Assembly: GCF_018919395.1 (NCBI RefSeq)
Contig: NZ_JAHLME010000004.1
Span: 124,001-188,000 of the forward strand
Length of the DNA: 64,000 bases
Reading direction: 5' to 3'
DNA from: Geomonas azotofigens
GTDB lineage: Bacteria > Desulfobacterota > Desulfuromonadia > Geobacterales > Geobacteraceae
The translations under genes and the position numbers were made by a program. Shown here one piece after another: positions 1 to 64,000 of this stretch. The notes beneath the pieces were generated by a model that worked only from the letters and a program-made list of their open reading frames with translations, was not told where the DNA came from and made no database searches. How positions within the stretch are numbered: the first letter of the stretch is position 1; each line of letters starts with the position of its first letter.

Positions 1-1
1 C

Positions 2-873
<872 letters not shown>

Positions 874-875
874 TT

Positions 876-1703
876 ATGAGCAACGTAATCGTAGTTATCG
901 GTGCCGGATCGATCGGTCAGGCTATAGCGCGACGGGTCAGCGTCGGCAAGCACGTCCTGCTGGCCGATCTGCGCCGGGATAATGTCGAGGCGGCTGCGAA
1001 GGTCCTCGGCGATGCCGGATACAAGGTGAGCACGGCAATCGTCGATGTATCCTCGCGTGACTCGGTTCACACCCTGGTCGAGACGGCCACCGCGATCGGC
1101 CCCGTCTCCGGTGTCATTCATGCCGCTGGTGTTTCCCCCTCTCAAGCAGCACCGGCTACCATCCTCAAGGTTGATCTGTACGGCACGGCGCTGGTGCTCG
1201 AGGAATTCGGCAACGTGATCGTGCCTGGCGGAGCAGGGGTGGTAATCGCTTCCCAGTCCGGTCACCGCCTCCCGGCTCTGACTCCCGAGCAGGACAAGGC
1301 GTTGGCGACAACCCCTACCGAGGAACTGCTCGCTTTGCCGATGCTCCAGCCGGACCAGGTGACTGACCCCCTCCACGCCTACCAGATTTCCAAGCGCGGC
1401 AACTCGCTGCGGGTCATGGCTGAGGCCGTGCGGTGGGGCAAGCGTGGCGCACGGGTCAACACGATAAGCCCGGGCATCATTATCACTCCTCTTGCTAATG
1501 ACGAACTCACCGGTCCGCGTGGCGAGGGCTACCGCCGCATGATCGAGCTCTCTCCGGCCGGGCGTGCCGGAACCCCGGATGAGGTGGGGGCGGTTGCTGC
1601 TCTGCTGATGGGGCCGGACGGGACCTTCATCACCGGTAGCGATTTCCTGATGGACGGCGGGGTCACGGCCTCTTACTGGTTCGGCGATCTGGCGCCGAAG
1701 TGA
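876..1703 (+). CDS. short-chain dehydrogenase/reductase (SDR) family oxidoreductase
   Basis: A 275-residue protein with a Rossmann fold. The N-terminal glycine motif GAGSIGQAIARR binds NAD(P), the LADLRRDN segment is the cofactor-choosing loop, and the catalytic YxxxK is Y169-QIS-K173, with the usual Ser in ASQSGH ahead of it. The C-terminal FITGSDFLMDGGVTASY is typical of the classical SDR group. An AGGAG-like site (GATAGGAG) lies 7-9 bases before the ATG. It sits between an aldo/keto reductase and an iron alcohol dehydrogenase, which suggests a shared job in carbonyl/alcohol conversion. Substrate unknown. Confidence 0.92.
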   Translation: MSNVIVVIGAGSIGQAIARRVSVGKHVLLADLRRDNVEAAAKVLGDAGYKVSTAIVDVSSRDSVHTLVETATAIGPVSGVIHAAGVSPSQAAPATILKVDLYGTALVLEEFGNVIVPGGAGVVIASQSGHRLPALTPEQDKALATTPTEELLALPMLQPDQVTDPLHAYQISKRGNSLRVMAEAVRWGKRGARVNTISPGIIITPLANDELTGPRGEGYRRMIELSPAGRAGTPDEVGAVAALLMGPDGTFITGSDFLMDGGVTASYWFGDLAPK

Positions 1704-1778
1704 GCGCAGGGCTCGCTGCCCTCGCAACCGAACGACATCTTCATTACTGCATCTAAAAAAACTTTCAGGAGAACCAAA

Positions 1779-2966
1779 GTGAACAATTTCATTTTCAGCA
1801 TTCCCACCACCGCTTACTTCGGAAAAGGGCAAATTGAGATCCTCGGCGAGACCATCAAGACCCATGGTGGCTCAAAGGTGCTGTTGGCGTATGGCGGCGG
1901 GAGCATCAGGCAAAACGGCATCTACGAGGCGATCCTCCAGCAGTTTCGCAAAGCCGGTCTCGCCCATGTGGAGTTGAGCGGGATTCAGCCGAACCCGCGG
2001 ATTGAAAGCGTGGAAGAAGGGATCGAAATCTATCGTGCAAACCGCTGCGATTTCATCCTGGCGGTGGGAGGCGGATCGACACTGGACGCCTGTAAGGCCA
2101 TTGCAGCCGGCGTGAAATATGACGGCCCGGTGACCGATCTCTTTGTCGATGAATCAGGTATCTCATCCAAGATCGCTGCCGTAGCTCCCCTGGCGACCAT
2201 TCTGACCATGGCCGGAACCGGCTCGGAACTGGACATGGGGGGTGTCATCACCGTCGGCAACGACCATAAGAAAAAAGTGGTCCTGCACCCTCTTCTCAAT
2301 CCCAAGTTCTCGATCCTCGATCCCGAGTACACCTACACCGTCCCGGAATATCACTCCATGGCCGGCGTAGCGGACATCCTCTGCCATCTGATGGAGCAGT
2401 ACTTTACCCCGGACGTCGCCACCACCGTTCAGGACCGCATGAACGAGGGGGTCATGAAGGCGGTGCTGGAGGAGGCCCCGAAAATTCTGGCCGACCCTAA
2501 GGACTACGACGCTCGTGCCAACATCATGTGGGCCAGTTCCATGGCCTTGGCCGGATTCCAGTTTGTGCTCGGTAAGCCGGGATTCCCCTTCCCGCTGCAC
2601 GGCATGGGGCACGAACTTTCCAGCAAGTACGACATGACCCATGGAGTGACCCTTGCGTTGCTGACGCCTTCCTGGATGCGTCACACCATGGCTTCCGCTC
2701 CTGAGCACCTGCCGGTCTTCGCCAGATTTGCTAGAAATGTCATGGAGGTCCGTGAGGGGGACGATGCCAAAGCGGCGGAAGAAGGTGTTAAGAGGCTGGA
2801 AGCCTTTTACTCAGCGATCAAGATGCCGGCGAACTTGCGCGAGGCGGGCGTCAAGGAAGATGACCTGGAAGTCATGGCAGAGAAAGCTGTGGAAAACGGG
2901 AAACTGGGCATCTTGACCTCCATTGGTAAGGACGAGGCGCTTCAGATCATGCGGATGGCATTTTAA
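1779..2966 (+). CDS. iron-containing alcohol dehydrogenase (YqhD/BDH-like)
   Basis: A 395-residue member of the metal-dependent alcohol dehydrogenase family. The start is GTG, with CAGGAGA seven bases upstream. The cofactor motif VGGGSTLDACKAIA is near residue 92. The four metal ligands can be placed as D199, H203, H274 and H288; the spacing of 4 and 14 residues is exactly that of the family. The pattern is closest to NADPH-dependent butanol dehydrogenase/YqhD, which reduces short-chain aldehydes. It lies 75 bp after the SDR gene and 22 bp before an iron-sulfur flavoprotein, probably in one operon. Aldehyde detoxification or fermentative alcohol formation are both possible roles. Confidence 0.94.
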   Translation: MNNFIFSIPTTAYFGKGQIEILGETIKTHGGSKVLLAYGGGSIRQNGIYEAILQQFRKAGLAHVELSGIQPNPRIESVEEGIEIYRANRCDFILAVGGGSTLDACKAIAAGVKYDGPVTDLFVDESGISSKIAAVAPLATILTMAGTGSELDMGGVITVGNDHKKKVVLHPLLNPKFSILDPEYTYTVPEYHSMAGVADILCHLMEQYFTPDVATTVQDRMNEGVMKAVLEEAPKILADPKDYDARANIMWASSMALAGFQFVLGKPGFPFPLHGMGHELSSKYDMTHGVTLALLTPSWMRHTMASAPEHLPVFARFARNVMEVREGDDAKAAEEGVKRLEAFYSAIKMPANLREAGVKEDDLEVMAEKAVENGKLGILTSIGKDEALQIMRMAF

Positions 2967-2988
2967 AAACAAGCCAGAGGACAATAGA

Positions 2989-3600
2989 ATGAAAGCAATT
3001 GCGATAAACGGCAGCCCAAGGCCGGGCGGCAATACGGAAATCCTTCTTAAGAAAACCCTCGAACCGCTGGAGGCCGCCGGTTGGGACACCGAGTACCTGC
3101 GGATAGGCGGGAAACCGCTGCGGGGCTGCGTAGCCTGCATGCAGTGCGTCGAACGGCAAAACGGCAAGTGCGCCATCGAGAGCGACGCCATGAACGAGTA
3201 TATCGAAAAGATGTTCGCCGCCGACGCTATTATCCTCGGCTCGCCGACCTACTTTGCCGATGTCACTTCGGAGCTGAAGGCACTGATCGATCGGGCCGGC
3301 TTTGTAGCGCTGGCAAACGGCGGCGCTTTCAGCGGCAAGATCGGGGCTGCGGTCGTGGCGGTCCGCCGCGGCGGTGCGACCCACGTCTTCGACACCATCA
3401 ACCATATGTTCCTCACCTCCTCGATGATCGTCCCCGGCTCCCTGTACTGGAACCTGGGTGTGGGGTGTCTCAAAGAGGAAGTGCGAGGTGATGAGGAGGC
3501 TCTGCACAACATGGAGCATCTGGGGCGGACCATCGCATGGCTCGGCAAGGGCCTGGCGTCGGCCGACCCCTTTCCCAAAGTTGCCGTTGAACTTCATTAA
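2989..3600 (+). CDS. iron-sulfur flavoprotein / NADPH-dependent FMN reductase family
   Basis: A 203-residue flavodoxin-fold protein. The first strand and phosphate loop read INGSPRPGGNTEILL, the standard FMN-binding motif of the FMN_red family. The compact cysteine motif C47-x2-C50-x2-C53-x7-C61 is the [4Fe-4S] signature of archaeal and bacterial iron-sulfur flavoproteins (Isf). LGSPTYFADV and the later glycine-rich segment complete the flavin site. The frame is open upstream to 2923, but AGAGGA sits eight bases before the ATG at 2989, so that start is preferred. It is likely to move electrons between a reduced donor and an acceptor such as a quinone or oxygen species. Confidence 0.9.
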   Translation: MKAIAINGSPRPGGNTEILLKKTLEPLEAAGWDTEYLRIGGKPLRGCVACMQCVERQNGKCAIESDAMNEYIEKMFAADAIILGSPTYFADVTSELKALIDRAGFVALANGGAFSGKIGAAVVAVRRGGATHVFDTINHMFLTSSMIVPGSLYWNLGVGCLKEEVRGDEEALHNMEHLGRTIAWLGKGLASADPFPKVAVELH

Positions 3601-3637
3601 ATACGCGCCAAAAGCCGCAGCGCCTATGACCGCGTCC

Positions 3638-3720
3638 TGCAGGATCGTGGGGGAGGCCCTCGCGCCTCTCCGGGGGCAGGTGGTGATCGCCACCAAGTTC
3701 GGGTTTGAGCTTGGGCGCAC
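3638..3720 (+). pseudogene. aldo/keto reductase relic
   Basis: Between the flavoprotein and the cupin gene, the forward frame beginning at base 3644 reads IVGEALAPLRGQVVIATKFG followed by FELGRTDKQQVL. This is the internal AKR segment that normally lies between the active-site Tyr and the catalytic Lys region; compare [19 protein letters not shown] in the intact gene at the left edge. Neither the upstream active-site block nor the downstream barrel is present. The piece is about 80 bp long and ends where the normal LNSRPEHI motif should follow. It is best read as the scar of a deleted second AKR gene. Confidence 0.72.
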
Positions 3721-3844
3721 TGACAAGCAGCAGGTTCTGTGCATGGCGATAGGTATCCTCCCCATCTGCAGCAGCGGGTGGGGCGCTGAAACAGGGAGAG
3801 AGACATGCCTGATACGTCAGGCCGTTAAAGAAAAGGAGCAAGGC

Positions 3845-4252
3845 ATGAGCAAAGACGATTTGAGTAAGAGTGTGATTTTCCCCGTCGGAGAAAAACTGGA
3901 CAGTGACAAATTCAAAGGCACGGTATGGCTTAATATGCTGACTCCGTTCAATTCGGCCCTCCCCATCGGTAACGTGACCTTCGAGCCCGGATGCCGCAAC
4001 AATTGGCACAAGCACGCCGGTGGCCAGATCCTGCTGGTGACAGGGGGGCGTGGCTATTACCAGGAGTGGGGCAAGCCGGCCAGGGAGCTAGGTGCCGGAG
4101 ACGTGGTCGAAATCCCGGCCGACGTCAAACACTGGCATGGCGCGGCCAAAGATAGCTGGTTCGTGCACCTTGCCATCGAGGTCCACCCCGAAAAGGGACC
4201 AGCAACCTGGCTGGAGCCGGTAGCGGACGTCGAATACAACAAATTGAGTTAA
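3845..4252 (+). CDS. cupin domain protein
   Basis: A 135-residue single-domain cupin. Motif 1 appears as NNWHKHAGGQILLVTGGRG, giving two His and a Gln as likely metal ligands; motif 2 appears as AGDVVEIPADVKHWHGA with the last His. AAGGAG lies nine bases before the ATG. The same frame is open upstream through the AKR relic, but that part is not part of this protein. The gene runs directly into a carboxymuconolactone-decarboxylase-like gene 10 bp downstream; cupin plus CMD pairs are common in redox-stress and aromatic-degradation operons. Function beyond small-molecule or metal binding is not shown. Confidence 0.9.
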   Translation: MSKDDLSKSVIFPVGEKLDSDKFKGTVWLNMLTPFNSALPIGNVTFEPGCRNNWHKHAGGQILLVTGGRGYYQEWGKPARELGAGDVVEIPADVKHWHGAAKDSWFVHLAIEVHPEKGPATWLEPVADVEYNKLS

Positions 4253-4262
4253 CGAGGATCAT

Positions 4263-5009
4263 ATGGCTATCAGCGAGACTGCAGAAAAAAACCATGAGGA
4301 ACTCTTTCCAAATCACCAGTCGACCCTGAAGGTCACCGACCCGGAACTGATCGAGGTGTTCGACAACTTCGCCTTCGACGAGGTGCTCAGCCACGGGAGC
4401 CTCGACTCCAGGAGGCGCCTGATGATCATCCTGGCATCGATGATCGCAAGCCAGGCTTTGGGGGAATACCGGGTGATGGTCGGCGGCGCCCTTAACATCG
4501 GGGTCACACCCGTCGAGGTGAAGGAAATCGTGTACCAGGCGGTGCCCTACGTGGGGATCGCGAAGGTTTTCGACGTTCTCTTGGCGACTAACGAGATCCT
4601 GCAAAGCAGGGGAATACCGCTGCCGCTGGAGGGCCAGTCGACCACGTCGCCCGAGACGCGATTCGACCGAGGGCTGGCGCTCCAGAAGGAGATCTTCGGA
4701 GAGGCCATCGAGACGATGTACCTGCAGGCGCCAGAAGGGCAGCGCCACATTCAGGAGTTCTTGTCGGCGAACTGTTTCGGCGATTATGTCGCCAGGGGCG
4801 GGCTCGACATCAACACGCGGGAGCTCCTCACCTTCTCGATGCTGCTGTCACTCGGCGGGTGCGAGCCGCAGTTGAAAGGACACATCCAGGGAAACATGAA
4901 CATCGGCAACGGTAAGGAACTCCTGCTGGAGGTCATCACCCAGCTCATCCCCTACGTCGGGTATCCCCGCGCCCTTAATGCTTTGCGCTGCCTAAATGAA
5001 GTCGGATAG
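4263..5009 (+). CDS. tandem carboxymuconolactone decarboxylase (CMD) family protein
   Basis: A 248-residue protein built from two CMD/AhpD-like halves. Residues about 25-115 contain GALNIGVTPVEVKEIVYQA and residues about 150-245 contain an equivalent NIGNGKELLLEVITQL, each followed by a PYVGxxxAL segment. The AhpD-type CxxC is absent in both halves, so peroxidase-reductase activity is not supported. Fused double CMD proteins often accompany alcohol dehydrogenases and cupins, as here. GAGGATC precedes the start by four bases. The gene ends the forward redox cluster. Confidence 0.88.
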   Translation: MAISETAEKNHEELFPNHQSTLKVTDPELIEVFDNFAFDEVLSHGSLDSRRRLMIILASMIASQALGEYRVMVGGALNIGVTPVEVKEIVYQAVPYVGIAKVFDVLLATNEILQSRGIPLPLEGQSTTSPETRFDRGLALQKEIFGEAIETMYLQAPEGQRHIQEFLSANCFGDYVARGGLDINTRELLTFSMLLSLGGCEPQLKGHIQGNMNIGNGKELLLEVITQLIPYVGYPRALNALRCLNEVG

Positions 5010-5063
5010 CGAACAGGTGAGACCATCCACGTAAACTGAATACTCCGAGAGAGGGCGAACACA

Positions 5064-5606
5064 ATGAGTCAGACTTGTACTCCGTTACTTTCAGCCTGGC
5101 AGAGCTTCTATGTCATGGTCGGTTCTGCTGCGGCAGCGGTCATCGCTATCCAGTTCGTGGTGATTACCCTGATTGCCAATCTGCGCCGATCCGTCCCGTC
5201 GGAAACCCTCAGCGCCTTCGCGACCCCCACCGTGGTTCAGTTGGGAAGCGCCCTGCTGGTCTCCGCGATAATGAGCGCTCCGTGGCCGTCTCTATGCTCT
5301 GTGGGAATTGTGCTTGCCCTGTTCGGTTTGGCTGGACTCGTTTACAAAGCCACAGTCATCCGTCGGGCACGCAGCCAAACCTACTACCAACCGGAGAGGG
5401 AGGATTGGATATGGTATGCGCTGCTTCCCGGCATTGCGTATGTGACCATTGCAATCGCTGCGTTACTCCTGTGGACCTACCCCTGTACCGCGCTCTTCGC
5501 AACCGCAGCCGGTGCCCTCGCCCTGCTGCTGATCGGTCTCCACAACGCATGGGACACGGTCATACACATCGTTGTGGTCAGGCTCCCCGGCGAGGCCGAG
5601 GAGTGA
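5064..5606 (+). CDS. integral membrane protein of unknown function
   Basis: A 180-residue protein with four to five predicted membrane segments: about residues 15-38, 57-80, 82-98, 116-138 and 140-160. The loop after the third segment is basic and aromatic (YKATVIRRARSQTYYQPERE), suggesting it faces the cytoplasm. GAGAGGGCG is placed ahead of the ATG. I do not recognise the family. It sits alone between the redox cluster and the heme-sensor kinase, 55 bp after the former, so it may belong to either transcript. Confidence 0.75.
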   Translation: MSQTCTPLLSAWQSFYVMVGSAAAAVIAIQFVVITLIANLRRSVPSETLSAFATPTVVQLGSALLVSAIMSAPWPSLCSVGIVLALFGLAGLVYKATVIRRARSQTYYQPEREDWIWYALLPGIAYVTIAIAALLLWTYPCTALFATAAGALALLLIGLHNAWDTVIHIVVVRLPGEAEE

Positions 5607-5725
5607 ACCGCTGGGTCTATAATTGGTGGAACAACCATACTTGGATTCTCGCGAAAACAAGTGTAGAATGCGCCAACCTGTAGAGATCCGCAGGCTTCCA
5701 CTCCAGTACAGTAGGCGGGGGAACC

Positions 5726-8700
5726 ATGAAACTGTTTCGGCAAGTGGCAATCACCCTTGCACTGGCATCGGTGATCTGCGGGCTGACCTATACCGCGGTT
5801 TCCACATTCGTGGTGCACAAGGCCGAGGAGAATCTCCGCAGCATCATGCTCTCCCACCGCGGCTTTCATGCCTATATCCAGCGCGTCATGCACCCTACCT
5901 ACTACAAGGCGCGCGAAAACGGACTTATCGATCAGGATTTCTACGCACCGGAGATCCTTTCTTCCTCTTTCATCACGCGCGTCATGCACGACTTCTTTAA
6001 CGAGGCACGGGTCAAGGACGGTCTCCCTCCCGTCTATTACAAGCTCGCGTCGAACAACCCGCGCAACCCCGTGAACCGGGCCGATGAGCAGGAAGCGGCG
6101 TTGATCAAGCTGTTCAATTCCAACCGTAACCTCAAGGAATACAGCAAGGTGGTCTCCGTGAACGGCCATCGACAGCTTATCTATGCCAAACCCTTCCTGG
6201 AAACCAACAACGCCTGCCTGCGCTGTCACGGCAAGCGCGATGATGCCCCGAGCGGACTGCAGGCGCTCTACCCGGGTGAAGGCGGGTTCAACGAGAAGGC
6301 CGGCGTCATTCGCGCCATCGAATCGATAAGGATTCCCATCGACGACGATCTTTTGGCCGCACTGGTCGCCGCCACCTTCTCGTTGTCCGTGGTGGTAATC
6401 CTTGCATTGCTCTACCTGTTCAACGTGAACTTACGCCAGAAGGTGCGGGCGGGAACGCAAGCGCTCCATGACGAAATCGAAGAGCGCAAAGCGGTACAGG
6501 AGGCGCTGGCGATAAGCGAGGAGAATTACCGCCAGTTCTCAAACCTCACCTCGGACTACGTGCACAGGTGCTCGCGCAAACTCGGCACTCCCTACCGGAT
6601 CCAGTGGATTGGCGGGGCGCTTGGCAGCATATCTGGTTACAGCATCGATGAGGTGTGCCAACTGGGGTGCTGGATGCCCTTGGTCCACCCCGAGGACCGG
6701 GAGTCGATCGCGACGGCGCTGGAGAGCCTGCATCCAGGCGATACCAGGAAACTCACCTTCCGGATCATCGCCAAAGACCAGAGCGTGCGCTGGATATCAG
6801 ACTCCTGCCGCTGCGAGCGTGGAGCAGGCGATGACGAACTGATCCTCTACGGCGCCGCTTCGGATATCACGGAACGGGTGCTGGCCGAAGAGATGCTGCA
6901 GTTCACCCGGGTCACCGTAAACGCCGTATCCGACGCCATATTCTGGGCCGCACCGGATGGCCGTCTCGTCGACGTCAACGAAGCGGCCTGCCGTAAACTG
7001 GGCTACTCCCGCGACGAGTTGCTCGGCATGACCGTTCCCGACATCGACCCGGGGGAAAGCTCGGAGCGACTACAAGAACAGTTTCAGGTGTTGCGCGAGG
7101 TACGGACGGCCTGTTTTGAATCCACCCACCGCGCCAAGGACGGGCGGCTCTTTCCCGTGGAGGTGAGCGCCAACTACGTACGACACGGGAACGTCGAGCG
7201 TAACTGCGGCATTGCGCGCGACATCTCGGAGCGCAAGGCGATGGAAGAGGCACTGCGTCAAAGCGAGGAGAATTTCCGCAGCATCGTGGAGTCCTCCCCG
7301 CTGGCGATGCATTTCTATCGACTGGAGCCAACCGGCGCACTGGTATTCATCGGTGGCAACCCCAGTGCCGACAAGATGTTAGGGATCTCCCACCACGAAC
7401 TGGTGGGTAAGACGATCGACGAGGCGTTTCCCTTTTTGGCGGGTACCGACCTGCCTGAGCTCTGCCTCAAGGTGGCAAAGGGCGAGCTGGGGCAGCAGTC
7501 GTTCGAGCGCAACTTTGACGACGGCGTCATCAAGGGCAGCTTCAGCGTGCAGATGTACTGCAGCGGCGCCAACACGCTTGCCGTCGACTTCATGGACATA
7601 ACGGAGCGTAAGCGCAGCGAAGAGGAGCGCTTGAACCTGGAGAAGCAGCTCTTGCATGCCCAGAAGCTTGAGAGCCTTGGTGTTCTCGCCGGGGGGATCG
7701 CCCATGATTTCAACAACCTCTTGACCTCCATCATTGGGCATACGGACCTCGCTCTGCTGCGCCTAAACCGTGAGTCGCCGGTGCGCGAGAACCTGCATCA
7801 AGTGGAACTGGCGGCCACGCGTGCCGCCGATCTCGCCAAGCAGATGCTGGCCTATTCGGGGAAGGGGAAATTCCTCGTGGAGCCGATCGAGCTGAACCGC
7901 CTGGTCGAAGAGATGACCAAAATGCTGGAGATCTCGATCTCGAAGCACTGCGTGCTGCGCTTCAACCTTGCCGCTGCACTTCCCTTGGTGGATGCCGATG
8001 CGACCCAATTGCGCCAGATCATCATGAACCTGGTGATAAACGCCTCGGAGGCGATAGGAGAAAAGAGCGGCGTCATCGCGGTCAGCACTGGATGCATGCA
8101 GTGCGACCGGCGGTATCTGAACAGCTTTTGGCTCAATGAGCAGATACCGGAAGGACTCTACGTCTGGTTCGAGATCGCCGACACCGGCTGCGGCATGGAC
8201 AAGGAGACCGTGGCGAAGATCTTCGATCCGTTTTTCACCACCAAGTTTACCGGACGCGGCCTGGGGATGGCGGCCGTGCTGGGGATAGTACGGGGGCACA
8301 AGGGGGCCATCAAGGTCTACAGCGAACTGGGACAGGGGACTACCTTCAAGGTGCTCCTCCCCGCAGGGGAGCGGTTTAAGGAGTTTCTGGATTGCAGCGC
8401 TAAGCAGGAAGACAGCTGGAAAGGGACCGGAACCGTGCTCCTGGTGGACGACGAGGAGACGGTGATCGGGATCGGTAGTGAGATGTTGAAGGAGCTCGGT
8501 TTCGAGGTCCTCACCGCGCTGGACGGCAGGGAGGCCGTGGAGGTTTTCAAGGAAAACCGTGGTCGGATTTCAGCCGTGCTCCTCGACCTCACCATGCCAC
8601 ACCTGGACGGGGAGCAGACCTTCCGGGAACTGCGCCTGCTTGACCCTGAGGTGAAGGTGATCATGTCCAGCGGCTACAACGAACAGGAGGTAACCCAGCG

Positions 8701-8797
8701 CTTCGCCGGCAAGGGGCTGACCGGCTTCATCCAGAAGCCTTACAAGTTCTCAACGTTAAGAAGCATGATCAGCACGCTGCTCCCGTCGCAGCGTTAG
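5726..8797 (+). CDS. hybrid histidine kinase with heme-binding Tll0287-like sensor domain
   Basis: A 1023-residue membrane kinase. TM1 spans about residues 7-29 and TM2 about 209-232. The periplasmic part between them carries a c-type heme motif, C164-LR-C167-H168, in the DUF3365/Tll0287-like fold, which points to redox or gas sensing. Three PAS domains follow (about 266-385, 388-510, 515-630), then HisKA with phospho-acceptor H660 in GGIAHDFNN, an HATPase domain with the FFTTKFTGRGLGMAAV glycine box, and a C-terminal receiver with D954 in LLDLTMPHLDG. The receiver has no output domain, so the signal must pass to a separate phosphotransfer protein or regulator. Its core is very similar to the kinases at 17185 and 20737. 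Confidence 0.93.
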   Translation: MKLFRQVAITLALASVICGLTYTAVSTFVVHKAEENLRSIMLSHRGFHAYIQRVMHPTYYKARENGLIDQDFYAPEILSSSFITRVMHDFFNEARVKDGLPPVYYKLASNNPRNPVNRADEQEAALIKLFNSNRNLKEYSKVVSVNGHRQLIYAKPFLETNNACLRCHGKRDDAPSGLQALYPGEGGFNEKAGVIRAIESIRIPIDDDLLAALVAATFSLSVVVILALLYLFNVNLRQKVRAGTQALHDEIEERKAVQEALAISEENYRQFSNLTSDYVHRCSRKLGTPYRIQWIGGALGSISGYSIDEVCQLGCWMPLVHPEDRESIATALESLHPGDTRKLTFRIIAKDQSVRWISDSCRCERGAGDDELILYGAASDITERVLAEEMLQFTRVTVNAVSDAIFWAAPDGRLVDVNEAACRKLGYSRDELLGMTVPDIDPGESSERLQEQFQVLREVRTACFESTHRAKDGRLFPVEVSANYVRHGNVERNCGIARDISERKAMEEALRQSEENFRSIVESSPLAMHFYRLEPTGALVFIGGNPSADKMLGISHHELVGKTIDEAFPFLAGTDLPELCLKVAKGELGQQSFERNFDDGVIKGSFSVQMYCSGANTLAVDFMDITERKRSEEERLNLEKQLLHAQKLESLGVLAGGIAHDFNNLLTSIIGHTDLALLRLNRESPVRENLHQVELAATRAADLAKQMLAYSGKGKFLVEPIELNRLVEEMTKMLEISISKHCVLRFNLAAALPLVDADATQLRQIIMNLVINASEAIGEKSGVIAVSTGCMQCDRRYLNSFWLNEQIPEGLYVWFEIADTGCGMDKETVAKIFDPFFTTKFTGRGLGMAAVLGIVRGHKGAIKVYSELGQGTTFKVLLPAGERFKEFLDCSAKQEDSWKGTGTVLLVDDEETVIGIGSEMLKELGFEVLTALDGREAVEVFKENRGRISAVLLDLTMPHLDGEQTFRELRLLDPEVKVIMSSGYNEQEVTQRFAGKGLTGFIQKPYKFSTLRSMISTLLPSQR

Positions 8798-8852
8798 GCT
8801 GCGGCGTCTAACCGGTGCGCGCAAGGGCTGCGTCCCGGGAATTTCAGGATCA

Positions 8853-8872
8853 GGACCCTCCCTCCCGGGTCC
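8853..8872. terminator. weak hairpin after the kinase gene
   Basis: A perfect 6-bp stem GGACCC/GGGTCC with an 8-base loop lies 55 bp downstream of the kinase stop codon. No T-run follows on either strand, so it may help end transcription or only protect the 3' end. Confidence 0.3.
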
Positions 8873-8897
8873 TTGACCAAAGCACGCTGTCTCATCC

Positions 8898-9023
8898 TCA
8901 GAAGTAATAGATGTGCCCGCCTTTCATCGGGGCGGCAGACCCCTCAAGGGCGCGCCGCTCCTTTCTTACATGTTTCCTAAGAGCGGTTCCTTCCCCATTG
9001 AACGGCATCACGGTGTCCTCCAT
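8898..9023 (-). CDS. small hypothetical protein, 41 aa
   Basis: A short reverse-strand frame encoding 41 residues, starting MEDTVMPFNGEG and ending GGHIYYF. It has a very good ribosome-binding site (AAAGGAG, six bases before the ATG), which is the main reason to call it. The protein is basic in the middle (RKHVRKERRA) with no membrane segment or signal peptide. It is divergent from the gene at 9131 and convergent with the kinase gene. I do not recognise a family. Confidence 0.45.
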   Translation of the reverse strand: MEDTVMPFNGEGTALRKHVRKERRALEGSAAPMKGGHIYYF

Positions 9024-9064
9024 ATCTGCTCCTTTCCGCGCGGCCGTTTTCGGTCCCCAGCGAT

Positions 9065-9092
9065 TTGATTAAACCTTAAAGAGTGGTATATA
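9065..9092 (+). promoter_or_regulatory. sigma-70-like promoter for the small membrane gene
   Basis: TTGATT at 9065-9070 and TATATA at 9087-9092 are separated by 16 bases in an AT-rich stretch. The expected start of transcription near 9099 would leave a leader of about 30 bases before the gene at 9131. Confidence 0.45.
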
Positions 9093-9130
9093 ACCCGGTT
9101 GATTAGAATAAGCAAATTATGGAGGTCGGT

Positions 9131-9439
9131 ATGGACGAGAGTACACTTATCATGATCGTGGTAGGCGTCGTCGTAATTGTCCTGGCAATTGCATTGTTCG
9201 CCCTGTTTCAGCAGCGGCAGACTGCTGGGCTGCGCGGTCGGTTCGGCTCCGAGTACGACCGTACCCTTAGGGAAACAGGCAGCCGGGCCCGCGCGGAGGC
9301 CGATCTGAAACAGCGCGAAAAGCGCGTGGAACGGCTGAATATCCGGCAGCTCAGCTCGGAGGATAGCTTCATATTTTTTCAGCCTCACTTCCGCTCTCCG
9401 GCGGCCCCTCCCCATGGTCATGGCAGCTCCTTAGGATAA
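9131..9439 (+). pseudogene. truncated small membrane-anchored protein
   Basis: The start at 9131 has GGAGGT at the right distance; an ATG at 9119 overlaps that site and is less likely. The product begins with an N-terminal membrane segment (LIMIVVGVVVIVLAIALFAL) and then a polar helix RGRFGSEYDRTLRETGSRA with AEADLKQREKRVERLNIRQL. From memory this matches the N-terminal part of a longer conserved family in which the sequence goes on after LNIRxLSxED with a further helical domain. Here the frame instead runs into SFIFFQPHFRSPAAPPHGHG and stops. The 3' part seems lost, just before the 21-bp repeat array. Confidence 0.55.
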
Positions 9440-9517
9440 GTTGTTTTACCCCTAATGACCATTTACACAAAATCCTTTACACGCCCTTTTTTCATCCCCC
9501 CACTGGCGGACGTACCG

Positions 9518-9958
9518 TTTGAATCATCGGACGAACCATTTGAATCGTCCGTCGCACCGTATGATTCATCTGACGCCCTGTTTTAATCATCTGCCGCATC
9601 GTATGAATCATCGGTCGCACCGTTTGATTCATCTGACGCACCGTTTGATTCATCTGTCGCATCGTATGAATCATCTGCCGCACCGTTTGATTCATCTGCC
9701 GCACCGTATGAATCATCGGACGCACCATTTGAATCATCGGTCACACCATTTGAATCATCGGACGCACCATTTGAATCATCGGTCGCACCGTATGATTAAT
9801 CTGACGCACCATTTGAATCATCGGACGCACCATTTGAATCATCGGTCGCACCGTATGATTCATCGGTCGCACCGTATGATTCATCGGACGCACCGTATGA
9901 TTCATCGGTCGCACCGTTTGAATCATCGGTCGCACCGTTTGAATCGTCAGGCAGGTAG
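9518..9958. repeat. 21-bp tandem repeat array, 21 units
   Basis: Twenty full units and one degenerate last unit follow head to tail with no length change, every 21 bp. The consensus is TTTGAATCATCGGACGCACC plus A or G. Variation falls at fixed sites: TTT/TAT, GAA/GAT, TCG/TCT, GAC/GTC/GCC and the last base. Most units contain the dyad-like core ATGAATCAT or TTGAATCAT. A 63-bp block (units at 9749-9811) is repeated at 9812-9874, showing higher-order duplication. Both strands stay open over long stretches (7-residue repeats) because a stop-free unit of 21 bp gives open frames; one forward frame, reading APFESSD, is broken by two TAA codons. I treat it as a repeat, not a gene. Confidence 0.95.
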
Positions 9959-10118
9959 GTTGCTTATGTAACTATTAATGTGCGGGGCGCGGAGGAAGGG
10001 ATTCCTATAAAAAAGTTGGACCGACAACTTCCGGCAGGTGAACTTCCAGCCGTTGTACGGGATAATTAAATCCACTGCAATACGACTCTACCCGGATTAA
10101 GACAAAGAGGGCTGGACC

Positions 10119-10463
10119 ATGAAAAACGAACAGGTGGTGCCTGAAACGAAAGGGGTTACGGTGCAGTTGCTTGCTACGGTGGACCTAGGTCCGGAGATCG
10201 AGGGGATGTCAGGGCGCCAACTGCGCATGCGCAAGGTGACTATCGAGCCCGGAGGCGTTTTCGGCCCGCTTCACGACCATAAAGACAGGCCAGGCACCGT
10301 CTATATCCTGCAAGGAACCATCACCGACCATCGAGATGGAGTCGCTACGGAGTACGGGCCGGGAGTGGGCTGGCCCGAGGACCGGAACACCACGCACTGG
10401 CTTGAGAACCGAGGATCGATTCCGGCAGTTGAGATCTCGGTGGATATCGTGAGGCAGGAGTAG
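10119..10463 (+). CDS. cupin domain protein
   Basis: A 114-residue single-domain cupin. The first motif is PGGVFGPLHDHKDRPGTVYI with two His, and YILQGTITDHRDG continues the barrel. The second motif (GPGVGWPEDRNTTHWLENRG) supplies the last His. GAGGGC is eight bases upstream of the ATG. It is convergent with the large reverse-strand operon that ends at 10491 and follows the 21-bp repeat array by about 160 bp. Role unknown; small cupins of this type may bind a metal or a small acid. Confidence 0.85.
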   Translation: MKNEQVVPETKGVTVQLLATVDLGPEIEGMSGRQLRMRKVTIEPGGVFGPLHDHKDRPGTVYILQGTITDHRDGVATEYGPGVGWPEDRNTTHWLENRGSIPAVEISVDIVRQE

Positions 10464-10472
10464 GCTTCAGTC

Positions 10473-10490
10473 AAAATCCGAAGCTTTCGG
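10473..10490 (-). terminator. short terminator-like hairpin ending the NosL/ABC operon
   Basis: A 5-bp stem CCGAA/TTCGG with a 3-base loop, followed on the reverse strand by ATTTTG. It lies directly after the stop codon of the last small gene. The stem is short, so the call is tentative. Confidence 0.4.
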
Positions 10491-10607
10491 TCAGCCCGCG
10501 CTACCGCACCCGGCACCGCCGCACCCACGGGGCGCAGCCAGAGCCGCTGTCGAGCCAACCGCCAGGACCAGTGCAACCAGAACTGCCGCCCTTTGTACTT
10601 TCTGCAT
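10491..10607 (-). CDS. small secreted Gly/Cys peptide, 38 aa
   Basis: A 38-residue peptide: a basic start (MQKVQR), a hydrophobic signal core (AAVLVALVLAVGSTAALA) and a mature part of only about 14 residues, APRGCGGAGCGSAG, with two cysteines. GGAGGTAGGTC before the ATG is a strong ribosome-binding site. It is the last gene of the reverse operon that carries the NosL-like proteins, the ABC transporter and the DsbB-like protein. The short Gly/Cys tail could bind a metal or be a substrate for modification or export, but this is inference. No family recognised. Confidence 0.6.
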   Translation of the reverse strand: MQKVQRAAVLVALVLAVGSTAALAAPRGCGGAGCGSAG

Positions 10608-10685
10608 GACCTACCTCCATTGTTTAGGGGTTGCGATTGCCCCCGAAGCCGCCAACAGCTCCGAGGTGAAGACACTACATGCTTT

Positions 10686-11684
10686 TCAGCCTCCCAGCCT
10701 CAGGCTGGAGGCGAGGATCTTCCAGGTTACTGCGCCGCTGCAGATAAGCAGTGCCGTCAGCGCAATCAGCGCAAGCCTGTGCTGCAGGGTGGGCAGGAGC
10801 TCACGCAGACTGGTACAGTGGCGGAAGGGATGCAAAACCCCGACGCCAATACCAGAGAGTGCCGCTGCCAAGATTACAAGATAAAGCGGGTAGCCGGCGT
10901 ATCCATACTCCCTTTGCAGCAGGCAAAACGGGCAGTGGTGCGACGGCAATTCGTAAAAGTAGAGCGATATGACGGACACGACAGCCACGAGGGTAATCAC
11001 GAGGTGGGCCGCGCTCATGCCCGCAAAGAGGTATCCCCCCCTTTTCCTCATGCAAAACCGCACCCCTGCTGCCACGGTTACGCTGGCACTGGTGTAGAAC
11101 AGCGCCAGCATCGGGAGGGGAGGGGGCGAGGCGACCCCTGGCCCGATGCCGGACGCGCTGCTGTTGAAGAGGCTGCCGCAGCACGAGGTGATGGTGTCGG
11201 GCCGCAGCCCCGCGAAATAAGCAGCCTGGGCCACTGTTTCAATCATGATGAGCGGTGCCATCAGCAACAGCAGGAGGTACTTGGGCCTGATCAGTGGGTA
11301 GTCGTACCCCTGCTCGTCGGCGTGATTCAGGATCAGCCAGATCCCCCCCAGGAAGAACGAGGTCAGCTTCAACAGGAGGACTGGGTAGCCCAACCAATGG
11401 GCGGACAGGGCGCCGGCCGCGCACATGGCCCCCGTGAACAGGGGATAGATGCTGTCCGCCGTCCGTAAATAGAGAAACAAGGATACTGACTGGAAGGCCA
11501 GGAGGTAGCGGACCATGGTCGTGATCAGGTAGGTGCTGCGCTCCAAGCCAAGTTGCAATTCGCTGCCGTTGGTGATGTCCCACCGGCGCAGGATGAGGAC
11601 GCCGTATCCGCACGCGTAGAGGGTGACCAGGCTGATCAGCAGCGAGGAAACCAGTAGCGCCAGGATGCTCGGGTGGAGAATCAT
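10686..11684 (-). CDS. polytopic membrane protein with DsbB-like CPFC motif
   Basis: A 332-residue protein with about nine membrane segments. In the second half a HHCPFCLLQREYGY motif matches the CxxCxxQR/ER active-site pattern of DsbB-type disulfide-forming proteins. A second cysteine pair sits in a loop about 70-90 residues earlier (DTITSCCGSLF). Together they could form a periplasmic dithiol relay to quinone. The start ATG overlaps the stop codon of the ABC ATPase (ATGA), so translation is coupled. I do not recognise a named family; the DsbB comparison rests on the motif only. Confidence 0.72.
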   Translation of the reverse strand: MILHPSILALLVSSLLISLVTLYACGYGVLILRRWDITNGSELQLGLERSTYLITTMVRYLLAFQSVSLFLYLRTADSIYPLFTGAMCAAGALSAHWLGYPVLLLKLTSFFLGGIWLILNHADEQGYDYPLIRPKYLLLLLMAPLIMIETVAQAAYFAGLRPDTITSCCGSLFNSSASGIGPGVASPPPLPMLALFYTSASVTVAAGVRFCMRKRGGYLFAGMSAAHLVITLVAVVSVISLYFYELPSHHCPFCLLQREYGYAGYPLYLVILAAALSGIGVGVLHPFRHCTSLRELLPTLQHRLALIALTALLICSGAVTWKILASSLRLGG

Positions 11685-12367
11685 GGCGCCGCTCCCCCGG
11701 CGACGATACGGCCGTCGCGCAATTCCACCACCTGCCCGGCCAGGCCGGAATCGCAGACGATGGGATCGTGGCTGGCAATGATGATGGTGGTCCCCCTGGA
11801 CTTGAGTTCCCTCATGATGCCGATGAACTCAAGCGACAGCTTGGTGTCCAGATGCGCGGTCGGTTCATCGGCGATGACAACCGCCGGGTTGTTGATGAGG
11901 GCGCGGGCAATCGCCACCCGCTGCGCTTCCCCCCCCGAGAGCCATTCGATCTTTGCCTCCGCGCGTTGTTCGAGACCGAGCATGGCGAGCGTTGCCATCG
12001 CTCTGCCGCGGAGCCTGGAAAACTTCTCTCCGGTAGGGTAGGCGGGGAGCATCACGTTTTCCAGGGCCGAGACCCCCTTGATCAGGTTGAACTGCTGGAA
12101 GATGAACCCGAACGTGGCGCGGCGGATGTCGGTCAGGAAGCGCTCCGGCAGGCTGGTGATCTCTCGCTCGTTGAGGAATATGCGGCCCGCGCTCGGTCGG
12201 GCCATGCAGCCAATCAGTCCGAGCAGCGTGGTTTTCCCGGAGCCGCTCGGTCCCTTGAAAAGGGTGGTTTCCTCCATGCGCACATCAAGGGAAACACCGC
12301 CTACCGCGGTGACCGCGTTGGGGCGTCCGGCGTTGAAGACCTTGCTGACGTTGCGTACGGAAATCAC
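11681..12367 (-). CDS. ABC transporter ATP-binding protein (LolD/MacB type)
   Basis: A 228-residue ATPase. Walker A is FKGPSGSGKTTLLGLIG, the Q-loop lies in FGFIFQQFNLIKG, the signature is WLSGGEAQRVAIARAL, Walker B with the catalytic Glu is AVVIADEPTAHLD, and the switch His is in IIIASHDP. The start is GTG with AAAGGAGG upstream, overlapping the end of the permease gene by a few bases of spacing. The class partners FtsX-like permeases and drives lipoprotein release, efflux or mechanotransmission rather than import. Its partner is the permease directly upstream in the operon. Confidence 0.93.
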   Translation of the reverse strand: MISVRNVSKVFNAGRPNAVTAVGGVSLDVRMEETTLFKGPSGSGKTTLLGLIGCMARPSAGRIFLNEREITSLPERFLTDIRRATFGFIFQQFNLIKGVSALENVMLPAYPTGEKFSRLRGRAMATLAMLGLEQRAEAKIEWLSGGEAQRVAIARALINNPAVVIADEPTAHLDTKLSLEFIGIMRELKSRGTTIIIASHDPIVCDSGLAGQVVELRDGRIVAGGAAP

Positions 12368-12377
12368 ACGGCCTCCT

Positions 12378-13511
12378 TTAGCGCATCACCACGTCGGGAT
12401 CGATGGTTGCCGCCCTCCAGGAGGGGACGATGGTGGTTATGGTGTAGGGAACCACGGTCAGCAGGAAAAGCGTGGCCACCTGCCGGAAATCGAGCCAGGG
12501 CGTGAGGCGGAAGTAAGGGTAGAGGGTGGACCACCCTTTGAGTACCGGTGCAAAAAGGGTCGCTGAGGTGAGGAATACATGCACATAGGCGAGGATGGTG
12601 CCGACCATGAAGGCGGTAAGAGATATGGCGGTCCCTTCCCAGAATTTCATCAGGAGGATGTCGGACGACTCCCAGCCCACCGCTTTCAGGATGCCGATCT
12701 CTGTGCGCTCGTCGGCCGAAAGTCCGGTCGCCTTGTCCCAGGCAAAGATCAAAAACGCCAGTGCCGCGGCGCTGAAGATGACGATCATCACCCCAGAGCG
12801 CCAGTCAAAGACCGCGTCGTAGGTGCGCAGGATCTCGCTGCGCAGGATCGGGCGGGCGTCGTGGTGCATCCTGGCGATCTTCTCGACGATGGTGGCGTAC
12901 TCCCGTTGATTGCGCACCTGCAGCACGAGGTCCGTGGCCTGGCCAGCCGGAAGACCTGAGAAATCGCGGTAATCGCGTTCCGAGATCAGGATCAAATCAG
13001 CCGTCAACAGTTGCGACTCGCTTTCCAGGACTTTCCTGACCGTGAAAGCGCGGGGCGCGCCATCGTGCCCCTGGAGGGCTATGGTGTCCCCGGCCGTGGC
13101 GCCCTGAATGCGTGCGACTGCAGAGCCGAGGTCCACGTGGCCTGATTGAGGAGGGGCTTGGGCTGGCACCATGAAGGTGTAGTTGGCACGCCGGGTTCGG
13201 TCGAAGTGGTAGCCCCATAGACGTGGTTGTACCGAACTGACTCCCCTGATGCTGCCTATCCCGTCGCACCAGGAAATGGGAACGGTCTGGTAGCGCCCGG
13301 CCAGGGTGCGCTGAACGATTATCTCGGGAGAGTCTCGAAGCACCAGCATCGCCTCGCGCTTGATCGCCTCGGTGAAGAAGATAACCGATGCGAGGACGAA
13401 GATGATCAGGGTGTAAACCAGCAGCAGCCCGCCATTTTTCCCCTTGCGGCGCAAGAGCGTGGCCAGTGTGAAATCGATGATATGCCGGTGCCGTTCAATC
13501 ATGTGCGCCAT
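12378..13511 (-). CDS. FtsX-like ABC permease (MacB family)
   Basis: A 377-residue permease. TM1 is about residues 26-46 (GLLLVYTLIIFVLASVIFF), followed by a large periplasmic domain of about 200 residues, and then three membrane segments near 240-260, 290-315 and 340-365. This is the 4-TM FtsX/MacB layout. The sequence SADERTEIGILKAVGWESSD between TM2 and TM3 is the conserved coupling region that contacts the ATPase. The start overlaps the end of the small gene upstream (frame begins at 13511, ATG again at 13502). Substrate unknown; context suggests envelope metal or thiol chemistry. Confidence 0.9.
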   Translation of the reverse strand: MAHMIERHRHIIDFTLATLLRRKGKNGGLLLVYTLIIFVLASVIFFTEAIKREAMLVLRDSPEIIVQRTLAGRYQTVPISWCDGIGSIRGVSSVQPRLWGYHFDRTRRANYTFMVPAQAPPQSGHVDLGSAVARIQGATAGDTIALQGHDGAPRAFTVRKVLESESQLLTADLILISERDYRDFSGLPAGQATDLVLQVRNQREYATIVEKIARMHHDARPILRSEILRTYDAVFDWRSGVMIVIFSAAALAFLIFAWDKATGLSADERTEIGILKAVGWESSDILLMKFWEGTAISLTAFMVGTILAYVHVFLTSATLFAPVLKGWSTLYPYFRLTPWLDFRQVATLFLLTVVPYTITTIVPSWRAATIDPDVVMR

Positions 13512-13809
13512 GTCGTGTCACCAAATGCGGAGGAGGTTGGATCACCGCGCCGGTCGGGAAGTGCTCAAATGACATCGGCGCGTCCTGGAAGGGCGTCGGG
13601 AAATCCGTCATGCTCGGATGCCGGGTGTAGCTGGCCTCGGTGCAAAGGCAGAGATCGGTGAGATGCAGCTGTCTCACCAGGGCCCCCTTGCGGGCAAGCG
13701 CCTGTCGCGCCCCCCGCTCCTGGGCCGCGGCATGCAGGAGCATCCCTGCCAGGCCCAGCGACAGCCCGGCAACCGTCCCCAGGAAAATGGTGGAGCGACG
13801 CGGTGCCAT
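13495..13809 (-). CDS. small membrane-anchored protein of the NosL/ABC operon
   Basis: A 104-residue protein with an N-terminal membrane anchor (STIFLGTVAGLSLGLAGMLL) and an outside part that contains LHLTDLCLCTEASYTRHPS and later FQDAPMSFEHFPTGAVI. The compact pattern of Cys, Tyr, His and Pro residues looks conserved, and I recall similar short proteins next to FtsX-type permeases, but no name can be given. Its ATG overlaps the stop codon of the NosL-like gene upstream (TGATG) and its end overlaps the permease start, so it is firmly embedded in the operon. Confidence 0.75.
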   Translation of the reverse strand: MAPRRSTIFLGTVAGLSLGLAGMLLHAAAQERGARQALARKGALVRQLHLTDLCLCTEASYTRHPSMTDFPTPFQDAPMSFEHFPTGAVIQPPPHLVTRHGAHD

Positions 13810-14297
13810 CAGTCGAGTTGCTTCAGCAGGATCGGGGTGACGTCGCGGAGGCGGATTGTCCTCTTGCCCCGGTGGTCCTTCCGGAAGTCGCCCGCCTTGG
13901 ACTCGCTGCCGAAGGGAATGAGCTCACGTCCCATCGGGCCGTAGACATCGCTGCCCACGACGTAATGGGCGGAGAGCCCGTCCACCTTGGCCAGGTCATA
14001 GTAGTCGGTGACGAAGACCGCCCCAATGTCGGCCGTTTTCCTGCCGGGTGCGTAGCGGGACAGGTTGAGATAGTACGTGAACATGTCCTTGGCTCCGTCG
14101 AAATGTACGACTGCTCCGTCTTTGAACTGGATTTCCGCGGCGAAATCAGGGAATTTCGAAACGAACATGCCGCAAACCGGGCACTTGTCTTTGGGGCCGA
14201 TTTTGTGGGGCTTCAGGTCGGCGGTACCGGCAAGCGCTGCTCCGGCAGAGATGAGGGCGAGAAGCAAGGCCAGCGTTGACGGGAGCTTGCCAACCAT
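13809..14297 (-). CDS. NosL-family protein (second copy)
   Basis: About 162 residues with an N-terminal signal peptide (ALLLALISAGAALA). The mature part opens with KCPVCGMFVSKFPDF, the CxxCGM copper-binding hallmark of the NosL family. It continues with VVHFDGAKDMFTYYL and a GAVFVTDYYDL segment, also typical. There is no lipobox Cys at the cleavage site, so it is probably a soluble periplasmic protein. The stop of the first NosL-like gene overlaps its start (GTGATG), so GTG at 14300 is an alternative start. NosL proteins bind Cu(I) and help metallate nitrous oxide reductase, but no nos genes are seen here. Confidence 0.87.
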   Translation of the reverse strand: MVGKLPSTLALLLALISAGAALAGTADLKPHKIGPKDKCPVCGMFVSKFPDFAAEIQFKDGAVVHFDGAKDMFTYYLNLSRYAPGRKTADIGAVFVTDYYDLAKVDGLSAHYVVGSDVYGPMGRELIPFGSESKAGDFRKDHRGKRTIRLRDVTPILLKQLD

Positions 14298-14806
14298 CAC
14301 TGCCCACCTTTTTGCATCTGCGACCTCTTCATCTTGCGCCGTTCGCGGATCTGCTTGGTGTCGCGGTACATGTCTTCGTACGCTGCCTTTATTGCTTCAT
14401 CGAAGGTCACCACAGCTCCGCCGTTCTCCTGGATGAACTCCTCCGCGGCGCCTTTTTCCGCGAAGGCCCATTTGGCGTTCCCAGTCATGACTCCCGCTTT
14501 CTTGCCGCCAAGGACCCACACGGCTTTTTCCGCATCGATCAGCGTCTTCGTGCGATAGTCCCCGACCGTTATCGTCTTTGGCGCCTTGTCGATCTTGTTG
14601 GCAAGGTCCACCGCCGCACAGTGCAGGCTGCAAGCGCCAAACGAGGTGCCGTCGTCGTATTCTATCAGGACCCTGCTGTGGGCGAATTTCCCCCTATCCA
14701 TACCGCAATAGGCACAGGACGGATGGCTCTCTATATCGAGGTGGGACGCAGAGGCTGCACCGACCAGGTTGAGTAACAGGATGAGAACGAAACTAAGCTT
14801 TTTCAT
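14297..14806 (-). CDS. NosL-family protein (first copy)
   Basis: A 169-residue exported protein: a signal peptide of about 20 residues, then HPSCAYCGMDRGKF, the CxxCGM motif of NosL. It goes on with SRVLIEYDDGTSFGACSLHC, giving two further cysteines, and WVLGGKKAGVMTGNAKWAF, the segment that in NosL proteins surrounds the metal site. The tail is strongly basic and helical. A start 12 bases upstream is possible, but GGAGGCAGTC directly precedes the ATG at 14806. It is divergent from the second NosL-like copy in sequence, so the two probably play different parts. Confidence 0.87.
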   Translation of the reverse strand: MKKLSFVLILLLNLVGAASASHLDIESHPSCAYCGMDRGKFAHSRVLIEYDDGTSFGACSLHCAAVDLANKIDKAPKTITVGDYRTKTLIDAEKAVWVLGGKKAGVMTGNAKWAFAEKGAAEEFIQENGGAVVTFDEAIKAAYEDMYRDTKQIRERRKMKRSQMQKGGQ

Positions 14807-14874
14807 GACTGCCTCCATGCAGTTGAGAAGGTCGACAAAAGATGCTGAGCGCAGGGACCGTTAGCCGTTGCGCA

Positions 14875-15399
14875 TCACCGCGGATTGGCCTTGTCATGGC
14901 CGGCGTCGACGGCCTTCCGGATACGGAACTGCCGATCGACGAGTTTTTGAAGCGTCTCAGTCCGGACTGCACCCAAAATTTTCTCCCGGATGATACCGTT
15001 GCTGTCGAGGATGAAAACTGTCGGAAATCCAAGAACCTGGTACTGCCTCGACATGCCTGCCCCTTCGTCTGCCAGCATAGTGAAGGTAATGGCGTGCTTC
15101 TTGGCATAAGCGGCAACTTCTTCTTTCGAACACAACCCGGCGATAGCCACCATTGCGAACCTGTCGTGGGAGTACCGTTGGTAAAGAGGCTCAAGTTGCT
15201 TCACGTTGTCGCCGCAGCAGGAATTGGTCCAGAAATAGATGACAACGATCTTGCCCTTGAGCCGGTGGAGGTGCACCGGCTCAGCATTGATGTCAACGCC
15301 TGCAATCGCTGGTGCGAATGCTCCGATTTTTGTGTCGACGGTACTCTCGCATCCGGTTAAAAAGGCGAGGCACGCCGCCACTAAAATCACGATTCTCAT
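14875..15399 (-). CDS. thioredoxin-like lipoprotein (TlpA/ResA type) with altered active site
   Basis: A 174-residue lipoprotein: signal peptide ending in the lipobox LTGC at about residue 18, then a TlpA/AhpC-TSA thioredoxin fold. The active-site segment reads FWTNSCCGDNVKQ. The first Cys falls where the nucleophile of WCxxC should be, but the resolving Cys is replaced and a second Cys comes next to the first. The cis-Pro loop (LGFPTVFILDSNG) is normal. The segment HAITFTMLADEG matches peroxiredoxin-like relatives. AGGAGG is six bases ahead of the start. It probably acts in periplasmic thiol exchange for the operon that follows, 68 bp downstream. Confidence 0.85.
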   Translation of the reverse strand: MRIVILVAACLAFLTGCESTVDTKIGAFAPAIAGVDINAEPVHLHRLKGKIVVIYFWTNSCCGDNVKQLEPLYQRYSHDRFAMVAIAGLCSKEEVAAYAKKHAITFTMLADEGAGMSRQYQVLGFPTVFILDSNGIIREKILGAVRTETLQKLVDRQFRIRKAVDAGHDKANPR

Positions 15400-15606
15400 C
15401 AGGGGCCTCCTGCGGAATTATGACGTAAGTCGCCGGCACCTGGACCAACTCCCGGATCTGCTCACGGGACGAACTGGTACAACCAGTGTCTTTGTTGGGG
15501 CGTGCGGAGAATGGCGCACCGGTGCCCTGTGGCGCCGTTCCGCGGGTATCAGCGGAGGAGCGGGCATAGCGGGCGGCATACTCAACGGTCAGAAGTACGG
15601 TAAGGA
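15400..15606. other. gap between Cys-rich protein and thioredoxin-like gene
   Basis: No convincing gene. On the reverse strand one frame is open across the gap (it includes GIILTVLLTVEYAARYA, which looks like a membrane segment) but it has no usable start codon and runs on into the next gene in a different frame. It may be a decayed small membrane gene. Confidence 0.3.
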
Positions 15607-16107
15607 TTATGCCTGTCGCGGAGGGTGATCGGGCGGGTCAGAAAAACGCGAATAAAATTGCGCGGGGTGGCTCGGGTGTCGGTGCTCTGCCAGGAAAATA
15701 ACCGAATGCCCGGTGAAGTAATAGGGGAGCACCTCATTGCAGGAAAGGGTCGACTCAGCGACAGCCTGGTCGTCCCCGCAGGGGCAGCCGCATGAGGCTA
15801 TGAACGTTCTTTTGCTGACGGGCTTTTTTTTGCAGCAGGCGGGGGTGGCATCTTCTTGCGCCTGCAGCTGCCTTTTTTGACTGCAGCAGCAGGTCTGCGC
15901 TGCTCTGCTCTCGGGCGAGCATCCGCAGATGGAGCAGTCGCCCGAGCATTCACCGGTACGGGCATGGACCGCTTGATTGGAAAGCATGGCGAGATTGCCA
16001 AGCGGACCACAGGCTATCAGCAGGTAGATCACCGACAGGAACGTCGCTAGCAGGCGCCGCGCGCGAGGCATGGAGGTATGTCTCATAACCATTGTCATAA
16101 CGGTCAC
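15607..16107 (-). CDS. secreted Cys-rich protein
   Basis: Up to 166 residues; the signal-like segment RRLLATFLSVIYLLIACGPL starts at about residue 17, so a start at the internal Met (MPRARR) is possible. The mature part is packed with cysteines: CSGDCSICGCSPES, TCCCSQKRQ, ACCKKK and SCGCPCGDD, about sixteen in 75 residues. This is the kind of sequence seen in secreted metal-binding proteins. It is the first gene of the reverse-strand group with the thioredoxin-like lipoprotein and NosL-like proteins, separated by 207 bp from the next gene. Family not recognised. Confidence 0.7.
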   Translation of the reverse strand: MTVMTMVMRHTSMPRARRLLATFLSVIYLLIACGPLGNLAMLSNQAVHARTGECSGDCSICGCSPESRAAQTCCCSQKRQLQAQEDATPACCKKKPVSKRTFIASCGCPCGDDQAVAESTLSCNEVLPYYFTGHSVIFLAEHRHPSHPAQFYSRFSDPPDHPPRQA

Positions 16108-16347
16108 GTTCTCTCAGAGGGTAACTCAGTGCACCCCTTGCAATGGTCCTGCAGGTTCGCTCTTCAGGTGGCTCAATATACATTCAGAGGGTTGAATGTC
16201 AAATCCTTTTTAGTAACACGTCCTCATGCTGGTTCGTCTGGTGCGGAAGTAATGACAGGGGGCGGTTGAATGTGTGAGCGCGTCGCGCCGGCGTTGACGC
16301 TTGCAAACACCTTGGTAATATGACCCCTTGGTGTCAGGGAGGTTCAC

Positions 16348-17031
16348 ATGGTAAAGCCAGTGGGGCGATGGGGGGCGGTGACATGGCTGGTGTTGCTGGC
16401 GTTGCTCCTGAGCGGATGTGCCGCAGGGAGAAAATGGAACTACCTGCCGGCGACGAGGGGGGAGGAACGCTCCATTTACGTGATCGCCCACGGCTGGCAC
16501 GCGGGGATCGCGCTCTCCAATGACGACCTGGGCGAGGAGTTGGGCTTCGTCAGGGAGTACCTGCGGCCTGGCCGCTACTACGAGTTCGGCTGGGGGGAGG
16601 CGGAGTTCTACCAGGCTGACAAGGTCACGGCCCCCATCTTCCTCAAGGCGGTGTGCTGGAGAAACCCTAGCGTCATGCATGTCTTCTCCATGCCGGCCGA
16701 GCCGGCTGGGCAGTTCCCCGGTGCCGACCTAGTCGAACTCAAACTGTCGCCAACCGGGTTGAAGCACCTGAAGGACCAACTGCGCGCCAGCTTCAAACTC
16801 GACGCGGCGCGCCGCCCCTACCCGTTGAAGGGAGGGGCGCACCGGGAAAACAGGTTCTTCAAGGGGGAGGGTTCCTACCTCATCACCCATACCTGCAACA
16901 CCTGGACCGCGAAGGTGCTGGCAAGCGGCGGGGTGCCCATGGACACGGTCTTCACCCTGCGCTCGGCCGGCGTGATGAGGCAGGCGAAAGACGCCAGGAA
17001 GGAGTACCTGAGGCTGCGGCCGTCAGAGTAG
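16348..17031 (+). CDS. DUF2459 (TIGR02117-type) lipoprotein
   Basis: A 227-residue lipoprotein with the lipobox LSGC near residue 24. YVIAHGWHAGIAL, YEFGWGEAEFY and the C-terminal THTCNTWTAKVLASGG are the landmarks of the DUF2459 family, whose His, Cys and Asn residues resemble a papain/NlpC-like catalytic set. GGGAGG lies before the ATG. The family is of unknown function and is sometimes found near urease genes, but none are here. It stands alone between the divergent Cys-rich gene and the next kinase. Confidence 0.88.
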   Translation: MVKPVGRWGAVTWLVLLALLLSGCAAGRKWNYLPATRGEERSIYVIAHGWHAGIALSNDDLGEELGFVREYLRPGRYYEFGWGEAEFYQADKVTAPIFLKAVCWRNPSVMHVFSMPAEPAGQFPGADLVELKLSPTGLKHLKDQLRASFKLDAARRPYPLKGGAHRENRFFKGEGSYLITHTCNTWTAKVLASGGVPMDTVFTLRSAGVMRQAKDARKEYLRLRPSE

Positions 17032-17184
17032 GGAGGCGGGAAAGTAACCTTTCGAAATTCCACACCTTGTTCTTTAGAGAAATCTGGTAATATTTCTGCA
17101 GGCGGCGTCTCCGGAAAACTCTCTGAAAGGCCGGGAGGTAACCCCGAATTCACATGCCATTTAGTCTGAGCGATGGAGCGTTGA

Positions 17185-19932
17185 ATGGCTAAAAGAATCC
17201 TGCCGTATCTCACCTTGTGCCTTTGTCTATTGTCTCTTCTGTTTATACCAGTCACCGCCGATGCTACCGCAGTCCAAAAAGTGCTGGTGCTGCATTCGTA
17301 CGATCCGCACTTCAGGGTAACGGCTGAAGAAACCGAGGGGATGCTGGCGGTATTCAACGCGCATCCCGGCCAGGTCCAGCTCCAGTTCGAATACCTGGAC
17401 GCGAAGCAGTACTCCGATCCGGTCTACCTCACCGAAATTCTCGACACCGTCTTTCGCCACAAGCTCGCCAACAAAAGGTTCGACCTGGTCCTCGCCGCCG
17501 ACAACGACGCTCTCAATTTCGTCGAGCGCCACAGGCGCGACTTCTTCGCCGGCCTCCCCGTCGTCTTTTGCGGCATCAACGACTTCACCCCGGACATGAT
17601 CGCGGGAGATGCCGACATCACCGGCGTCACCGAGCACCCCTCCTTCCTGCAGACCATCGACATCGCGCTCTCCCTCCACAGCGGCGCACGGGAACTGATC
17701 TTCGTCGGCAGCCCCCAGAACGAGACCGGCAAAAGCGTCCGCAAGGAGCTGAAACTCCTGGAGCCGGGGTACGCGAAGCGGGCGCGCTTCACGTTCTGGG
17801 ACGACGTCCCCATCGAGGAACTGACGGCCAGGTTCCAAAAGCTCCCCGCCGACCGCCTCGTGTTCATCTACAGCTTCGTCAAGGACAAAAGCGGCTTCGC
17901 GCTCCTCCCCGACGACAGCATCAAGCGGATCCGTGAAGCCACCGCGGCGCCGATCTATTCCTTCTGGTCCTTCTTCATCGGCAAGGGGATCGTCGGCGGT
18001 CAGTTGATCAGCAACAAGGCCCAGGGGGAACTGGGGGCGGAGCTGGCGCTGCGGGTGCTGAAAGGGGAAGCGCCGAGATCGATCCCCGTACAGAACCACC
18101 AGGCCAACAAGCTGATCTTCGACTATCAACAGCTGGAGAGGTTCGGCATCAGCGAGAAGAAGCTGCCGCCCAACAGCACCGTCATCAACCTCCCCAAGAA
18201 GGCGTACTCGATCAACAAGCGGGCCTTCTGGTCCATACTGGGGTTGCTGTTGCTGTTCGCGACCATTTCCGCGCTGCTCGCCAACGCCATCATCGGACGC
18301 CGCAGGGCCGAGTCCAGGCAGCACGAGAGTGAGACCCTTTACAAGACGCTGGTCGACAACGTCCCCCTGGGGATCACCCTGATCGGCCCCGACAACCGCA
18401 TCCGGATGATAAACCGGGCCCAGGCCGAGTTGCTGGGGCAGCCGGCCGAGTGGTACGTGGGGAGGGTCTGCTACGAGGAGTTCGAGCATCGGGACACCAA
18501 GTGTCCCCGCTGTCCCGGCAGCATCTCCATCGAGGAGGGTGGCGTCGCCGTCGCTGAGTCGGAAGGGGTGCGGGGTGACGGCAGCCCGGTCACGGTGAGG
18601 ATCCATACCGTCCCGTTGCGGGGAGGGGGGAAGCAGTCCGGATTCATCGAGGTGGTCGAAGACATCACCAGCGCCAAGCGCGCCGAGGCCGAACGGCAAA
18701 AGATGGAGCAGCAGTTGCTGCATGCCCAGAAACTGGAGAGCCTGGGTGTGCTGGCCGGCGGCATCGCCCACGATTTCAACAACATCCTCACCACGATCAT
18801 CGGCAACGCCGACCTGGCCCTGATGCGGATTGCCCCTGAGTCGGCGGTTTTGGAAAACCTGAAGCGGATCGAGCAGGCCGCGCTCAGGGCGGCGGACCTG
18901 GCCCGCCAGATGCTGGCCTACTCCGGCAAAGGGACGTTCGTCATCGAGCCGACCGACCTGAACCACCTGGTCGAGGAGATGGGGCACATGCTGGAGGTCT
19001 CCATCTCCAAGAAGGCGTCCCTGCGCTACGACCTGCGCCGCCCCCTGCCGCTGGTGGAGGTGGACGCCACCCAGATCCGCCAGATCATCATGAACCTGGT
19101 CATCAACGCCTCCGAGGCCATCGGCGACAACACCGGGGTGATCTCGGTGAGGACCGGCAGCATGGACTGCGGCACGGAGTACCTGCTCGACGCCTGGCTG
19201 ACCGACCCGGTCCCGGCTGGGCGTTACGTGTTCCTGGAGGTTTCCGATTCGGGCTGCGGCATGGACAAGGAGACCCTCGCCAGGATCTTCGATCCCTTTT
19301 TCACCACCAAGTTCACCGGCCGGGGACTCGGCATGGCGGCGGTGCTGGGGATCATCCGCGGCCACCAGGGGGCGATCAAGGTCTACAGCGAGCCGGGCAA
19401 GGGGAGCAACTTCAAGGTACTCCTGCCGGCCAGCGCGCGCTCGGTCGGGATGGCCGCCGACCGCGAGTCGTGTGCGACGCGGGACGAGACCTGGCGCGGC
19501 GAGGGTATCGCCCTGCTGGTCGACGACGAGGAGACGGTCCGGGGTATCGGCAGCGACATGCTGCGCGAGCTCGGTTTCGAGGTGGTCACCGCCGCGGACG
19601 GGCGCGAGGCGGTGCAGCTCTACGCTTCGAGAGACGACATCGACGTGGTGGTGCTCGACCTCACCATGCCGTTAATGGACGGCGAGCAGTGCTTCAGGGA
19701 ACTGCGCCGGATCGATCCCGACGCCCGCATCATCATGTCCAGCGGCTTCAGCGAGTACGAGGTGACCCGGAAATTCATGGGGCAGGGGGTGGCCGCTTTT
19801 GTCCAGAAGCCGTACAAACTCTCGGCCCTGCGCGACGTCCTGAGGACCACGCTGGCCAAGGGGGGTGAGGGGGGCGACCATGTGGGACGAGGCGCGGGCA
19901 TGAATCACCCCTTTTCCGCCCAGCCGCGATAG
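17185..19932 (+). CDS. hybrid histidine kinase with periplasmic ABC-binding-protein sensor
   Basis: A 915-residue kinase. A signal peptide leads into a periplasmic domain (about 30-340) of the ABC_sub_bind type, with KVLVLHSYDPHFRVT at its start and LVLAADNDALNFV and GITxxx-like segments later. TM about 349-371. One PAS domain (about 385-505) carries a cysteine cluster (CYEEFEHRDTKCPRC, near 430-443). HisKA phospho-acceptor is H529 in GGIAHDFNN, then an HATPase domain and a receiver with D825 in VLDLTMPLMDG. GGAG precedes the start. The last 28 bases overlap the end of the reverse-strand methyltransferase gene. Confidence 0.93.
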   Translation: MAKRILPYLTLCLCLLSLLFIPVTADATAVQKVLVLHSYDPHFRVTAEETEGMLAVFNAHPGQVQLQFEYLDAKQYSDPVYLTEILDTVFRHKLANKRFDLVLAADNDALNFVERHRRDFFAGLPVVFCGINDFTPDMIAGDADITGVTEHPSFLQTIDIALSLHSGARELIFVGSPQNETGKSVRKELKLLEPGYAKRARFTFWDDVPIEELTARFQKLPADRLVFIYSFVKDKSGFALLPDDSIKRIREATAAPIYSFWSFFIGKGIVGGQLISNKAQGELGAELALRVLKGEAPRSIPVQNHQANKLIFDYQQLERFGISEKKLPPNSTVINLPKKAYSINKRAFWSILGLLLLFATISALLANAIIGRRRAESRQHESETLYKTLVDNVPLGITLIGPDNRIRMINRAQAELLGQPAEWYVGRVCYEEFEHRDTKCPRCPGSISIEEGGVAVAESEGVRGDGSPVTVRIHTVPLRGGGKQSGFIEVVEDITSAKRAEAERQKMEQQLLHAQKLESLGVLAGGIAHDFNNILTTIIGNADLALMRIAPESAVLENLKRIEQAALRAADLARQMLAYSGKGTFVIEPTDLNHLVEEMGHMLEVSISKKASLRYDLRRPLPLVEVDATQIRQIIMNLVINASEAIGDNTGVISVRTGSMDCGTEYLLDAWLTDPVPAGRYVFLEVSDSGCGMDKETLARIFDPFFTTKFTGRGLGMAAVLGIIRGHQGAIKVYSEPGKGSNFKVLLPASARSVGMAADRESCATRDETWRGEGIALLVDDEETVRGIGSDMLRELGFEVVTAADGREAVQLYASRDDIDVVVLDLTMPLMDGEQCFRELRRIDPDARIIMSSGFSEYEVTRKFMGQGVAAFVQKPYKLSALRDVLRTTLAKGGEGGDHVGRGAGMNHPFSAQPR

Positions 19933-20528
19933 GTATATCCAGCCAGCCTGGGCACCCCCTCCATGTAGCGCGCGTCGAGCGCGACCACCCGGAACCCCGA
20001 CCCTTCGATCAGCTGCGGGATCGGGCGGTCCAGGCGGCAGCCGCCGGCGACGCGCCGCCACCAGGGGGTGATGCGCCGCTGCCAATGCAGCACCCTCGCG
20101 TCGGGGGCGGCGCCGTGCTCGCAGAAAAGAAGCCTTCCTCCCGGCGCGAGCACGCGCCGCATCTCCGCCAACGCCCCACGCAGGTCAGCTATGCTGCACA
20201 GGGTGAAGGTCGACAGCACCGTGTCGACGCTCTCATCTTCAAGCGGGATGGCGCCGGCCGGCAGGTCGAGCCAGCGCACCGGCATGCCGCTTTGCCGCAC
20301 GTTGGTCCGCGCCGCCCTGCGCATCCCCGGCGACGGCTCCAGCCCCCACAGGCAAGTCACCCGCTCCCTGTCGTAGAAGGGGAGGTTCAAGGCGGTTCCC
20401 ATCCCCACCTCCAGCACGCGACCCCGTGCCAGCGGGACGATCAGTTCCCGTTGCCGGTTGAGCGGCTCGAGCCCGCAGACGCAGTTGGTGAGATGCGGCA
20501 GACAAAACTCAGTGTAGATGTTCATCAT
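19905..20528 (-). CDS. class I SAM-dependent methyltransferase
   Basis: A 207-residue methyltransferase of the UbiE/Methyltransf_11 type. Motif I, which binds S-adenosylmethionine, is VLEVGMGTALNLPFYD; the acidic end of strand 2 is GLEPSPGM; motif IV is SVDTVLSTFTLCSI; motif V is VLAPGGRLLFCEHG. A start at the second Met is equally possible. It is convergent with the kinase gene and their 3' ends overlap by 28 bp. The substrate is unknown; the sequence resembles proteins annotated as phosphatidylethanolamine or thiol methyltransferases, but this cannot be settled here. Confidence 0.88.
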   Translation of the reverse strand: MMNIYTEFCLPHLTNCVCGLEPLNRQRELIVPLARGRVLEVGMGTALNLPFYDRERVTCLWGLEPSPGMRRAARTNVRQSGMPVRWLDLPAGAIPLEDESVDTVLSTFTLCSIADLRGALAEMRRVLAPGGRLLFCEHGAAPDARVLHWQRRITPWWRRVAGGCRLDRPIPQLIEGSGFRVVALDARYMEGVPRLAGYTYRGWAEKG

Positions 20529-20736
20529 GGCACCTCGCGCCGTGGGGCACAGTGTTGGCGTGTGCCGTTATTGACAACGCGGCCGGCGCAGACTGGTTGA
20601 TCCCGGCGCGGGGATGACATCTGGCAGCGTCTGCTTCGCAATGTCACATGCGTGGTTGCTTTAATTTCTGCTAAGATAAATACGGCTTTTTCTATTGCTT
20701 TGTCAATGACCGTATCCTTGAATGAAGAGAGGCCTG

Positions 20737-23700
20737 ATGTTCCGTCCATCCTCGCTATCGATCCGCTTTTTGCTGCTCCTCATCGTCTTCGTCGTCGCCT
20801 TGCCCGCTGCCGGGGTCATCCTCTATTCCGGAATCGAGTTCCGTAACGCCATGCTGGTGGAGGCCCGGCATGAGACCCTGCAGCTGAGCGAGAGGATCGC
20901 GGCCGAGCAGCGTAACCTCGTGGTGGCGGCCGAGCAGCTGATGACCTCCCTGGCGCAACTCCCCGAGGTGGGGGACCGGGACAAGGCCAAGGTGGAGCCG
21001 ATCCTGAGGGAGTTGCTCAAGCTGAACCCGATGTACGGCAACATCACCATCTCCGACGCGCGGGGGAGGGTGTGGGCGACGGCGGTCCCGATGAACCAGC
21101 CCCTCGACGTCAGCGCCAGGCGCTTCTTCATGGCGGCCATGGCCAGTGGCAGGCTCTCCTCCGGCGAGTACATCGTGAGCCGGATCATCACCAAGCCCAT
21201 CTTCAACCTCGGCTACCCGTTGAAGGACAAGGGGGGGAGGGGCGCGGGGGTGATCGGGGTCAGCATCAACATCGGCAACTACCAGCACTTACTGCAGCAG
21301 ATGAACCTCCCTCCCGGGGCCACCTTCGTGATACTGGACCACAAGGGGATCATCCTGGCCCGGGGGATGGACCACGAGCGTTACGTCGGCAAGCCCTACC
21401 CGCCGGCCCCCTTCCGCAAGATCCAGCAGGGACCGGAGAGCGGCACCGAGATCAGGGCGGGTCTCCAGGGGGACCGCAGGATCATCTCCTACTGGAAGCT
21501 GCGGCTGCCGGGGGAGGCCACCCCCTACATGTACGTAACCGCCGGCATCCCGGTCGATACCGCGACCCGCCAAGCCAGCCGCGCGCTGACCTACGGCATC
21601 GGGTTGCTTTCGTCGGTACTGTTGCTGGCCTGCGGCTGTGCCATCCTGATCGGGAAACGCTGCATCGGGGATCGCATCCGGGTGCTCGAGGACGCCTCGG
21701 AACGGCTGGCCGGCGGGGACACCGAGGTCAGGATCGCGACCCTGGTGGTGGGAGGAGAGCTGGGAAGCCTGGCGCGGACCTTCGATGCCATGGCCGAGCA
21801 GCTGCGCGCCCGGGAGGACGCCCTTGCCCGCAGCGAAGCGTTTCTGAACACCATCATCCAGACCGAACCCGAATGCGTGAAACTGCTCGACCACGAGGGG
21901 CGCCTGCAGATGATGAACAGCGCGGGGCTGGGCATGATCCAGGCGGATTCGTTGGCCCAGGTGCAGGGGGAGTGCATGTATTCGCTGGTCACCCCCGAGT
22001 ACCGGGAGGCCTTCATCGAGCTGACCCGGAACGTCTTCGCCGGCACCCCGGGGAACCTCGTGTTCGAGGCGACCGGGCTCAAGGGGGGACGGGTCTGGCT
22101 GGACACCCATGCCGTTCCCTTCCGTAACGACCGCGGCGAGATCGTGGCGCTGCTCGGGATCACCAGGGACATCACCGAGCACAGAAAGATCGAGGAGGAG
22201 CGGCGCGAGAACCTGCTGCTGTTCGAGTCACTGATGCGCTACTCCCCCATGGGGATCCGCATCTTCGACGGCGAGTCGGGGCAGTGCATCCTGTTGAACC
22301 AGGCGACGGCTGATATCGCCGGGGGGGACGTGGAGGCGATGCAGGCACAGAATTTCCGCGAGCTCCCCTCGTGGCGGGAAAGTGGCCTGCTTGAGGTTGC
22401 CGAACAGGTGCTGGCGGACGGCGCGGCCCGGGTGCGCGAGGTCGACCTGCGCACCAGCTTCGGCAAGGACGTGGCCATGTCCTACAGTCTGTCCCGGCTG
22501 CTGATCAAGGAGAAGAGGCACCTGCTGGTGGTGGGGCGCGATGTCAGCGACGAGCGGCGCCTGGGCCAGGAGAAGAAGCAGATGGAGGCGCAGATCCTGC
22601 ACGTGCAGAAGCTGGAGAGCCTCGGGGTGCTGGCGGGGGGGATCGCCCACGACTTCAACAACATCCTGATGGCCATCATGGGCAACGCGGAGCTCGCGCT
22701 GCTCAGGCTGCCGCAGGAATCGCCGCTGCGGACCCACCTGGAGAACATCGAGAAGTCGTCGCGGCGCGCGGCGGACCTGGCCCAGCAGATGCTCGCCTAC
22801 TCCGGGAAGGGAAGCTTCGTGATCGAGGTGCTGGACGTCAACGCCATCATCAGGGAGATGAGCCACATGCTGGAGGTCTCCATCTCCAAGAAGGCCCAGA
22901 TGCGCCTGGAGCTCGCCCCCGAACTCCCCCCGCTGGAGGTGGACGCGACCCAGATCCGCCAGGTCATCATGAACCTCGTGATCAACGCATCGGAGGCGAT
23001 CGGCGACCGCGACGGGGTGATCTCGATTCGGACCGGCAGCAGGGAGCTCGCCGGCGCCGACCTGTCCCGGCTGTGGCTCAACGACCGGCTCCAGGAGGGG
23101 GTCTACGTCTTCTTCGAGGTCGCCGACGACGGCTGCGGCATGGACGAGGAGACCCTGGCCAAGATCTTCGACCCCTTCTTCACCACCAAGTTCACCGGGC
23201 GCGGCCTGGGGATGGCGGCGGTCCTCGGGATCGTCCGTGGGCACCGGGGGACCATCGAGGTGCACAGCGCGCCCGGGCGCGGCTCCCTGTTCAGGGTGTT
23301 CCTCCCCGCGTACCCGGCCAAGACCCGACCGCCCGAGGGACAGGAGCTCGGCCCGGTGCCTGCGTGCGGTTCCGGCACGGTGCTGTTGGTCGACGACGAG
23401 GAGGCGATCCGCAGCCTCGGACGGGAGATGCTGGAGAGCCTCGGCTACAGCGTGCTCACCGCCGAGGACGGTTTCGCCGCCGTGGAGCTGTTCCGACAGC
23501 GAAAGGACGAGGTGGACTGCGTTATCCTCGACCTCACCATGCCGCACCTGGACGGGGAACAGGCCCTGCAGCTCTTGCGCTCCCTGGACCCGCAGGTGCA
23601 GGTGATCCTCTCCAGCGGCTTCAGCGAACAGGAGATCACCGAGAGGTTCACCGGCAGGGGGTTGGCCGGTTTCATCCAGAAACCGTACCGGCTCGTCGAT

Positions 23701-23751
23701 TTGAGCCTGAAACTGCAGCGGATCCGGACCAAGGAGCGGCGCGCCCCCTGA
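20737..23751 (+). CDS. hybrid histidine kinase with Cache-type sensor
   Basis: A 1004-residue kinase. An ATG 15 bases upstream is in frame, but AGAGAGG lies just ahead of the ATG at 20737, which also places the membrane segment (about 8-33) properly. A double-Cache periplasmic domain covers about 34-270 (YGNITISDARGRVWATAVPM is its typical ligand-pocket strand), TM2 is about 283-305, HAMP about 306-360, then two PAS domains to about 610. H638 is the phospho-acceptor, and D932 the receiver aspartate (VILDLTMPHLDG). Cache domains usually bind small organic acids or amino acids. Confidence 0.93.
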   Translation: MFRPSSLSIRFLLLLIVFVVALPAAGVILYSGIEFRNAMLVEARHETLQLSERIAAEQRNLVVAAEQLMTSLAQLPEVGDRDKAKVEPILRELLKLNPMYGNITISDARGRVWATAVPMNQPLDVSARRFFMAAMASGRLSSGEYIVSRIITKPIFNLGYPLKDKGGRGAGVIGVSINIGNYQHLLQQMNLPPGATFVILDHKGIILARGMDHERYVGKPYPPAPFRKIQQGPESGTEIRAGLQGDRRIISYWKLRLPGEATPYMYVTAGIPVDTATRQASRALTYGIGLLSSVLLLACGCAILIGKRCIGDRIRVLEDASERLAGGDTEVRIATLVVGGELGSLARTFDAMAEQLRAREDALARSEAFLNTIIQTEPECVKLLDHEGRLQMMNSAGLGMIQADSLAQVQGECMYSLVTPEYREAFIELTRNVFAGTPGNLVFEATGLKGGRVWLDTHAVPFRNDRGEIVALLGITRDITEHRKIEEERRENLLLFESLMRYSPMGIRIFDGESGQCILLNQATADIAGGDVEAMQAQNFRELPSWRESGLLEVAEQVLADGAARVREVDLRTSFGKDVAMSYSLSRLLIKEKRHLLVVGRDVSDERRLGQEKKQMEAQILHVQKLESLGVLAGGIAHDFNNILMAIMGNAELALLRLPQESPLRTHLENIEKSSRRAADLAQQMLAYSGKGSFVIEVLDVNAIIREMSHMLEVSISKKAQMRLELAPELPPLEVDATQIRQVIMNLVINASEAIGDRDGVISIRTGSRELAGADLSRLWLNDRLQEGVYVFFEVADDGCGMDEETLAKIFDPFFTTKFTGRGLGMAAVLGIVRGHRGTIEVHSAPGRGSLFRVFLPAYPAKTRPPEGQELGPVPACGSGTVLLVDDEEAIRSLGREMLESLGYSVLTAEDGFAAVELFRQRKDEVDCVILDLTMPHLDGEQALQLLRSLDPQVQVILSSGFSEQEITERFTGRGLAGFIQKPYRLVDLSLKLQRIRTKERRAP

Positions 23752-23833
23752 CCGGACGGGGTCCGGCGGGAGGCGTGCGGGGGTAAGGGGGGGCAGGCGC
23801 GGCCGGCGCGCGGGAATCGGGCGGGTGGGGCGA

Positions 23834-24934
23834 CTAGCGGACCATCTCGGTGATGCTGGTGATGGGGATGGCATCGGCGTGGATCCCCCGCTGGAGGGCG
23901 TGGAACTCGTCGACATGCGCGGAGAACAGGCCGAGCAGGTGCGGATCGAACGCCTTGCCGCATTCGTCCATCATGATACTCATGGTCTCCTCGATGCTGA
24001 AGGCCCTCTTGTAGACCCGCTCGGTCAGCAGGGCGTCGAAGACGTCCACGATGGAGACCACCCTGGCGAAGATGTGGATCTCCTCCCCCTTGAGTCCGTA
24101 CGGGTAGCCGGTACCGTCCCATTTCTCGTGGTGGTGCAGCGCGATGATCCTCCCTGCCTCGATGACCGGGTAGTCCCTGGCCCCGGACATGATCTTCCCG
24201 CCGATCACGGTGTGCTCCTTCATGGTCGTGAACTCCTCCGGCGACAGCTTGCCCGGCTTGAGCAGTATCGAGTCGGGGATGCCGATCTTCCCCACGTCGT
24301 GCAGCAGCGAGGCGAAGTACAGGGTCTCGCACTGCTCCGGCGCTATCCCCGCCAGCTGCCCCAGCCGCTTGGAAAGCTGGCTGATGCACTTCAAGTGCGA
24401 CCCCGTCTCCTGATCCCTGAACTCCGCCGCCCGCCCCAGGCGCAGCGAGATCTCGTATTCGGTCTGCAGCGCCTTGGCCAGCGCCTGTTGCAGGGCGGCC
24501 GTTCTTTTGGCCACCTCCACCTCGAGGACGGCGTTGGTGTCGCTGGCGAAATCGGCGAGCCTTTTGTTGCGGATCTGGTTCATGACCCGGTGGCGCAGTT
24601 CGCACAGGTTGAACGGCTTGGGGATGAAATCGTTGGCGCCCAGTTCCAGGACGCTCGCCACCTCCGTGCCGTCCGTGGTCACCACGACCACCGGTATGTC
24701 GTGCCAGTGCACGTCCTGCTTGATCCGGCGCAGCACCTCGTAACCGTTCAGCACCGGCATGTTCAGGTCCATGACCACCAGGTCCACCTGCGGGTGGGCG
24801 GAGATGGCGTCGATCACCTCCTGGCCGTTGCCGACCTTGATCAGGGTGCACTCGAACTGCTGCAGCATCTTCTCGAGCATGTCGAGGTTGACGGGGTCGT
24901 CGTCCGCCAGGATCACCTTCACGTTTTCGAACAT
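23834..24934 (-). CDS. response regulator with HD-GYP c-di-GMP phosphodiesterase domain
   Basis: A 366-residue RpfG-type protein. The receiver (1-120) has the acidic pair D11-D12, phospho-acceptor D56 in VVMDLNMP and the KPF loop at about 106. A short coiled helix (about 125-165) links to the HD-GYP domain: LLHDVGKIGIPD with H212-D213, and HHHEKWDGTGYPYGLKG as the GYP signature. All catalytic residues look intact, so it should degrade cyclic di-GMP. It is convergent with the Cache kinase (82 bp apart), a likely but unproven partner. Confidence 0.94.
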   Translation of the reverse strand: MFENVKVILADDDPVNLDMLEKMLQQFECTLIKVGNGQEVIDAISAHPQVDLVVMDLNMPVLNGYEVLRRIKQDVHWHDIPVVVVTTDGTEVASVLELGANDFIPKPFNLCELRHRVMNQIRNKRLADFASDTNAVLEVEVAKRTAALQQALAKALQTEYEISLRLGRAAEFRDQETGSHLKCISQLSKRLGQLAGIAPEQCETLYFASLLHDVGKIGIPDSILLKPGKLSPEEFTTMKEHTVIGGKIMSGARDYPVIEAGRIIALHHHEKWDGTGYPYGLKGEEIHIFARVVSIVDVFDALLTERVYKRAFSIEETMSIMMDECGKAFDPHLLGLFSAHVDEFHALQRGIHADAIPITSITEMVR

Positions 24935-25368
24935 CTTCTTCTCCTACCTTCCAGGATGCTGTGCGCCGGATAATGAAGCAAGTTTTCCGCCCATGCACCG
25001 TATCGGACGATTTTCATTTCCCTTGAATAGGCATGGCCCCCGCTCGGGCTGGCGAGGGGGGGGGGAGCGCCGTCGTCGTTGATCCTGGCGTCGGCGCCGC
25101 CGGCAGGAGGCGGCAATGGGGGTTATAGACCCCATTTCGCCGCTAAGCTCCAGAAAGGACGGCAAATTTTATTGTTTTGCGCATGAATCTGTTTGCCATG
25201 GAAACTGTTTTTGTATATAAAGCGATACTCACGATACGTGCGGAGGCCCGCCGTGATGACGGCAAGACTCAAGCGGGAGCCGCGGACCTGCTGTGAATCT
25301 TTGAGACGTACTGGTAGTGCTTTTTTGAGAAGCATCATTAAATGAGCGGACGATGAGGAGGGAGTTCG
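24935..25368. other. intergenic region with possible structured leader RNA
   Basis: About 430 bp without a convincing gene, between divergent genes. It holds a 7-bp inverted repeat AATGGGG/CCCCATT at 25115-25137 and, nearer the lipoprotein gene, a set of helices that could form a three-way junction (see the regulatory entry). The rest shows nothing I can name. Confidence 0.6.
25235..25326 (+). promoter_or_regulatory. candidate structured leader with terminator-like end
   Basis: Three complementary pairs nest cleanly: TACGT (25235-25239) with ACGTA (25306-25310); GCCGT (25250-25254) with ACGGC (25259-25263); CTCAAG (25268-25273) with CTTTGAG (25299-25305). The last helix abuts the first one, as in a three-way junction. 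A competing 5-bp hairpin GTACT/AGTGC, directly followed by six T residues, overlaps the closing strand. This arrangement is what an attenuator would look like upstream of the lipoprotein gene at 25369. No known riboswitch class is recognised. Confidence 0.35.
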
Positions 25369-26334
25369 ATGTTGAAGCAAGTCGGTAAAATTTCGGTTGT
25401 GTTGTCATGTCTGCTTTCATTGGGGTGCGCGAACCATGTCAAGGTGAGCACCATCACGGAGAGCCAGGTGATCCGGGATCTGAAGAACCACACGGTCGAT
25501 ATCGATGCCAACACGGGGTCGCTGGTGACCACGCCGCAGATCAGCGTGGCGGTCCAGGATTCCAAGGCGTTCAGGGTGAAGTCATACGAGATGAAGACCG
25601 ACTACGATTTCTCGACCCCCTACCAGGGGCTGCGCGAGTTCTACGAGGTGCCCCTCGGGATCGCGCTGCTGCCGGTGGGCGTCACCGTCAACGTGCTGGA
25701 TTTCGCCCTGCTGGGGTTGATCCCGAACAGCATCACCGACTCCATCCTGGATACGAGCTTCGCCGGCCTCAACCCTTTCATGAACATCGAGTCCGACAGC
25801 CGCGTCGAGCGTACCGAGATCAAGTCCGAGAAGAAGCTGCTTGACGAGAAGGACGAGTTCATCAAGCTGCCCCTGGCCAGCAAGGAGATCACCGTCAGCT
25901 CCGGCGACGGCGCCTCGATGCCGGTCATGCTGGATGAAAACGGCAAGGCCGAGATCAGCCTGGTGCGCCTGAGCGCCGTCAGCGACGACATCGAGAAGAT
26001 CATCATCACGGCCAAGTCCGAGGATGTCGTCAGCAAGAGGGACATCGACGTCTCCAGGATGCTGAGAAGCCAGCTGCAGCAGGCGAGTGCCATCACCAAG
26101 AAGTACGCGAACCTGGTCAAAAAGGAAATGAAGGGTGACGACGTGAAGCAGATGGACATCGCCATCTTCGCCAACGACCTGATCAAGCTGAACAAGCTTG
26201 GCTTCGAAGGGGAGTCCCTGAAGATCGAGCGCAGCGTGATGTCCGTGATGTCGGAGGACCAGAAAAGCCTGCTCAAGAAGGAGATCGACAAGCTCCTGAA
26301 GTCGGAGCTGGCCAAGGCGCCGGCCGCCGGTTAA
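25369..26334 (+). CDS. lipoprotein of unknown function
   Basis: A 321-residue lipoprotein with the lipobox SLGC at about residue 20. The mature protein begins with a beta-rich domain (SQVIRDLKNHTVDIDANTGS), then a hydrophobic segment (LGIALLPVGVTVNVLDFALL, about 99-118), which could be a membrane-embedded hairpin, and a charged helical C-terminal half rich in Lys and Glu. GAGGAGGGAG precedes the ATG. No family recognised. A strong terminator follows 25 bp after the stop, so the gene is probably transcribed alone. Confidence 0.8.
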   Translation: MLKQVGKISVVLSCLLSLGCANHVKVSTITESQVIRDLKNHTVDIDANTGSLVTTPQISVAVQDSKAFRVKSYEMKTDYDFSTPYQGLREFYEVPLGIALLPVGVTVNVLDFALLGLIPNSITDSILDTSFAGLNPFMNIESDSRVERTEIKSEKKLLDEKDEFIKLPLASKEITVSSGDGASMPVMLDENGKAEISLVRLSAVSDDIEKIIITAKSEDVVSKRDIDVSRMLRSQLQQASAITKKYANLVKKEMKGDDVKQMDIAIFANDLIKLNKLGFEGESLKIERSVMSVMSEDQKSLLKKEIDKLLKSELAKAPAAG

Positions 26335-26359
26335 GAGGGCGACCGCGACGGATGTTGAG

Positions 26360-26393
26360 ACGGGCCTTCCCGAACGGGGAGGCCCGTTTTTTT
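26360..26393 (+). terminator. rho-independent terminator after the lipoprotein gene
   Basis: A 12-bp stem (ACGGGCCTTCCC paired with GGGGAGGCCCGT, one G-U pair) with a 4-base loop and a run of seven T residues. Confidence 0.92.
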
Positions 26394-26404
26394 GCGCCCA
26401 AAGC

Positions 26405-27325
26405 TCAGAGCAGCATCCAGATCGTGACCGGGAGCGTGACGAAGGAGAGGCAGGTCTGCGCGGTGATGATGGAGGCCATGCTGTCGTGATCGCCCCCCAT
26501 CTGGCGGGAGAGGATGTAGGAGGCCGGCGAGGTGGGGACGCTGAAAAGAAGCAGCACCGCTCCCGCCGCCGCGCCGGTCAGGCCGTTGGCCGTCGCGAGC
26601 CACCAGGCGAGCGCCGGTTTGCAGAGAAACTGGATGCCGCAACTCACCGCCATGGGGCGCCAGTGCAGGGCCAGGTTGCCGGCCCGGTAGGCCGCTCCCA
26701 CGGCCATGAGCCCCATCGGGAAGGCCGCTTTCCCCGCCAGGTCGATGGTCCCGTCGATGGCGGCGGGAAGCTGCCAACCCGACGCGTTGATGCCTATACC
26801 CAGGACGCAGCCGATGATGAGCGGGTTGCGCGCGAGATCGGCGCCCAGGCGCCTGAGGTCGAGCCGGGCGGTGCCGCCGACGGTCAGGGAGAAGGCGGAG
26901 ACGCAGAGGACGTTGATGAGCACGATCATGAAGCCCGCGCCCAGGGCCGCCAGGAAGAGTCCCTCCTTGCCGAACAGGCTCTCGGCCAGGGCCAGGGCCA
27001 CGAAGGTGTTGAAACGGACCCCTCCCTGGAACAGCGAGGTGAAGACGCCGCCTCCCATGCGCCGGTTGGCGGCGCCCCACGCGACGACGAGGATGGCGCT
27101 GGCGGCGACGACGCCCTCGACGGTGAGGAGGATGCCGAACCAGGGGAGGGCACCGATCTTCTTTCCCGCCAGGCTGTGGATGAGGGCGGCGGGCATGAGC
27201 AGGAAATAGGTGAGCCTCTCCGCGGAGGGCCAAAAGGAAGGGGCGAGGAATTCGCCGCGCCTGATCAGGAAGCCGACGAGGATCAGGGACAGCACGGGGG
27301 TGAGGGCGTTCACGATGGTGATCAA
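26405..27325 (-). CDS. AEC family (auxin efflux carrier-type) transporter
   Basis: A 306-residue membrane protein with about ten membrane segments, in the Mem_trans/AEC family that includes malate and malonate permeases. LTPVLSLILVGFLIRRGEFL is its first segment, and the internal repeat after a central loop (about 150) is visible. The frame goes on upstream to an ATG at 27364, but AAGGAGAG five bases before a TTG codon at 27325 gives a better start, with the first residue just before the first membrane helix. It lies 80 bp downstream of a LysR gene on the same strand, which probably controls it. Substrate likely an organic anion. Confidence 0.86.
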   Translation of the reverse strand: MITIVNALTPVLSLILVGFLIRRGEFLAPSFWPSAERLTYFLLMPAALIHSLAGKKIGALPWFGILLTVEGVVAASAILVVAWGAANRRMGGGVFTSLFQGGVRFNTFVALALAESLFGKEGLFLAALGAGFMIVLINVLCVSAFSLTVGGTARLDLRRLGADLARNPLIIGCVLGIGINASGWQLPAAIDGTIDLAGKAAFPMGLMAVGAAYRAGNLALHWRPMAVSCGIQFLCKPALAWWLATANGLTGAAAGAVLLLFSVPTSPASYILSRQMGGDHDSMASIITAQTCLSFVTLPVTIWMLL

Positions 27326-27405
27326 GCTACTCTCCTTCTCGTGGTGGTGGGACGAGAGTAGCACGTGGTCACGTGAGTAAAAAGTTCATAATACTGTGGT
27401 GACGT

Positions 27406-28299
27406 TCAAGTATTTTTTACGTATCCGCACTCCCGGCACAACCCGTCCAGCACCAGTTGGGTCAGCGCGAGACGCGGGTGGTGGCGCTTTTGGTACATGC
27501 CGACCCTGCGCACCAGCTGGGGGGTCCCAAACGGCGTCAGCAGGAAATACCTGCGCGCCTCCTGGAGCCGTCGTCTGTTGAGCGGCACCACGGCGATCCC
27601 GAGCCCCTCGCGCACCAGGGTGGTGGCGGCCTCCAGCGAATCGACCTCCATCACCTCGCGCGGGGCGATCCCCTGCGCCAGCAGCTGCGCGTCGACCAGG
27701 GCGCCGGCCCACGCGGTCTTGTCGAAGCGCACGAAGGGGTAGGTCGCGAAGAGTTCCGCTGCCGTGGCGGCTTGGGTCCCCTTGGGGGCGACCACGAAAA
27801 AGGGCTCCTCGTCGTAGACCCGCCACTGGTGCTGCGCCGGTACGGCGAAGGGGGGCTCGGTGGTGAGGGCCGCATCGAGGTCCCCCTCCTCCACTTGCCG
27901 CACCAGATCCGCCGACAGGCTCGAGACAAGCCGCACCTGCATCTGCCGGTGCTCCTCGCGCAGGCGCCGCAGGACCGGGGGGAGCGCCCCGGTGATCACG
28001 GTGGGGACCGCGCCGAGGGTGAGCACTCCCCTGATGGCGCCTGCCGGTGACAGTTCCGTCCTGATGCCGTCGTAGAGGTCGAGGATCTCGCGGGCGCGCT
28101 CCACGACCAGCTTGCCGTTCAGGTTCAGCTTGGTCCCCCTGCCGGTGCGCTCGAAGAGGGGGACGCCCAGTTCCTCCTCGAGGTTCTTCATCTGCAGGCT
28201 GATGGCGGATTGGGTCAGGCAGAGCTGTTCCGCCGCCGCGGCGAAACTTCCCTTGCTGGCGATGGCGGTGAGGGTGCGAAGGCTGCGCAGGGACATCAT
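27406..28299 (-). CDS. LysR family transcriptional regulator
   Basis: A 297-residue regulator. The N-terminal winged helix-turn-helix is LRTLTAIASKGSFAAAAEQL with CLTQSAISLQMKNLEEELG, the recognition helix, and a linker helix to about residue 85. The C-terminal periplasmic-binding-like domain (about 90-295) senses a coinducer. The end of the protein is CRECGYVKNT, with two cysteines. The closest same-strand target is the AEC transporter downstream. The upstream region, shared with the forward gene at 28494, is the probable binding site. Confidence 0.92.
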   Translation of the reverse strand: MMSLRSLRTLTAIASKGSFAAAAEQLCLTQSAISLQMKNLEEELGVPLFERTGRGTKLNLNGKLVVERAREILDLYDGIRTELSPAGAIRGVLTLGAVPTVITGALPPVLRRLREEHRQMQVRLVSSLSADLVRQVEEGDLDAALTTEPPFAVPAQHQWRVYDEEPFFVVAPKGTQAATAAELFATYPFVRFDKTAWAGALVDAQLLAQGIAPREVMEVDSLEAATTLVREGLGIAVVPLNRRRLQEARRYFLLTPFGTPQLVRRVGMYQKRHHPRLALTQLVLDGLCRECGYVKNT

Positions 28300-28493
28300 T
28301 GCCTCATGTGTTTAATTTGATGTGCTTTGTTGTACACGTAATCAACTTTTCCTGCAATACGTGATGGCGGTGGGCATCCGCCTGGGGGAGGTTCACATAT
28401 TTACATTGATAGTAGTTAACGCCGCGTGGTATGCTGCGCCTGCCGAAGGGCGGTGAACCGTTCCGCGCCAAGCGCGCGATGTCAGGGGGAATC

Positions 28494-29510
28494 ATGGGAA
28501 GGTGGATGCTCGACGTTGTGATGGCGATTATGCTTACGCTCGCCTTGTCTCCGTGCGCAGGTGCGGTGACGGCGTGGTGGCTGGAGCCGGGGATTTTAGT
28601 GCAGGCGGACCAGGCGGTCACTCCCGCGGCGGCGGGCGGCCAGCCGATGACCGTCACCACCGCCAACAACTCGTTCGGCACCGCCCGTGCCTTGCCGGTG
28701 GGAGGAGCGCCCGTGGACGGCGTCATCGTGACCGGCATGAAGAGCTGGTACGTTGTCGCGGCCGGGGACGGCCCCGGCTACATCCGCATCGGGGCGACCG
28801 GCCCGCTCCTGATAGAGGACGCCATCGAGCTGCCGGGTAGGGAGGCGGGTCCCTGGTCCCGCAAAAGCGTGTCGCCGCGAAATGGAGCCCAGCTCGTCGA
28901 AACGTCCATGATCTCGATAACGGACCTCGCCCGGATCCGGAAGGCTCCACGCGGCTTTATCCGCCTCAGTACCGACAGCACCACGCCGGTCGCGTTCCGG
29001 ATCTCCTTCGTATCGGAACTTCCGGAGAGCCGGATCGGATCCGCTTACGGACCGGGGAGCGCCGCCAGTCAGTACATCACCGCGCTTGCCAACGGCGGCC
29101 CCTTGAACGATCTGTACCGCACCACCCGTATCCGTTACACCAAGGAACAGGCGACGGCGCTTCGGGAAAAGCTGTTTGGCAAACCCGGGCCGGCTGTGCA
29201 GTTTTTCCGGGTGCACCAGAAGGATCCGTCCCTCGACCCCAATGTCAGCGACGGCCTTCCCGTCCAGCACATGATCCTTTCCGACGACCAGTCCCGTCAC
29301 TGGGCCTTCCTGATCACCTGCGAGCAGCGGGATGGCCTTTGGGTGGTGGTCGATGCCCGCAAGGACCCGGAGTTGAGCGATGCGGAGGTTGCGGCCATCG
29401 TCCGTCGCGACCAGGAGGCGAACGGCAATTTCAGCACCGGCGAGCCGACAAGGGGTGCCGGCGCTCCCGCCGCCAAGCCGCTGTCGGCAGGGAAGGGGAG
29501 AGCGAAGTAA
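28494..29510 (+). CDS. secreted protein of unknown function
   Basis: A 338-residue exported protein. The frame is open from 28431, but AGGGGGAA just before the ATG at 28494 and a good signal peptide after it (MLDVVMAIMLTLALSPCAGA) favour this start. The mature part has a beta-rich first half and a later segment (VQFFRVHQKDPSLDPNVSDG) followed by a short two-stranded pattern with LITCEQRDGLWVVVDARKD. The C-terminus is low-complexity Ala/Gly/Lys. No family recognised. It is followed by an iron-permease-like gene at 60 bp and may share its transcript. Confidence 0.75.
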   Translation: MGRWMLDVVMAIMLTLALSPCAGAVTAWWLEPGILVQADQAVTPAAAGGQPMTVTTANNSFGTARALPVGGAPVDGVIVTGMKSWYVVAAGDGPGYIRIGATGPLLIEDAIELPGREAGPWSRKSVSPRNGAQLVETSMISITDLARIRKAPRGFIRLSTDSTTPVAFRISFVSELPESRIGSAYGPGSAASQYITALANGGPLNDLYRTTRIRYTKEQATALREKLFGKPGPAVQFFRVHQKDPSLDPNVSDGLPVQHMILSDDQSRHWAFLITCEQRDGLWVVVDARKDPELSDAEVAAIVRRDQEANGNFSTGEPTRGAGAPAAKPLSAGKGRAK

Positions 29511-29570
29511 CGGCCGGGAGCAGGGAGAGGGGGTCCCGCCACGCCGCGATTCCAATGAACAGGAGGAGTC

Positions 29571-29990
29571 ATGGAACAGCACATGTCCCGTTTCAGCCGC
29601 TTCGCCACCTGGGCTTCCCACACCTCCGGGCACCCGTCCTCCTTCATCTTCGCCCTGGCGATCATCGTGGTCTGGGCGGTCACCGGCCCGCTGTTCAAGT
29701 TCAGCGACACCTGGCAGTTGGTCATCAATACCGGCACCACCATCATCACCTTCTTGATGGTCTTCGTGATCCAGAACACCCAGAATCGCGACTCGGCGGC
29801 GATTCAGCTCAAGCTGGACGAGATCATCCGGTCGCTTGACGGGGCCAACAATGCGCTCCTGAACATGGAGGAGCTGGACGAGAAGGATCTTGAGGTCATC
29901 CGGGAGAGCTATCTGAAACTGGCTGAGGATGCGCGCGCCAACCTGCGCAAGGGGAGAAAACAAAAATACGCGAGTCCCCCCGCCGTGTGA
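29571..29990 (+). CDS. low-affinity iron permease family protein (PF04120-like)
   Basis: A 139-residue protein with two membrane segments (about 24-42 and 52-70) in the order HPSSFIFALAIIVVWAVTGP and INTGTTIITFLMVFVIQNTQ; the NTQNRD motif after the second helix is the family hallmark. The rest is a charged helix (AIQLKLDEIIRSLDGANNAL). AGGAGGAGTC precedes the ATG. Despite its name, iron transport by bacterial members is not established. It lies between a secreted protein and a tiny membrane protein on the same strand. Confidence 0.88.
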   Translation: MEQHMSRFSRFATWASHTSGHPSSFIFALAIIVVWAVTGPLFKFSDTWQLVINTGTTIITFLMVFVIQNTQNRDSAAIQLKLDEIIRSLDGANNALLNMEELDEKDLEVIRESYLKLAEDARANLRKGRKQKYASPPAV

Positions 29991-30044
29991 CGGGTAGCAG
30001 TTACCGGCGGCGGACGGACCAATTAACTTGTTGGGAGGGACATT

Positions 30045-30206
30045 ATGTCGACACCACTAATTGCCGTGGCGGCGATCCTGGCGTTCTTCGCCGTCGTCAT
30101 CATTCCGTTCATGTTCATGAAAAGCGATCAGCAGCCGACCGTCGAGCCGCAGCACGATCATGGCGATCAGGTGAAGAGGGGCCGGAAGAAGAAAAAGAAG
30201 CGGTAG
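30045..30206 (+). CDS. small single-span membrane protein, 53 aa
   Basis: A 53-residue protein: one membrane segment (LIAVAAILAFFAVVIIPFMF) and a tail that ends in a run of Lys and Arg (KRGRKKKKKR), so the C-terminus is very likely in the cytoplasm. GGGAGGG before the ATG is a strong ribosome-binding site. It follows the iron-permease-like gene by 54 bp and converges with the DUF748 gene 46 bp downstream. The basic tail could bind phospholipids or nucleic acid, but no function can be given. Confidence 0.65.
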   Translation: MSTPLIAVAAILAFFAVVIIPFMFMKSDQQPTVEPQHDHGDQVKRGRKKKKKR

Positions 30207-30252
30207 TTTCTTCCGAGAAAGGCCGTGGCCGCGGCAATAAACGCCCGGGTCG

Positions 30253-33200
30253 TCACCTCGCGATGGCGTTGAATTCGACGCGGCTGCGGCTCGCGGTATC
30301 TTTCTCCGGTGCCTTGTAGATGTTGTCGCTCGCCTGGAACAGCTTTTCCGGCGGCAGCCCCCCCTTGGCAACCAGGTACTTGATCACGGCGGCGCTGCGC
30401 TCCCGCGCCAGCGACTGCAGTTCGTTCTCCCCGACCACCGTGTTGGCGACGATCAGTTTTTTCATCTCGTTGTCAGGCAGGTCCTTGACCATTCCCAGGG
30501 CGTTGCGCGGCTTGGGAAACTTCTCCTTCTTGTAGACCGCCTTGAGGAACTTCGAATACTCCTCCGCGGAGAGTTGAACGTTCTCGCTGCTGTCGCCTTC
30601 CTTGGTCCGCTGCTCCTTGACCAACTGGAGGAATTTTTCGTTCTTCACCTTGTGGGTCAAAAGTTCCTGCCGATACCCCTCCGGGTCTTTCCCCTTGTCG
30701 ACGAATCCCTTGATCTCCAGTTTGAGCCCGGGGCGGTCGGCGACGACCTTGGCCAGTTGGGTCAGCTTCTTTTCCTCGTCTGCCGGCAGTTCGCTGGAAC
30801 CGGGTTGGAAATTGATGACGCTGAAGTCCTGACCGCCGCCGCCAAGCGAGGAGAGCAGGGCGAACGGGGAGGTGGCCGCCTTCACCAGCAGGTTCTTCAG
30901 CACCTGTCCGATCAGGCCCCAGATGCTGAACTGCGGGTCATCGGTGCGGCCGGTGACCGGGAGGTCGAGATGGATCTCGCCGTTGCGGTCTTTGAGCAGG
31001 GCGACCGCGAGCCGAACCGGAAGGCTGGTGGCCTGGCTGCTCTCCACTTTCTTGCCGAAGGTGAACTGGTCGATGAACACCTTGTTCTCTGAGGTGAGCT
31101 GCTTTCTCTCGATCAGGTACTTGAGGTCCAGGAACAGTTTCCCCTTGTCGATGGCGTAGCCGAGGTAGGTGCCGGAGTATGGTGTCACCGGGGAGAGCTC
31201 GATGTCGCGGAAGGAAATCTTGAGGTCCACGAAGAGGTCGTCACGCAGCGGGTTGAGCCTCCCCGAGATCTGCATCGGCGAGTGGTTCTCCAGGTTGCCG
31301 CGCAGGTCCACGTCGGCGAACTTCGATTCTTCCGACGTCAGCCCGCTGACCCGTCCCCCCAGGTTGTAGAAGGTGGAGTTGAACGTCTGGGGCAGGTGGT
31401 TGTCGGTGAAGGCCAGGGTGCCGTTTTGGATGGTGACGCTGCCGACGGAGACCTGACGCTGCGGTGCCGGCGCCTTCGCTGCGGCAACGGTCGCGGCCGG
31501 CACCGGTTTCCCCCCGGCTGGGGCGGCCGGTGCTGCTGCCGGGAGGGGTGCCGGAAGCGTGGTTGGTTCCTTCACCAGGTCCTGGAGGTTCAGGGTCCCG
31601 TCCCTCCTGATGATGATGCGGGAGTAGACGTCGTTCAACGCCACCTCGCGGATGCTCAGCGTGAAGGGGTCGAAGTTCCCCTGGAACTCGTCGAACTGCA
31701 GGCTCTCCCATTTCAGGAGGTCCTGGTCCCCTACGGCGTCGATGCTGTGGAAGTCGCGCACCCCGGCGTTGCCCCGGAAGTTCCCCTTGGCCTTGCCGTC
31801 TTTCAGGGCGAGGTCGAGGTTCATGTTCGTGTCCAGCGAGCCTCCGATCACCGAGAAGTTGAAGGTGTCGGGGAAGTAGGGCTCGAAATCGGAGATGGGG
31901 AGCCGGGATATGGCGACGCTCCCCCGGTAGCGGAAGGGAGCCGGGGTGACCGTGCCGTTCAGCTTGAGGGCCGCCCCCTTGCCGTAGGTGGCGGAGAAGC
32001 GCAGGGGGGCCGGTGCGAATTTCGGGCCCTGCAGGTTGGCAAGGGTGAGGTTCGTGTTGCGCAGGGTGAAGCGCGGCGGCTCCTCGAAGGTCTTGTCGGT
32101 GAAGGCGAAGTTCAGCTTTTCCAGTTGGATCTGCTTGAGGTGGTACGTCATCTCCCTTCGCGATACCGCCGCTTTGCTGGGCAGGCTCCCCTTTCGCGGT
32201 GCTGCCGCTACGGGTAAGGCCCCCCTTCGGGAGGAGGACGTTACGGGGGAGACCTCCTTTCGCTGTGCGGCGGCTTGATCGACGAACAACGATTGGAGCG
32301 ACAGCTTGCCGTCGGCTTCCTTGGACAGGGAGAGGGACCCCCGGGACAGGCGGACCTCGCCGATCTCGATGTGGTTGTCGCTTTGGCGGAAGCCGGCGTC
32401 GTTCACCTGCAGCGAGGCGAGGTCGAAGCCTTCCTTCTGGCCGTAGCGGGCGGCGAGACCTGCGACCGAGAGGTTGCTTTTCTGGAGCGTCAGCCCGGCG
32501 GGCTCGCTGTAGCCGACCTCGCTGGCCAGCGCCACGGTGCCCTGAACCGGCGCGGTCAGGTAGGGGCTCAGGTAGGGCCAGGCGCGCTGGATCCTAAGCC
32601 CCGCGAGCTGGATGGTCGAGGTGACGGTCAACGGAGCGGTGGAAAATTTCCCTTCCGTTTTAAGGGTCACCCCGTCGTCCGGCTTGAGGGCAAGCTGGTA
32701 GCTCGCCGCCGTTCCCGGTGCGGTGCTGAAATTTCGTACCGTCGCTTCTATGTCGGCAACGGTGGTCTGGAAGCCTCCCTTGGGCAGGTCGTCCCGGAAG
32801 TGCACCGCGGCCCCCTTGCAGGCGAAGTAGGGGAGGACGACGGTGGTCTTTTGCGCGGGTTCCGCCGGCTTCTTGGGCTCCTCCGGCTTCTTTTGCGGCG
32901 CAACCAACCGGGAGTACATCCATTCCCCCCGCTGGTCGCGCTCGACGAAAAGCTCCAGCCCGTCCGCGGTGATGGACTGGAACTGGAAGTTCCCGGCCAA
33001 CGCCTCCAGTCGGGCCGCTTTCACCTCCAGGGAGGGGAGGCGGAGCAGCGGCTTGCCGCCCGGGAGATCGACCGCGACGGCATCCAGCCGGGTCAGTCCT
33101 TTCAGGGTCAGCTCCGGCTTGCGGTCGGCGGAGATGCGGTAGGCGAGGTCGAGGTCCGCGGTCAGTTTGCCCGAGGTAAGCTCGGCGGGAGGCCTGACCG

Positions 33201-33903
33201 GGTAGTAGGCCACGTATTGGGGCAGGCTCAGCTGTTTCAGCCCGATGTGCACCGAGGTCTCCAGGGACTTGCTGAGCGGCTTCAGCTTTCCGGCGAAGCT
33301 GAAGGGGGCGCCGTTGACCACCGCGGAGATCCGCGGGTCGATGTACTTCTCCGCCAGGTAAGGGCTGTTGCTGATGAACGGCAACGCGATGTCGAGGCTG
33401 CGGATGCTGTGTTTCCTGCCCCCGACGACGATGCGGTCATCGAAATCGATCGACCCGTTCTTGAGGCGGATGTTGTTGAGGGAAAAGCGCAGCGGGGCCT
33501 TCTGGTCGTTCTCCTTTTCCTTGGGCTGCCTCTCGAGGATGTCGCTGAAGTTGAAGCGGTTGGGGGCGGTCCGGACCAGGTTGACCGTCGGGGTGTCGAG
33601 GGTGATCTCCGAGAGGATCAACGCCCTCTTGAAGATGGATGCCGGCGCGACCGAGGCCTCCAGGGTACGAAAGGCGATCAGGGGCGGGCCCGTCTTCTCG
33701 GCCACCACGAAGTCCCTGACGGCGACGTGCAGGGTGAGCGGGTTGAGGCTGACCGAGCCGATGCGCGTGGCGCGTCCCGTGGCATCCTCGATCGCCGCGA
33801 TGGCCTTGTTTTTTACGATGATAGGCAGTACCGCGGCAGTAAAAAGAATGAGGGCGGCAAGTACTGCGATTGAAATGAGGAGATATCTATTGAGCTTTGG
33901 CAA
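30253..33903 (-). CDS. DUF748 (AsmA-like) envelope protein with OmpA-like end
   Basis: A giant 1216-residue protein. A membrane anchor is at about residues 7-30, followed by repeated AsmA/DUF748 beta modules (DFVVAEKTGPPLIAFRTLEA near 70 and, late, DLPVTGRTDDPQFSIWGLIG, which is the DUF748 hallmark). A Pro/Ala linker separates the main parts (near 785-810). The last 180 residues are OmpA-like (VINFQPGSSELPADEEKKLT and SRVEFNA), pointing to peptidoglycan contact. AsmA-like giants carry lipids between inner and outer membrane. The start is a TTG with GAGG upstream. It stands alone on this strand. Confidence 0.88.
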   Translation of the reverse strand: MPKLNRYLLISIAVLAALILFTAAVLPIIVKNKAIAAIEDATGRATRIGSVSLNPLTLHVAVRDFVVAEKTGPPLIAFRTLEASVAPASIFKRALILSEITLDTPTVNLVRTAPNRFNFSDILERQPKEKENDQKAPLRFSLNNIRLKNGSIDFDDRIVVGGRKHSIRSLDIALPFISNSPYLAEKYIDPRISAVVNGAPFSFAGKLKPLSKSLETSVHIGLKQLSLPQYVAYYPVRPPAELTSGKLTADLDLAYRISADRKPELTLKGLTRLDAVAVDLPGGKPLLRLPSLEVKAARLEALAGNFQFQSITADGLELFVERDQRGEWMYSRLVAPQKKPEEPKKPAEPAQKTTVVLPYFACKGAAVHFRDDLPKGGFQTTVADIEATVRNFSTAPGTAASYQLALKPDDGVTLKTEGKFSTAPLTVTSTIQLAGLRIQRAWPYLSPYLTAPVQGTVALASEVGYSEPAGLTLQKSNLSVAGLAARYGQKEGFDLASLQVNDAGFRQSDNHIEIGEVRLSRGSLSLSKEADGKLSLQSLFVDQAAAQRKEVSPVTSSSRRGALPVAAAPRKGSLPSKAAVSRREMTYHLKQIQLEKLNFAFTDKTFEEPPRFTLRNTNLTLANLQGPKFAPAPLRFSATYGKGAALKLNGTVTPAPFRYRGSVAISRLPISDFEPYFPDTFNFSVIGGSLDTNMNLDLALKDGKAKGNFRGNAGVRDFHSIDAVGDQDLLKWESLQFDEFQGNFDPFTLSIREVALNDVYSRIIIRRDGTLNLQDLVKEPTTLPAPLPAAAPAAPAGGKPVPAATVAAAKAPAPQRQVSVGSVTIQNGTLAFTDNHLPQTFNSTFYNLGGRVSGLTSEESKFADVDLRGNLENHSPMQISGRLNPLRDDLFVDLKISFRDIELSPVTPYSGTYLGYAIDKGKLFLDLKYLIERKQLTSENKVFIDQFTFGKKVESSQATSLPVRLAVALLKDRNGEIHLDLPVTGRTDDPQFSIWGLIGQVLKNLLVKAATSPFALLSSLGGGGQDFSVINFQPGSSELPADEEKKLTQLAKVVADRPGLKLEIKGFVDKGKDPEGYRQELLTHKVKNEKFLQLVKEQRTKEGDSSENVQLSAEEYSKFLKAVYKKEKFPKPRNALGMVKDLPDNEMKKLIVANTVVGENELQSLARERSAAVIKYLVAKGGLPPEKLFQASDNIYKAPEKDTASRSRVEFNAIAR

Positions 33904-34145
33904 GGGAAACCTCGATTACCAGTCTTGTCGTTTCACTTACTATAACTTAGCACGTTTATGACAAAGCGCACGCTGCCTCGGCGCCTGTGCTGCCGACTCG
34001 TGAGGATACACACAGACTGAAACAGGCATAACCTGAATAAAATGGGTGGCAATCTATATCTAGTCAGCTAGAATCGTATTCCGGCTGTCATTAGGAAAGA
34101 GAAACGTGGACTTGGATGATTGAAAGTTCTGCTTAGAGGTAGAGT

Positions 34146-36881
<2,736 letters not shown>

Positions 36882-36944
36882 CGGGGCACCGGATCCGTCG
36901 TGATCCGGGCTGTAATCGCGGACGTGGGATGTGGGGGGCTCTGG

Positions 36945-37682
36945 ATGCACTTCCTGATAGTACTGCCGGTCGCTTTTTTCGCCTCGCTGCTCAGTTCCAT
37001 GAGCGGCGCGGGCTCCGCCATGCTCACCACGCCGGTCTGGCTCGCGCTCGGGTTCCCGCTGCCGGTGGCCATCGCCTCCAACCAGTTGAACGGCGCCGGC
37101 TGGACCCTCATCGCCGCGCGTAACTACCTCAAGGGGCACCGCATCGACTGGGTGCTGATGCGGGCGATGATCCTGTGCGGTCTCGCCGGCGCCTATGCCG
37201 GAACCGTGATCGTGCGGGGCGTCGATCCCCGCCTGCTGCAACGGGTCATCGGAGCCATCATCCTGTCGCTGGTGGTCGTGGTGGCGTTGAACCCTTCCCT
37301 GGGGCGTAACGAGAGCGAGCCCGCGCTGTCGCGAACGGTCACGGCGTTGCTCGCCTTTCCCCTGGGCGTCTACGAATCCTTTTTCGGTTCCGGCAACGGG
37401 CTCTTCACCTCGCTGCTCCTCGCCAAGGGGCGCGGCCAGACCCTGGTGGTCTCGCTGGGGTGCTACTACCTGGTCGCCTTCTTCTGGAACTGTTTCGCCG
37501 TCGCCGTCTATGCCACGGCCGGACTGGCCGATGCCCGGCTCATGATCCCTTCCACGGTCGGCTCGGTGGCCGGCGCTTACCTCGGCTCGAGGATCGGGCG
37601 GCACAAGGGGCACGACTGGGTCCGCGCCCTGTTCGTGCTGCTCGGCGGGGTCCTGGGGCTGAAACTGGCGCTCGGGTTGTAG
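36945..37682 (+). CDS. TauE/SafE family (sulfite exporter-type) permease
   Basis: About 245 residues with seven or eight membrane segments. SMSGAGSAMLTTPVWLALGF near the N-terminus and SFFGSGNGLFTSLLLAKGRG in the second half are the two inverted-repeat signatures of the TauE/SafE family. The frame is open from a GTG at 36900, but ATG at 36945 is preceded by a G-rich stretch and begins right before the first helix. The family exports sulfite, sulfoacetate and related acids. It lies 63 bp after the kinase on the same strand, so the kinase may control or sense its substrate. Confidence 0.87.
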   Translation: MHFLIVLPVAFFASLLSSMSGAGSAMLTTPVWLALGFPLPVAIASNQLNGAGWTLIAARNYLKGHRIDWVLMRAMILCGLAGAYAGTVIVRGVDPRLLQRVIGAIILSLVVVVALNPSLGRNESEPALSRTVTALLAFPLGVYESFFGSGNGLFTSLLLAKGRGQTLVVSLGCYYLVAFFWNCFAVAVYATAGLADARLMIPSTVGSVAGAYLGSRIGRHKGHDWVRALFVLLGGVLGLKLALGL

Positions 37683-37757
37683 ATGACGGCGGCTGGCTGG
37701 TTATCCCACCTGGACCGTCAGCATGGAGATGGAGCCGCCGCTCCCCCTCCGTGCCGC

Positions 37758-38132
37758 TCAGGTCGCCTTGGCGTAATCGATCATCCCCTGGAAGTCGACC
37801 ACCACGGCCGGTTCGTCTCCGACCACCCAGGCATCGTGCCCGACCGGCAGAAGGGAGACGTCGCCCGGGCCGCAATCGAACTCGCTGCCGTCATCCATCA
37901 CCACATGCAGCTTGCCGGAGACGTGGTACTGGAAGTGCGGTGCTTCGCAGCTCTTCGTGTGCACCAGCGGCTGCACTGATGTAGACCAGCGCCAGCCGGG
38001 AAGGAAGGTGGCTCTGCCCACCAGAGCTCCGCCGATCATGATGACCTCGACCTTGCCGTCGGGAAATTCCCTCACTTCCGAGGGGGTGGTGAAGCTTTTT
38101 ACCTCTGCTTTGTCGCCCGATATGACTTTCAT
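37758..38132 (-). CDS. cupin domain protein
   Basis: A 124-residue cupin; the frame is open upstream for nine more codons but AAGGAGG lies eight bases before the ATG at 38132. The core includes HFQYHVSGKLHVVMDDGSEF and CGPGDVSLLPVGHDAWVVGD. Only two or three of the usual metal ligands (His in HTKSCEAPHFQYH) are kept, and the order differs from the other two cupins in this window, so it may not bind metal in the standard way. Function unknown. It is convergent with the TauE/SafE gene. Confidence 0.8.
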   Translation of the reverse strand: MKVISGDKAEVKSFTTPSEVREFPDGKVEVIMIGGALVGRATFLPGWRWSTSVQPLVHTKSCEAPHFQYHVSGKLHVVMDDGSEFDCGPGDVSLLPVGHDAWVVGDEPAVVVDFQGMIDYAKAT

Positions 38133-38629
38133 AGCTGCCTCCTTGTAGGCTGCCTCCAACTTATTGTAAGTCCTATTTTATCCGGCGGTCAATGACGCCT
38201 TGCCGACTGTACCTCCCCCTTTTGCCAATCTTAGGGGCACAGCCGTGCCCCCCCCTCGACCTTGATGCTTTTCGAAGTCCTTGCTGCCAAAACAGCCGCG
38301 CTCCTCGCTAACCCCTCGTCATGACAAGGGGTATAGCCGCAGGTTATATCGATAACCTGGGGTTATGGTCGATGGTAAGTCTTTGAAACGACGGCCATTT
38401 TCTTAATGAGCGATGGTCGCCCGATAACCTGCGGTTATCGTTCATTGTTGTTGTCATGCAACGCCCTGCGGCTAAAGTTATCATTAATTCGGCACCTTGG
38501 CCTGTTGCACCGGTATTGGCATCACTCGTGCTCATGGGAAGAGGTCGCGGGAGGGCTTCATGATGCCTTCGTTGTGGCCATTCCGGGAGCGAAAACGGGT
38601 TCCACCCGAGACAAAAAGAAAGGAGAAAG
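38133..38629. other. intergenic region with palindromes
   Basis: About 500 bp without a gene, ahead of the flavocytochrome c gene. It holds a 22-bp near-perfect palindrome (ACCCCT..AGGGGT around GTCATGAC) and three dyads built from ATAACCT (see repeat entry). A forward frame at 38406 (75 codons) has no ribosome-binding site and no recognisable content. Confidence 0.7.
38311..38440. repeat. cluster of dyad-symmetric motifs (possible operators)
   Basis: 38311-38332 is ACCCCT-C-GTCATGAC-A-AGGGGT, a palindrome with one mismatch pair. 38341-38358 pairs AGGTTAT with ATAACCT over a 4-base centre; 38352-38366 pairs ATAACC with GGTTAT over 3 bases and shares the middle arm; 38422-38440 is a perfect CGATAACC-TGC-GGTTATCG. 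Such repeated half-sites at a distance of about 200-290 bp from the start of the fumarate reductase gene could be sites for a regulator dimer. No T-runs follow, so they are not terminators. Confidence 0.6.
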
Positions 38630-40387
38630 ATGATGAGTTCGAGGATAGGCGTTGTGTTGGCGGCGCTGCTGGTACTGGTGTCCGCCACGGTCCTGTGGGC
38701 AGGCGGCTCGGAGCCGCTGGCGAAGCTGCACCAAGGGAAGGCCACCTGCGCCGACTGCCACGGCAGCGGCAAGAAGATCAGCGTCGACGACAGCGAGCAG
38801 GGCGTCAACAAAAACTGCGTTGGCTGTCACGGCACGCTGGCAGAGATGGGGAAGAAGTCGCAGGAGGAGGTTAACCCCCACAAGTCGCACCTGGGCGACA
38901 TCAACTGTACCGCCTGTCACCACGGCCACACCGCGTCCTGGGCCTACTGCCTGAGCTGCCATCCCTTCGACATGAAGATCGCCGGCGGGGGCGCCACCCC
39001 GACCAAGGCGACTCCGGTTGCCAAGGCCAAGAAGCGCGCCGAGAAAGCGGACGTCGTGGTCATCGGCGCCGGTGCTGCCGGCTTTACCGCGGCCATCACC
39101 GCGCACGACGCCGGCGCCACGGTGGTCATCATCGAGAAGCAACCGATAACCGGCGGCAACAGCATGCTCGCCGCCGGCGGGATGAACGCGGCCGAGACCT
39201 CCTTCCAGAAGGAGAAGGGGATCGCCGACTCGGTCGATCTCATGTACAAGGACACCATGACCGGCGGCGGCAACCTGAATGACCCCGCCCTGGCGATGAT
39301 TCTCGCCAGGAACTCCGCCGGCTCGGTCGCCTGGCTCACCGGCCTCGGCGCCGACCTGAGCGACGTCGGCCGCATGGGGGGCGCCAGCGTCAACAGGACC
39401 CACCGTCCCAAGGGGGGCGCCGCGGTCGGTGCCCACATCACCGAGGTGCTGCGCAGAAACGCGGCCCAGCGCAACATCGACATCCGCGTCAACAGCAAGG
39501 TGGTGAAGATCCTCGAGGACAAGAAGGGGCGCGTGACCGGCGTCCGCGTGCTGGGCAAGCACAGCGGCGAGTACACCATCAACGCCAAGGCGGTGATCAT
39601 CGCGGCCGGCGGCTTCTCGGCCAACCCGGAGCGGGTCGCCTACTATCGCCCCGAGTACAAGGGAATGACCACCTCCAACCAGCCCGGCGCCACCGGTGAC
39701 GGCATCGACCTCGGCACCGCCGTGGGCGCGGATCTCAAGGACATGAAAGAGATCCAGATCCACCCCACCGTTGCCGCTGGGAGCCGTACCCTCATCACCG
39801 AGGCCGTGCGCGGCAACGGCGCCATCCTGGTGAACCACGAAGGGAAGCGCTTCGTGAACGAGCTCACCACCCGCGACAAGGCTTCCGCCGCGATCCTGGC
39901 CCAGAAGGGGCAGTCGGCCTACCTCGTCTTCGACGACGGCGTCCGCACGAGCCTCAAGCAGATCGACGGCTACTTCCACCTGAACCTGGTGCAGCAGGGG
40001 GCCACCCTCAAGGATCTCGCCGCCGCGATCAAGGTCCCGGCCGATACCCTGGAGGCGACGGTCGCCTCCTACAACAAGGGGGTCGATGAGAAGAACGACG
40101 CCGAGTTCAAGCGTCCCGACCTGCCGCGCGCCCTGCGCACCGCCAACTACTACGCTATCGAGGTGAAGCCGGGCGTGCACTACACCATGGGCGGCCTGAA
40201 GATCACCACCGCCAGCGAGGTGCTGGCTAAGGACGGCAAAACCATCGACGGGCTGTTCGCGGCGGGCGAGGGTACCGGCGGCGTCCATGGCAAGAACCGG
40301 TTGGGCGGTAACTCCATCTCGCAGACCATCACCTTCGGCCGGATTGCCGGCGAGAACGCGGCCAAGCTCGCCAAGGGGACACGGTAG
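38630..40387 (+). CDS. periplasmic fumarate reductase flavocytochrome c (Fcc3/FccA type)
   Basis: A 585-residue secreted enzyme. After a signal peptide (about 1-25), residues about 30-115 bind four hemes (CADCH, CVGCH, CTACH, CLSCH). The FAD domain starts at about 138 with ADVVVIGAGAAGFTAAITAH. The catalytic residues H378, R394, R415, H517 and R557 all occur, each exactly 13 positions after the residues H365, R381, R402, H504 and R544 known in Shewanella Fcc3, so it should reduce fumarate (and perhaps related acids) in the periplasm with electrons from the c-type cytochrome pool. AAAGGAGAAAG precedes the ATG; a second ATG follows directly. Confidence 0.95.
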   Translation: MMSSRIGVVLAALLVLVSATVLWAGGSEPLAKLHQGKATCADCHGSGKKISVDDSEQGVNKNCVGCHGTLAEMGKKSQEEVNPHKSHLGDINCTACHHGHTASWAYCLSCHPFDMKIAGGGATPTKATPVAKAKKRAEKADVVVIGAGAAGFTAAITAHDAGATVVIIEKQPITGGNSMLAAGGMNAAETSFQKEKGIADSVDLMYKDTMTGGGNLNDPALAMILARNSAGSVAWLTGLGADLSDVGRMGGASVNRTHRPKGGAAVGAHITEVLRRNAAQRNIDIRVNSKVVKILEDKKGRVTGVRVLGKHSGEYTINAKAVIIAAGGFSANPERVAYYRPEYKGMTTSNQPGATGDGIDLGTAVGADLKDMKEIQIHPTVAAGSRTLITEAVRGNGAILVNHEGKRFVNELTTRDKASAAILAQKGQSAYLVFDDGVRTSLKQIDGYFHLNLVQQGATLKDLAAAIKVPADTLEATVASYNKGVDEKNDAEFKRPDLPRALRTANYYAIEVKPGVHYTMGGLKITTASEVLAKDGKTIDGLFAAGEGTGGVHGKNRLGGNSISQTITFGRIAGENAAKLAKGTR

Positions 40388-40414
40388 CCGGTGCGCCGAA
40401 GCCATTCGGATCAC

Positions 40415-40450
40415 AAGGAGGAGACGCCGGACGGCGTCTCCTCCTTGTTT
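40415..40450 (+). terminator. hairpin terminator after the fumarate reductase
   Basis: A perfect 14-bp stem AAGGAGGAGACGCC/GGCGTCTCCTCCTT with a 4-base loop, then GTTT. The T-run is short but the stem is very stable. Confidence 0.75.
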
Positions 40451-40501
40451 GCCCCTGGGGCATCGTGTCAACTCCAACGGGCTTTTGAGCACGAGGCGGG
40501 T

Positions 40502-41803
40502 ATGTATAACACCAGCTTCACATTGTTGCGCGACGGCAATTACCGCGTCTTTTTCATGGGACAGGGTCTCTCCTGGCTTGGGAGCGTGATGCAGTCGGTG
40601 GCCCAGGGATGGCTGGTCTGGTCGCTGACCAGGTCACCGGCGCAACTGGCCCTGGTCGCCATCATGCTCTCCCTGCCGGTGCTGCTGTTGAGCGTGCCGG
40701 CAGGGGTGGCCGCCGACCGCTTCGACAAGCGCGCCCTCCTCATGATCACCCAGGGGGGCTCCCTGATCCCGACCCTGTTCCTGGCCATCCTGGCCCTGCG
40801 CGGCGAGGTGACCGCTCCGGCCATCATGTTCCTCGCTTTTTGCCAGGGCGGGCTGAACGCCCTCGAGATGCCGGCGCGCCAGGCGCTGCTGGCCGAGCTG
40901 GTGCCGCGCACCAGCCTGAGCCAGGCGCTGGCGGCCAACGCCGTTGCCTTCAACGCCACCCGCCTGGTCGGACCGGCCGCCGCGGGCTGTATCATGGCCG
41001 CCTTTGGCCCCGCCCCCTGCTTTTTCATCAACGCCCTCAGCTATCTGGCCGCCGTCCTCGCCCTGCTCCGGGTGCGCCTCCCGTACCGGCTGCAGGAGCC
41101 GCTACGGCGCCAGGCGCTCCCTGCGGCGGAGCTGCACGAAGGGCTCCTCTTCGTCGCGGCCCGGGGGGAGGTCCGGCACCTCCTCCTCTCCGTGCTCCTG
41201 GTGAGCCTTTTTGCCATCCCCTTCGTGCCGCTGCTGCCGGTCTTCGCGGACGGCTTCCACTCGGGCGCGCGTGGACTCGGCCTCATGTCCGCCTGCCTTG
41301 GCGGCGGTTCGCTGCTCGCGGCGCTCTGGCTCGCCTGCGGCGAGAAGGCGCCCCGGTCCCCTTCCGATGGCACCGGCGCCGGCATGTTGTTCGCCCTGGC
41401 CCTACTGTGGTTCTCGCGGTCGCCCCATTATCCGATGGCGCTTTTGGCCCTGTTCGTTGCCGGGGGAGCTGTGGTGCTCTTTCTGACCCGGGTGAACCGG
41501 GCGCTGCAGCAGGCCTGCCCGGACCGGTTGCGGGGGCGCGTGATGGGGGTGTACACCTTGTCACTGCTGGGGATGGCCCCGGTGGGGAGCGCCGTCGTGG
41601 GCGGGGCCGCCACGACTGTCGGCGCCTCCTCGGCGGTCGGCCTCGGCTCCATGCTCTGCATCACCGGCCTCTTGTTGCTGCAGGGCACGGCGGGGCGAGT
41701 CCCGCGGGGCATACCGGTGCGGGTCGGTTCCCTGTGGGGGCGCGACGCTGTTGGTGATGAAGGCGCTGGTACTGGTAAAGTGGCGATTCCGCGCACTTTG
41801 TGA
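40502..41803 (+). CDS. MFS transporter (MFS_3 / EntS-like exporter)
   Basis: A 433-residue transporter of twelve membrane segments. NYRVFFMGQGLSWLGSVMQS is the usual N-terminal signature of the MFS_3 group, and AGVAADRFDKRALLMITQGG is the loop 2-3 motif. RLVGPAAAGCIMAAFGPAPC lies in the fifth segment. The frame opens earlier at 40391, but the ATG at 40502 with GAGGCGGGT upstream gives the normal N-terminus. Members export siderophores or macrolides. It stands after the terminator, so it has its own transcript. A related exporter gene lies at the right edge of the window. Confidence 0.88.
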   Translation: MYNTSFTLLRDGNYRVFFMGQGLSWLGSVMQSVAQGWLVWSLTRSPAQLALVAIMLSLPVLLLSVPAGVAADRFDKRALLMITQGGSLIPTLFLAILALRGEVTAPAIMFLAFCQGGLNALEMPARQALLAELVPRTSLSQALAANAVAFNATRLVGPAAAGCIMAAFGPAPCFFINALSYLAAVLALLRVRLPYRLQEPLRRQALPAAELHEGLLFVAARGEVRHLLLSVLLVSLFAIPFVPLLPVFADGFHSGARGLGLMSACLGGGSLLAALWLACGEKAPRSPSDGTGAGMLFALALLWFSRSPHYPMALLALFVAGGAVVLFLTRVNRALQQACPDRLRGRVMGVYTLSLLGMAPVGSAVVGGAATTVGASSAVGLGSMLCITGLLLLQGTAGRVPRGIPVRVGSLWGRDAVGDEGAGTGKVAIPRTL

Positions 41804-41883
41804 CCTGGGTCACGCCTGGGTGATGCCGTGTGCGGTATGGTTACTCCACGTTCGCCATTCCAGCTCCGGGAGCCCATAACTGC

Positions 41884-42492
41884 ATGTCGCACCGCTTGAT
41901 TGCCTGCGCAGGAGCCGCCCTGCTCTTTCTGACCTCCGCCACCGCTTTGTTTGCTTCGGATACGGCTTCTTGTGAACTGAAGGTGAGAGAAGGCTACCGT
42001 TTTTATGACATAAGCGGCAAAACAGTGGACGACCTGGTACAAGAGATCAGGCACAATGGAACTAAGTGGAACGACGGCAAAGTGTACTCCGCCATGACCA
42101 ACTGGGACATCCACTACAAGTACGAAGTCGCCTGCCAAAACGGCCGTTACTCGGTCAAGTCCGCCGCGACCCGCGTGGACATCCTCTACAACATGCCCCG
42201 TTTGAACCTCGCCACCTGCGCCCCCGACCTGGTCGGTGCCTGGAGCAACTACGTGACCCGCCTGCAAAGTCATGAGTTCGGTCACAAGGACCTGGCCGTG
42301 AAGGCCGCCTCCGAGGTGAACGAGATGTTCGGCACCCTCCCGAGTTTCGGCAGCGAGGAGGAATTGGCCGCCGAGATCATCAAGCGCACCGAGGAGAAAT
42401 TCAAGAAGTTGAAAGAGATCCAGGTCGAGTATGATCATGACACCCGGCACGGCGAAACCCAGGGCGCCGTCCTGCTGGCCGGGTCGCAATAA
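41884..42492 (+). CDS. DUF922 family secreted zinc-protease-like protein
   Basis: About 202 residues. The signal peptide (MSHRLIACAGAALLFLTSA) begins at the ATG at 41884; the frame is open from 41830. The mature part holds YRFYDISGKTVDDLVQEI, TNWDIHYKYE and RLQSHEFGHKDLAVKAASEV, whose HEFGH is a zinc-binding HExxH-like motif, and later YDHDTRHGETQG, the last DUF922 hallmark. It should lie in the periplasm as a metallopeptidase-like protein; activity is untested for most members. Confidence 0.87.
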   Translation: MSHRLIACAGAALLFLTSATALFASDTASCELKVREGYRFYDISGKTVDDLVQEIRHNGTKWNDGKVYSAMTNWDIHYKYEVACQNGRYSVKSAATRVDILYNMPRLNLATCAPDLVGAWSNYVTRLQSHEFGHKDLAVKAASEVNEMFGTLPSFGSEEELAAEIIKRTEEKFKKLKEIQVEYDHDTRHGETQGAVLLAGSQ

Positions 42493-42525
42493 AAAGGGGC
42501 TACAGGCCCCGCCCGTAACCCCTTT
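42491..42525. terminator. bidirectional terminator between DUF922 and the Gly-rich gene
   Basis: AAAAGGGG (42492-42499) can pair with CCCCTTTT (42518-42525) and, inside it, GGGGC with GCCCC. A on one side and T on the other make it usable in both directions for the two convergent genes. Confidence 0.7.
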
Positions 42526-42556
42526 TCCTCCTGCCTTGCTTCCCTTTTAATTTCCA

Positions 42557-43579
42557 CTACCTGCCGGTTCCGCCGGTCCCGGTGCCGGTGCCCATCGAAC
42601 CGCCGGCGCCGCCAGTACCGGTGCCGGTGGTTCCGCCGGTGCCGGTGCCCATGTTACCGGTTCCCATGGAGCCCGTGCCGGTTGTGCCGGTGCCCATGTT
42701 TCCCGTACCCATGGTGCCGGTACCGGTCGTCCCGGTACCCATTGTTCCCGTACCGGTTCCGGGTCCGTAGTAGCTGCCGCCGGTCCCCTGGTTCAGGGTG
42801 CCGCCGGTGCCCCGGTCCATGGTGCCGCCGCTACCCCTGGTGCCCTGGTCATAGTAGCTGCCGCCGGTCCCCTGGTGCAAGGTGCCGCCGGTACCACGGT
42901 CCATGGTGCCGCCGGTGCCCTGGTTGTAGTAGCTACCGCCGGTACCCTGGTTCAGCGTGCCGCTCGGGCCGCGGTCAAGGGTGTTGCCCCTCCCCGGGGT
43001 CCCCTGTTCGAAGTAGGTGTTACCTGCGCCCGGGTTTAGTGTGCCGCCGGCGCCCCGGTCGGTGGTGCCGCCAGTGCCCCTGGTGCCCTGGTTGTAGTAG
43101 GTACCGCCGGTGCCTCTATCCAGAGTGCCACCCATGCCGCTGCCGGCGCCGGTGCCATAGTAACTGCCGCCGCTACCCTGGTTGTAGGTGCCGGTACCTC
43201 TCTGGTCGTAGGTCCCGCCGGTGCTGCCACCTACAGCGCCGCCCGCGCCGGTGCCCATGCTGCCACCGGATTCAGGTCCCAACCGTTCCACGGTGAAATC
43301 CTGCCGCACCGTGGTCCTGGCACCCACGCCGCTGGGGAGTGCGGTGCTGCTGAAGCTTTCCACTCTACCGCCGCCCGAGGAACCGGATACCGTCCCGCCC
43401 CGGTGCGACATTTTCGCTTTGTGGGTAGACCCGGCTTTGTGCGTCCCCGACTTGTGGGTCATCTTGTGGGTCTTGGCGGTGTGTGTGCCTGTGTCTGCCG
43501 CATAGCCCATGCCCGTGGTCATTCCCATCATGCCGAGCATGGCGACGACGGTGAATACCAACCTTCTCGCTGTTCTCAT
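42557..43579 (-). CDS. secreted Gly/Thr-rich repeat protein
   Basis: A 340-residue exported protein. The frame starts upstream at 43720, but GGAGGTCGG just before the ATG at 43579 and the signal peptide behind it (RLVFTVVAMLGMMGMTTGMG) favour this start. The next 40 residues are a His/Lys/Thr-rich basic segment (KTHKMTHKSGTHKAGSTHKA). From about residue 115 on, the protein is made of imperfect repeats of about 20 residues around GTLNQGTGGSYYNQG and GTMDRGTGG, then short GTG repeats to the end. It is probably an extracellular, fibrous or surface protein; no family recognised. Confidence 0.75.
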   Translation of the reverse strand: MRTARRLVFTVVAMLGMMGMTTGMGYAADTGTHTAKTHKMTHKSGTHKAGSTHKAKMSHRGGTVSGSSGGGRVESFSSTALPSGVGARTTVRQDFTVERLGPESGGSMGTGAGGAVGGSTGGTYDQRGTGTYNQGSGGSYYGTGAGSGMGGTLDRGTGGTYYNQGTRGTGGTTDRGAGGTLNPGAGNTYFEQGTPGRGNTLDRGPSGTLNQGTGGSYYNQGTGGTMDRGTGGTLHQGTGGSYYDQGTRGSGGTMDRGTGGTLNQGTGGSYYGPGTGTGTMGTGTTGTGTMGTGNMGTGTTGTGSMGTGNMGTGTGGTTGTGTGGAGGSMGTGTGTGGTGR

Positions 43580-44150
43580 AGTCCGACCTCCGTTCCCGGT
43601 CTCCAGTCCGGGAGACACCGCCTGCGTCACTTGCAGCAGGGGCCTCGGCTGGGTCCTTACGGTGTCACTTTGGGTTGTATACCGACTTGCTGCTACTGAA
43701 CCCAACTTAGCACATAACATTAAAAAAAGTCAATTTTGAGCCGTGGCGGCTGGGGTTGCAACGTGCTGAAATCGTGTCTGTTTTTACGAATGCAACCCTT
43801 GTCGCATATTTTCAACACCTTGACAATGTGCCCAAAAAGAGGCGCTGCCCAGCGGCGTGAGAGGCTCATGAGGACAGGGTGGACAGGGTGGACAGGGTGG
43901 ACAGGGTGGACAGGGTGGACAGGGTGGGGCGACCCAACTCAGGGGGCGCGCTCGCGGTCCCTGCCGGAGGAGTGGCCGGTCGGCTATCTGGGAGGGGAGG
44001 CGCGCAGGAATGCGAAGAAATGGAACCGGGCTACCGCGCCCCTCGGCCCGCATGCGGTCACGCAACTGACTGTGAGGACGGCGGATCTGTCGGCCGGGGC
44101 GCCGGCGCGGGCGAGTTGCACCGGCAGGCCCTGAAGGCGCTGGATGAGCA
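43580..44150. other. gene-poor region
   Basis: About 570 bp without a convincing gene. It includes six exact copies of a 9-bp unit at 43872-43925. A forward frame across it (WTG repeats, then unrelated sequence) and the reverse one (CPP repeats) have no ribosome-binding site and look like by-products of the repeat. Confidence 0.6.
43872..43925. repeat. 9-bp tandem repeat, six copies
   Basis: GGACAGGGT occurs six times in a row without change, in otherwise non-coding DNA. Probably a slippage-derived minisatellite. Confidence 0.95.
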
Positions 44151-44525
44151 TCAAAGCTCGACCAGGTAGTCCGCCTCGCTCGCGCCGGAATTGCCACTGT
44201 TGAGATAGGGGGTCTCGGGGAGGATCACGGTCCACTCCAGCCGGGTCCCCAGGCGGCGCAGCTGGTCCGGAATCCCGTACTTGACCGCGTGCCAGACGCC
44301 GGTCAGAACGACCAGCTTGCGCCGCGGCTCTTTGTCGAGGTAGCGGGTGATGGCGACGGCCATGCCGCTGTTGCGGACGGTCTGGGCCTCGCAGTGCTCG
44401 GCGCGTCCGGTCGCGATGGAATGTTGGCAGGTGCTAATTCTAGCAGGTGGGGCAGATGGAGCCAGTCCGGGCGGAGATATTTCCGCAGGGGGGGCGGGAG
44501 GAGGATGGCGCAGGAGGGGGGAGAG
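44151..44525 (-). pseudogene. ChaN-like (DUF399) gene fragment with frameshift
   Basis: On the reverse strand, one frame reads CEAQTVRNSGMAVAITRYLD then KLVVLTGVWHAVKYGIPDQL and ends TPYLNSGNSGASEADYLVEL. This is the C-terminal half of a ChaN-like heme-uptake lipoprotein (its MA-x-AI helix and the strand before the conserved His-x5-G-like motif). Just upstream a different frame shows LRKYLRPDWLHLPHLLELAP, which would be the preceding helices. The two parts are out of phase and the N-terminal half is missing, so the gene is broken. It directly follows the end of the kinase at 44544 on the same strand. Confidence 0.55.
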
Positions 44526-44543
44526 GGAGAATGCGTGCTAGCG

Positions 44544-46142
44544 CTAGCTGTCGACGCCGGAGCGGCTCAACAGTCTTGCCAGCGACTCGCGCATGAGCCC
44601 GGGGTGGTACGGTTTCGCCAGGAAGGCCGCACGGGGGTCGCTGTCGATGAAGGGTGAGACCTCTTTCTTGCCGTAGCCGCTGCAGAAGAGGATGGGAAGC
44701 GAGGTGGTCTCCCTGCGCAGTTCCTGGTAGGCCTCGACGCCATCCATCTCGGGCATGGTGAGGTCCATCAGGACCAGGTCGATCTCCTGGGAGTGCTGGC
44801 GGTAGACGTCCAGGGCTTCGCGGCCGTTGCGGGCCGTCATCACCCTCAATCCCAGCCCGTTTAGGAGGACGGTGCCGAGCTGGCGCAGTTCCGGCTCGTC
44901 GTCAACGAGCAGGATGGTCCCCTGCAAAGGTTCCAGGGACGGCCGCGGCGGCTTTGCATCGCTCACCGCGCCGCGCGGCAGGTCCGTGGCGGGGCAGGTG
45001 GGAAAGAAGATCTTGAAGGTGGATCCTGCGCCGGGGGCGCTCGCGAGCTGCAGGGCCCCGCTGTGCCCCTTGATGATGCCCATGGTGGCGGACATCCCCA
45101 GGCCGCGCCCGGTGAACTTGGTGGTGAAGAAGGGTTCGAAGAGCCGCTGCCGCGTCTCGTCGCTCATGCCGCAGCCGTCGTCGTTGACCTCCAGACAGAC
45201 GTAGGATCCAGGGGGGATCTGGTTGCCGAAGACGTCGCGGTCCGCCTCATCAGCGCCTATGGGGTGCTCCGAGAGGGCGATGCCGACGGTTCCTTTCCGG
45301 TCGCCGATCGCCTCCACCGCGTTGACCACGAGGTTCATGATGATCTGCTGCACCTGTCCCTGGTCCCCCTTGATCAGGGGAATGTCGGGCTCGATCAGGT
45401 ACCGGAAGGAGACCTTCTTCTTGAAGGCGGGCTGGAGCATGCTCACCACCTCGCGCACCTGGACGCTCAGGTCTATCTCCGTCTGCACCAGGGGGCTTTT
45501 GCCGGCGTAGTTGAGCATCTGTCGGCACAGGTCGGCCGCGCGGTTTCCTGCCAGCTCGATCTGCTCGAGGTGCTGCTTCACCTGGTCGGAGGAGGCGGTG
45601 CGGGCCATGGCGCAGTGGCCGAGGATGATGGTCAGGATGTTGTTGAAGTCGTGTGCGATGCCGCCGGAAAGGACCCCCAGGCTCTCCAGTCTCTGGGTCT
45701 GCTGGAGCTGCTGTTCGAGCGCGAGCCGGTATTCCTCCGCCTTCTTCCGCTCAGTGACGTCCCGGGCCACGTGGACGCAGGCGGTGATCTCGCCGAGCTC
45801 GTTGTACAGGGGGGAAACCGAGATCTCGAAGAACCCGCCCAGGTGCTGTTCCTCCATCTCCACGTTGGGCGCCTCGCCTTCCTGCAGCAGTTTCAGGAAG
45901 GGGCAGGTGTCCGGGGCCTGGCCGATCTCGTGGAAAAGGTCGTAGCATTTGCGCCCGGGGAGTTCAGACGGGCGCATGCCGAGGCGGTCCGCCATGGCGC
46001 GGTTGGCGCGGGTGATGGTGTGCTGGGTGTCGGTGATGAAAATGAGGTCGGGGACGGCGTCGAAGGTGAGTTCCCATTCCCTCTTGCCGCGGCTGAGCGC
46101 TTCGTACAGAAACTGTTTGGTTAGATCGCCGTCGACTAGCAT
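44544..46142 (-). CDS. cytoplasmic hybrid histidine kinase (PAS-HisKA-HATPase-REC)
   Basis: A 532-residue kinase without membrane segments. One PAS domain (about 22-135) carries CYDLFHEIGQAPDTCPF, a Cys-containing variant. HisKA has H164 in SGGIAHDFNN, the HATPase G-box is GRGLGMSATMGI, and the receiver aspartate is D460 (LVLMDLTMPEMDG). Its ATG overlaps the stop codon of the small ORF upstream (ATGCTAG), so it is translationally coupled to it, and both lie downstream of a GEMM-type riboswitch. That links this kinase to cyclic-dinucleotide signalling. Confidence 0.92.
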   Translation of the reverse strand: MLVDGDLTKQFLYEALSRGKREWELTFDAVPDLIFITDTQHTITRANRAMADRLGMRPSELPGRKCYDLFHEIGQAPDTCPFLKLLQEGEAPNVEMEEQHLGGFFEISVSPLYNELGEITACVHVARDVTERKKAEEYRLALEQQLQQTQRLESLGVLSGGIAHDFNNILTIILGHCAMARTASSDQVKQHLEQIELAGNRAADLCRQMLNYAGKSPLVQTEIDLSVQVREVVSMLQPAFKKKVSFRYLIEPDIPLIKGDQGQVQQIIMNLVVNAVEAIGDRKGTVGIALSEHPIGADEADRDVFGNQIPPGSYVCLEVNDDGCGMSDETRQRLFEPFFTTKFTGRGLGMSATMGIIKGHSGALQLASAPGAGSTFKIFFPTCPATDLPRGAVSDAKPPRPSLEPLQGTILLVDDEPELRQLGTVLLNGLGLRVMTARNGREALDVYRQHSQEIDLVLMDLTMPEMDGVEAYQELRRETTSLPILFCSGYGKKEVSPFIDSDPRAAFLAKPYHPGLMRESLARLLSRSGVDS

Positions 46143-46342
46143 GCCGTCACCCCCAAGGTGCTACTATATCGTTCCGGGAGCGGCCAACCTTCCCGCGCGC
46201 CGCGCTGCAGGTGCATGCCGGGTTCCAGCGGTATCCTCAGGCTGTCGCAGGCGATCTCTGGTTTCATGGGGGCTCCCGTGATGTGGCGCCAGCCTGCGAG
46301 TGGGGGGGAGGCCGTGACCAACCCCGAAATCAAGCGATGCAT
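46136..46342 (-). CDS. small ORF coupled to the kinase, riboswitch-controlled
   Basis: A 68-residue protein starting MHRLISGLVTASPP and ending STLGVTAC, with a strong GGAGGAG site nine bases before the ATG. The frame is open further up, but that part is the riboswitch and terminator, so 46342 is the logical start. No signal peptide or membrane segment stands out. Its stop overlaps the kinase start by four bases. It could be a real small partner of the kinase, or mainly a leader that couples translation. No family recognised. Confidence 0.6.
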   Translation of the reverse strand: MHRLISGLVTASPPLAGWRHITGAPMKPEIACDSLRIPLEPGMHLQRGAREGWPLPERYSSTLGVTAC

Positions 46343-46388
46343 GATCTTTCTCTCCTCCGGGGTGCATTGCGGTATTCGCGCCGGACGC

Positions 46389-46434
46389 AAAAAAGCCGGG
46401 TGCTGAATATCGAATGATATTTCGGCAACCCGGC
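46389..46434 (-). terminator. riboswitch expression-platform terminator
   Basis: GCCGGGT (reverse strand, 46434-46428) pairs with ACCCGGC (46401-46395), extended inside by AATATC/GATATT, and is followed by six T residues. Its 5' arm is the conserved 3' strand of the GEMM aptamer, so the two structures exclude each other. Confidence 0.85.
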
Positions 46435-46498
46435 TGTCTCGGAGAGACCCAATAGGCTTTCCGCCCCATCCTCGCGGATGGTTGAGTATTATCGTGTA
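46420..46498 (-). promoter_or_regulatory. GEMM-family (c-di-GMP-I / cGAMP) riboswitch aptamer
   Basis: The reverse strand shows the GEMM-I core in order: CAACC, a 4-bp stem closed by a GCGA (GNRA) tetraloop (ATCC-GCGA-GGAT), GGGGCGGAAAGCC, a stem GGGTCT..GAGAC, and AGCCGGGTTGCCGA. The match to the family pattern is clear, but the CAACC part lacks one A of the usual GCAAACC, and CGGAAAGCC replaces CGCAAAGCC; the base before CAACC is T where c-di-GMP aptamers have G and cGAMP aptamers have A. The terminator overlaps the 3' strand, so ligand binding should allow read-through (an ON switch). Controlled genes: the small ORF at 46342 and the kinase at 46142. Confidence 0.75.
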
Positions 46499-46615
46499 TC
46501 TTGTTGATGTATTAAGTTTTAGGTCATTATCCTCTTTGACCCATGTTAAGTCAATGAAATGACGGCACTTGTTCGGTCCTTGCTTGTGAGGTGAATCACT
46601 AAAAGACAAGTTTTG

Positions 46616-48529
46616 TCAGAAATAAAAGTTCCAAAGCAGGCTTTCTTCAGAAAAAGTGTGCCCTGAGACATCGGCGAGGCTCAGGCTGAGCGTCAGGCTT
46701 TGCTGCTGTGCCAATCGGAAGTTTTGTGCCACTGTCGCTTTGAGAGAGGTGCGGTCGTCCCCGACGACGTAGAAAAAGGCGGAACCTTCCAGGTGCACCT
46801 TCCACCAATCCCGAACCTGTTCCAGCGCCCCCAGGCTCACGCCCGGGGCCGCGGCGACCGTCCCGCGCAGGTGCTTGCCGCCATCCACCGCCACTTCGGC
46901 GAACCCGTACAGGATTCCCCCGAGGGGAGACCTGCGGGCCATGCCGCCGCCGCTGTTGAGCCGGAAGACCAGGGAGTCCCTGCCGTCCCGCATGACCTCG
47001 GTGTCCCAGCCGGCGGCGACCTTCCAGGAGAAGGGTTTGAAGAAACGGTCGCGCGGGGCCGTGGAGACGATGTCAAGGAGGTGCAGGTCGCGCAGCCTGG
47101 GGCGCCCGGTTTCCGGAACATAGTCAACCAGCGTGTCGAAGAACTTGATCTGGGCGCCCTTGAGGTAGCCATGGTCCGGATCGAGCAGGCTGTGGAATTC
47201 GGGCTGCAGGTGCAGGGCGGCGTACCACACCTCGCGACGCACCCCTCCTCCCAGACCGGCCATGGAGGTGTGGTGCCCGGCGTCGGGTGGGGCGGGCGGC
47301 GTGACGGCGTAGTCGGGTTCGCTCCCCGTGCCGAGGGCGCTCCGCTCGGCGAGGATCTTCAGGTAGAGCTTGGAGTAGGCGTCCTGCTCGAGTTCCTTGC
47401 GGGCCAGCCGCAACTGCACGAGCTCCGCGGCGAGGTCCAGCACCTCCCGCTTCTGCTGTTCCGTCGCGGATGCGGTGCCGACGCTCCCGGGGGCGCGCTT
47501 CCCCTGGGCCAGTTCCAGGGCCATCTGCTGCCGTTCGTCGTCAAGCAGGGAAGCGATCTTGACGATGCGCGCGCCCTGGGACGGACGGTAGACCGCCTCC
47601 TCGAGGATGCCGCTTCGCTGCGCGATCTCGATGGTGTTGGTTGGGTGCACCAGCAGGCCGGTCTGGTCGGAGAGGTGCAGCGTGGGGCGCGCCGCCTCGA
47701 TCAGGAACAGCAGGTTATAGGAGCAGTTCTCGTCCAGGAAGTAGTAGTCGGAGGCGATCCGCTGCAGTTCCAGGGCGTGCAGCAGCAACCGGTCCACCTC
47801 CTCCCTGGAGAGCTTCAGGCGGTACTCCCACATGTCCCGATGCTCCAGGTCGCTGTACTCCTTCACCTTCTGGTAGTACGGCATCAGGGAGTAGTACCCC
47901 TTGTACAGACCGGTGAGCCCCTTGAAGGCGTAGAGCACACCGTTGGCGTCGTAGGCGTCGGCCGCGTAGTTCACCGCGTAGGAGATGAGGTTGCTCTTGC
48001 TGGGGCCGTCGATCCTGATCAGGGTGTGGCCGAACATGGAGGCGGGGCTGTTGATGTGCCCGACCGGGAACACGAGCACCGCCGAGCGGGCGTCGACGGT
48101 CCTGAGCTGCTCCTGCTGTTCCGAGCAGACGGCCACCGTGAGCCGGGCCGGGTCGATGGCGAGTTCCTCGCTGAGCCAGGCCAGGCGCGCCGGGAAGCGG
48201 CAGATGGGGTGTTCCCCGTCCGGCGCCTCGGGGCGGAAGAATGACGCGAGCGTCGCGGCAAGCTCGGCAGCCGGATCGGTCCTGCCGGTGGGGGAGAGGA
48301 AGAAGTTGGGATCGGAGATGCGGCTTATGGTGCCGCCGGTGAGCGTCCTCTTGTAGTGCAGCAGGATCTGCCAGGGGCGCCGCTCCCAGAGGCGCAGACT
48401 TTCAGCCTCCTTGATGAGCTGGTCGCGGTAGGCCAGGTCCGCGGCGGCGGCCGGGAGGCAGGGGAGGGTGAACAGCAGCAGGATGCAGAAGGCGCGGCGC
48501 AGCAGGGACATGTTCATTCCAGTGCTCAT
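46616..48529 (-). CDS. DUF4105 envelope protein
   Basis: About 637 residues with a signal peptide (RRAFCILLLFTLPCLPAAAA). The middle holds the DUF4105 core: FPVGHINSPASMFGHTLIRI and a long following strand set, with NCSYNLLFLIEAARP near residue 290-300; the His, Asn and Cys residues in these resemble a catalytic set. The C-terminal third is beta-rich and may form or contact the outer membrane. The frame is open to 48589, but a terminator lies there, so the start must be near 48529 (or the next Met codons). Confidence 0.88.
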   Translation of the reverse strand: MSTGMNMSLLRRAFCILLLFTLPCLPAAAADLAYRDQLIKEAESLRLWERRPWQILLHYKRTLTGGTISRISDPNFFLSPTGRTDPAAELAATLASFFRPEAPDGEHPICRFPARLAWLSEELAIDPARLTVAVCSEQQEQLRTVDARSAVLVFPVGHINSPASMFGHTLIRIDGPSKSNLISYAVNYAADAYDANGVLYAFKGLTGLYKGYYSLMPYYQKVKEYSDLEHRDMWEYRLKLSREEVDRLLLHALELQRIASDYYFLDENCSYNLLFLIEAARPTLHLSDQTGLLVHPTNTIEIAQRSGILEEAVYRPSQGARIVKIASLLDDERQQMALELAQGKRAPGSVGTASATEQQKREVLDLAAELVQLRLARKELEQDAYSKLYLKILAERSALGTGSEPDYAVTPPAPPDAGHHTSMAGLGGGVRREVWYAALHLQPEFHSLLDPDHGYLKGAQIKFFDTLVDYVPETGRPRLRDLHLLDIVSTAPRDRFFKPFSWKVAAGWDTEVMRDGRDSLVFRLNSGGGMARRSPLGGILYGFAEVAVDGGKHLRGTVAAAPGVSLGALEQVRDWWKVHLEGSAFFYVVGDDRTSLKATVAQNFRLAQQQSLTLSLSLADVSGHTFSEESLLWNFYF

Positions 48530-48560
48530 CACAGGTTGGCGGAGGGGTGCTCCGGACATT

Positions 48561-48591
48561 AAAAAGGGTGCACAGTTTTCGCTGTGCACCC
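48561..48591 (-). terminator. rho-independent terminator after the DUF3015 gene
   Basis: A perfect 10-bp stem GGGTGCACAG/CTGTGCACCC with a 6-base loop, followed on the reverse strand by five T residues. It separates the DUF3015 gene from the DUF4105 gene. Confidence 0.93.
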
Positions 48592-48615
48592 TTGTAACAC
48601 ACTTCCCGGGAAAAA

Positions 48616-49086
48616 TCAGTTGTTGGTTACGGTGACGACGTTGTCGATGACCTCGGCCATCACGATCTTGTCGGAGGTGAAGATCTTGTTGAAGTTGGCC
48701 TGCAGTTTCGCCTTATAGGCGTCGCTCTGGATGGCGGGGACGCCCATCATCTCGACGAAGGTGTCGAGGGTCTCGCCCTTACCCATGGCGATGTCCTTGG
48801 CCAGGTTGTCGATGTTGGCGCGTACGAACTGGTTCAGCTTCTCGTTCTGTACGACCTTGCCGGGTTGCTGGCACTCGGAGGTGCCTGAGGTGATGCCGAA
48901 GGTCTGGGTGCCGGAGGTGCCGTTGGTGGTGGATTGCAGGATCTCGAACAAGATCGAGCCGTCGGCTTTGTTCTGCCACAGCATGGTGCCGAGACCGCAA
49001 CCCGTGTTGGTGTGGGCCTGGCCAGCGGCATAGGCGGAACCGGTAATCAAGAGAGTGAGTGCGAATGCCATCAGCAGCTTTTTCAT
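48616..49086 (-). CDS. DUF3015 family periplasmic protein
   Basis: A 156-residue exported protein. The signal peptide is KKLLMAFALTLLITGSAYA, preceded by AAGGAG at the right distance for the ATG at 49086. The mature part opens TGCGLGTMLWQNK, with TNGTSGTQTFGITSGTSECQ following, the two DUF3015 landmarks with a Cys pair. The function of the family is unknown. It has its own terminator and no close same-strand neighbour upstream. Confidence 0.92.
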   Translation of the reverse strand: MKKLLMAFALTLLITGSAYAAGQAHTNTGCGLGTMLWQNKADGSILFEILQSTTNGTSGTQTFGITSGTSECQQPGKVVQNEKLNQFVRANIDNLAKDIAMGKGETLDTFVEMMGVPAIQSDAYKAKLQANFNKIFTSDKIVMAEVIDNVVTVTNN

Positions 49087-49243
49087 GGTTGTTCTCCTTT
49101 TTAAGGAAATTTTCACCTAAGTATAAGATGGCCTTCGTCACTGTCAACCGTAACGCTGAAAAAGATGGAACTGGCGGCTCAAAGTTCCCGAATCTTCGGC
49201 AATACTTTCTTCCGGATGGGCGCTGCCAACAGCGCGCGCGAAA

Positions 49244-49273
49244 GCCAGCCTCCCCTGTGAAAGGGGAGGCTGG
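49244..49273. terminator. hairpin between DUF3015 and chemoreceptor genes
   Basis: A perfect 13-bp stem GCCAGCCTCCCCT/AGGGGAGGCTGGC with a short loop. T-runs on both sides are weak. Likely ends the reverse-strand chemoreceptor transcript. Confidence 0.6.
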
Positions 49274-49377
49274 CGGGTCTATTTTTACTGGTGGGCGTGA
49301 CCCAGATCCTGCTGGAGTTTCGGTTTCTGAAGCCGGGCTGCCGGTGCGATGGGGCGGATCTTGGGAGCGGTGGTCGA

Positions 49378-51366
49378 CTATGCCAGTTTGAAGCGCCCCA
49401 CGATCTGTTGCAGTTCAGTGGCGAGGGCCGACATGTGAGTAGCCGCCTTGGCGGTCTCGTGGGCGCCCCCCGCCGTCTCCGATACCACGTCGGTGATGGT
49501 GCCGATGTTGGCCGTGATCTCGCCGGTGACCGCCGTCTGTTGTTCGGCCGCGGTGGCGATCTGGTGGATCTGCGAGGTGAGCTCGCTGATGGCGTTCATG
49601 ATGTCATCGAGCGCTTCGCCCGAGCGACGCGAGCTTTCCATCCCCGATTCGACCTCCTGCACGCCGAGCCTCATGCTCCCCACGGCGCCACTGGTGTCGC
49701 TCTGGATCGCCTTGATCATGGCGCCGATATCCTTGGTCGCCCGCGTGGTCCTCTCCGCCAGCGCGCGGACCTCGTCAGCCACCACCGCGAAGCCCCGCCC
49801 CTGGTCTCCGGCCCGGGCCGCCTCTATGGCCGCGTTCAGTGCGAGGAGGTTGGTCTGGTCGGCGATGTCCTCGATGGTCCCGACGATGGCGCCGATCTCA
49901 TCGGAGCGGGTCCCCAGGTCCTGCACGGTCTGCGCGGATTCTTTCACACGCTCCGCGATCTTCTGCATGCCGACCAGGGTCTGCTGCACCACCTGCGCGC
50001 CGCCGCGGGCGGTGTCGCTAGCACGGTTGGAGGATTCCGCCGCCTGGGAGCAGTTGCTCGAGATGTCGTTGGAGGTGGCACTCATCTCCTCGCTGGCCGT
50101 CGCCACCGTCCCCGACTGCGCGGCCACCTCCTCGGCGGCGGTCGCGATCTGCACCGCGGTCGCGCTCAACTGCTGGCACGAGACGGAAAGCTGGCCGGTG
50201 TTTCGGGAAAGTTGTGAGACGATGCCGTGCACGTTGTCGATGAAGCGGTTGAACCAGGTGCTCACCTCGCCCAGTTCGTCCCTGCGCCCGACCTCGAGCC
50301 GCCTGGTCAGGTCTCCCTCCCCCTCGGCGATGTCCTTGAGCATGCCGAGCATGCGGTTGAGCGGGCGGGTGATCCCCAAAGAGATGAAGACGCCGAGAAG
50401 GCAGGTGCCGAGGCTCGCGACGCCGGCGAAGACCAGGCTTAGAACCAGGGTGAGCCGCGCGTCGTGGGCCAGCCCGCCGGCGGTCGCCAGGATCTCCTTG
50501 GTAAGCACATCCTCGACCTGTTTCATGATGTCGATCTTCTCGGTGATCACCGGGAACCAGCTTTCGGCAGGGATGCCGAAGTGGCCGGAGAGCCCCTTGG
50601 AGAGTACGGCGCCCCTGATCTCCTCGACCTTGCCGAATACCGGGGCTTTCGCTTTCTCCTCGTAGGCCGCGACCGCCTGTGGGGAGGCGAATTTGCGGAA
50701 CAGGTCGAGGTAGTCCTGCTGGGCAGCCAGGATGGTCATGGTCCGCTGCAGTTTCTCCTGGTCGAGGACATCCGCCGCGAGCACCGCGTTCAAGGCCGCC
50801 CGCTCCTTCCCGGTCTCCTCCTTGGCCTTCACGAAGCTGTAGTAGGCGGTGGCCTGGCGCATCACCTCGCGCTTTCCGCTGGTGGTGGCGACGGCGGCCA
50901 CCACGTCCATGTACGAGTTGATCAGGCCGGTGTAGAAGGTGTAGGCCTGGGTCCCGGTGACCTGGAGGGTGTCAATCCCGGCGCGGGTCTCCTTCAGCCT
51001 CGCGATGGCGCCTGCCGCCGCGTCAAGGCTCGTCTGCACCACCGTCACCGACCCCTGGTTCTTCTCCAGGAAACCTGCCACCACCTCGATCTCCTGGTCC
51101 ACCTTGGTGCGCTGGCCGGCGAGTTCCTCCTTGAATTTGCCACCCCTGGCGTTGAGGTAGCCGGAGGTGTAGCCTCTCTCCTTCTGGATCTGGTGCGACA
51201 GTTCCCCTACCTGGACCGCGAGGGCGGTCAGCTTCTGGGTCTTGACCAGCCCCTGCAGGGCGGCATAGTCCTTCTTCGCGTTGTACACCGAGAACACCAC
51301 CATCCCGAGCACCGGGACGGCGATCATCAGCAACAGCTTGGTGCGGATTTTCAGATTCTGAAACAT
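49378..51366 (-). CDS. methyl-accepting chemotaxis protein with NIT sensor domain
   Basis: A 662-residue chemoreceptor. The frame is open far upstream; AAGGAAGG lies seven bases before the ATG at 51366 and the membrane segment follows at about 9-30, which fixes the start. The periplasmic domain (about 35-310) is NIT-like ([20 protein letters not shown]), a helical bundle linked to nitrate/nitrite sensing. TM2 about 318-342, HAMP about 343-395, then the signalling helices with the conserved tip [20 protein letters not shown]. No tethering pentapeptide for CheR is seen at the end (GRFKLA). Confidence 0.93.
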
Positions 51367-51812
51367 GGTCATTCCTTCCTTCGCGAGGGGTTCTCCAGCC
51401 TCTATTCCCGCGCCAGGGCGCGACTGGCGGCGCATTGGGGGGCGGCATGTCTGCCTGCGTTTGATTTTCGTTTTCAACCTATCGACGGGGCGGGCGTGGG
51501 ACTTTAGCGGAATTTGTCCGGGAGCGGCTACGGCGATGGGAATGATGGGAATGACGGGAGTCGTGGGAATGATGGGAGTCGTGGGAGTCGTGGGAGTCGT
51601 GGGAGTCGTGGGAGCTGGAGATGGCCCAGACGGCAGATGGCAGGCGGTTGGCGGTTGGCGGTTGGCGGCAGTAGGGGGGCAGGGGAGGGCAGGGGGGGGC
51701 AGGGGAGGGCCGAGTTGGACTGCGGTTGCGGTTGCGGTTGCGGCGGGGCTACAAAAAAAGCCGCTGCTCCCGGTCAGGGGGCAGCGGCTTGATGAGACGG
51801 TGGACGGCGGGC
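51367..51812. other. low-complexity intergenic region
   Basis: About 440 bp without a gene. 51539-51612 is a run of 9-bp GGGAGTCGT-like units (about eight, the first ones GGGAATGAT/GACG variants); 51645-51672 has GCGGTTG repeats of 7 bp, 51680-51712 G-rich blocks, and 51718-51745 GGTTGC repeats of 6 bp. Four different short repeats lie side by side. Confidence 0.75.
51753..51790 (-). terminator. terminator of the hpt-permease operon
   Basis: A perfect 10-bp stem AAGCCGCTGC/GCAGCGGCTT with a 13-base loop and seven T residues (five beyond the stem pairing) on the reverse strand, 22 bp after the permease stop codon. Confidence 0.92.
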
Positions 51813-53123
51813 TTACTTGGCGCCGAACAGGAAGTAGGAGAGCGAGAGCAGGGCGAGGACCCACATGCCGCCTTTCATCTCCTTGATACGGCCGGTGGCG
51901 CCCTTCATGAGCGGATAGGCGATGAAGCCGGCGGTCATCCCCACGCCGATGTTGTAGGTAAAGATCATCAGCACCACGGTCAGGAACGCGGGGATCAGCT
52001 CGGTGAAGTCGTCGAAGTCGATCTTCGCCAGCGGGCTGATCATGTAGGAGCCGATCACGATCAGGGCGATGCCGTAGGCGTGCGCCGGGACGATGGTGAA
52101 CAGCGGCGCGAAGAAGAGCGCCAGCAGGAAGAACAGCGCGGTGACCAGGGCGGTGAAGCCGGTGCGGCCACCTTCCTCGATGCCTGCCGCGGACTCGATG
52201 TAAGCGCCGGTGGTGGTGGTGCCGAGCAGCGGGGCGGCGACGGTGGCAAGGGCGTCGGCCAGCATCGGCTTCTCGATCTCGGGGAGGTTGCCGTTCTCAT
52301 CCAGGAGGTCGGCGCGCATGGAGAGACCGAGCAGGGTGCCGACGGTATCAAGGAACGCCATGATGAAGATGGTCAGGATGATCGGGAAGAAGCTCGGGTT
52401 GAGCGCGCCGGCGAAGTCGAGCTTGAACAGGATCGGGGTGATGTCCGGCGGCATGCTCACGAAGGATTGCGGCAGCGGGGTCACCTTGAGGATGATGGAG
52501 GCGATGGTGGTGACCACGATGCCGATCATCATGGAGCCGAGCACCTTGCGGGAGATGAGCACCACGGTGAAGAGGAGGCCGAAGACGGCCAGGAGCACGG
52601 AGGGCTGGGACAGGTCACCAAGTTTCACCGGCGCGCCGGGAACCCCCAGCACGACGATCCCGGTTTCGTTGAGGCCGATGAAGGTGAGGAACAGGCCGAT
52701 GCCGGTGGCGAAGGCGCATTTGAGCGACAGCGGGATGGACTCGGCGAGCCAGCTCCGGACCTTGAACAGGGTGAGCAGGGTGAAGATGACGCCGGCGAAG
52801 AAGACGGCGGCCAGCGCGGTCTGCCAGGAAAAACCCATGACCTTGACCACGACGAAGGCGATGAAGGCATTCTCGCTCATGTAGGGGGCGATGGCGAAGG
52901 GGCGGTTGGCGAAAAAGGCCATCAGCACGGTGCCGAAAACGGCGGCGATGATGGTCGCGGTGGTGGAGGGGCCGCGCGGGATGCCGGCGTTCTCGAGGAT
53001 GGCCGGATTGACGATGATGATGTACGCCATGGTGAGGAAGGTGGTGAGACCGCCGATGATCTCGCGCTTCATGCTGGTGCCGTAGCGTTGGAACTGGAAG
53101 AACGTGGCTATACGGGAGGTCAT
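51813..53123 (-). CDS. purine permease, NCS2/AzgA type (guanine/hypoxanthine)
   Basis: A 436-residue transporter with twelve to fourteen membrane segments. [20 protein letters not shown] near the start is the AzgA/PbuG signature, and [20 protein letters not shown] the conserved substrate-site loop in the second half. The frame is open upstream to 53195, but the ATG at 53123 overlaps the stop of hpt (ATGA) and has GGAG upstream. Together with hpt it forms a purine salvage operon: uptake of hypoxanthine/guanine and direct conversion to nucleotides. Confidence 0.93.
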
Positions 53124-53677
53124 TGCTCGTTTTGCTCCTTCATTGCGTAGAGTGCGGGCAGATTGCGCCAGTATCCCGCTATGTCCATGCCGCACCCGAA
53201 CAGGAAGCGGTCTTCAACCTCGAGCCCGACGAAGTCGGCCTTGGCGCCGGGGGCCTTCCTGTCGTGGATCTTGTCCACGAGGACGGCGGTGTAGACCTCG
53301 GCGGCCCCCTCCTCCCGGCAGTACTTGGTGATCTCGGCGAGCGTCACCCCTTCGTCGAGGATGTCGTCGATCAAGAGCACCGTGCGCCCCTTCAAGGAGC
53401 GTTCCGGCTTCACCTTCCAAAGCAGGTTGCCACCGAACATCTCCGCGCCGTAACGGGTGGCATGGAGGTAATCCAGCTCGAGGGCAAAGGGGAGCTTATC
53501 CACCAGTTTGCCGGTCACGAACAGCCCGCCGTTCATGATGCAGAACGCGACCGGGTCGCTCCCCGCCAGGCGCTCCGCGATTTCCCGCGCCATGCGTGAC
53601 AGCGCCTCCTCGACTTCCTGCTCCGACCTCAGACAATCCGCCTTCTGGCGAATGTCCTCCATGTCTTTGAGTACCAT
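53120..53677 (-). CDS. hpt: hypoxanthine-guanine phosphoribosyltransferase
   Basis: A 185-residue type I phosphoribosyltransferase. The PRPP-binding loop is VLLIDDILDEGVTLAEI, the flexible-loop region follows FALELDYLHATRYGAEMFGG, and the base-binding segment VDKIHDRKAPGAKADFVGLE is typical of HGPRT with the Lys and Asp at the purine. It transfers phosphoribose to hypoxanthine or guanine in the cytoplasm. AAGGAG precedes the start. The stop overlaps the start of the purine permease, so both are co-translated. Confidence 0.95.
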   Translation of the reverse strand: MVLKDMEDIRQKADCLRSEQEVEEALSRMAREIAERLAGSDPVAFCIMNGGLFVTGKLVDKLPFALELDYLHATRYGAEMFGGNLLWKVKPERSLKGRTVLLIDDILDEGVTLAEITKYCREEGAAEVYTAVLVDKIHDRKAPGAKADFVGLEVEDRFLFGCGMDIAGYWRNLPALYAMKEQNEQ

Positions 53678-53816
53678 TTCCGCTCCTTCGGAACATTTGT
53701 TTAAAGCCGCCGAACCATATCAGATTTGTGCTGTGAAAACAAGTAATTGTGCTTTCATTAGCTGGGCCTGCCCGTATACGGGTTGGGAGGGGGCGCCGCG
53801 TGGGCTCGAGGCGGGT

Positions 53817-55388
53817 TCAGGGGAGAAATTCGCGTTCCAGGGCCTTGCGGTCGATCTTGCTGTTGGAGGTGACCGGGAGGGTCGGGCGGCAGATGATCCG
53901 CTCCGGAATCATGTACTTAGGGAGGTGCGCGCCGCACAGGCCGATCAGGTCGGCCGTCTCCAGGGCCGCGCCCTCTGCGTGGGAGACATAGGCCACGATG
54001 CGGCTGCCGGTCAACTCGTCCGGGATGGCGATGACCGCCGCCTGCCTGATGCCGGGGTGACTGTTGAGGACAATCTCGATCTCGTCCAGCTCCACCCGGA
54101 AGCCCTTGCTCTTCACCATGTGGTCCTTGCGCCCGGCGAAGACGAAGTTGCCCTCGGCGTCCAGGCGCACCAGGTCGCCGGTCCGGTAGACGCGGGCGTG
54201 GCTGGCGGGGTTGCGCGGGTCGGGGCTGAAGTGGGCCGCCGTGCGCACGGGATCGTTCCAGTAGCCAAGGGCCACGGTGGCGCCCAGCACGTGCAGTTCT
54301 CCCTCGCGCCCCGGCTCGGTCACCACCTCACCCGCCTCGTCGACGGCGAAGACCTCGAAGTTGGGGAAGGGGCTCCCGATCGGGATCTTCCATGCCTCCC
54401 GCGGCAGCTGCTCCGGCACCCGGAAGAAAAGCGAGGAGTTGGCCTCGGTCTGGCCGTAGATGTTGTAGAAAGCGGCCGCGGGCATGAAGCGCTTCAGGAC
54501 CCTCAGGAATTTGACCGGCATGATGTCGCCCGAGAAATGCACCAGGCGGAGCTTCGGGAGGGTGAGCCGGTCCAGCGCCCCCTGGTCGGCGAGCTTGGTG
54601 AGTACCGAGGCCACCGAGTTCCATACCGTGATCTCCTCGCGCTCCAGGAATTCGGCCAGCCGCACCGGGAAGGCCGAGAGCGCCTCCGGCACCAGCACCA
54701 GGGTGGCTCCCCCCCTGATGGCGCAGAAGATGTCGAATATGGAGAGGTCGAAGTGCAACGGCGCGTGGTTGGCGAGGCGATCCGCCGCTGCGATGGCGAA
54801 GAACTCGCTCGCCATCTCGACGAAGGTGAGCGCGTTCAGGTGCGAAATCACGACCCCTTTGGGAGAACCGGTGGAGCCGGAGGTGTGCAGGATGTAGGCG
54901 GGGGAGGCGCCGCAGACCTCGGGCGCGGGGGGGGCGCAGCCGTGCCGCTCCAGGTCGTGCCAGGGGATCTGCTCCACCCCGAAAATAGCGTCGCCGGCAA
55001 GGGTCACCACCGCCTTTTTCAGCGGCAGGGCGTCACCCCCTTCCGCGAGCAGCCGCTCCAGCTGCGGGCCGGAGGCGATGGCGAGGCGTATGCCGCAGTG
55101 GTTGATGATGGAGCGAAGCCGCGAGGCGGGGGAGGCGGGGTCGAGGGGGACGTAGACGCCGCCGGCCTTGAGGATGCCGAAGAGGGCGACGATGCCCTCG
55201 ATGGACTTGTTCAGCAGGATGCCGACGCGGTCGCCGCGCCTGACGCCGTGGGCCGCCAGAAGGGCCGCCAGGCGGTTGCTCGTTTCCTCCAGCTCGCGAT
55301 AGGAGAGCCCCCGCTCCTTGCACAGAACCGCCCGCTTGTGCGGGAACGCCGCCGCGCTTTGGGTCAGCAGCTGCTGCAGCAGGTACAT
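53817..55388 (-). CDS. stand-alone amino-acid adenylation enzyme (NRPS A-domain type)
   Basis: A 523-residue enzyme of the ANL superfamily. A3 is YILHTSGSTGSPKGV, A4 HFDLSIFDIF (its Asp is the residue that holds the amino group of an amino-acid substrate), A5 NIYGQTE, A7 YRTGD, A8 GRKDHMVKSKGFRVELDEIE and A10 NSKIDRK with the catalytic Lys. Reading the pocket by hand gives D-L-F-N-V-F-I-S-S-K, which fits no code I know. It should activate an amino acid and load it onto the carrier protein at 58947-59204. It ends 18 bp after the dehydrogenase gene upstream. Confidence 0.92.
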   Translation of the reverse strand: MYLLQQLLTQSAAAFPHKRAVLCKERGLSYRELEETSNRLAALLAAHGVRRGDRVGILLNKSIEGIVALFGILKAGGVYVPLDPASPASRLRSIINHCGIRLAIASGPQLERLLAEGGDALPLKKAVVTLAGDAIFGVEQIPWHDLERHGCAPPAPEVCGASPAYILHTSGSTGSPKGVVISHLNALTFVEMASEFFAIAAADRLANHAPLHFDLSIFDIFCAIRGGATLVLVPEALSAFPVRLAEFLEREEITVWNSVASVLTKLADQGALDRLTLPKLRLVHFSGDIMPVKFLRVLKRFMPAAAFYNIYGQTEANSSLFFRVPEQLPREAWKIPIGSPFPNFEVFAVDEAGEVVTEPGREGELHVLGATVALGYWNDPVRTAAHFSPDPRNPASHARVYRTGDLVRLDAEGNFVFAGRKDHMVKSKGFRVELDEIEIVLNSHPGIRQAAVIAIPDELTGSRIVAYVSHAEGAALETADLIGLCGAHLPKYMIPERIICRPTLPVTSNSKIDRKALEREFLP

Positions 55389-55407
55389 GAATCCCTCCGT
55401 GTCGCCT

Positions 55408-56556
55408 CTAGAGCCCGAGGAAGGTCGCGATGATGTTTCTCTGGATCTCGGAGGTGCCCGAGTAGATCTTGCCGGCGATGGCGTCGCGCAGGTTGCGTTC
55501 GAAGTCGAATTCGGTGGAGTAGCCGTAGGCGCCGTGTATCTGCAGCGCGTCGGTTGCGTTTTGCACGTAGCTCTCGCTTATGAAGAGCTTGGCCATGGCC
55601 GACTCCAGCGGCGCCCGCCGACCGGCGCTCTTCAACCCCGCCACCCGGTGCAGCATGAGGCGGGAGAGCTCGGTACGCAGCTTCATGTCGGCGATCTTGT
55701 GCGATACCGATTGGCACTTGCCGATGGCCTGGCCGAACTGGCGCCGTTGCCGGGCGTACTCCACGCATTCCTCGAGGATCTTCTCCATCGCACCCAGGTG
55801 GGCGGCGAAAAGGCAGCTTCTCTCCCATTCCATCTCGGCGTTGAAGATGGCGGCGCCGCTCCCCTCGGATCCCAGACGGTTTTCCTCGGGGACCTCGCAA
55901 TCCGCCAGGAACACCTCGCCCAGAGGGCAGGTCCTAAGCCCCATGGTATCGAGGGGGCGTCCCACCGAGAAGCCGGGCGTCCCCTTCTCCACGATGAAAG
56001 CGGAGATGCCGGCGAACCCCTTGCCGGGGTCGGTGACCGCGAAGACCAGCAGGATGTCGGCGATGGGCGCGTTGGTGATGAAGGTCTTGGAGCCGTTGAG
56101 GAGGTAGCGGTCCCCACGCTTCTCCGCCCGACAGCGCATGCTGAAGGCGTCCGAACCCGCCTCGGGCTCGGTCATGGCGTGCCCACCCTTGATCTCTCCG
56201 GTGATGAGCCTCGGGAGGTACCGCTGTTTTTGCGGCTCCGTTCCAAAGCGGTTGATGGGGGATTCGCAGGTCCAGATGTGGGAGTTGAGCGAGAAGATGA
56301 GGCCGCTGTCCCGGCAGGCGTAGCCGAGCCCCTCCATGGTGGCCACCGCGGTCATGGTGTCCAAACCGAGCCCGCCGTACTCCTCGGGCATGGTGATGCC
56401 GGGGATGCCGAACTCGGCGCACTTGCGCCACCCCGCCTCGGAGAACTCCCCCCGCCGCTCCCGCTCCTTGGCGCCCGGGTTCAGCTCCCGGCGGGCGAAC
56501 TCGATGGCCATCCGCTTGAAGTTTTCCTGCTCGGTGGTGAAGGTTGTCGGCTCCAT
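55408..56556 (-). CDS. acyl-CoA dehydrogenase-like flavoprotein (PltE/IVD-like)
   Basis: A 382-residue flavoenzyme. The ATG at 56556 (GAGGCGCAC upstream) is preferred to the longer frame. The FAD segment is MTEPEAGSDAF, and the last strands FITNAPIADILLVFAV and LQIHGAYGYSTEFDFERNLR are normal for the family. The usual catalytic Glu in the IYEGT motif is Ser here (IYSGTSE), while E245 in MEWERSCLF lies in helix G, where isovaleryl-CoA dehydrogenase and the prolyl-carrier dehydrogenases keep theirs. It is therefore likely to oxidise a carrier-bound amino acyl group, not a fatty acyl-CoA. Confidence 0.9.
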   Translation of the reverse strand: MEPTTFTTEQENFKRMAIEFARRELNPGAKERERRGEFSEAGWRKCAEFGIPGITMPEEYGGLGLDTMTAVATMEGLGYACRDSGLIFSLNSHIWTCESPINRFGTEPQKQRYLPRLITGEIKGGHAMTEPEAGSDAFSMRCRAEKRGDRYLLNGSKTFITNAPIADILLVFAVTDPGKGFAGISAFIVEKGTPGFSVGRPLDTMGLRTCPLGEVFLADCEVPEENRLGSEGSGAAIFNAEMEWERSCLFAAHLGAMEKILEECVEYARQRRQFGQAIGKCQSVSHKIADMKLRTELSRLMLHRVAGLKSAGRRAPLESAMAKLFISESYVQNATDALQIHGAYGYSTEFDFERNLRDAIAGKIYSGTSEIQRNIIATFLGL

Positions 56557-56585
56557 GTGCGCCTCGCAGGGCCGGTGCCGGCCCG

Positions 56586-57242
56586 CTACAGGGTGAGCAG
56601 CAAAGAGGCGGCGCCGTAATGGGAGGGGACGCCCGCCTCGAGTTTCAGCACGTCGAAGGTCAGTATCGAGATGCGCTGCAGATCCTTGACCCCCTCGATG
56701 TAGGCCCGCCGGGTCGGCTCGTCCAGGGCCTTTCTCATCCCGGAACAGGCGTAGAAAAGACATTTCAGGGGGCGCTGCTCGGCCGGCAGCAGGCAGCCCC
56801 GCTCGCCCAGGTGCCCGCAGCGGGAGTCCGTCGCGCTCGCCGGGGCCGGGGGGGAAGGCCGCGCCGTGGCCAGCCGCCACGCCGAAGCGAGCCTGGCCCC
56901 GTAGTAACGGTGCAGCGGCGGCGCGCTCCGCGTGGCGAAGTCGCGGACCTCGTGAGGGGTATGCCGCCGCAGCCAGTAATCTATGGCCGTGAAGTAACGC
57001 TCGGAAGGTTCACGACAGCAGGCGCCCCGGCAGTCGAAGCAGCGGGCGAAGCCGGGGAGGTTCAGCGCCACGATCCGCCCCTGGCAGGCGATGCGGTCGC
57101 GGTTGAGCCGGTCCAGGGCCTCGCGGGCCCGCTCCGAGAGCTCGTGGTCGCGCTCCAGCAGCGGGTGGCTCAGGCTGGAGACCCGCTGGAAGATCCGGTA
57201 CCGTCGGGAAAAATGCCAAAAGTCCTCGAGATCCCTGTACAT
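56586..57242 (-). CDS. YkgJ-like cysteine-rich protein
   Basis: A 218-residue protein. Cysteines fall in two clusters: CFDCRGACC (about 67-75) and RCGHLGERGCLLP plus KCLFYACSG (about 140-170), like the zinc/iron-chelating YkgJ family. The middle (YFTAIDYWLRRHTPHEVRDF) is helical. A metal cluster is probable. The family has no settled function, but small iron-binding oxygenase-like or regulatory roles are suggested by context. It lies 20 bp after the ureohydrolase-like gene and 29 bp before the dehydrogenase. Confidence 0.72.
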   Translation of the reverse strand: MYRDLEDFWHFSRRYRIFQRVSSLSHPLLERDHELSERAREALDRLNRDRIACQGRIVALNLPGFARCFDCRGACCREPSERYFTAIDYWLRRHTPHEVRDFATRSAPPLHRYYGARLASAWRLATARPSPPAPASATDSRCGHLGERGCLLPAEQRPLKCLFYACSGMRKALDEPTRRAYIEGVKDLQRISILTFDVLKLEAGVPSHYGAASLLLTL

Positions 57243-57262
57243 GGCGCGCCCCCGCCGGACGG

Positions 57263-58249
57263 TCAGGCCCGGTCCCTCTTGCGCTGGGCGACGCCGGAGA
57301 GGGCGTAGATCAGGGCCCAGGCTGCCAGGTGCGAGGAGTAACCCTGCGGGTCCTGCCCGGGGTAGACCTCGACGAAGTCCAGCCCGTCGATGCCGGAACG
57401 CCCTATGGTCTGCAGCGCCGGCAGGAGCTCGTTGGGCAAAAGCCCGTTGAAATCGGCGGGGCCGCCGGGATTGTAGCCGGCATCGATGCAGTCGCTGCAG
57501 ATGGTCACGAAGACGTGCCTGGTTTTCTCGTGGGCGATCGCTATCGCCTCCTCGGTCACCTCGGTCATGCCGCGCTGGTGGATTTCCCTGGTGGTGAAGA
57601 TGCGCGCACCCATGCTGCGGGCATACTCGTACTGCGCCGGGGAGTTGCGCGGCCCCCTGATCCCCATGTGCACGATGCTCTCCTTGCGCACGTGGGGGAG
57701 TTGCGCGATCCGGTGCAGCGGTCCGCAGCGCGCGAACATGTCGGCGCCGAAGGACTTGGCGTTGTCGAGGTGGGCGTCGAAGTGGATGATGCCGATTTCC
57801 CCCCGGCCCGACTCGCCGAGCGCCTTGACGATCTCGGGCGTGAAGGAGTGGTCGCCGCCCAGGACGAAGGGGATGCTCTGGCTGCGGTAGACCCCGAGCA
57901 TCGCCCTGTGCACGTTGGCCATGGTCTCCGCCGGGTCGTTCGGGTTGACCGGGATGTCCCCCATGTCCCCCAGTTGCAGGTGGTCGAACAGGTCGATCTC
58001 GTACTCGGGGAGGAAGCCGCCGTAGCGCGCCGAGGCGTGCCTGATGCTGCGCGGCGCCAGCTCGCAGCTGCTGAAGGAGCCCCAGGTCACCGTTCCCTCC
58101 CAGGGGACCCCGGCCACGATCACGTCACGGCCCGACGGCAGGTTGCGGGCATCGACCACCGGGACGCCGAGGAAGGAAGGGGTATCGCCGTAGACCCTGG
58201 GGAGCGAGGCTTTCCGGTTGGGAACCATCGGGATCTCTTTGCTGTTCAT
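57263..58249 (-). CDS. ureohydrolase (agmatinase/arginase) family protein with altered metal ligand
   Basis: A 328-residue member of the ureohydrolase family, which cleaves guanidino groups using two Mn ions. Metal ligands found: H134 in LGGDHSF and the FDAHLD motif at about 158-162. The third motif, normally SxDxDxxDP, here reads TICSDCIDAGYNP: D253 is in place but the bridging Asp two residues before it is replaced by C251. The enzyme may use a different metal or substrate, or be inactive. It is embedded in the carrier-protein cluster, so a guanidino or amidino group on the product is conceivable. Confidence 0.87.
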   Translation of the reverse strand: MNSKEIPMVPNRKASLPRVYGDTPSFLGVPVVDARNLPSGRDVIVAGVPWEGTVTWGSFSSCELAPRSIRHASARYGGFLPEYEIDLFDHLQLGDMGDIPVNPNDPAETMANVHRAMLGVYRSQSIPFVLGGDHSFTPEIVKALGESGRGEIGIIHFDAHLDNAKSFGADMFARCGPLHRIAQLPHVRKESIVHMGIRGPRNSPAQYEYARSMGARIFTTREIHQRGMTEVTEEAIAIAHEKTRHVFVTICSDCIDAGYNPGGPADFNGLLPNELLPALQTIGRSGIDGLDFVEVYPGQDPQGYSSHLAAWALIYALSGVAQRKRDRA

Positions 58250-58273
58250 GGCGGCTCCTTTGGCCTTTCGCGC

Positions 58274-58924
58274 CTATGCCGGGCGTTGGCCGGTAACGTG
58301 CAATTTCTTTGTCAGCAGCAGGCGGGTAGCCCTGACTCGGTCCAGTTCGCGCCAGCGCAGGGTCCGGTGCACCCAGAGCGCCGGGAGGTTGTCGGCCCAG
58401 AAAAAGCCGTAGGCTTTGGTGATTCCCCTTTTTTTCAGCAGGTGCAGCGCGCCGTTTTGCAGCGCCGCGGCCACGTTCCCTCCGCGGTGCGCGGGATCGA
58501 CGAACATGTCGAAGGTGTAGGCCTCCCCGCAGCGGCACTCGATGCCGAGCCACGCTTCGTCGGGATGGTTGCCGGGTGCCCCGCCCTGCCGGCTGTCGGC
58601 GCACCAGATGTCCCCGGCCACCGTGGCCCCCTTCACCAGCGCGAAGCCGCGGTACCCCCGCCCGAGATAGCTGAGCGCCTTCAGGTACCTGCTCTGGAAC
58701 CGGTACACCAGGCGCCGCTCCGCGAGCAGCTGCGCGCTCAGCTCCACGACCGCCTCGTCGGCCGGACGGTTGAAATCGGACACCGGGCGCAGGGAGTCGA
58801 GCGCGATCTCCACCGGCACCGCGACCCGGTTCAGGTAGAACATGTCGCGCAACAGGGTGCGCCACCCGCCGATCTGGACCATGTCGCGGGCCTGGACCAG
58901 CCGCATCTTGCAGTACTGAAGCAT
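58274..58924 (-). CDS. GNAT-like acyltransferase
   Basis: A 216-residue protein. The C-terminal half shows the GNAT core: YTFDMFVDPAHRGGNVAAAL (strand 4 and the acyl-CoA pyrophosphate loop, with HRGG in place of the usual QGxG), LLKKRGITKAYGFFWADN (strand 5 region) and ALWVHRTLRWREL (strand 6/7). The N-terminal half has the IEC-RCGE segment and no known motif. It could transfer an acyl group from a CoA or from the carrier protein. It lies between the carrier protein and the ureohydrolase gene, 22-24 bp from each. Confidence 0.75.
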   Translation of the reverse strand: MLQYCKMRLVQARDMVQIGGWRTLLRDMFYLNRVAVPVEIALDSLRPVSDFNRPADEAVVELSAQLLAERRLVYRFQSRYLKALSYLGRGYRGFALVKGATVAGDIWCADSRQGGAPGNHPDEAWLGIECRCGEAYTFDMFVDPAHRGGNVAAALQNGALHLLKKRGITKAYGFFWADNLPALWVHRTLRWRELDRVRATRLLLTKKLHVTGQRPA

Positions 58925-58946
58925 CGTTCCCCCAGCGCCCGCCCCG

Positions 58947-59204
58947 CTATACCTTGGCGCCCAGTTTGAAGTTTATGAACTGCGCCACGGCCGATATGGT
59001 CTCAAAGTGCTCCGGGACTATCTCGGTGTCCGCGATCTGCAGGTCGAATTCCTTTTCCAGGTAGGCGATCAGTCTCTGCACCCCCAGCGAATCCACGATT
59101 CCCTTGTCTATGAGGGAGTCGGATGGGGAAAGGCTGGCTTTGCCGCCGGGACCCGCCATCTCCTTTTCTATGAACGACCTGATGGTGTCGGTGTAATCGG
59201 CCAT
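58947..59204 (-). CDS. acyl/peptidyl carrier protein
   Basis: An 85-residue carrier protein. The phosphopantetheine site is S39 in IVDSLGVQRL, and the helices before and after it have the acidic pattern of ACP/PCP proteins (FIEKEMAGPG at the start and DTEIVPEHFETISAVAQF in the third helix). AGGAGG precedes the ATG. It is the first gene of the reverse-strand cluster and is probably the site where the adenylation enzyme loads its amino acid. No phosphopantetheinyl transferase is seen in the window. Confidence 0.9.
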   Translation of the reverse strand: MADYTDTIRSFIEKEMAGPGGKASLSPSDSLIDKGIVDSLGVQRLIAYLEKEFDLQIADTEIVPEHFETISAVAQFINFKLGAKV

Positions 59205-59443
59205 CTTTTCCTCCTTTGTCAGGTGCGTGGGGGCGCCGGCTGTATCGGCGGTGCAGCCGCGCGGCCTGGGAACTGCGCTCGGGGGAGCTCCGGCGCCGAG
59301 GTGAATGGTTGGTGTTCAATAATGACAGAATTGTAATTTTTGGCACGCCCCCTAGTGTACAATTGCACCTTTGGCTGTCAAGGGCGCCGCGTCAGGCTTC
59401 TTTTTTGTTCCACAGGCGCGGTCAAAGATGCTACCTTGGCGCA

Positions 59444-61123
59444 ATGTCGTGGAAGATCATCGAAAGAAAGCGGACCCTCCTCTCCGGCGAGAGCGGCCCC
59501 GGGCGCGCCAAAAGCGGCGGGAGACTCTCCTGCTGCCTGGTCTACCCCAACCGCTATCACTCCGCCATGAGTAACCTCGGTTTCCAGGCCGTTCACGCGA
59601 TGCTCAACGCGCAGGCCGAAGTCACCTGCGACCGCGCCTACCTGCCGGACCGGGATGAACTCGAGGAACTGCGCCGGACACGGGGGACGCTGCTGTCATT
59701 CGAGGGGGAGCGCCCGCTTTCCTCCTTCGACCTGGTCGCCTTCTCCATCTCCTTCGAGAGCGATTACCTGAACCTTCCCGCCATCTTCAGGCTGGCCGGG
59801 ATCGATCCCTACGCCGCGCAGCGGTCCCCCCTGCAACCGCTGGTCCTGGCCGGTGGCGCCGCCCTTTTTCTCAATCCCGAGCCGGTGGCGCCGTTTCTGG
59901 ACCTGGTCTGCATCGGCGAGGCGGAGCCGACCCTTCCACCCCTGCTGGAGCTGTTGAAGCGGGGCGCGGCGTCGCGGGAGGAGCTGCTCCTCGAGGCGGC
60001 GCGCCTTCCCGGGATCTACGTCCCCTCGCTCTACCGGCCGGAGTATGACGGTGCCCGCCAAGTCGCCTTCACCGCTTCTCCCGGTGCCCCCGCCCGGGTG
60101 CGCCGCGTCTGGGACCCCGATCCCGACAGCCGGCCGACCGTCACCGAGATACACACCGATGCCACCGAGTTTTCCGGGATGCACCTGGTGGAGATCTCCC
60201 GGGGCTGCCCGCGCGCCTGCCGTTTCTGCGCCGCCGGGTTCATCTATCTCCCCTACCGGACCCGCTCGACCGAACTCGTGCGCAGCGAGGTGCTCAAGGG
60301 GGTGGCTCAGGGAAGGAAGGTGGGGCTCGTGGCGGCGGCGGTCTCCGACTACGCCGGCATCGGCGAACTCTGCTGCGACATCGTCGCCGCCGGGGGGAAG
60401 TTCTCGGTCTCCTCCTTCCGCATCGACCACCTGGACGGGCGCATGATCGAGGCACTGAAGGCGAGCGGCCAGAAATCGGTGGCGCTCGCGCCCGAGGGGG
60501 GCTCGCAGCGGTTGCGGGACCTGGTCAAAAAGGGGATCGACGAGGATCAGATCCTGGCGGCCTGCGACATGCTGGTGAGCCACGACATCCTGAACCTGAA
60601 GCTGTACTTCATCATCGGGCTTCCCACCGAAACCGCCGAGGACCTGGAGGAACTGGTGGCGCTGGTGAAGAAGATCCGCGAACGGGTCGTGACCGCGGCC
60701 AAGGAGAACCGGCGCCTGGGGGAGATCCAGCTCTCGGTGAACCCCTTCATCCCTAAGCCGTTCACCCCCTTCCAGTGGTGCGCCATGGAACCGGTCAAGT
60801 CGCTGGAGAAGAAGTGGAAGTTTCTGCAGAAGGAGCTGGGGCGGCTCTCCAACCTGAAGCTGCAGATGGAGAGCCCGCGCGAGGCGTTCCAGCAGGCGCT
60901 CCTGTCTCGCGGCGACCGCAGGCTGGCGGAGCTCTTGGTGGCGGCCGACCGGTTGGAGAACTGGAAGGAGGCGCTGCGGGAGTGGGAGCTTGACGCCGAG
61001 GCGCTGGTGAATCGGGATATAGCGCTGGAGGAACTCCTTCCTTGGGACTTCATCGATGGCGGCGATACGGAACGGTTGCGGCGGGAGTACCGGAAGGCGT
61101 TGGGGGAAAACGTTGGCGGGTAA
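59444..61123 (+). CDS. B12-binding-type radical SAM protein
   Basis: A 559-residue radical SAM enzyme. The N-terminal 200 residues resemble the cobalamin-binding fold found ahead of such domains (LVYPNRYHSAMSNLGFQAVH and later PLVLAGGAALFLNPEPVAPF). The cluster motif is CPRACRFC in SRGCPRACRFCAAG; the following SAM-binding parts include YRTRSTELV and LAPEGGSQRL. TFFIIGLPTE-like text KLYFIIGLPTETAEDLEELV is conserved too. No good ribosome-binding site is visible before the ATG at 59444, so the start is uncertain. It is divergent from the carrier-protein gene across 240 bp. The reaction is unknown. Confidence 0.88.
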   Translation: MSWKIIERKRTLLSGESGPGRAKSGGRLSCCLVYPNRYHSAMSNLGFQAVHAMLNAQAEVTCDRAYLPDRDELEELRRTRGTLLSFEGERPLSSFDLVAFSISFESDYLNLPAIFRLAGIDPYAAQRSPLQPLVLAGGAALFLNPEPVAPFLDLVCIGEAEPTLPPLLELLKRGAASREELLLEAARLPGIYVPSLYRPEYDGARQVAFTASPGAPARVRRVWDPDPDSRPTVTEIHTDATEFSGMHLVEISRGCPRACRFCAAGFIYLPYRTRSTELVRSEVLKGVAQGRKVGLVAAAVSDYAGIGELCCDIVAAGGKFSVSSFRIDHLDGRMIEALKASGQKSVALAPEGGSQRLRDLVKKGIDEDQILAACDMLVSHDILNLKLYFIIGLPTETAEDLEELVALVKKIRERVVTAAKENRRLGEIQLSVNPFIPKPFTPFQWCAMEPVKSLEKKWKFLQKELGRLSNLKLQMESPREAFQQALLSRGDRRLAELLVAADRLENWKEALREWELDAEALVNRDIALEELLPWDFIDGGDTERLRREYRKALGENVGG

Positions 61124-61128
61124 TACCT

Positions 61129-61239
61129 CCCTCTCCCTTTGGCAGTGGGCCGGGTGAGGGAGATGGAGACGGCCGTGGAGCGAGGACTTACTTCGTGGCT
61201 ACGCCCTCCCCCCTGACCCCTCTCCCGGGGGGAGAGGGG
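61129..61239. repeat. C/G-rich intergenic repeat with hairpin
   Basis: The part around 61129-61171 (CCCTCTCCCTTTGG...GGGTGAGGGAG) resembles a repeat widespread in many bacteria, and 61217-61239 is a 10-bp perfect stem CCCCTCTCCC/GGGAGAGGGG. It lies between two convergent genes and may stop transcription from both sides. Confidence 0.65.
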
Positions 61240-61273
61240 AAGGGCGGGAAATTGATCCTGCTTTCGCGTTGGT

Positions 61274-61861
61274 TTAGTTGAAGAAGAACCTCGCGCCGAC
61301 CGTGAAGGAAAGGGCCGAGGGGTCGAACTTGCCGGTCCCGTTGGGGCCGTCCACATCCGCCTTGAAGGCCTCGACACCTTTCACCTCGAGGTTCAGGGCC
61401 ACCTGGCGGTTCATGAAGCAGTCGATACCGCCGCTTACGTGGGCGCCGACGGCGGTGTTGGTGTACTTCTTGTCCAGGTCGTTGATGAGCACGTCGATAC
61501 CCGCGCCGACGTAGGGGACCACGTGCTGCCGGCCGGGGAAGCGGTACTGCGCCCCGACGGAGACGTCGGTCACGTCGGCGTCGCCGAAGCTGGACGCGTC
61601 GAAGGTGGTGCGGCTTACCTCCATCTCGACGGCGACGTTGTCGTCGACGCCGAACAGGAAGCCGAGCCCGCCGGTGAGACCGGCGTCGGTGGAAACCACC
61701 ATCCTGCCGTTTATGGTGTCCACTTCGGACTCGGCCGGGTTGCTCACGCCGATCTTGCCGCTAACGGCGATCCTGCCTCTGAGATCTTCCGCGGAGGCGT
61801 TCCCCGCCAGGGGTGCCGCCAGGAGCAGCGCCGCCGCGCAGAGCAGTAACATCTTACGCAT
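61274..61861 (-). CDS. OmpW-like outer membrane beta-barrel protein
   Basis: A 195-residue outer membrane protein. After the signal peptide (KMLLLCAAALLLAAPLAGNA) there are alternating strands of about ten residues, as in an 8-stranded barrel: GLTGGLGFLFGVDDNVAVEM, VSVGAQYRFPG, VVPYVGAGIDVLI, and the last strand ALSFTVGARFFFN, ending in an aromatic residue as the Bam machinery expects. GGGAGGG precedes the ATG at 61861; longer frames exist but have no basis. Such OmpW-like barrels carry small hydrophobic compounds. A long-loop terminator/attenuator lies directly upstream. Confidence 0.85.
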   Translation of the reverse strand: MRKMLLLCAAALLLAAPLAGNASAEDLRGRIAVSGKIGVSNPAESEVDTINGRMVVSTDAGLTGGLGFLFGVDDNVAVEMEVSRTTFDASSFGDADVTDVSVGAQYRFPGRQHVVPYVGAGIDVLINDLDKKYTNTAVGAHVSGGIDCFMNRQVALNLEVKGVEAFKADVDGPNGTGKFDPSALSFTVGARFFFN

Positions 61862-61878
61862 AATCTGTGTTCCCTCCC

Positions 61879-61949
61879 AAAAAAAGCGTTCATGAAACAG
61901 CGGCATCTTAAGTGAAAACGGCGCACTGTTCAAGCCCTAATGAACGCTT
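61879..61949 (-). terminator. long-loop hairpin with T-run ahead of the OmpW-like gene
   Basis: AAGCGTTCAT and ATGAACGCTT (10-bp perfect pair) enclose 46 bases, with an inner AACAG/CTGTT pairing, and are followed on the reverse strand by seven T residues. It ends only 18 bases before the start of the OmpW-like gene, right at its ribosome-binding site. It may terminate elbB or attenuate the OmpW-like gene. Confidence 0.6.
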
Positions 61950-61965
61950 CAAAGGGGAGTGATCG

Positions 61966-62622
61966 CTACTTGATCAGCTCCAGGGTGGCCTTGATGGCCT
62001 TCTCGATCCCCTTGCCCGCCTCGGCGATGCCTCCGGCCAGCATGTAGGCGGGGGTCGAGACGATCAGGTTGTCGCGGTCGATGACGCACTCGGTGGCGGC
62101 GCAGTCGACGTGGCTGCTGCCGGTGCCGTTGATGGCCTGGGCGGTGCCGGCGTCGTTGCCGATGGTGAGCTTCGGGGCGAGGTCCTTGCCCAGCGCGAGG
62201 GCCACCACGGCCGGGGCGATGCAGATGGCGCAGATCGGCTTTTTGGCCGCAGCCATGTCCCGGATGAGCTTGAGCACGTCCGGCTGGACGCTCCCCTTGG
62301 AGCCATCGAAGGCGAAGCTGCAGAGGTTCTTGGCGGCGCCGAAACCACCGGGAAGGACGATGGCGTCGAGCTCTTCCGCCTTGGCGGTTTTCACGTCGGC
62401 GATGTCACCGCGCGCGATGCGCGCCGCCTCGACCAGCACCCTCCGCTTGGCCCCGGTGTCCTGCATGGTCAGGTGGTTCACCTCGTCCAGCTCGATGTCG
62501 GGGGCGAGGCAGACCGCCTTCGCGCCGCTGTTGTCGATGGCGAGCAGGGTCAGCACCGCCTCGTGGATCTCGCTTCCGTCACGCACGCCACAGCCGGAAA
62601 GTATTACGCCTATCTTCTTCAT
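61966..62622 (-). CDS. elbB: isoprenoid biosynthesis glyoxalase ElbB
   Basis: A 217-residue DJ-1/PfpI-fold protein. KKIGVILSGCGVRDGSEIHE is the start of ElbB, the nucleophile Cys is in ICAICIAPAVVA, and LPGGFGAAKNLCSFAF matches the family as well. ElbB has glyoxalase activity and is named for an effect on early isoprenoid synthesis. AGGAGG precedes the ATG at 62622; the longer frame starting at 62685 has no support. Confidence 0.93.
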   Translation of the reverse strand: MKKIGVILSGCGVRDGSEIHEAVLTLLAIDNSGAKAVCLAPDIELDEVNHLTMQDTGAKRRVLVEAARIARGDIADVKTAKAEELDAIVLPGGFGAAKNLCSFAFDGSKGSVQPDVLKLIRDMAAAKKPICAICIAPAVVALALGKDLAPKLTIGNDAGTAQAINGTGSSHVDCAATECVIDRDNLIVSTPAYMLAGGIAEAGKGIEKAIKATLELIK

Positions 62623-62810
62623 GCAGAGGCCTCCTGTCTTGTAGTTTGGGGTTCGATTGCGATATTCTATGCGGGAACTTCGCACTGTGCAAGCGGTTTG
62701 AGCGTCCGCTAATAGAGGGCCTGCGTCATAAAGTCACCGTGGCGGCCGCCGGGATCTCGACTCCTCATGCCAGTGCCGTGGCGCCACACAGCCAGTGATG
62801 AAACCTGCCT

Positions 62811-63005
62811 ATGACAAAAACGAGAAAACCTGACATAGACGTCGCCCGCTGCACCGGCTGCGGCCGCTGCGTCGCGGCCTGTCCCGGCCGGCTCCTCACC
62901 CTGGAGGTCGCCGGTTATCGCAAGCACGCCGTGCTGGTGAGGCCGCGCGATTGCGACGGTTGCCTCGCCTGCCTCCCCGTCTGCCCGGTGCGCGCCCTCT
63001 CCTGA
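62811..63005 (+). CDS. 2[4Fe-4S] ferredoxin-like protein
   Basis: A 64-residue protein with two cluster motifs: CTGCGRCVAACPG (about 14-26) and CDGCLACLPVCPV (about 48-60), each C-x2-C-x2-C-x3-CP. It is a small electron carrier of the bacterial ferredoxin type. The ribosome-binding site is weak. The gene ends only eight bases before the stop of the convergent MFS gene. Confidence 0.88.
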   Translation: MTKTRKPDIDVARCTGCGRCVAACPGRLLTLEVAGYRKHAVLVRPRDCDGCLACLPVCPVRALS

Positions 63006-63012
63006 CCCCGCC

Positions 63013-64000
63013 TCACTGTCCCAGCTTGTCCACCCGCAGTAGCCTCGGAAAGAACTTCATCCACAACAAAACGACGACCATGGTGCCGATGCCGCCGATC
63101 AATACCGCCGGCACCGTGCCGAAGAGCGCCGCCGTGACTCCGGACTCGAACTCCCCCAGTTGGTTCGAGGTGCCGATGAACATCGAGTTGACGGCGCTCA
63201 CCCTGCCGCGCATTTCGTCCGGTGTCGTGATCTGCACCAGGGAGGCGCGGATCACGACGCTCACGATGTCGGCCGCGCCGAGCACCATCAGGGCCGCCAT
63301 GGAAACCGGGAAGGAGGTCGAGATGCCGAAGACCACCGTGGCGATGCCGAACAGGAAGACGCTTAGGAACATGGCGCGCCCGACCCGGTGCCGCAGCGGA
63401 CGGCGGGCCAAAAATAGCGAGACCCCGAGCGCCCCCATGGCGGGTGCCGCGCGCAGGAATCCCAGGCCAAGGGGGCCGGTGTGCAGGATGTCCCGGGCGA
63501 AGACGGGGAGCAGGGCGGTCGCGCCCCCAAGGAGCACGGCGAAGAGATCGAGCGAGATGGCCCCCAGAATCTCCTGGCGGCTCTTGATGAAGGCGATCCC
63601 CGCGAAGAGGGAGCGCACCGTGGCCGGTTCGCGCGGGGCGGGTGCGCGGTCGAGGCGGATCCGGGAGAGGAGCAGGCTCGCCGCGAAGAAAAGAAGGGCG
63701 GCGCTCGCGTAGACCGTGGTGGGGCCAAGGGCGTAGAGAAGGCCGCCCAGGGCCGGGCCGGCAATGCTGGCGGTCTGGTTGGCGGAGGCGGACCAGGCCG
63801 AGGCGCGCGGGATCAGTTCCTGCGGCACCAGCCACGGTACCAACGCCAGCATGGTCGGTCCCTCGAAGGCGCGCAGCGCCCCCGCCACGAACACGATGGC
63901 CAGGATGGCGTCCTTGCCGAGCCAGCCGCCGTGGGAGCCGAAAGCGAGGAGTGCCAGCGCGAGACCTTCCAGCACCTGGCAGGCGCGGGCGATGCGCCTT
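63013..64000 (-). CDS. MFS transporter (MFS_3 type), 5' end outside window
   Basis: At least 328 residues, with the frame open to the right edge (RRIARACQVLEG is the end of the loop 2-3 motif), so the N-terminus is outside. About ten membrane segments are visible. PGLTxR-like text SIAGPALGGLLYALGPTTVY and TPDEMRGRVSAVNSMFIGTS (segment 10 signature) match the MFS_3/EntS exporter group. It is a relative of the exporter at 40502, but clearly different in sequence. Confidence 0.9.
   Translation of the reverse strand, partial: RRIARACQVLEGLALALLAFGSHGGWLGKDAILAIVFVAGALRAFEGPTMLALVPWLVPQELIPRASAWSASANQTASIAGPALGGLLYALGPTTVYASAALLFFAASLLLSRIRLDRAPAPREPATVRSLFAGIAFIKSRQEILGAISLDLFAVLLGGATALLPVFARDILHTGPLGLGFLRAAPAMGALGVSLFLARRPLRHRVGRAMFLSVFLFGIATVVFGISTSFPVSMAALMVLGAADIVSVVIRASLVQITTPDEMRGRVSAVNSMFIGTSNQLGEFESGVTAALFGTVPAVLIGGIGTMVVVLLWMKFFPRLLRVDKLGQ

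Follow-up and report, generated by a model that had tools for sequence, protein, structure and literature searches.

A six-gene carrier-protein operon in Geomonas azotofigens that may transfer a carrier-bound amino-acid derivative to an amine

A 64,000-nucleotide stretch of the Geomonas azotofigens genome (contig NZ_JAHLME010000004.1, positions 124,001 to 188,000 of the forward strand; hereafter the window) contains a free-standing carrier protein gene followed by five genes for enzymes and a Cys-rich protein, which raises the question of what such a set makes and where its product goes. ORF and gene calling found all six ORFs on the minus strand in the order given by a first-pass annotation of this DNA; with the chosen starts, the intergenic gaps from the carrier to the adenylation domain (A-domain) gene were 22, 24, 20, 29, and 19 bp, i.e., 19–29 bp compared to the 18–30 bp claimed. 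The features are as follows:

58947..59204, minus strand: free-standing carrier protein, 85 aa (PP-binding; Ser39 in DSL is the phosphopantetheine site)
58274..58924, minus strand: N-acyltransferase with a GNAT fold, 216 aa (proposed to release the carrier by acyl transfer)
57263..58249, minus strand: ureohydrolase of the arginase family, 328 aa (Cys251 replaces a metal-ligand Asp, the "CSD" form)
56586..57242, minus strand: Cys-rich protein, 218 aa, with eight invariant Cys (six-orthologue alignment)
55408..56556, minus strand: ACAD-like flavoprotein, 382 aa, probably of the prolyl-carrier dehydrogenase type (NF045652, 4irn, tree)
53817..55388, minus strand: stand-alone A-domain of the amino-acid type, 523 aa (TIGR01733; pocket code DLFSHSISSK)
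59354..59381, minus strand: promoter-like site upstream of the carrier gene, TTGACA-16-TACACT (consensus scan and conservation)
53784..59396, no strand: block absent as a whole from three congeners (empty sites; locus comparison)

The start of the ACAD gene at 56556 was the gene caller's choice, the longest mechanical frame beginning at 56880. The caller was a simple in-house Python program, and the carriers that it missed in three related loci (L025, L028, and L029) were recovered by tblastn. The block was found to be cleanly absent in all three comparable congeners, and its edges could be read to approximately 20 bp; ten cluster-less genomes were tried, of which three gave a match to the flanking phosphoribosyltransferase gene within the limit applied and the other seven were uninformative. 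The promoter-like site agreed with the consensus at 10 of 12 positions (one site found, 0.5 expected), and both of its boxes were invariant in seven of seven loci. Present or absent as a whole and preceded by a single conserved promoter-like site, the six genes form one unit. No known RNA element was detected at gathering score between positions 52000 and 62000 of the window.

The A-domain scored 279.8 bits with the Pfam AMP-binding family (cut-off 29.9) and 370.3 bits with the amino-acid adenylation model TIGR01733 (cut-off 317.4). By these curated family scores the stand-alone A-domain described earlier is of the amino-acid type, and a fatty-acid ligase was rejected, as was an exosortase-A-associated ligase (TIGR03098; 341.9 compared to a cut-off of 592.35). 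The best-scoring single A-domain entry was PltF (314 bits). The computed pocket code, DLFSHSISSK, has Ser at positions 301, 330, and 331; its first letter D and last letter K were found in 24 of 24 rows, and the code ran DLFS and then [HLI]-S-[ILV]-S-S in all 15 ureohydrolase-bearing loci. Compared through printed alignments with the solved structures 6o6e (PltF) and 7thn (PigI), the window pocket departed from both proline enzymes at no fewer than three positions, and neither the proline code of PltF (DLLSLALVC) nor that of PigI (DLFSIAWVC) was found in it. On the strength of these three positions, the predicted substrate is therefore no narrower than "proline or proline-sized". The carrier scored above the PP-binding cut-off (27.9 bits; cut-off 20.8), and Ser39, the residue picked out in the first-pass annotation, was kept in 15 of 15 aligned carriers.

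The N, M, and C domains of the flavoprotein all scored above the Pfam cut-offs for ACADs. Its best solved relative was the prolyl-ACP dehydrogenase 4irn (425 bits), compared to 314 bits for a chain named butyryl-CoA dehydrogenase, and its best NCBIfam model was NF045652, with 442.6 bits against a model cut-off of 650. In a tree whose long branches were flagged by the program, 16 carrier-linked ACADs were split from the four further ACADs encoded in this genome with a branch support of 100/99. The placement of the dehydrogenase with the carrier-linked ACADs rejects a catabolic enzyme, the reading that had been set against the original trio. Electron-transfer flavoprotein (ETF) genes adjoin the trio in L028 (Pfam) and, by similarity to those of L028, also in L025, L050, and L060. 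The prolyl-carrier logic first suggested for this locus is thus supported by sequence as far as the type of the trio is concerned, but the pocket departs from the proline enzymes, and proline itself is no more than a candidate substrate.

A neighbourhood shared with other Geobacterales had been made the touchstone of the first reading, and conservation was found well beyond this strain: the core is also present in other Geobacterales and in two MAG loci that carry the label Myxococcota. Among 141 Geobacterales genomes, 16 contained both the ureohydrolase and the ACAD, seven the ACAD only, one the ureohydrolase only, and 117 neither (Fisher p 8e-15, uncorrected for relatedness). These counts were based on "tight" ACADs (23 matches at 3.4e-227 or better) and a ureohydrolase match limit of 1e-40; G058, with an ACAD match of 7.1e-146, was left out of the counts, and its locus L060 was still read. 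The ACAD was located at most 1.5 kb from the ureohydrolase in 16 of the 17 ureohydrolase-bearing genomes of the order, the 17th being truncated by a contig end. For the seven ACAD-only genomes, the loci L050, L051, L052, and L061 were opened, and G084, G086, and G091 were left out.

The ureohydrolase, initially called guanidino-hydrolase-like, belongs to the arginase family by Pfam (PF00491; 209.5 bits, cut-off 22), but one standard metal ligand is replaced by Cys. Of the six ligands listed for ureohydrolases in PMC11410670, H134, D158, H160, D162, and D253 are kept and the sixth is Cys251; Cys-Ser-Asp was found at this altered metal site in all 14 aligned ureohydrolases. A standard agmatinase was rejected (TIGR01230; 104.5 compared to a cut-off of 174.3). 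A guanidinase was rejected as well, the GdmH-type His and Trp of 7esr, which we take to be a guanidinase, facing A173 and P264 of the window enzyme in the alignment. These correspond to residues that GdmH requires, His222 and Trp313 in N. inopinata numbering (PMC11410670). As the setter of the loaded amino acid the ureohydrolase is unlikely: L051 and L052 share the pocket code of the window without a ureohydrolase and fall inside the ureohydrolase-bearing group of the ACAD tree, and the enzyme therefore probably does not determine which amino acid is loaded.

The Cys-rich protein was found in Geomonas/Citrifermentans loci only, with no tblastn match in L024 or in more distant loci, and its eight Cys were invariant in the six aligned orthologues. 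The earlier label "YkgJ-like" (CxxCxxCC) could not be retained, as none of the six orthologues matched any Pfam family up to E = 10. A search with its profile gave nothing credible among solved structures, and the predicted model had a pLDDT of 52.3.

The GNAT scored 20.4 with Pfam, just under the cut-off of 20.7, though its predicted model (mean pLDDT 81.3) showed a GNAT fold and upheld the first assignment; the top matches in the structure comparison were glucosamine N-acetyltransferases. The alignment used for the model excluded the L054 row, which was a sugar transferase lacking GNAT. Surface-polysaccharide genes usually surrounded the core outside the Geomonas/Citrifermentans group. Neighbour annotation by Pfam covered chosen genes rather than whole loci; Bac_transf genes were present near the core in L025, L027, L028, L030, and L054 (Pfam), a DegT aminotransferase in L028, L029, and L030, GT2 in L026 and L031, GT4 in L060, an ABC-2 exporter and a polysaccharide deacetylase in L051, and an annotated polysaccharide export gene in L055. 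In L028 (11787-13055), a single 422-aa frame contains GNAT (residues 1-204) and Bac_transf (residues 224-398; 205.0 bits). Because of these polysaccharide neighbourhoods and the fusion of GNAT to a sugar transferase, GNAT-catalysed transfer to an amine, in many cases that of an amino sugar, appears to be the likeliest release step; the fusion and the neighbourhood suggest an acyl carrier as donor and an amino sugar as acceptor. The GNAT offers a plausible answer to the release step, which the first-pass annotation had left open.

Taken together, the unit probably loads a proline-like amino acid on the carrier, oxidises it, and passes it to an amine. From its family and pocket, the A-domain would adenylate proline, or an amino acid of similar size that is somewhat more polar, and load it on Ser39. 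The flavoprotein, from its family, would oxidise the loaded amino acid, giving an acyl group of the pyrroline, pyrrole, or enoyl type, with the electrons passing to an electron-transfer flavoprotein. The GNAT would then pass this acyl group on to an amine and so free the carrier, as suggested by fold, fusion, and neighbourhood; in many relatives the acceptor is probably an amino sugar for surface polysaccharide, and in Geomonas it would be encoded outside this locus. The ureohydrolase, whose metal site is altered, may be a dispensable tailoring or supply enzyme, its substrate perhaps agmatine-like, and the Cys-rich protein may be a lineage-specific accessory. What the sequences themselves show are the parts, their behaviour as one unit, their family placement, the altered residues, and the polysaccharide genes around the core in relatives; substrate, product, and acceptor are predictions. 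That the six-gene operon makes and uses a carrier-bound amino-acid derivative by acyl transfer to an amine, in many relatives probably a glycan amino sugar, is our main reading, to which we assign a probability of roughly one half.

The first-pass annotation had proposed an amino-acid-derived natural product pathway; on this reading the product would be a small diffusible molecule containing a pyrrole- or dehydroproline-like unit, capped or released by the GNAT. By family scores the trio is of the kind found in pyoluteorin- and prodigiosin-type pathways, no sugar gene was found near the cluster in the window, and related trios occur in Brasilonema, close to an NRPS gene, and in Streptomyces clavuligerus, flanked by additional A-domain-like genes. 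However, Pfam showed the six genes to lack any condensation, ketosynthase, thioesterase, or exporter function, the lack of condensation and thioesterase domains having been seen already at first pass, and many relatives are located among polysaccharide genes. The carrier trio of a natural-product pathway is thus retained, but the relatives favour surface-glycan modification, and a diffusible product appears unlikely. We consider it improbable that the product is a polyamine conjugate, in which the GNAT would acylate agmatine or another polyamine and the ureohydrolase would remove urea to leave an acylated putrescine-type amine: the tight ACAD occurs without a ureohydrolase match in the seven genomes mentioned above, two of the four opened ACAD-only loci have the A-domain code of the window, and the GNAT of L028 is fused to a sugar transferase.

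The close linkage of ACAD and ureohydrolase and the altered metal site in 14 of 14 sequences would also agree with a new on-carrier tailoring enzyme, acting for example on the C=N of a bound pyrroline or amidine. Against this, two stand-alone ureohydrolase relatives, located near polyamine genes, have the same Cys site with no trio beside them, and the best ACADs of their genomes score far lower, which makes such a role quite improbable. A search for further stand-alone CSD ureohydrolases in the classes to which these two genomes belong gave matches in 1 of 3 and 1 of 23 genomes, both already known. That this is an ordinary operon for catabolism or polyamines in which a carrier protein lies by coincidence is very hard to credit, since, although catabolic pathways commonly contain ureohydrolase and ACAD family members and many are listed on plasmids, the ACAD tree, the A-domain pocket, the low agmatinase score, and a standard arginase adjoining an ornithine cyclodeaminase-type gene elsewhere in the genome all speak against it.

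Returning to acyl transfer to an amine, we tentatively suggest, as a broader possibility held with less than even confidence, that several bacterial groups may have co-opted the NRPS-style desaturation of a proline-like amino acid on a carrier for the decoration of surface glycans, via a GNAT acting on an amino sugar (in one lineage fused to a glycan-initiating transferase), together with an undescribed clade of Cys-site ureohydrolases. In the literature searched, no paper was found that describes this cassette or places a carrier-linked trio of the proline type within polysaccharide loci. If true, this would join two rarely meeting fields, pyoluteorin-type carrier chemistry and bacterial surface-sugar assembly, and Geobacterales, in which the outer surface is important for electron transfer and attachment, would be expected to carry pyrrole- or pyrroline-type amides on their glycans. 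The enzyme set is compact and testable, and the Cys-containing ureohydrolases question how strictly the binuclear site of the superfamily is kept.

Compared to known systems, the window ureohydrolase shares with the guanidinase and agmatinase branches (7esr, 9fek) the fold family and five of six metal ligands, and has DCIDAG as in 7esr. It differs from them in having Cys where the N. inopinata enzyme has D299 (PMC11410670), and from the guanidinases in not retaining the required His and Trp. The window carrier was rejected as an ornithine-lipid OlsH/OlsI carrier (NF052616; PMC12493201), its 41.2 bits being far below the cut-off of 130. The prolyl-ACP dehydrogenase 4irn, the closest solved ACAD, comes from a different operon. 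PltF/PltL/PltE (pyoluteorin) and PigI/PigG/PigA (prodigiosin) are prolyl-carrier desaturation trios, and like them the window operon combines a stand-alone A-domain, a free carrier, and an ACAD-type flavoprotein. Its code starts with DLFS as in PigI, whereas that of PltF starts with DLLS. Unlike in both trios, pocket positions 301, 330, and 331 are all Ser, no PKS or NRPS follows, a GNAT and a ureohydrolase lie inside the operon, and many relatives of the core sit among polysaccharide genes. In Neisseria PglB, a sugar N-acyltransferase is fused to a phosphoglycosyltransferase, in a domain order reversed relative to the L028 fusion. The L028 protein likewise combines an acyltransferase and an initiating sugar phosphotransferase, but it has a GNAT instead of a hexapeptide fold, and its proposed donor is an acyl carrier.

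The six reading frames were found as described in the first-pass annotation. The features considered in the window are:

49,378–51,372, gene for a chemotaxis receptor whose NIT domain is of the nitrate/nitrite-sensing kind
51,535–51,614, imperfect 9/27-base tandem repeats closely upstream of that gene
53,771–53,782, palindrome with the sequence CCCGTATACGGG, upstream of the phosphoribosyltransferase gene
53,817–59,204, minus strand, six-gene cassette with gaps of 19–29 bp, starting right beside the palindrome
59,321–59,338, ATTACA...TGTAAT-like dyad

Pfam and NCBIfam assigned a family to five of the six proteins. The carrier protein, the arginase-family protein (ureohydrolase), the acyl-CoA-dehydrogenase-type flavoprotein (ACAD) and the A-domain scored above the curated Pfam cut-offs, and the GNAT scored slightly under its own. 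For the Cys-rich protein, no Pfam family was found up to E = 10 in any of six orthologues, in which eight Cys are invariant. The ACAD scored highest with the NCBIfam models for L-prolyl-carrier dehydrogenase (442.6 bits; cut-off 650), prodigiosin PigA (442.1 bits; cut-off 500) and acryloyl-CoA reductase (335.6 bits), and its best solved relative was a prolyl-ACP dehydrogenase (425 bits). In a tree of 21 proteins, with long branches flagged, a 100/99 branch parted 16 ACADs, each encoded next to a carrier protein and an A-domain, from the four other ACADs of the genome.

The cassette is one unit. Its gene order was also found in Geomonas paludis, diazotrophica, anaerohicana and propionica and in Citrifermentans bremense, and a locus filed as Geobacter sp. 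UBA9964 (L024) lacked the Cys-rich gene only. In three congeners (G033, G034, G036), 53,784–59,396 of the window was missing and the flanking hypoxanthine phosphoribosyltransferase and radical SAM genes directly adjoined. The palindrome was retained at all three empty sites, with small changes in one. Upstream of the carrier gene lies a promoter-like site, TTGACA-16-TACACT, the sole one within 6.1 kb (0.5 expected), both boxes of which were invariant in 7/7 loci. The dyad closely downstream of it, clearest in Geomonas relatives, could be a repressor site.

Among 141 Geobacterales genomes, the ureohydrolase was present in 17 (E up to 1e-40) and a closely matching ACAD (3.4e-227 or better) in 23, G058 being a weaker twenty-fourth. 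The neighbourhood search proposed earlier showed the two genes side by side in 16 of the 141 genomes; in G073, the lone genome with the ureohydrolase only, the contig (L018) ends inside that gene. Their co-occurrence gave a Fisher p of 8e-15, a value that ignores kinship of the genomes. Across 395 genomes of the phylum, the ureohydrolase was found at 1e-60 in five, two of them outside the order (G413, G197). These two showed no trio (A-domain, carrier, ACAD) near the ureohydrolase within the 14.7 and 19.8 kb read, and their best ACADs reached 1e-94 and 1e-125, compared to 3e-227 or better in the close group.

The natural-product pathway suggested at first became less likely because of the genes around the trio in many relatives, which are polysaccharide genes. 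In L030 the cassette comes after a sugar transferase of the Bac_transf family and a gene set resembling that for a diamino-uronic acid: a dehydrogenase, a GFO/IDH/MocA oxidoreductase, a hexapeptide transferase and a DegT aminotransferase. Neighbours elsewhere were Bac_transf, DegT and ETF (L028), Bac_transf (L025, L027), GT2 (L026, L031), GT4 (L060), DegT with an ABC ATPase (L029), hexapeptide and FemAB-like acyltransferases (L032), and an ABC-2 exporter with a polysaccharide deacetylase (L051; by similarity also L050, L052, L061). ETF genes adjoin the trio in L028, and genes similar to these lie beside it in L025, L050 and L060. Two alphaproteobacterial plasmid loci fit the polysaccharide setting, L054 with Bac_transf and L055 with YjbH/YjbF next to a gene for polysaccharide export; the exceptions were the plasmid loci of Brasilonema (L056) and Streptomyces clavuligerus (L053), with NRPS-like settings. 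The L055 plasmid was typed as conjugative and carries carrier, ACAD, methyltransferase and A-domain genes (7564–11741). Very large, mutually related proteins (974–1457 aa) adjoin the trio in polysaccharide loci (L050:10139-14437, L029:2148-5072, L061:3552-7925); for the L050 protein, Pfam gave no hit within the limit applied.

In L028, GNAT and sugar phosphotransferase are fused in a single 422-aa frame (Bac_transf 205.0 bits; TIGR03025 250.3 bits, under the 295.55 cut-off); they are encoded by neighbouring genes in L025 and L027. This is the main reason for placing the acceptor among amino sugars, an argument that fails for the window itself, with no sugar gene among nine annotated neighbours. 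Our reading, at a probability of about one half, is that desaturation takes place on the carrier and that the GNAT then passes the product to an amine, in many cases that of an amino sugar.

A standard agmatinase was rejected, the ureohydrolase scoring below the agmatinase model cut-off. A report on the N. inopinata guanidinase (PMC11410670) gives H182, D207, H209, D211, D299 and D301 as metal ligands; compared to these, the ureohydrolase keeps H134, D158, H160, D162 and D253, whereas Cys251 replaces D299. This Cys was present in 12/12 cassette ureohydrolases and both stand-alone relatives, in contrast to Asp in three ordinary agmatinase-type proteins of a Mesorhizobium plasmid. One stand-alone relative (L040) has a gene for a branched-chain polyamine synthase ~140 bp away, and the other (L041) has a fused AdoMet decarboxylase-spermidine synthase at a distance of ~1 kb. 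The genome encodes SpeA and, elsewhere (L059:6850-8882), a standard arginase directly after a putative nickel-pincer-dependent ornithine cyclodeaminase gene. The most promising candidate is thus a guanidino substrate of the polyamine type, on the basis of just these two cases.

Pocket positions were read in PheA numbering. The window code is DLFSHSISSK, and DLFS-[HLI]-S-[ILV]-SSK was found in all 15 ureohydrolase-bearing loci (His in 12). L051 and L052, which lack the ureohydrolase, have the code of the window; L050 and L061 have DMFSLAMSSK, L060 DMFSLGVGSK, and L055 DIFHIGSMCK, unlike the others. From printed alignments, the proline A-domains PltF and PigI have DLLSLALVC and DLFSIAWVC; the Brasilonema code equals that of PltF, and S. 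clavuligerus L053 and Microvirga L054 share DLFSLALVCK. The proposed likeness to prolyl-carrier desaturation stood at family level, with proline itself only a candidate substrate. By its code, the A-domain looks like a member of the proline-enzyme lineage in which positions 301, 330 and 331 are now Ser.
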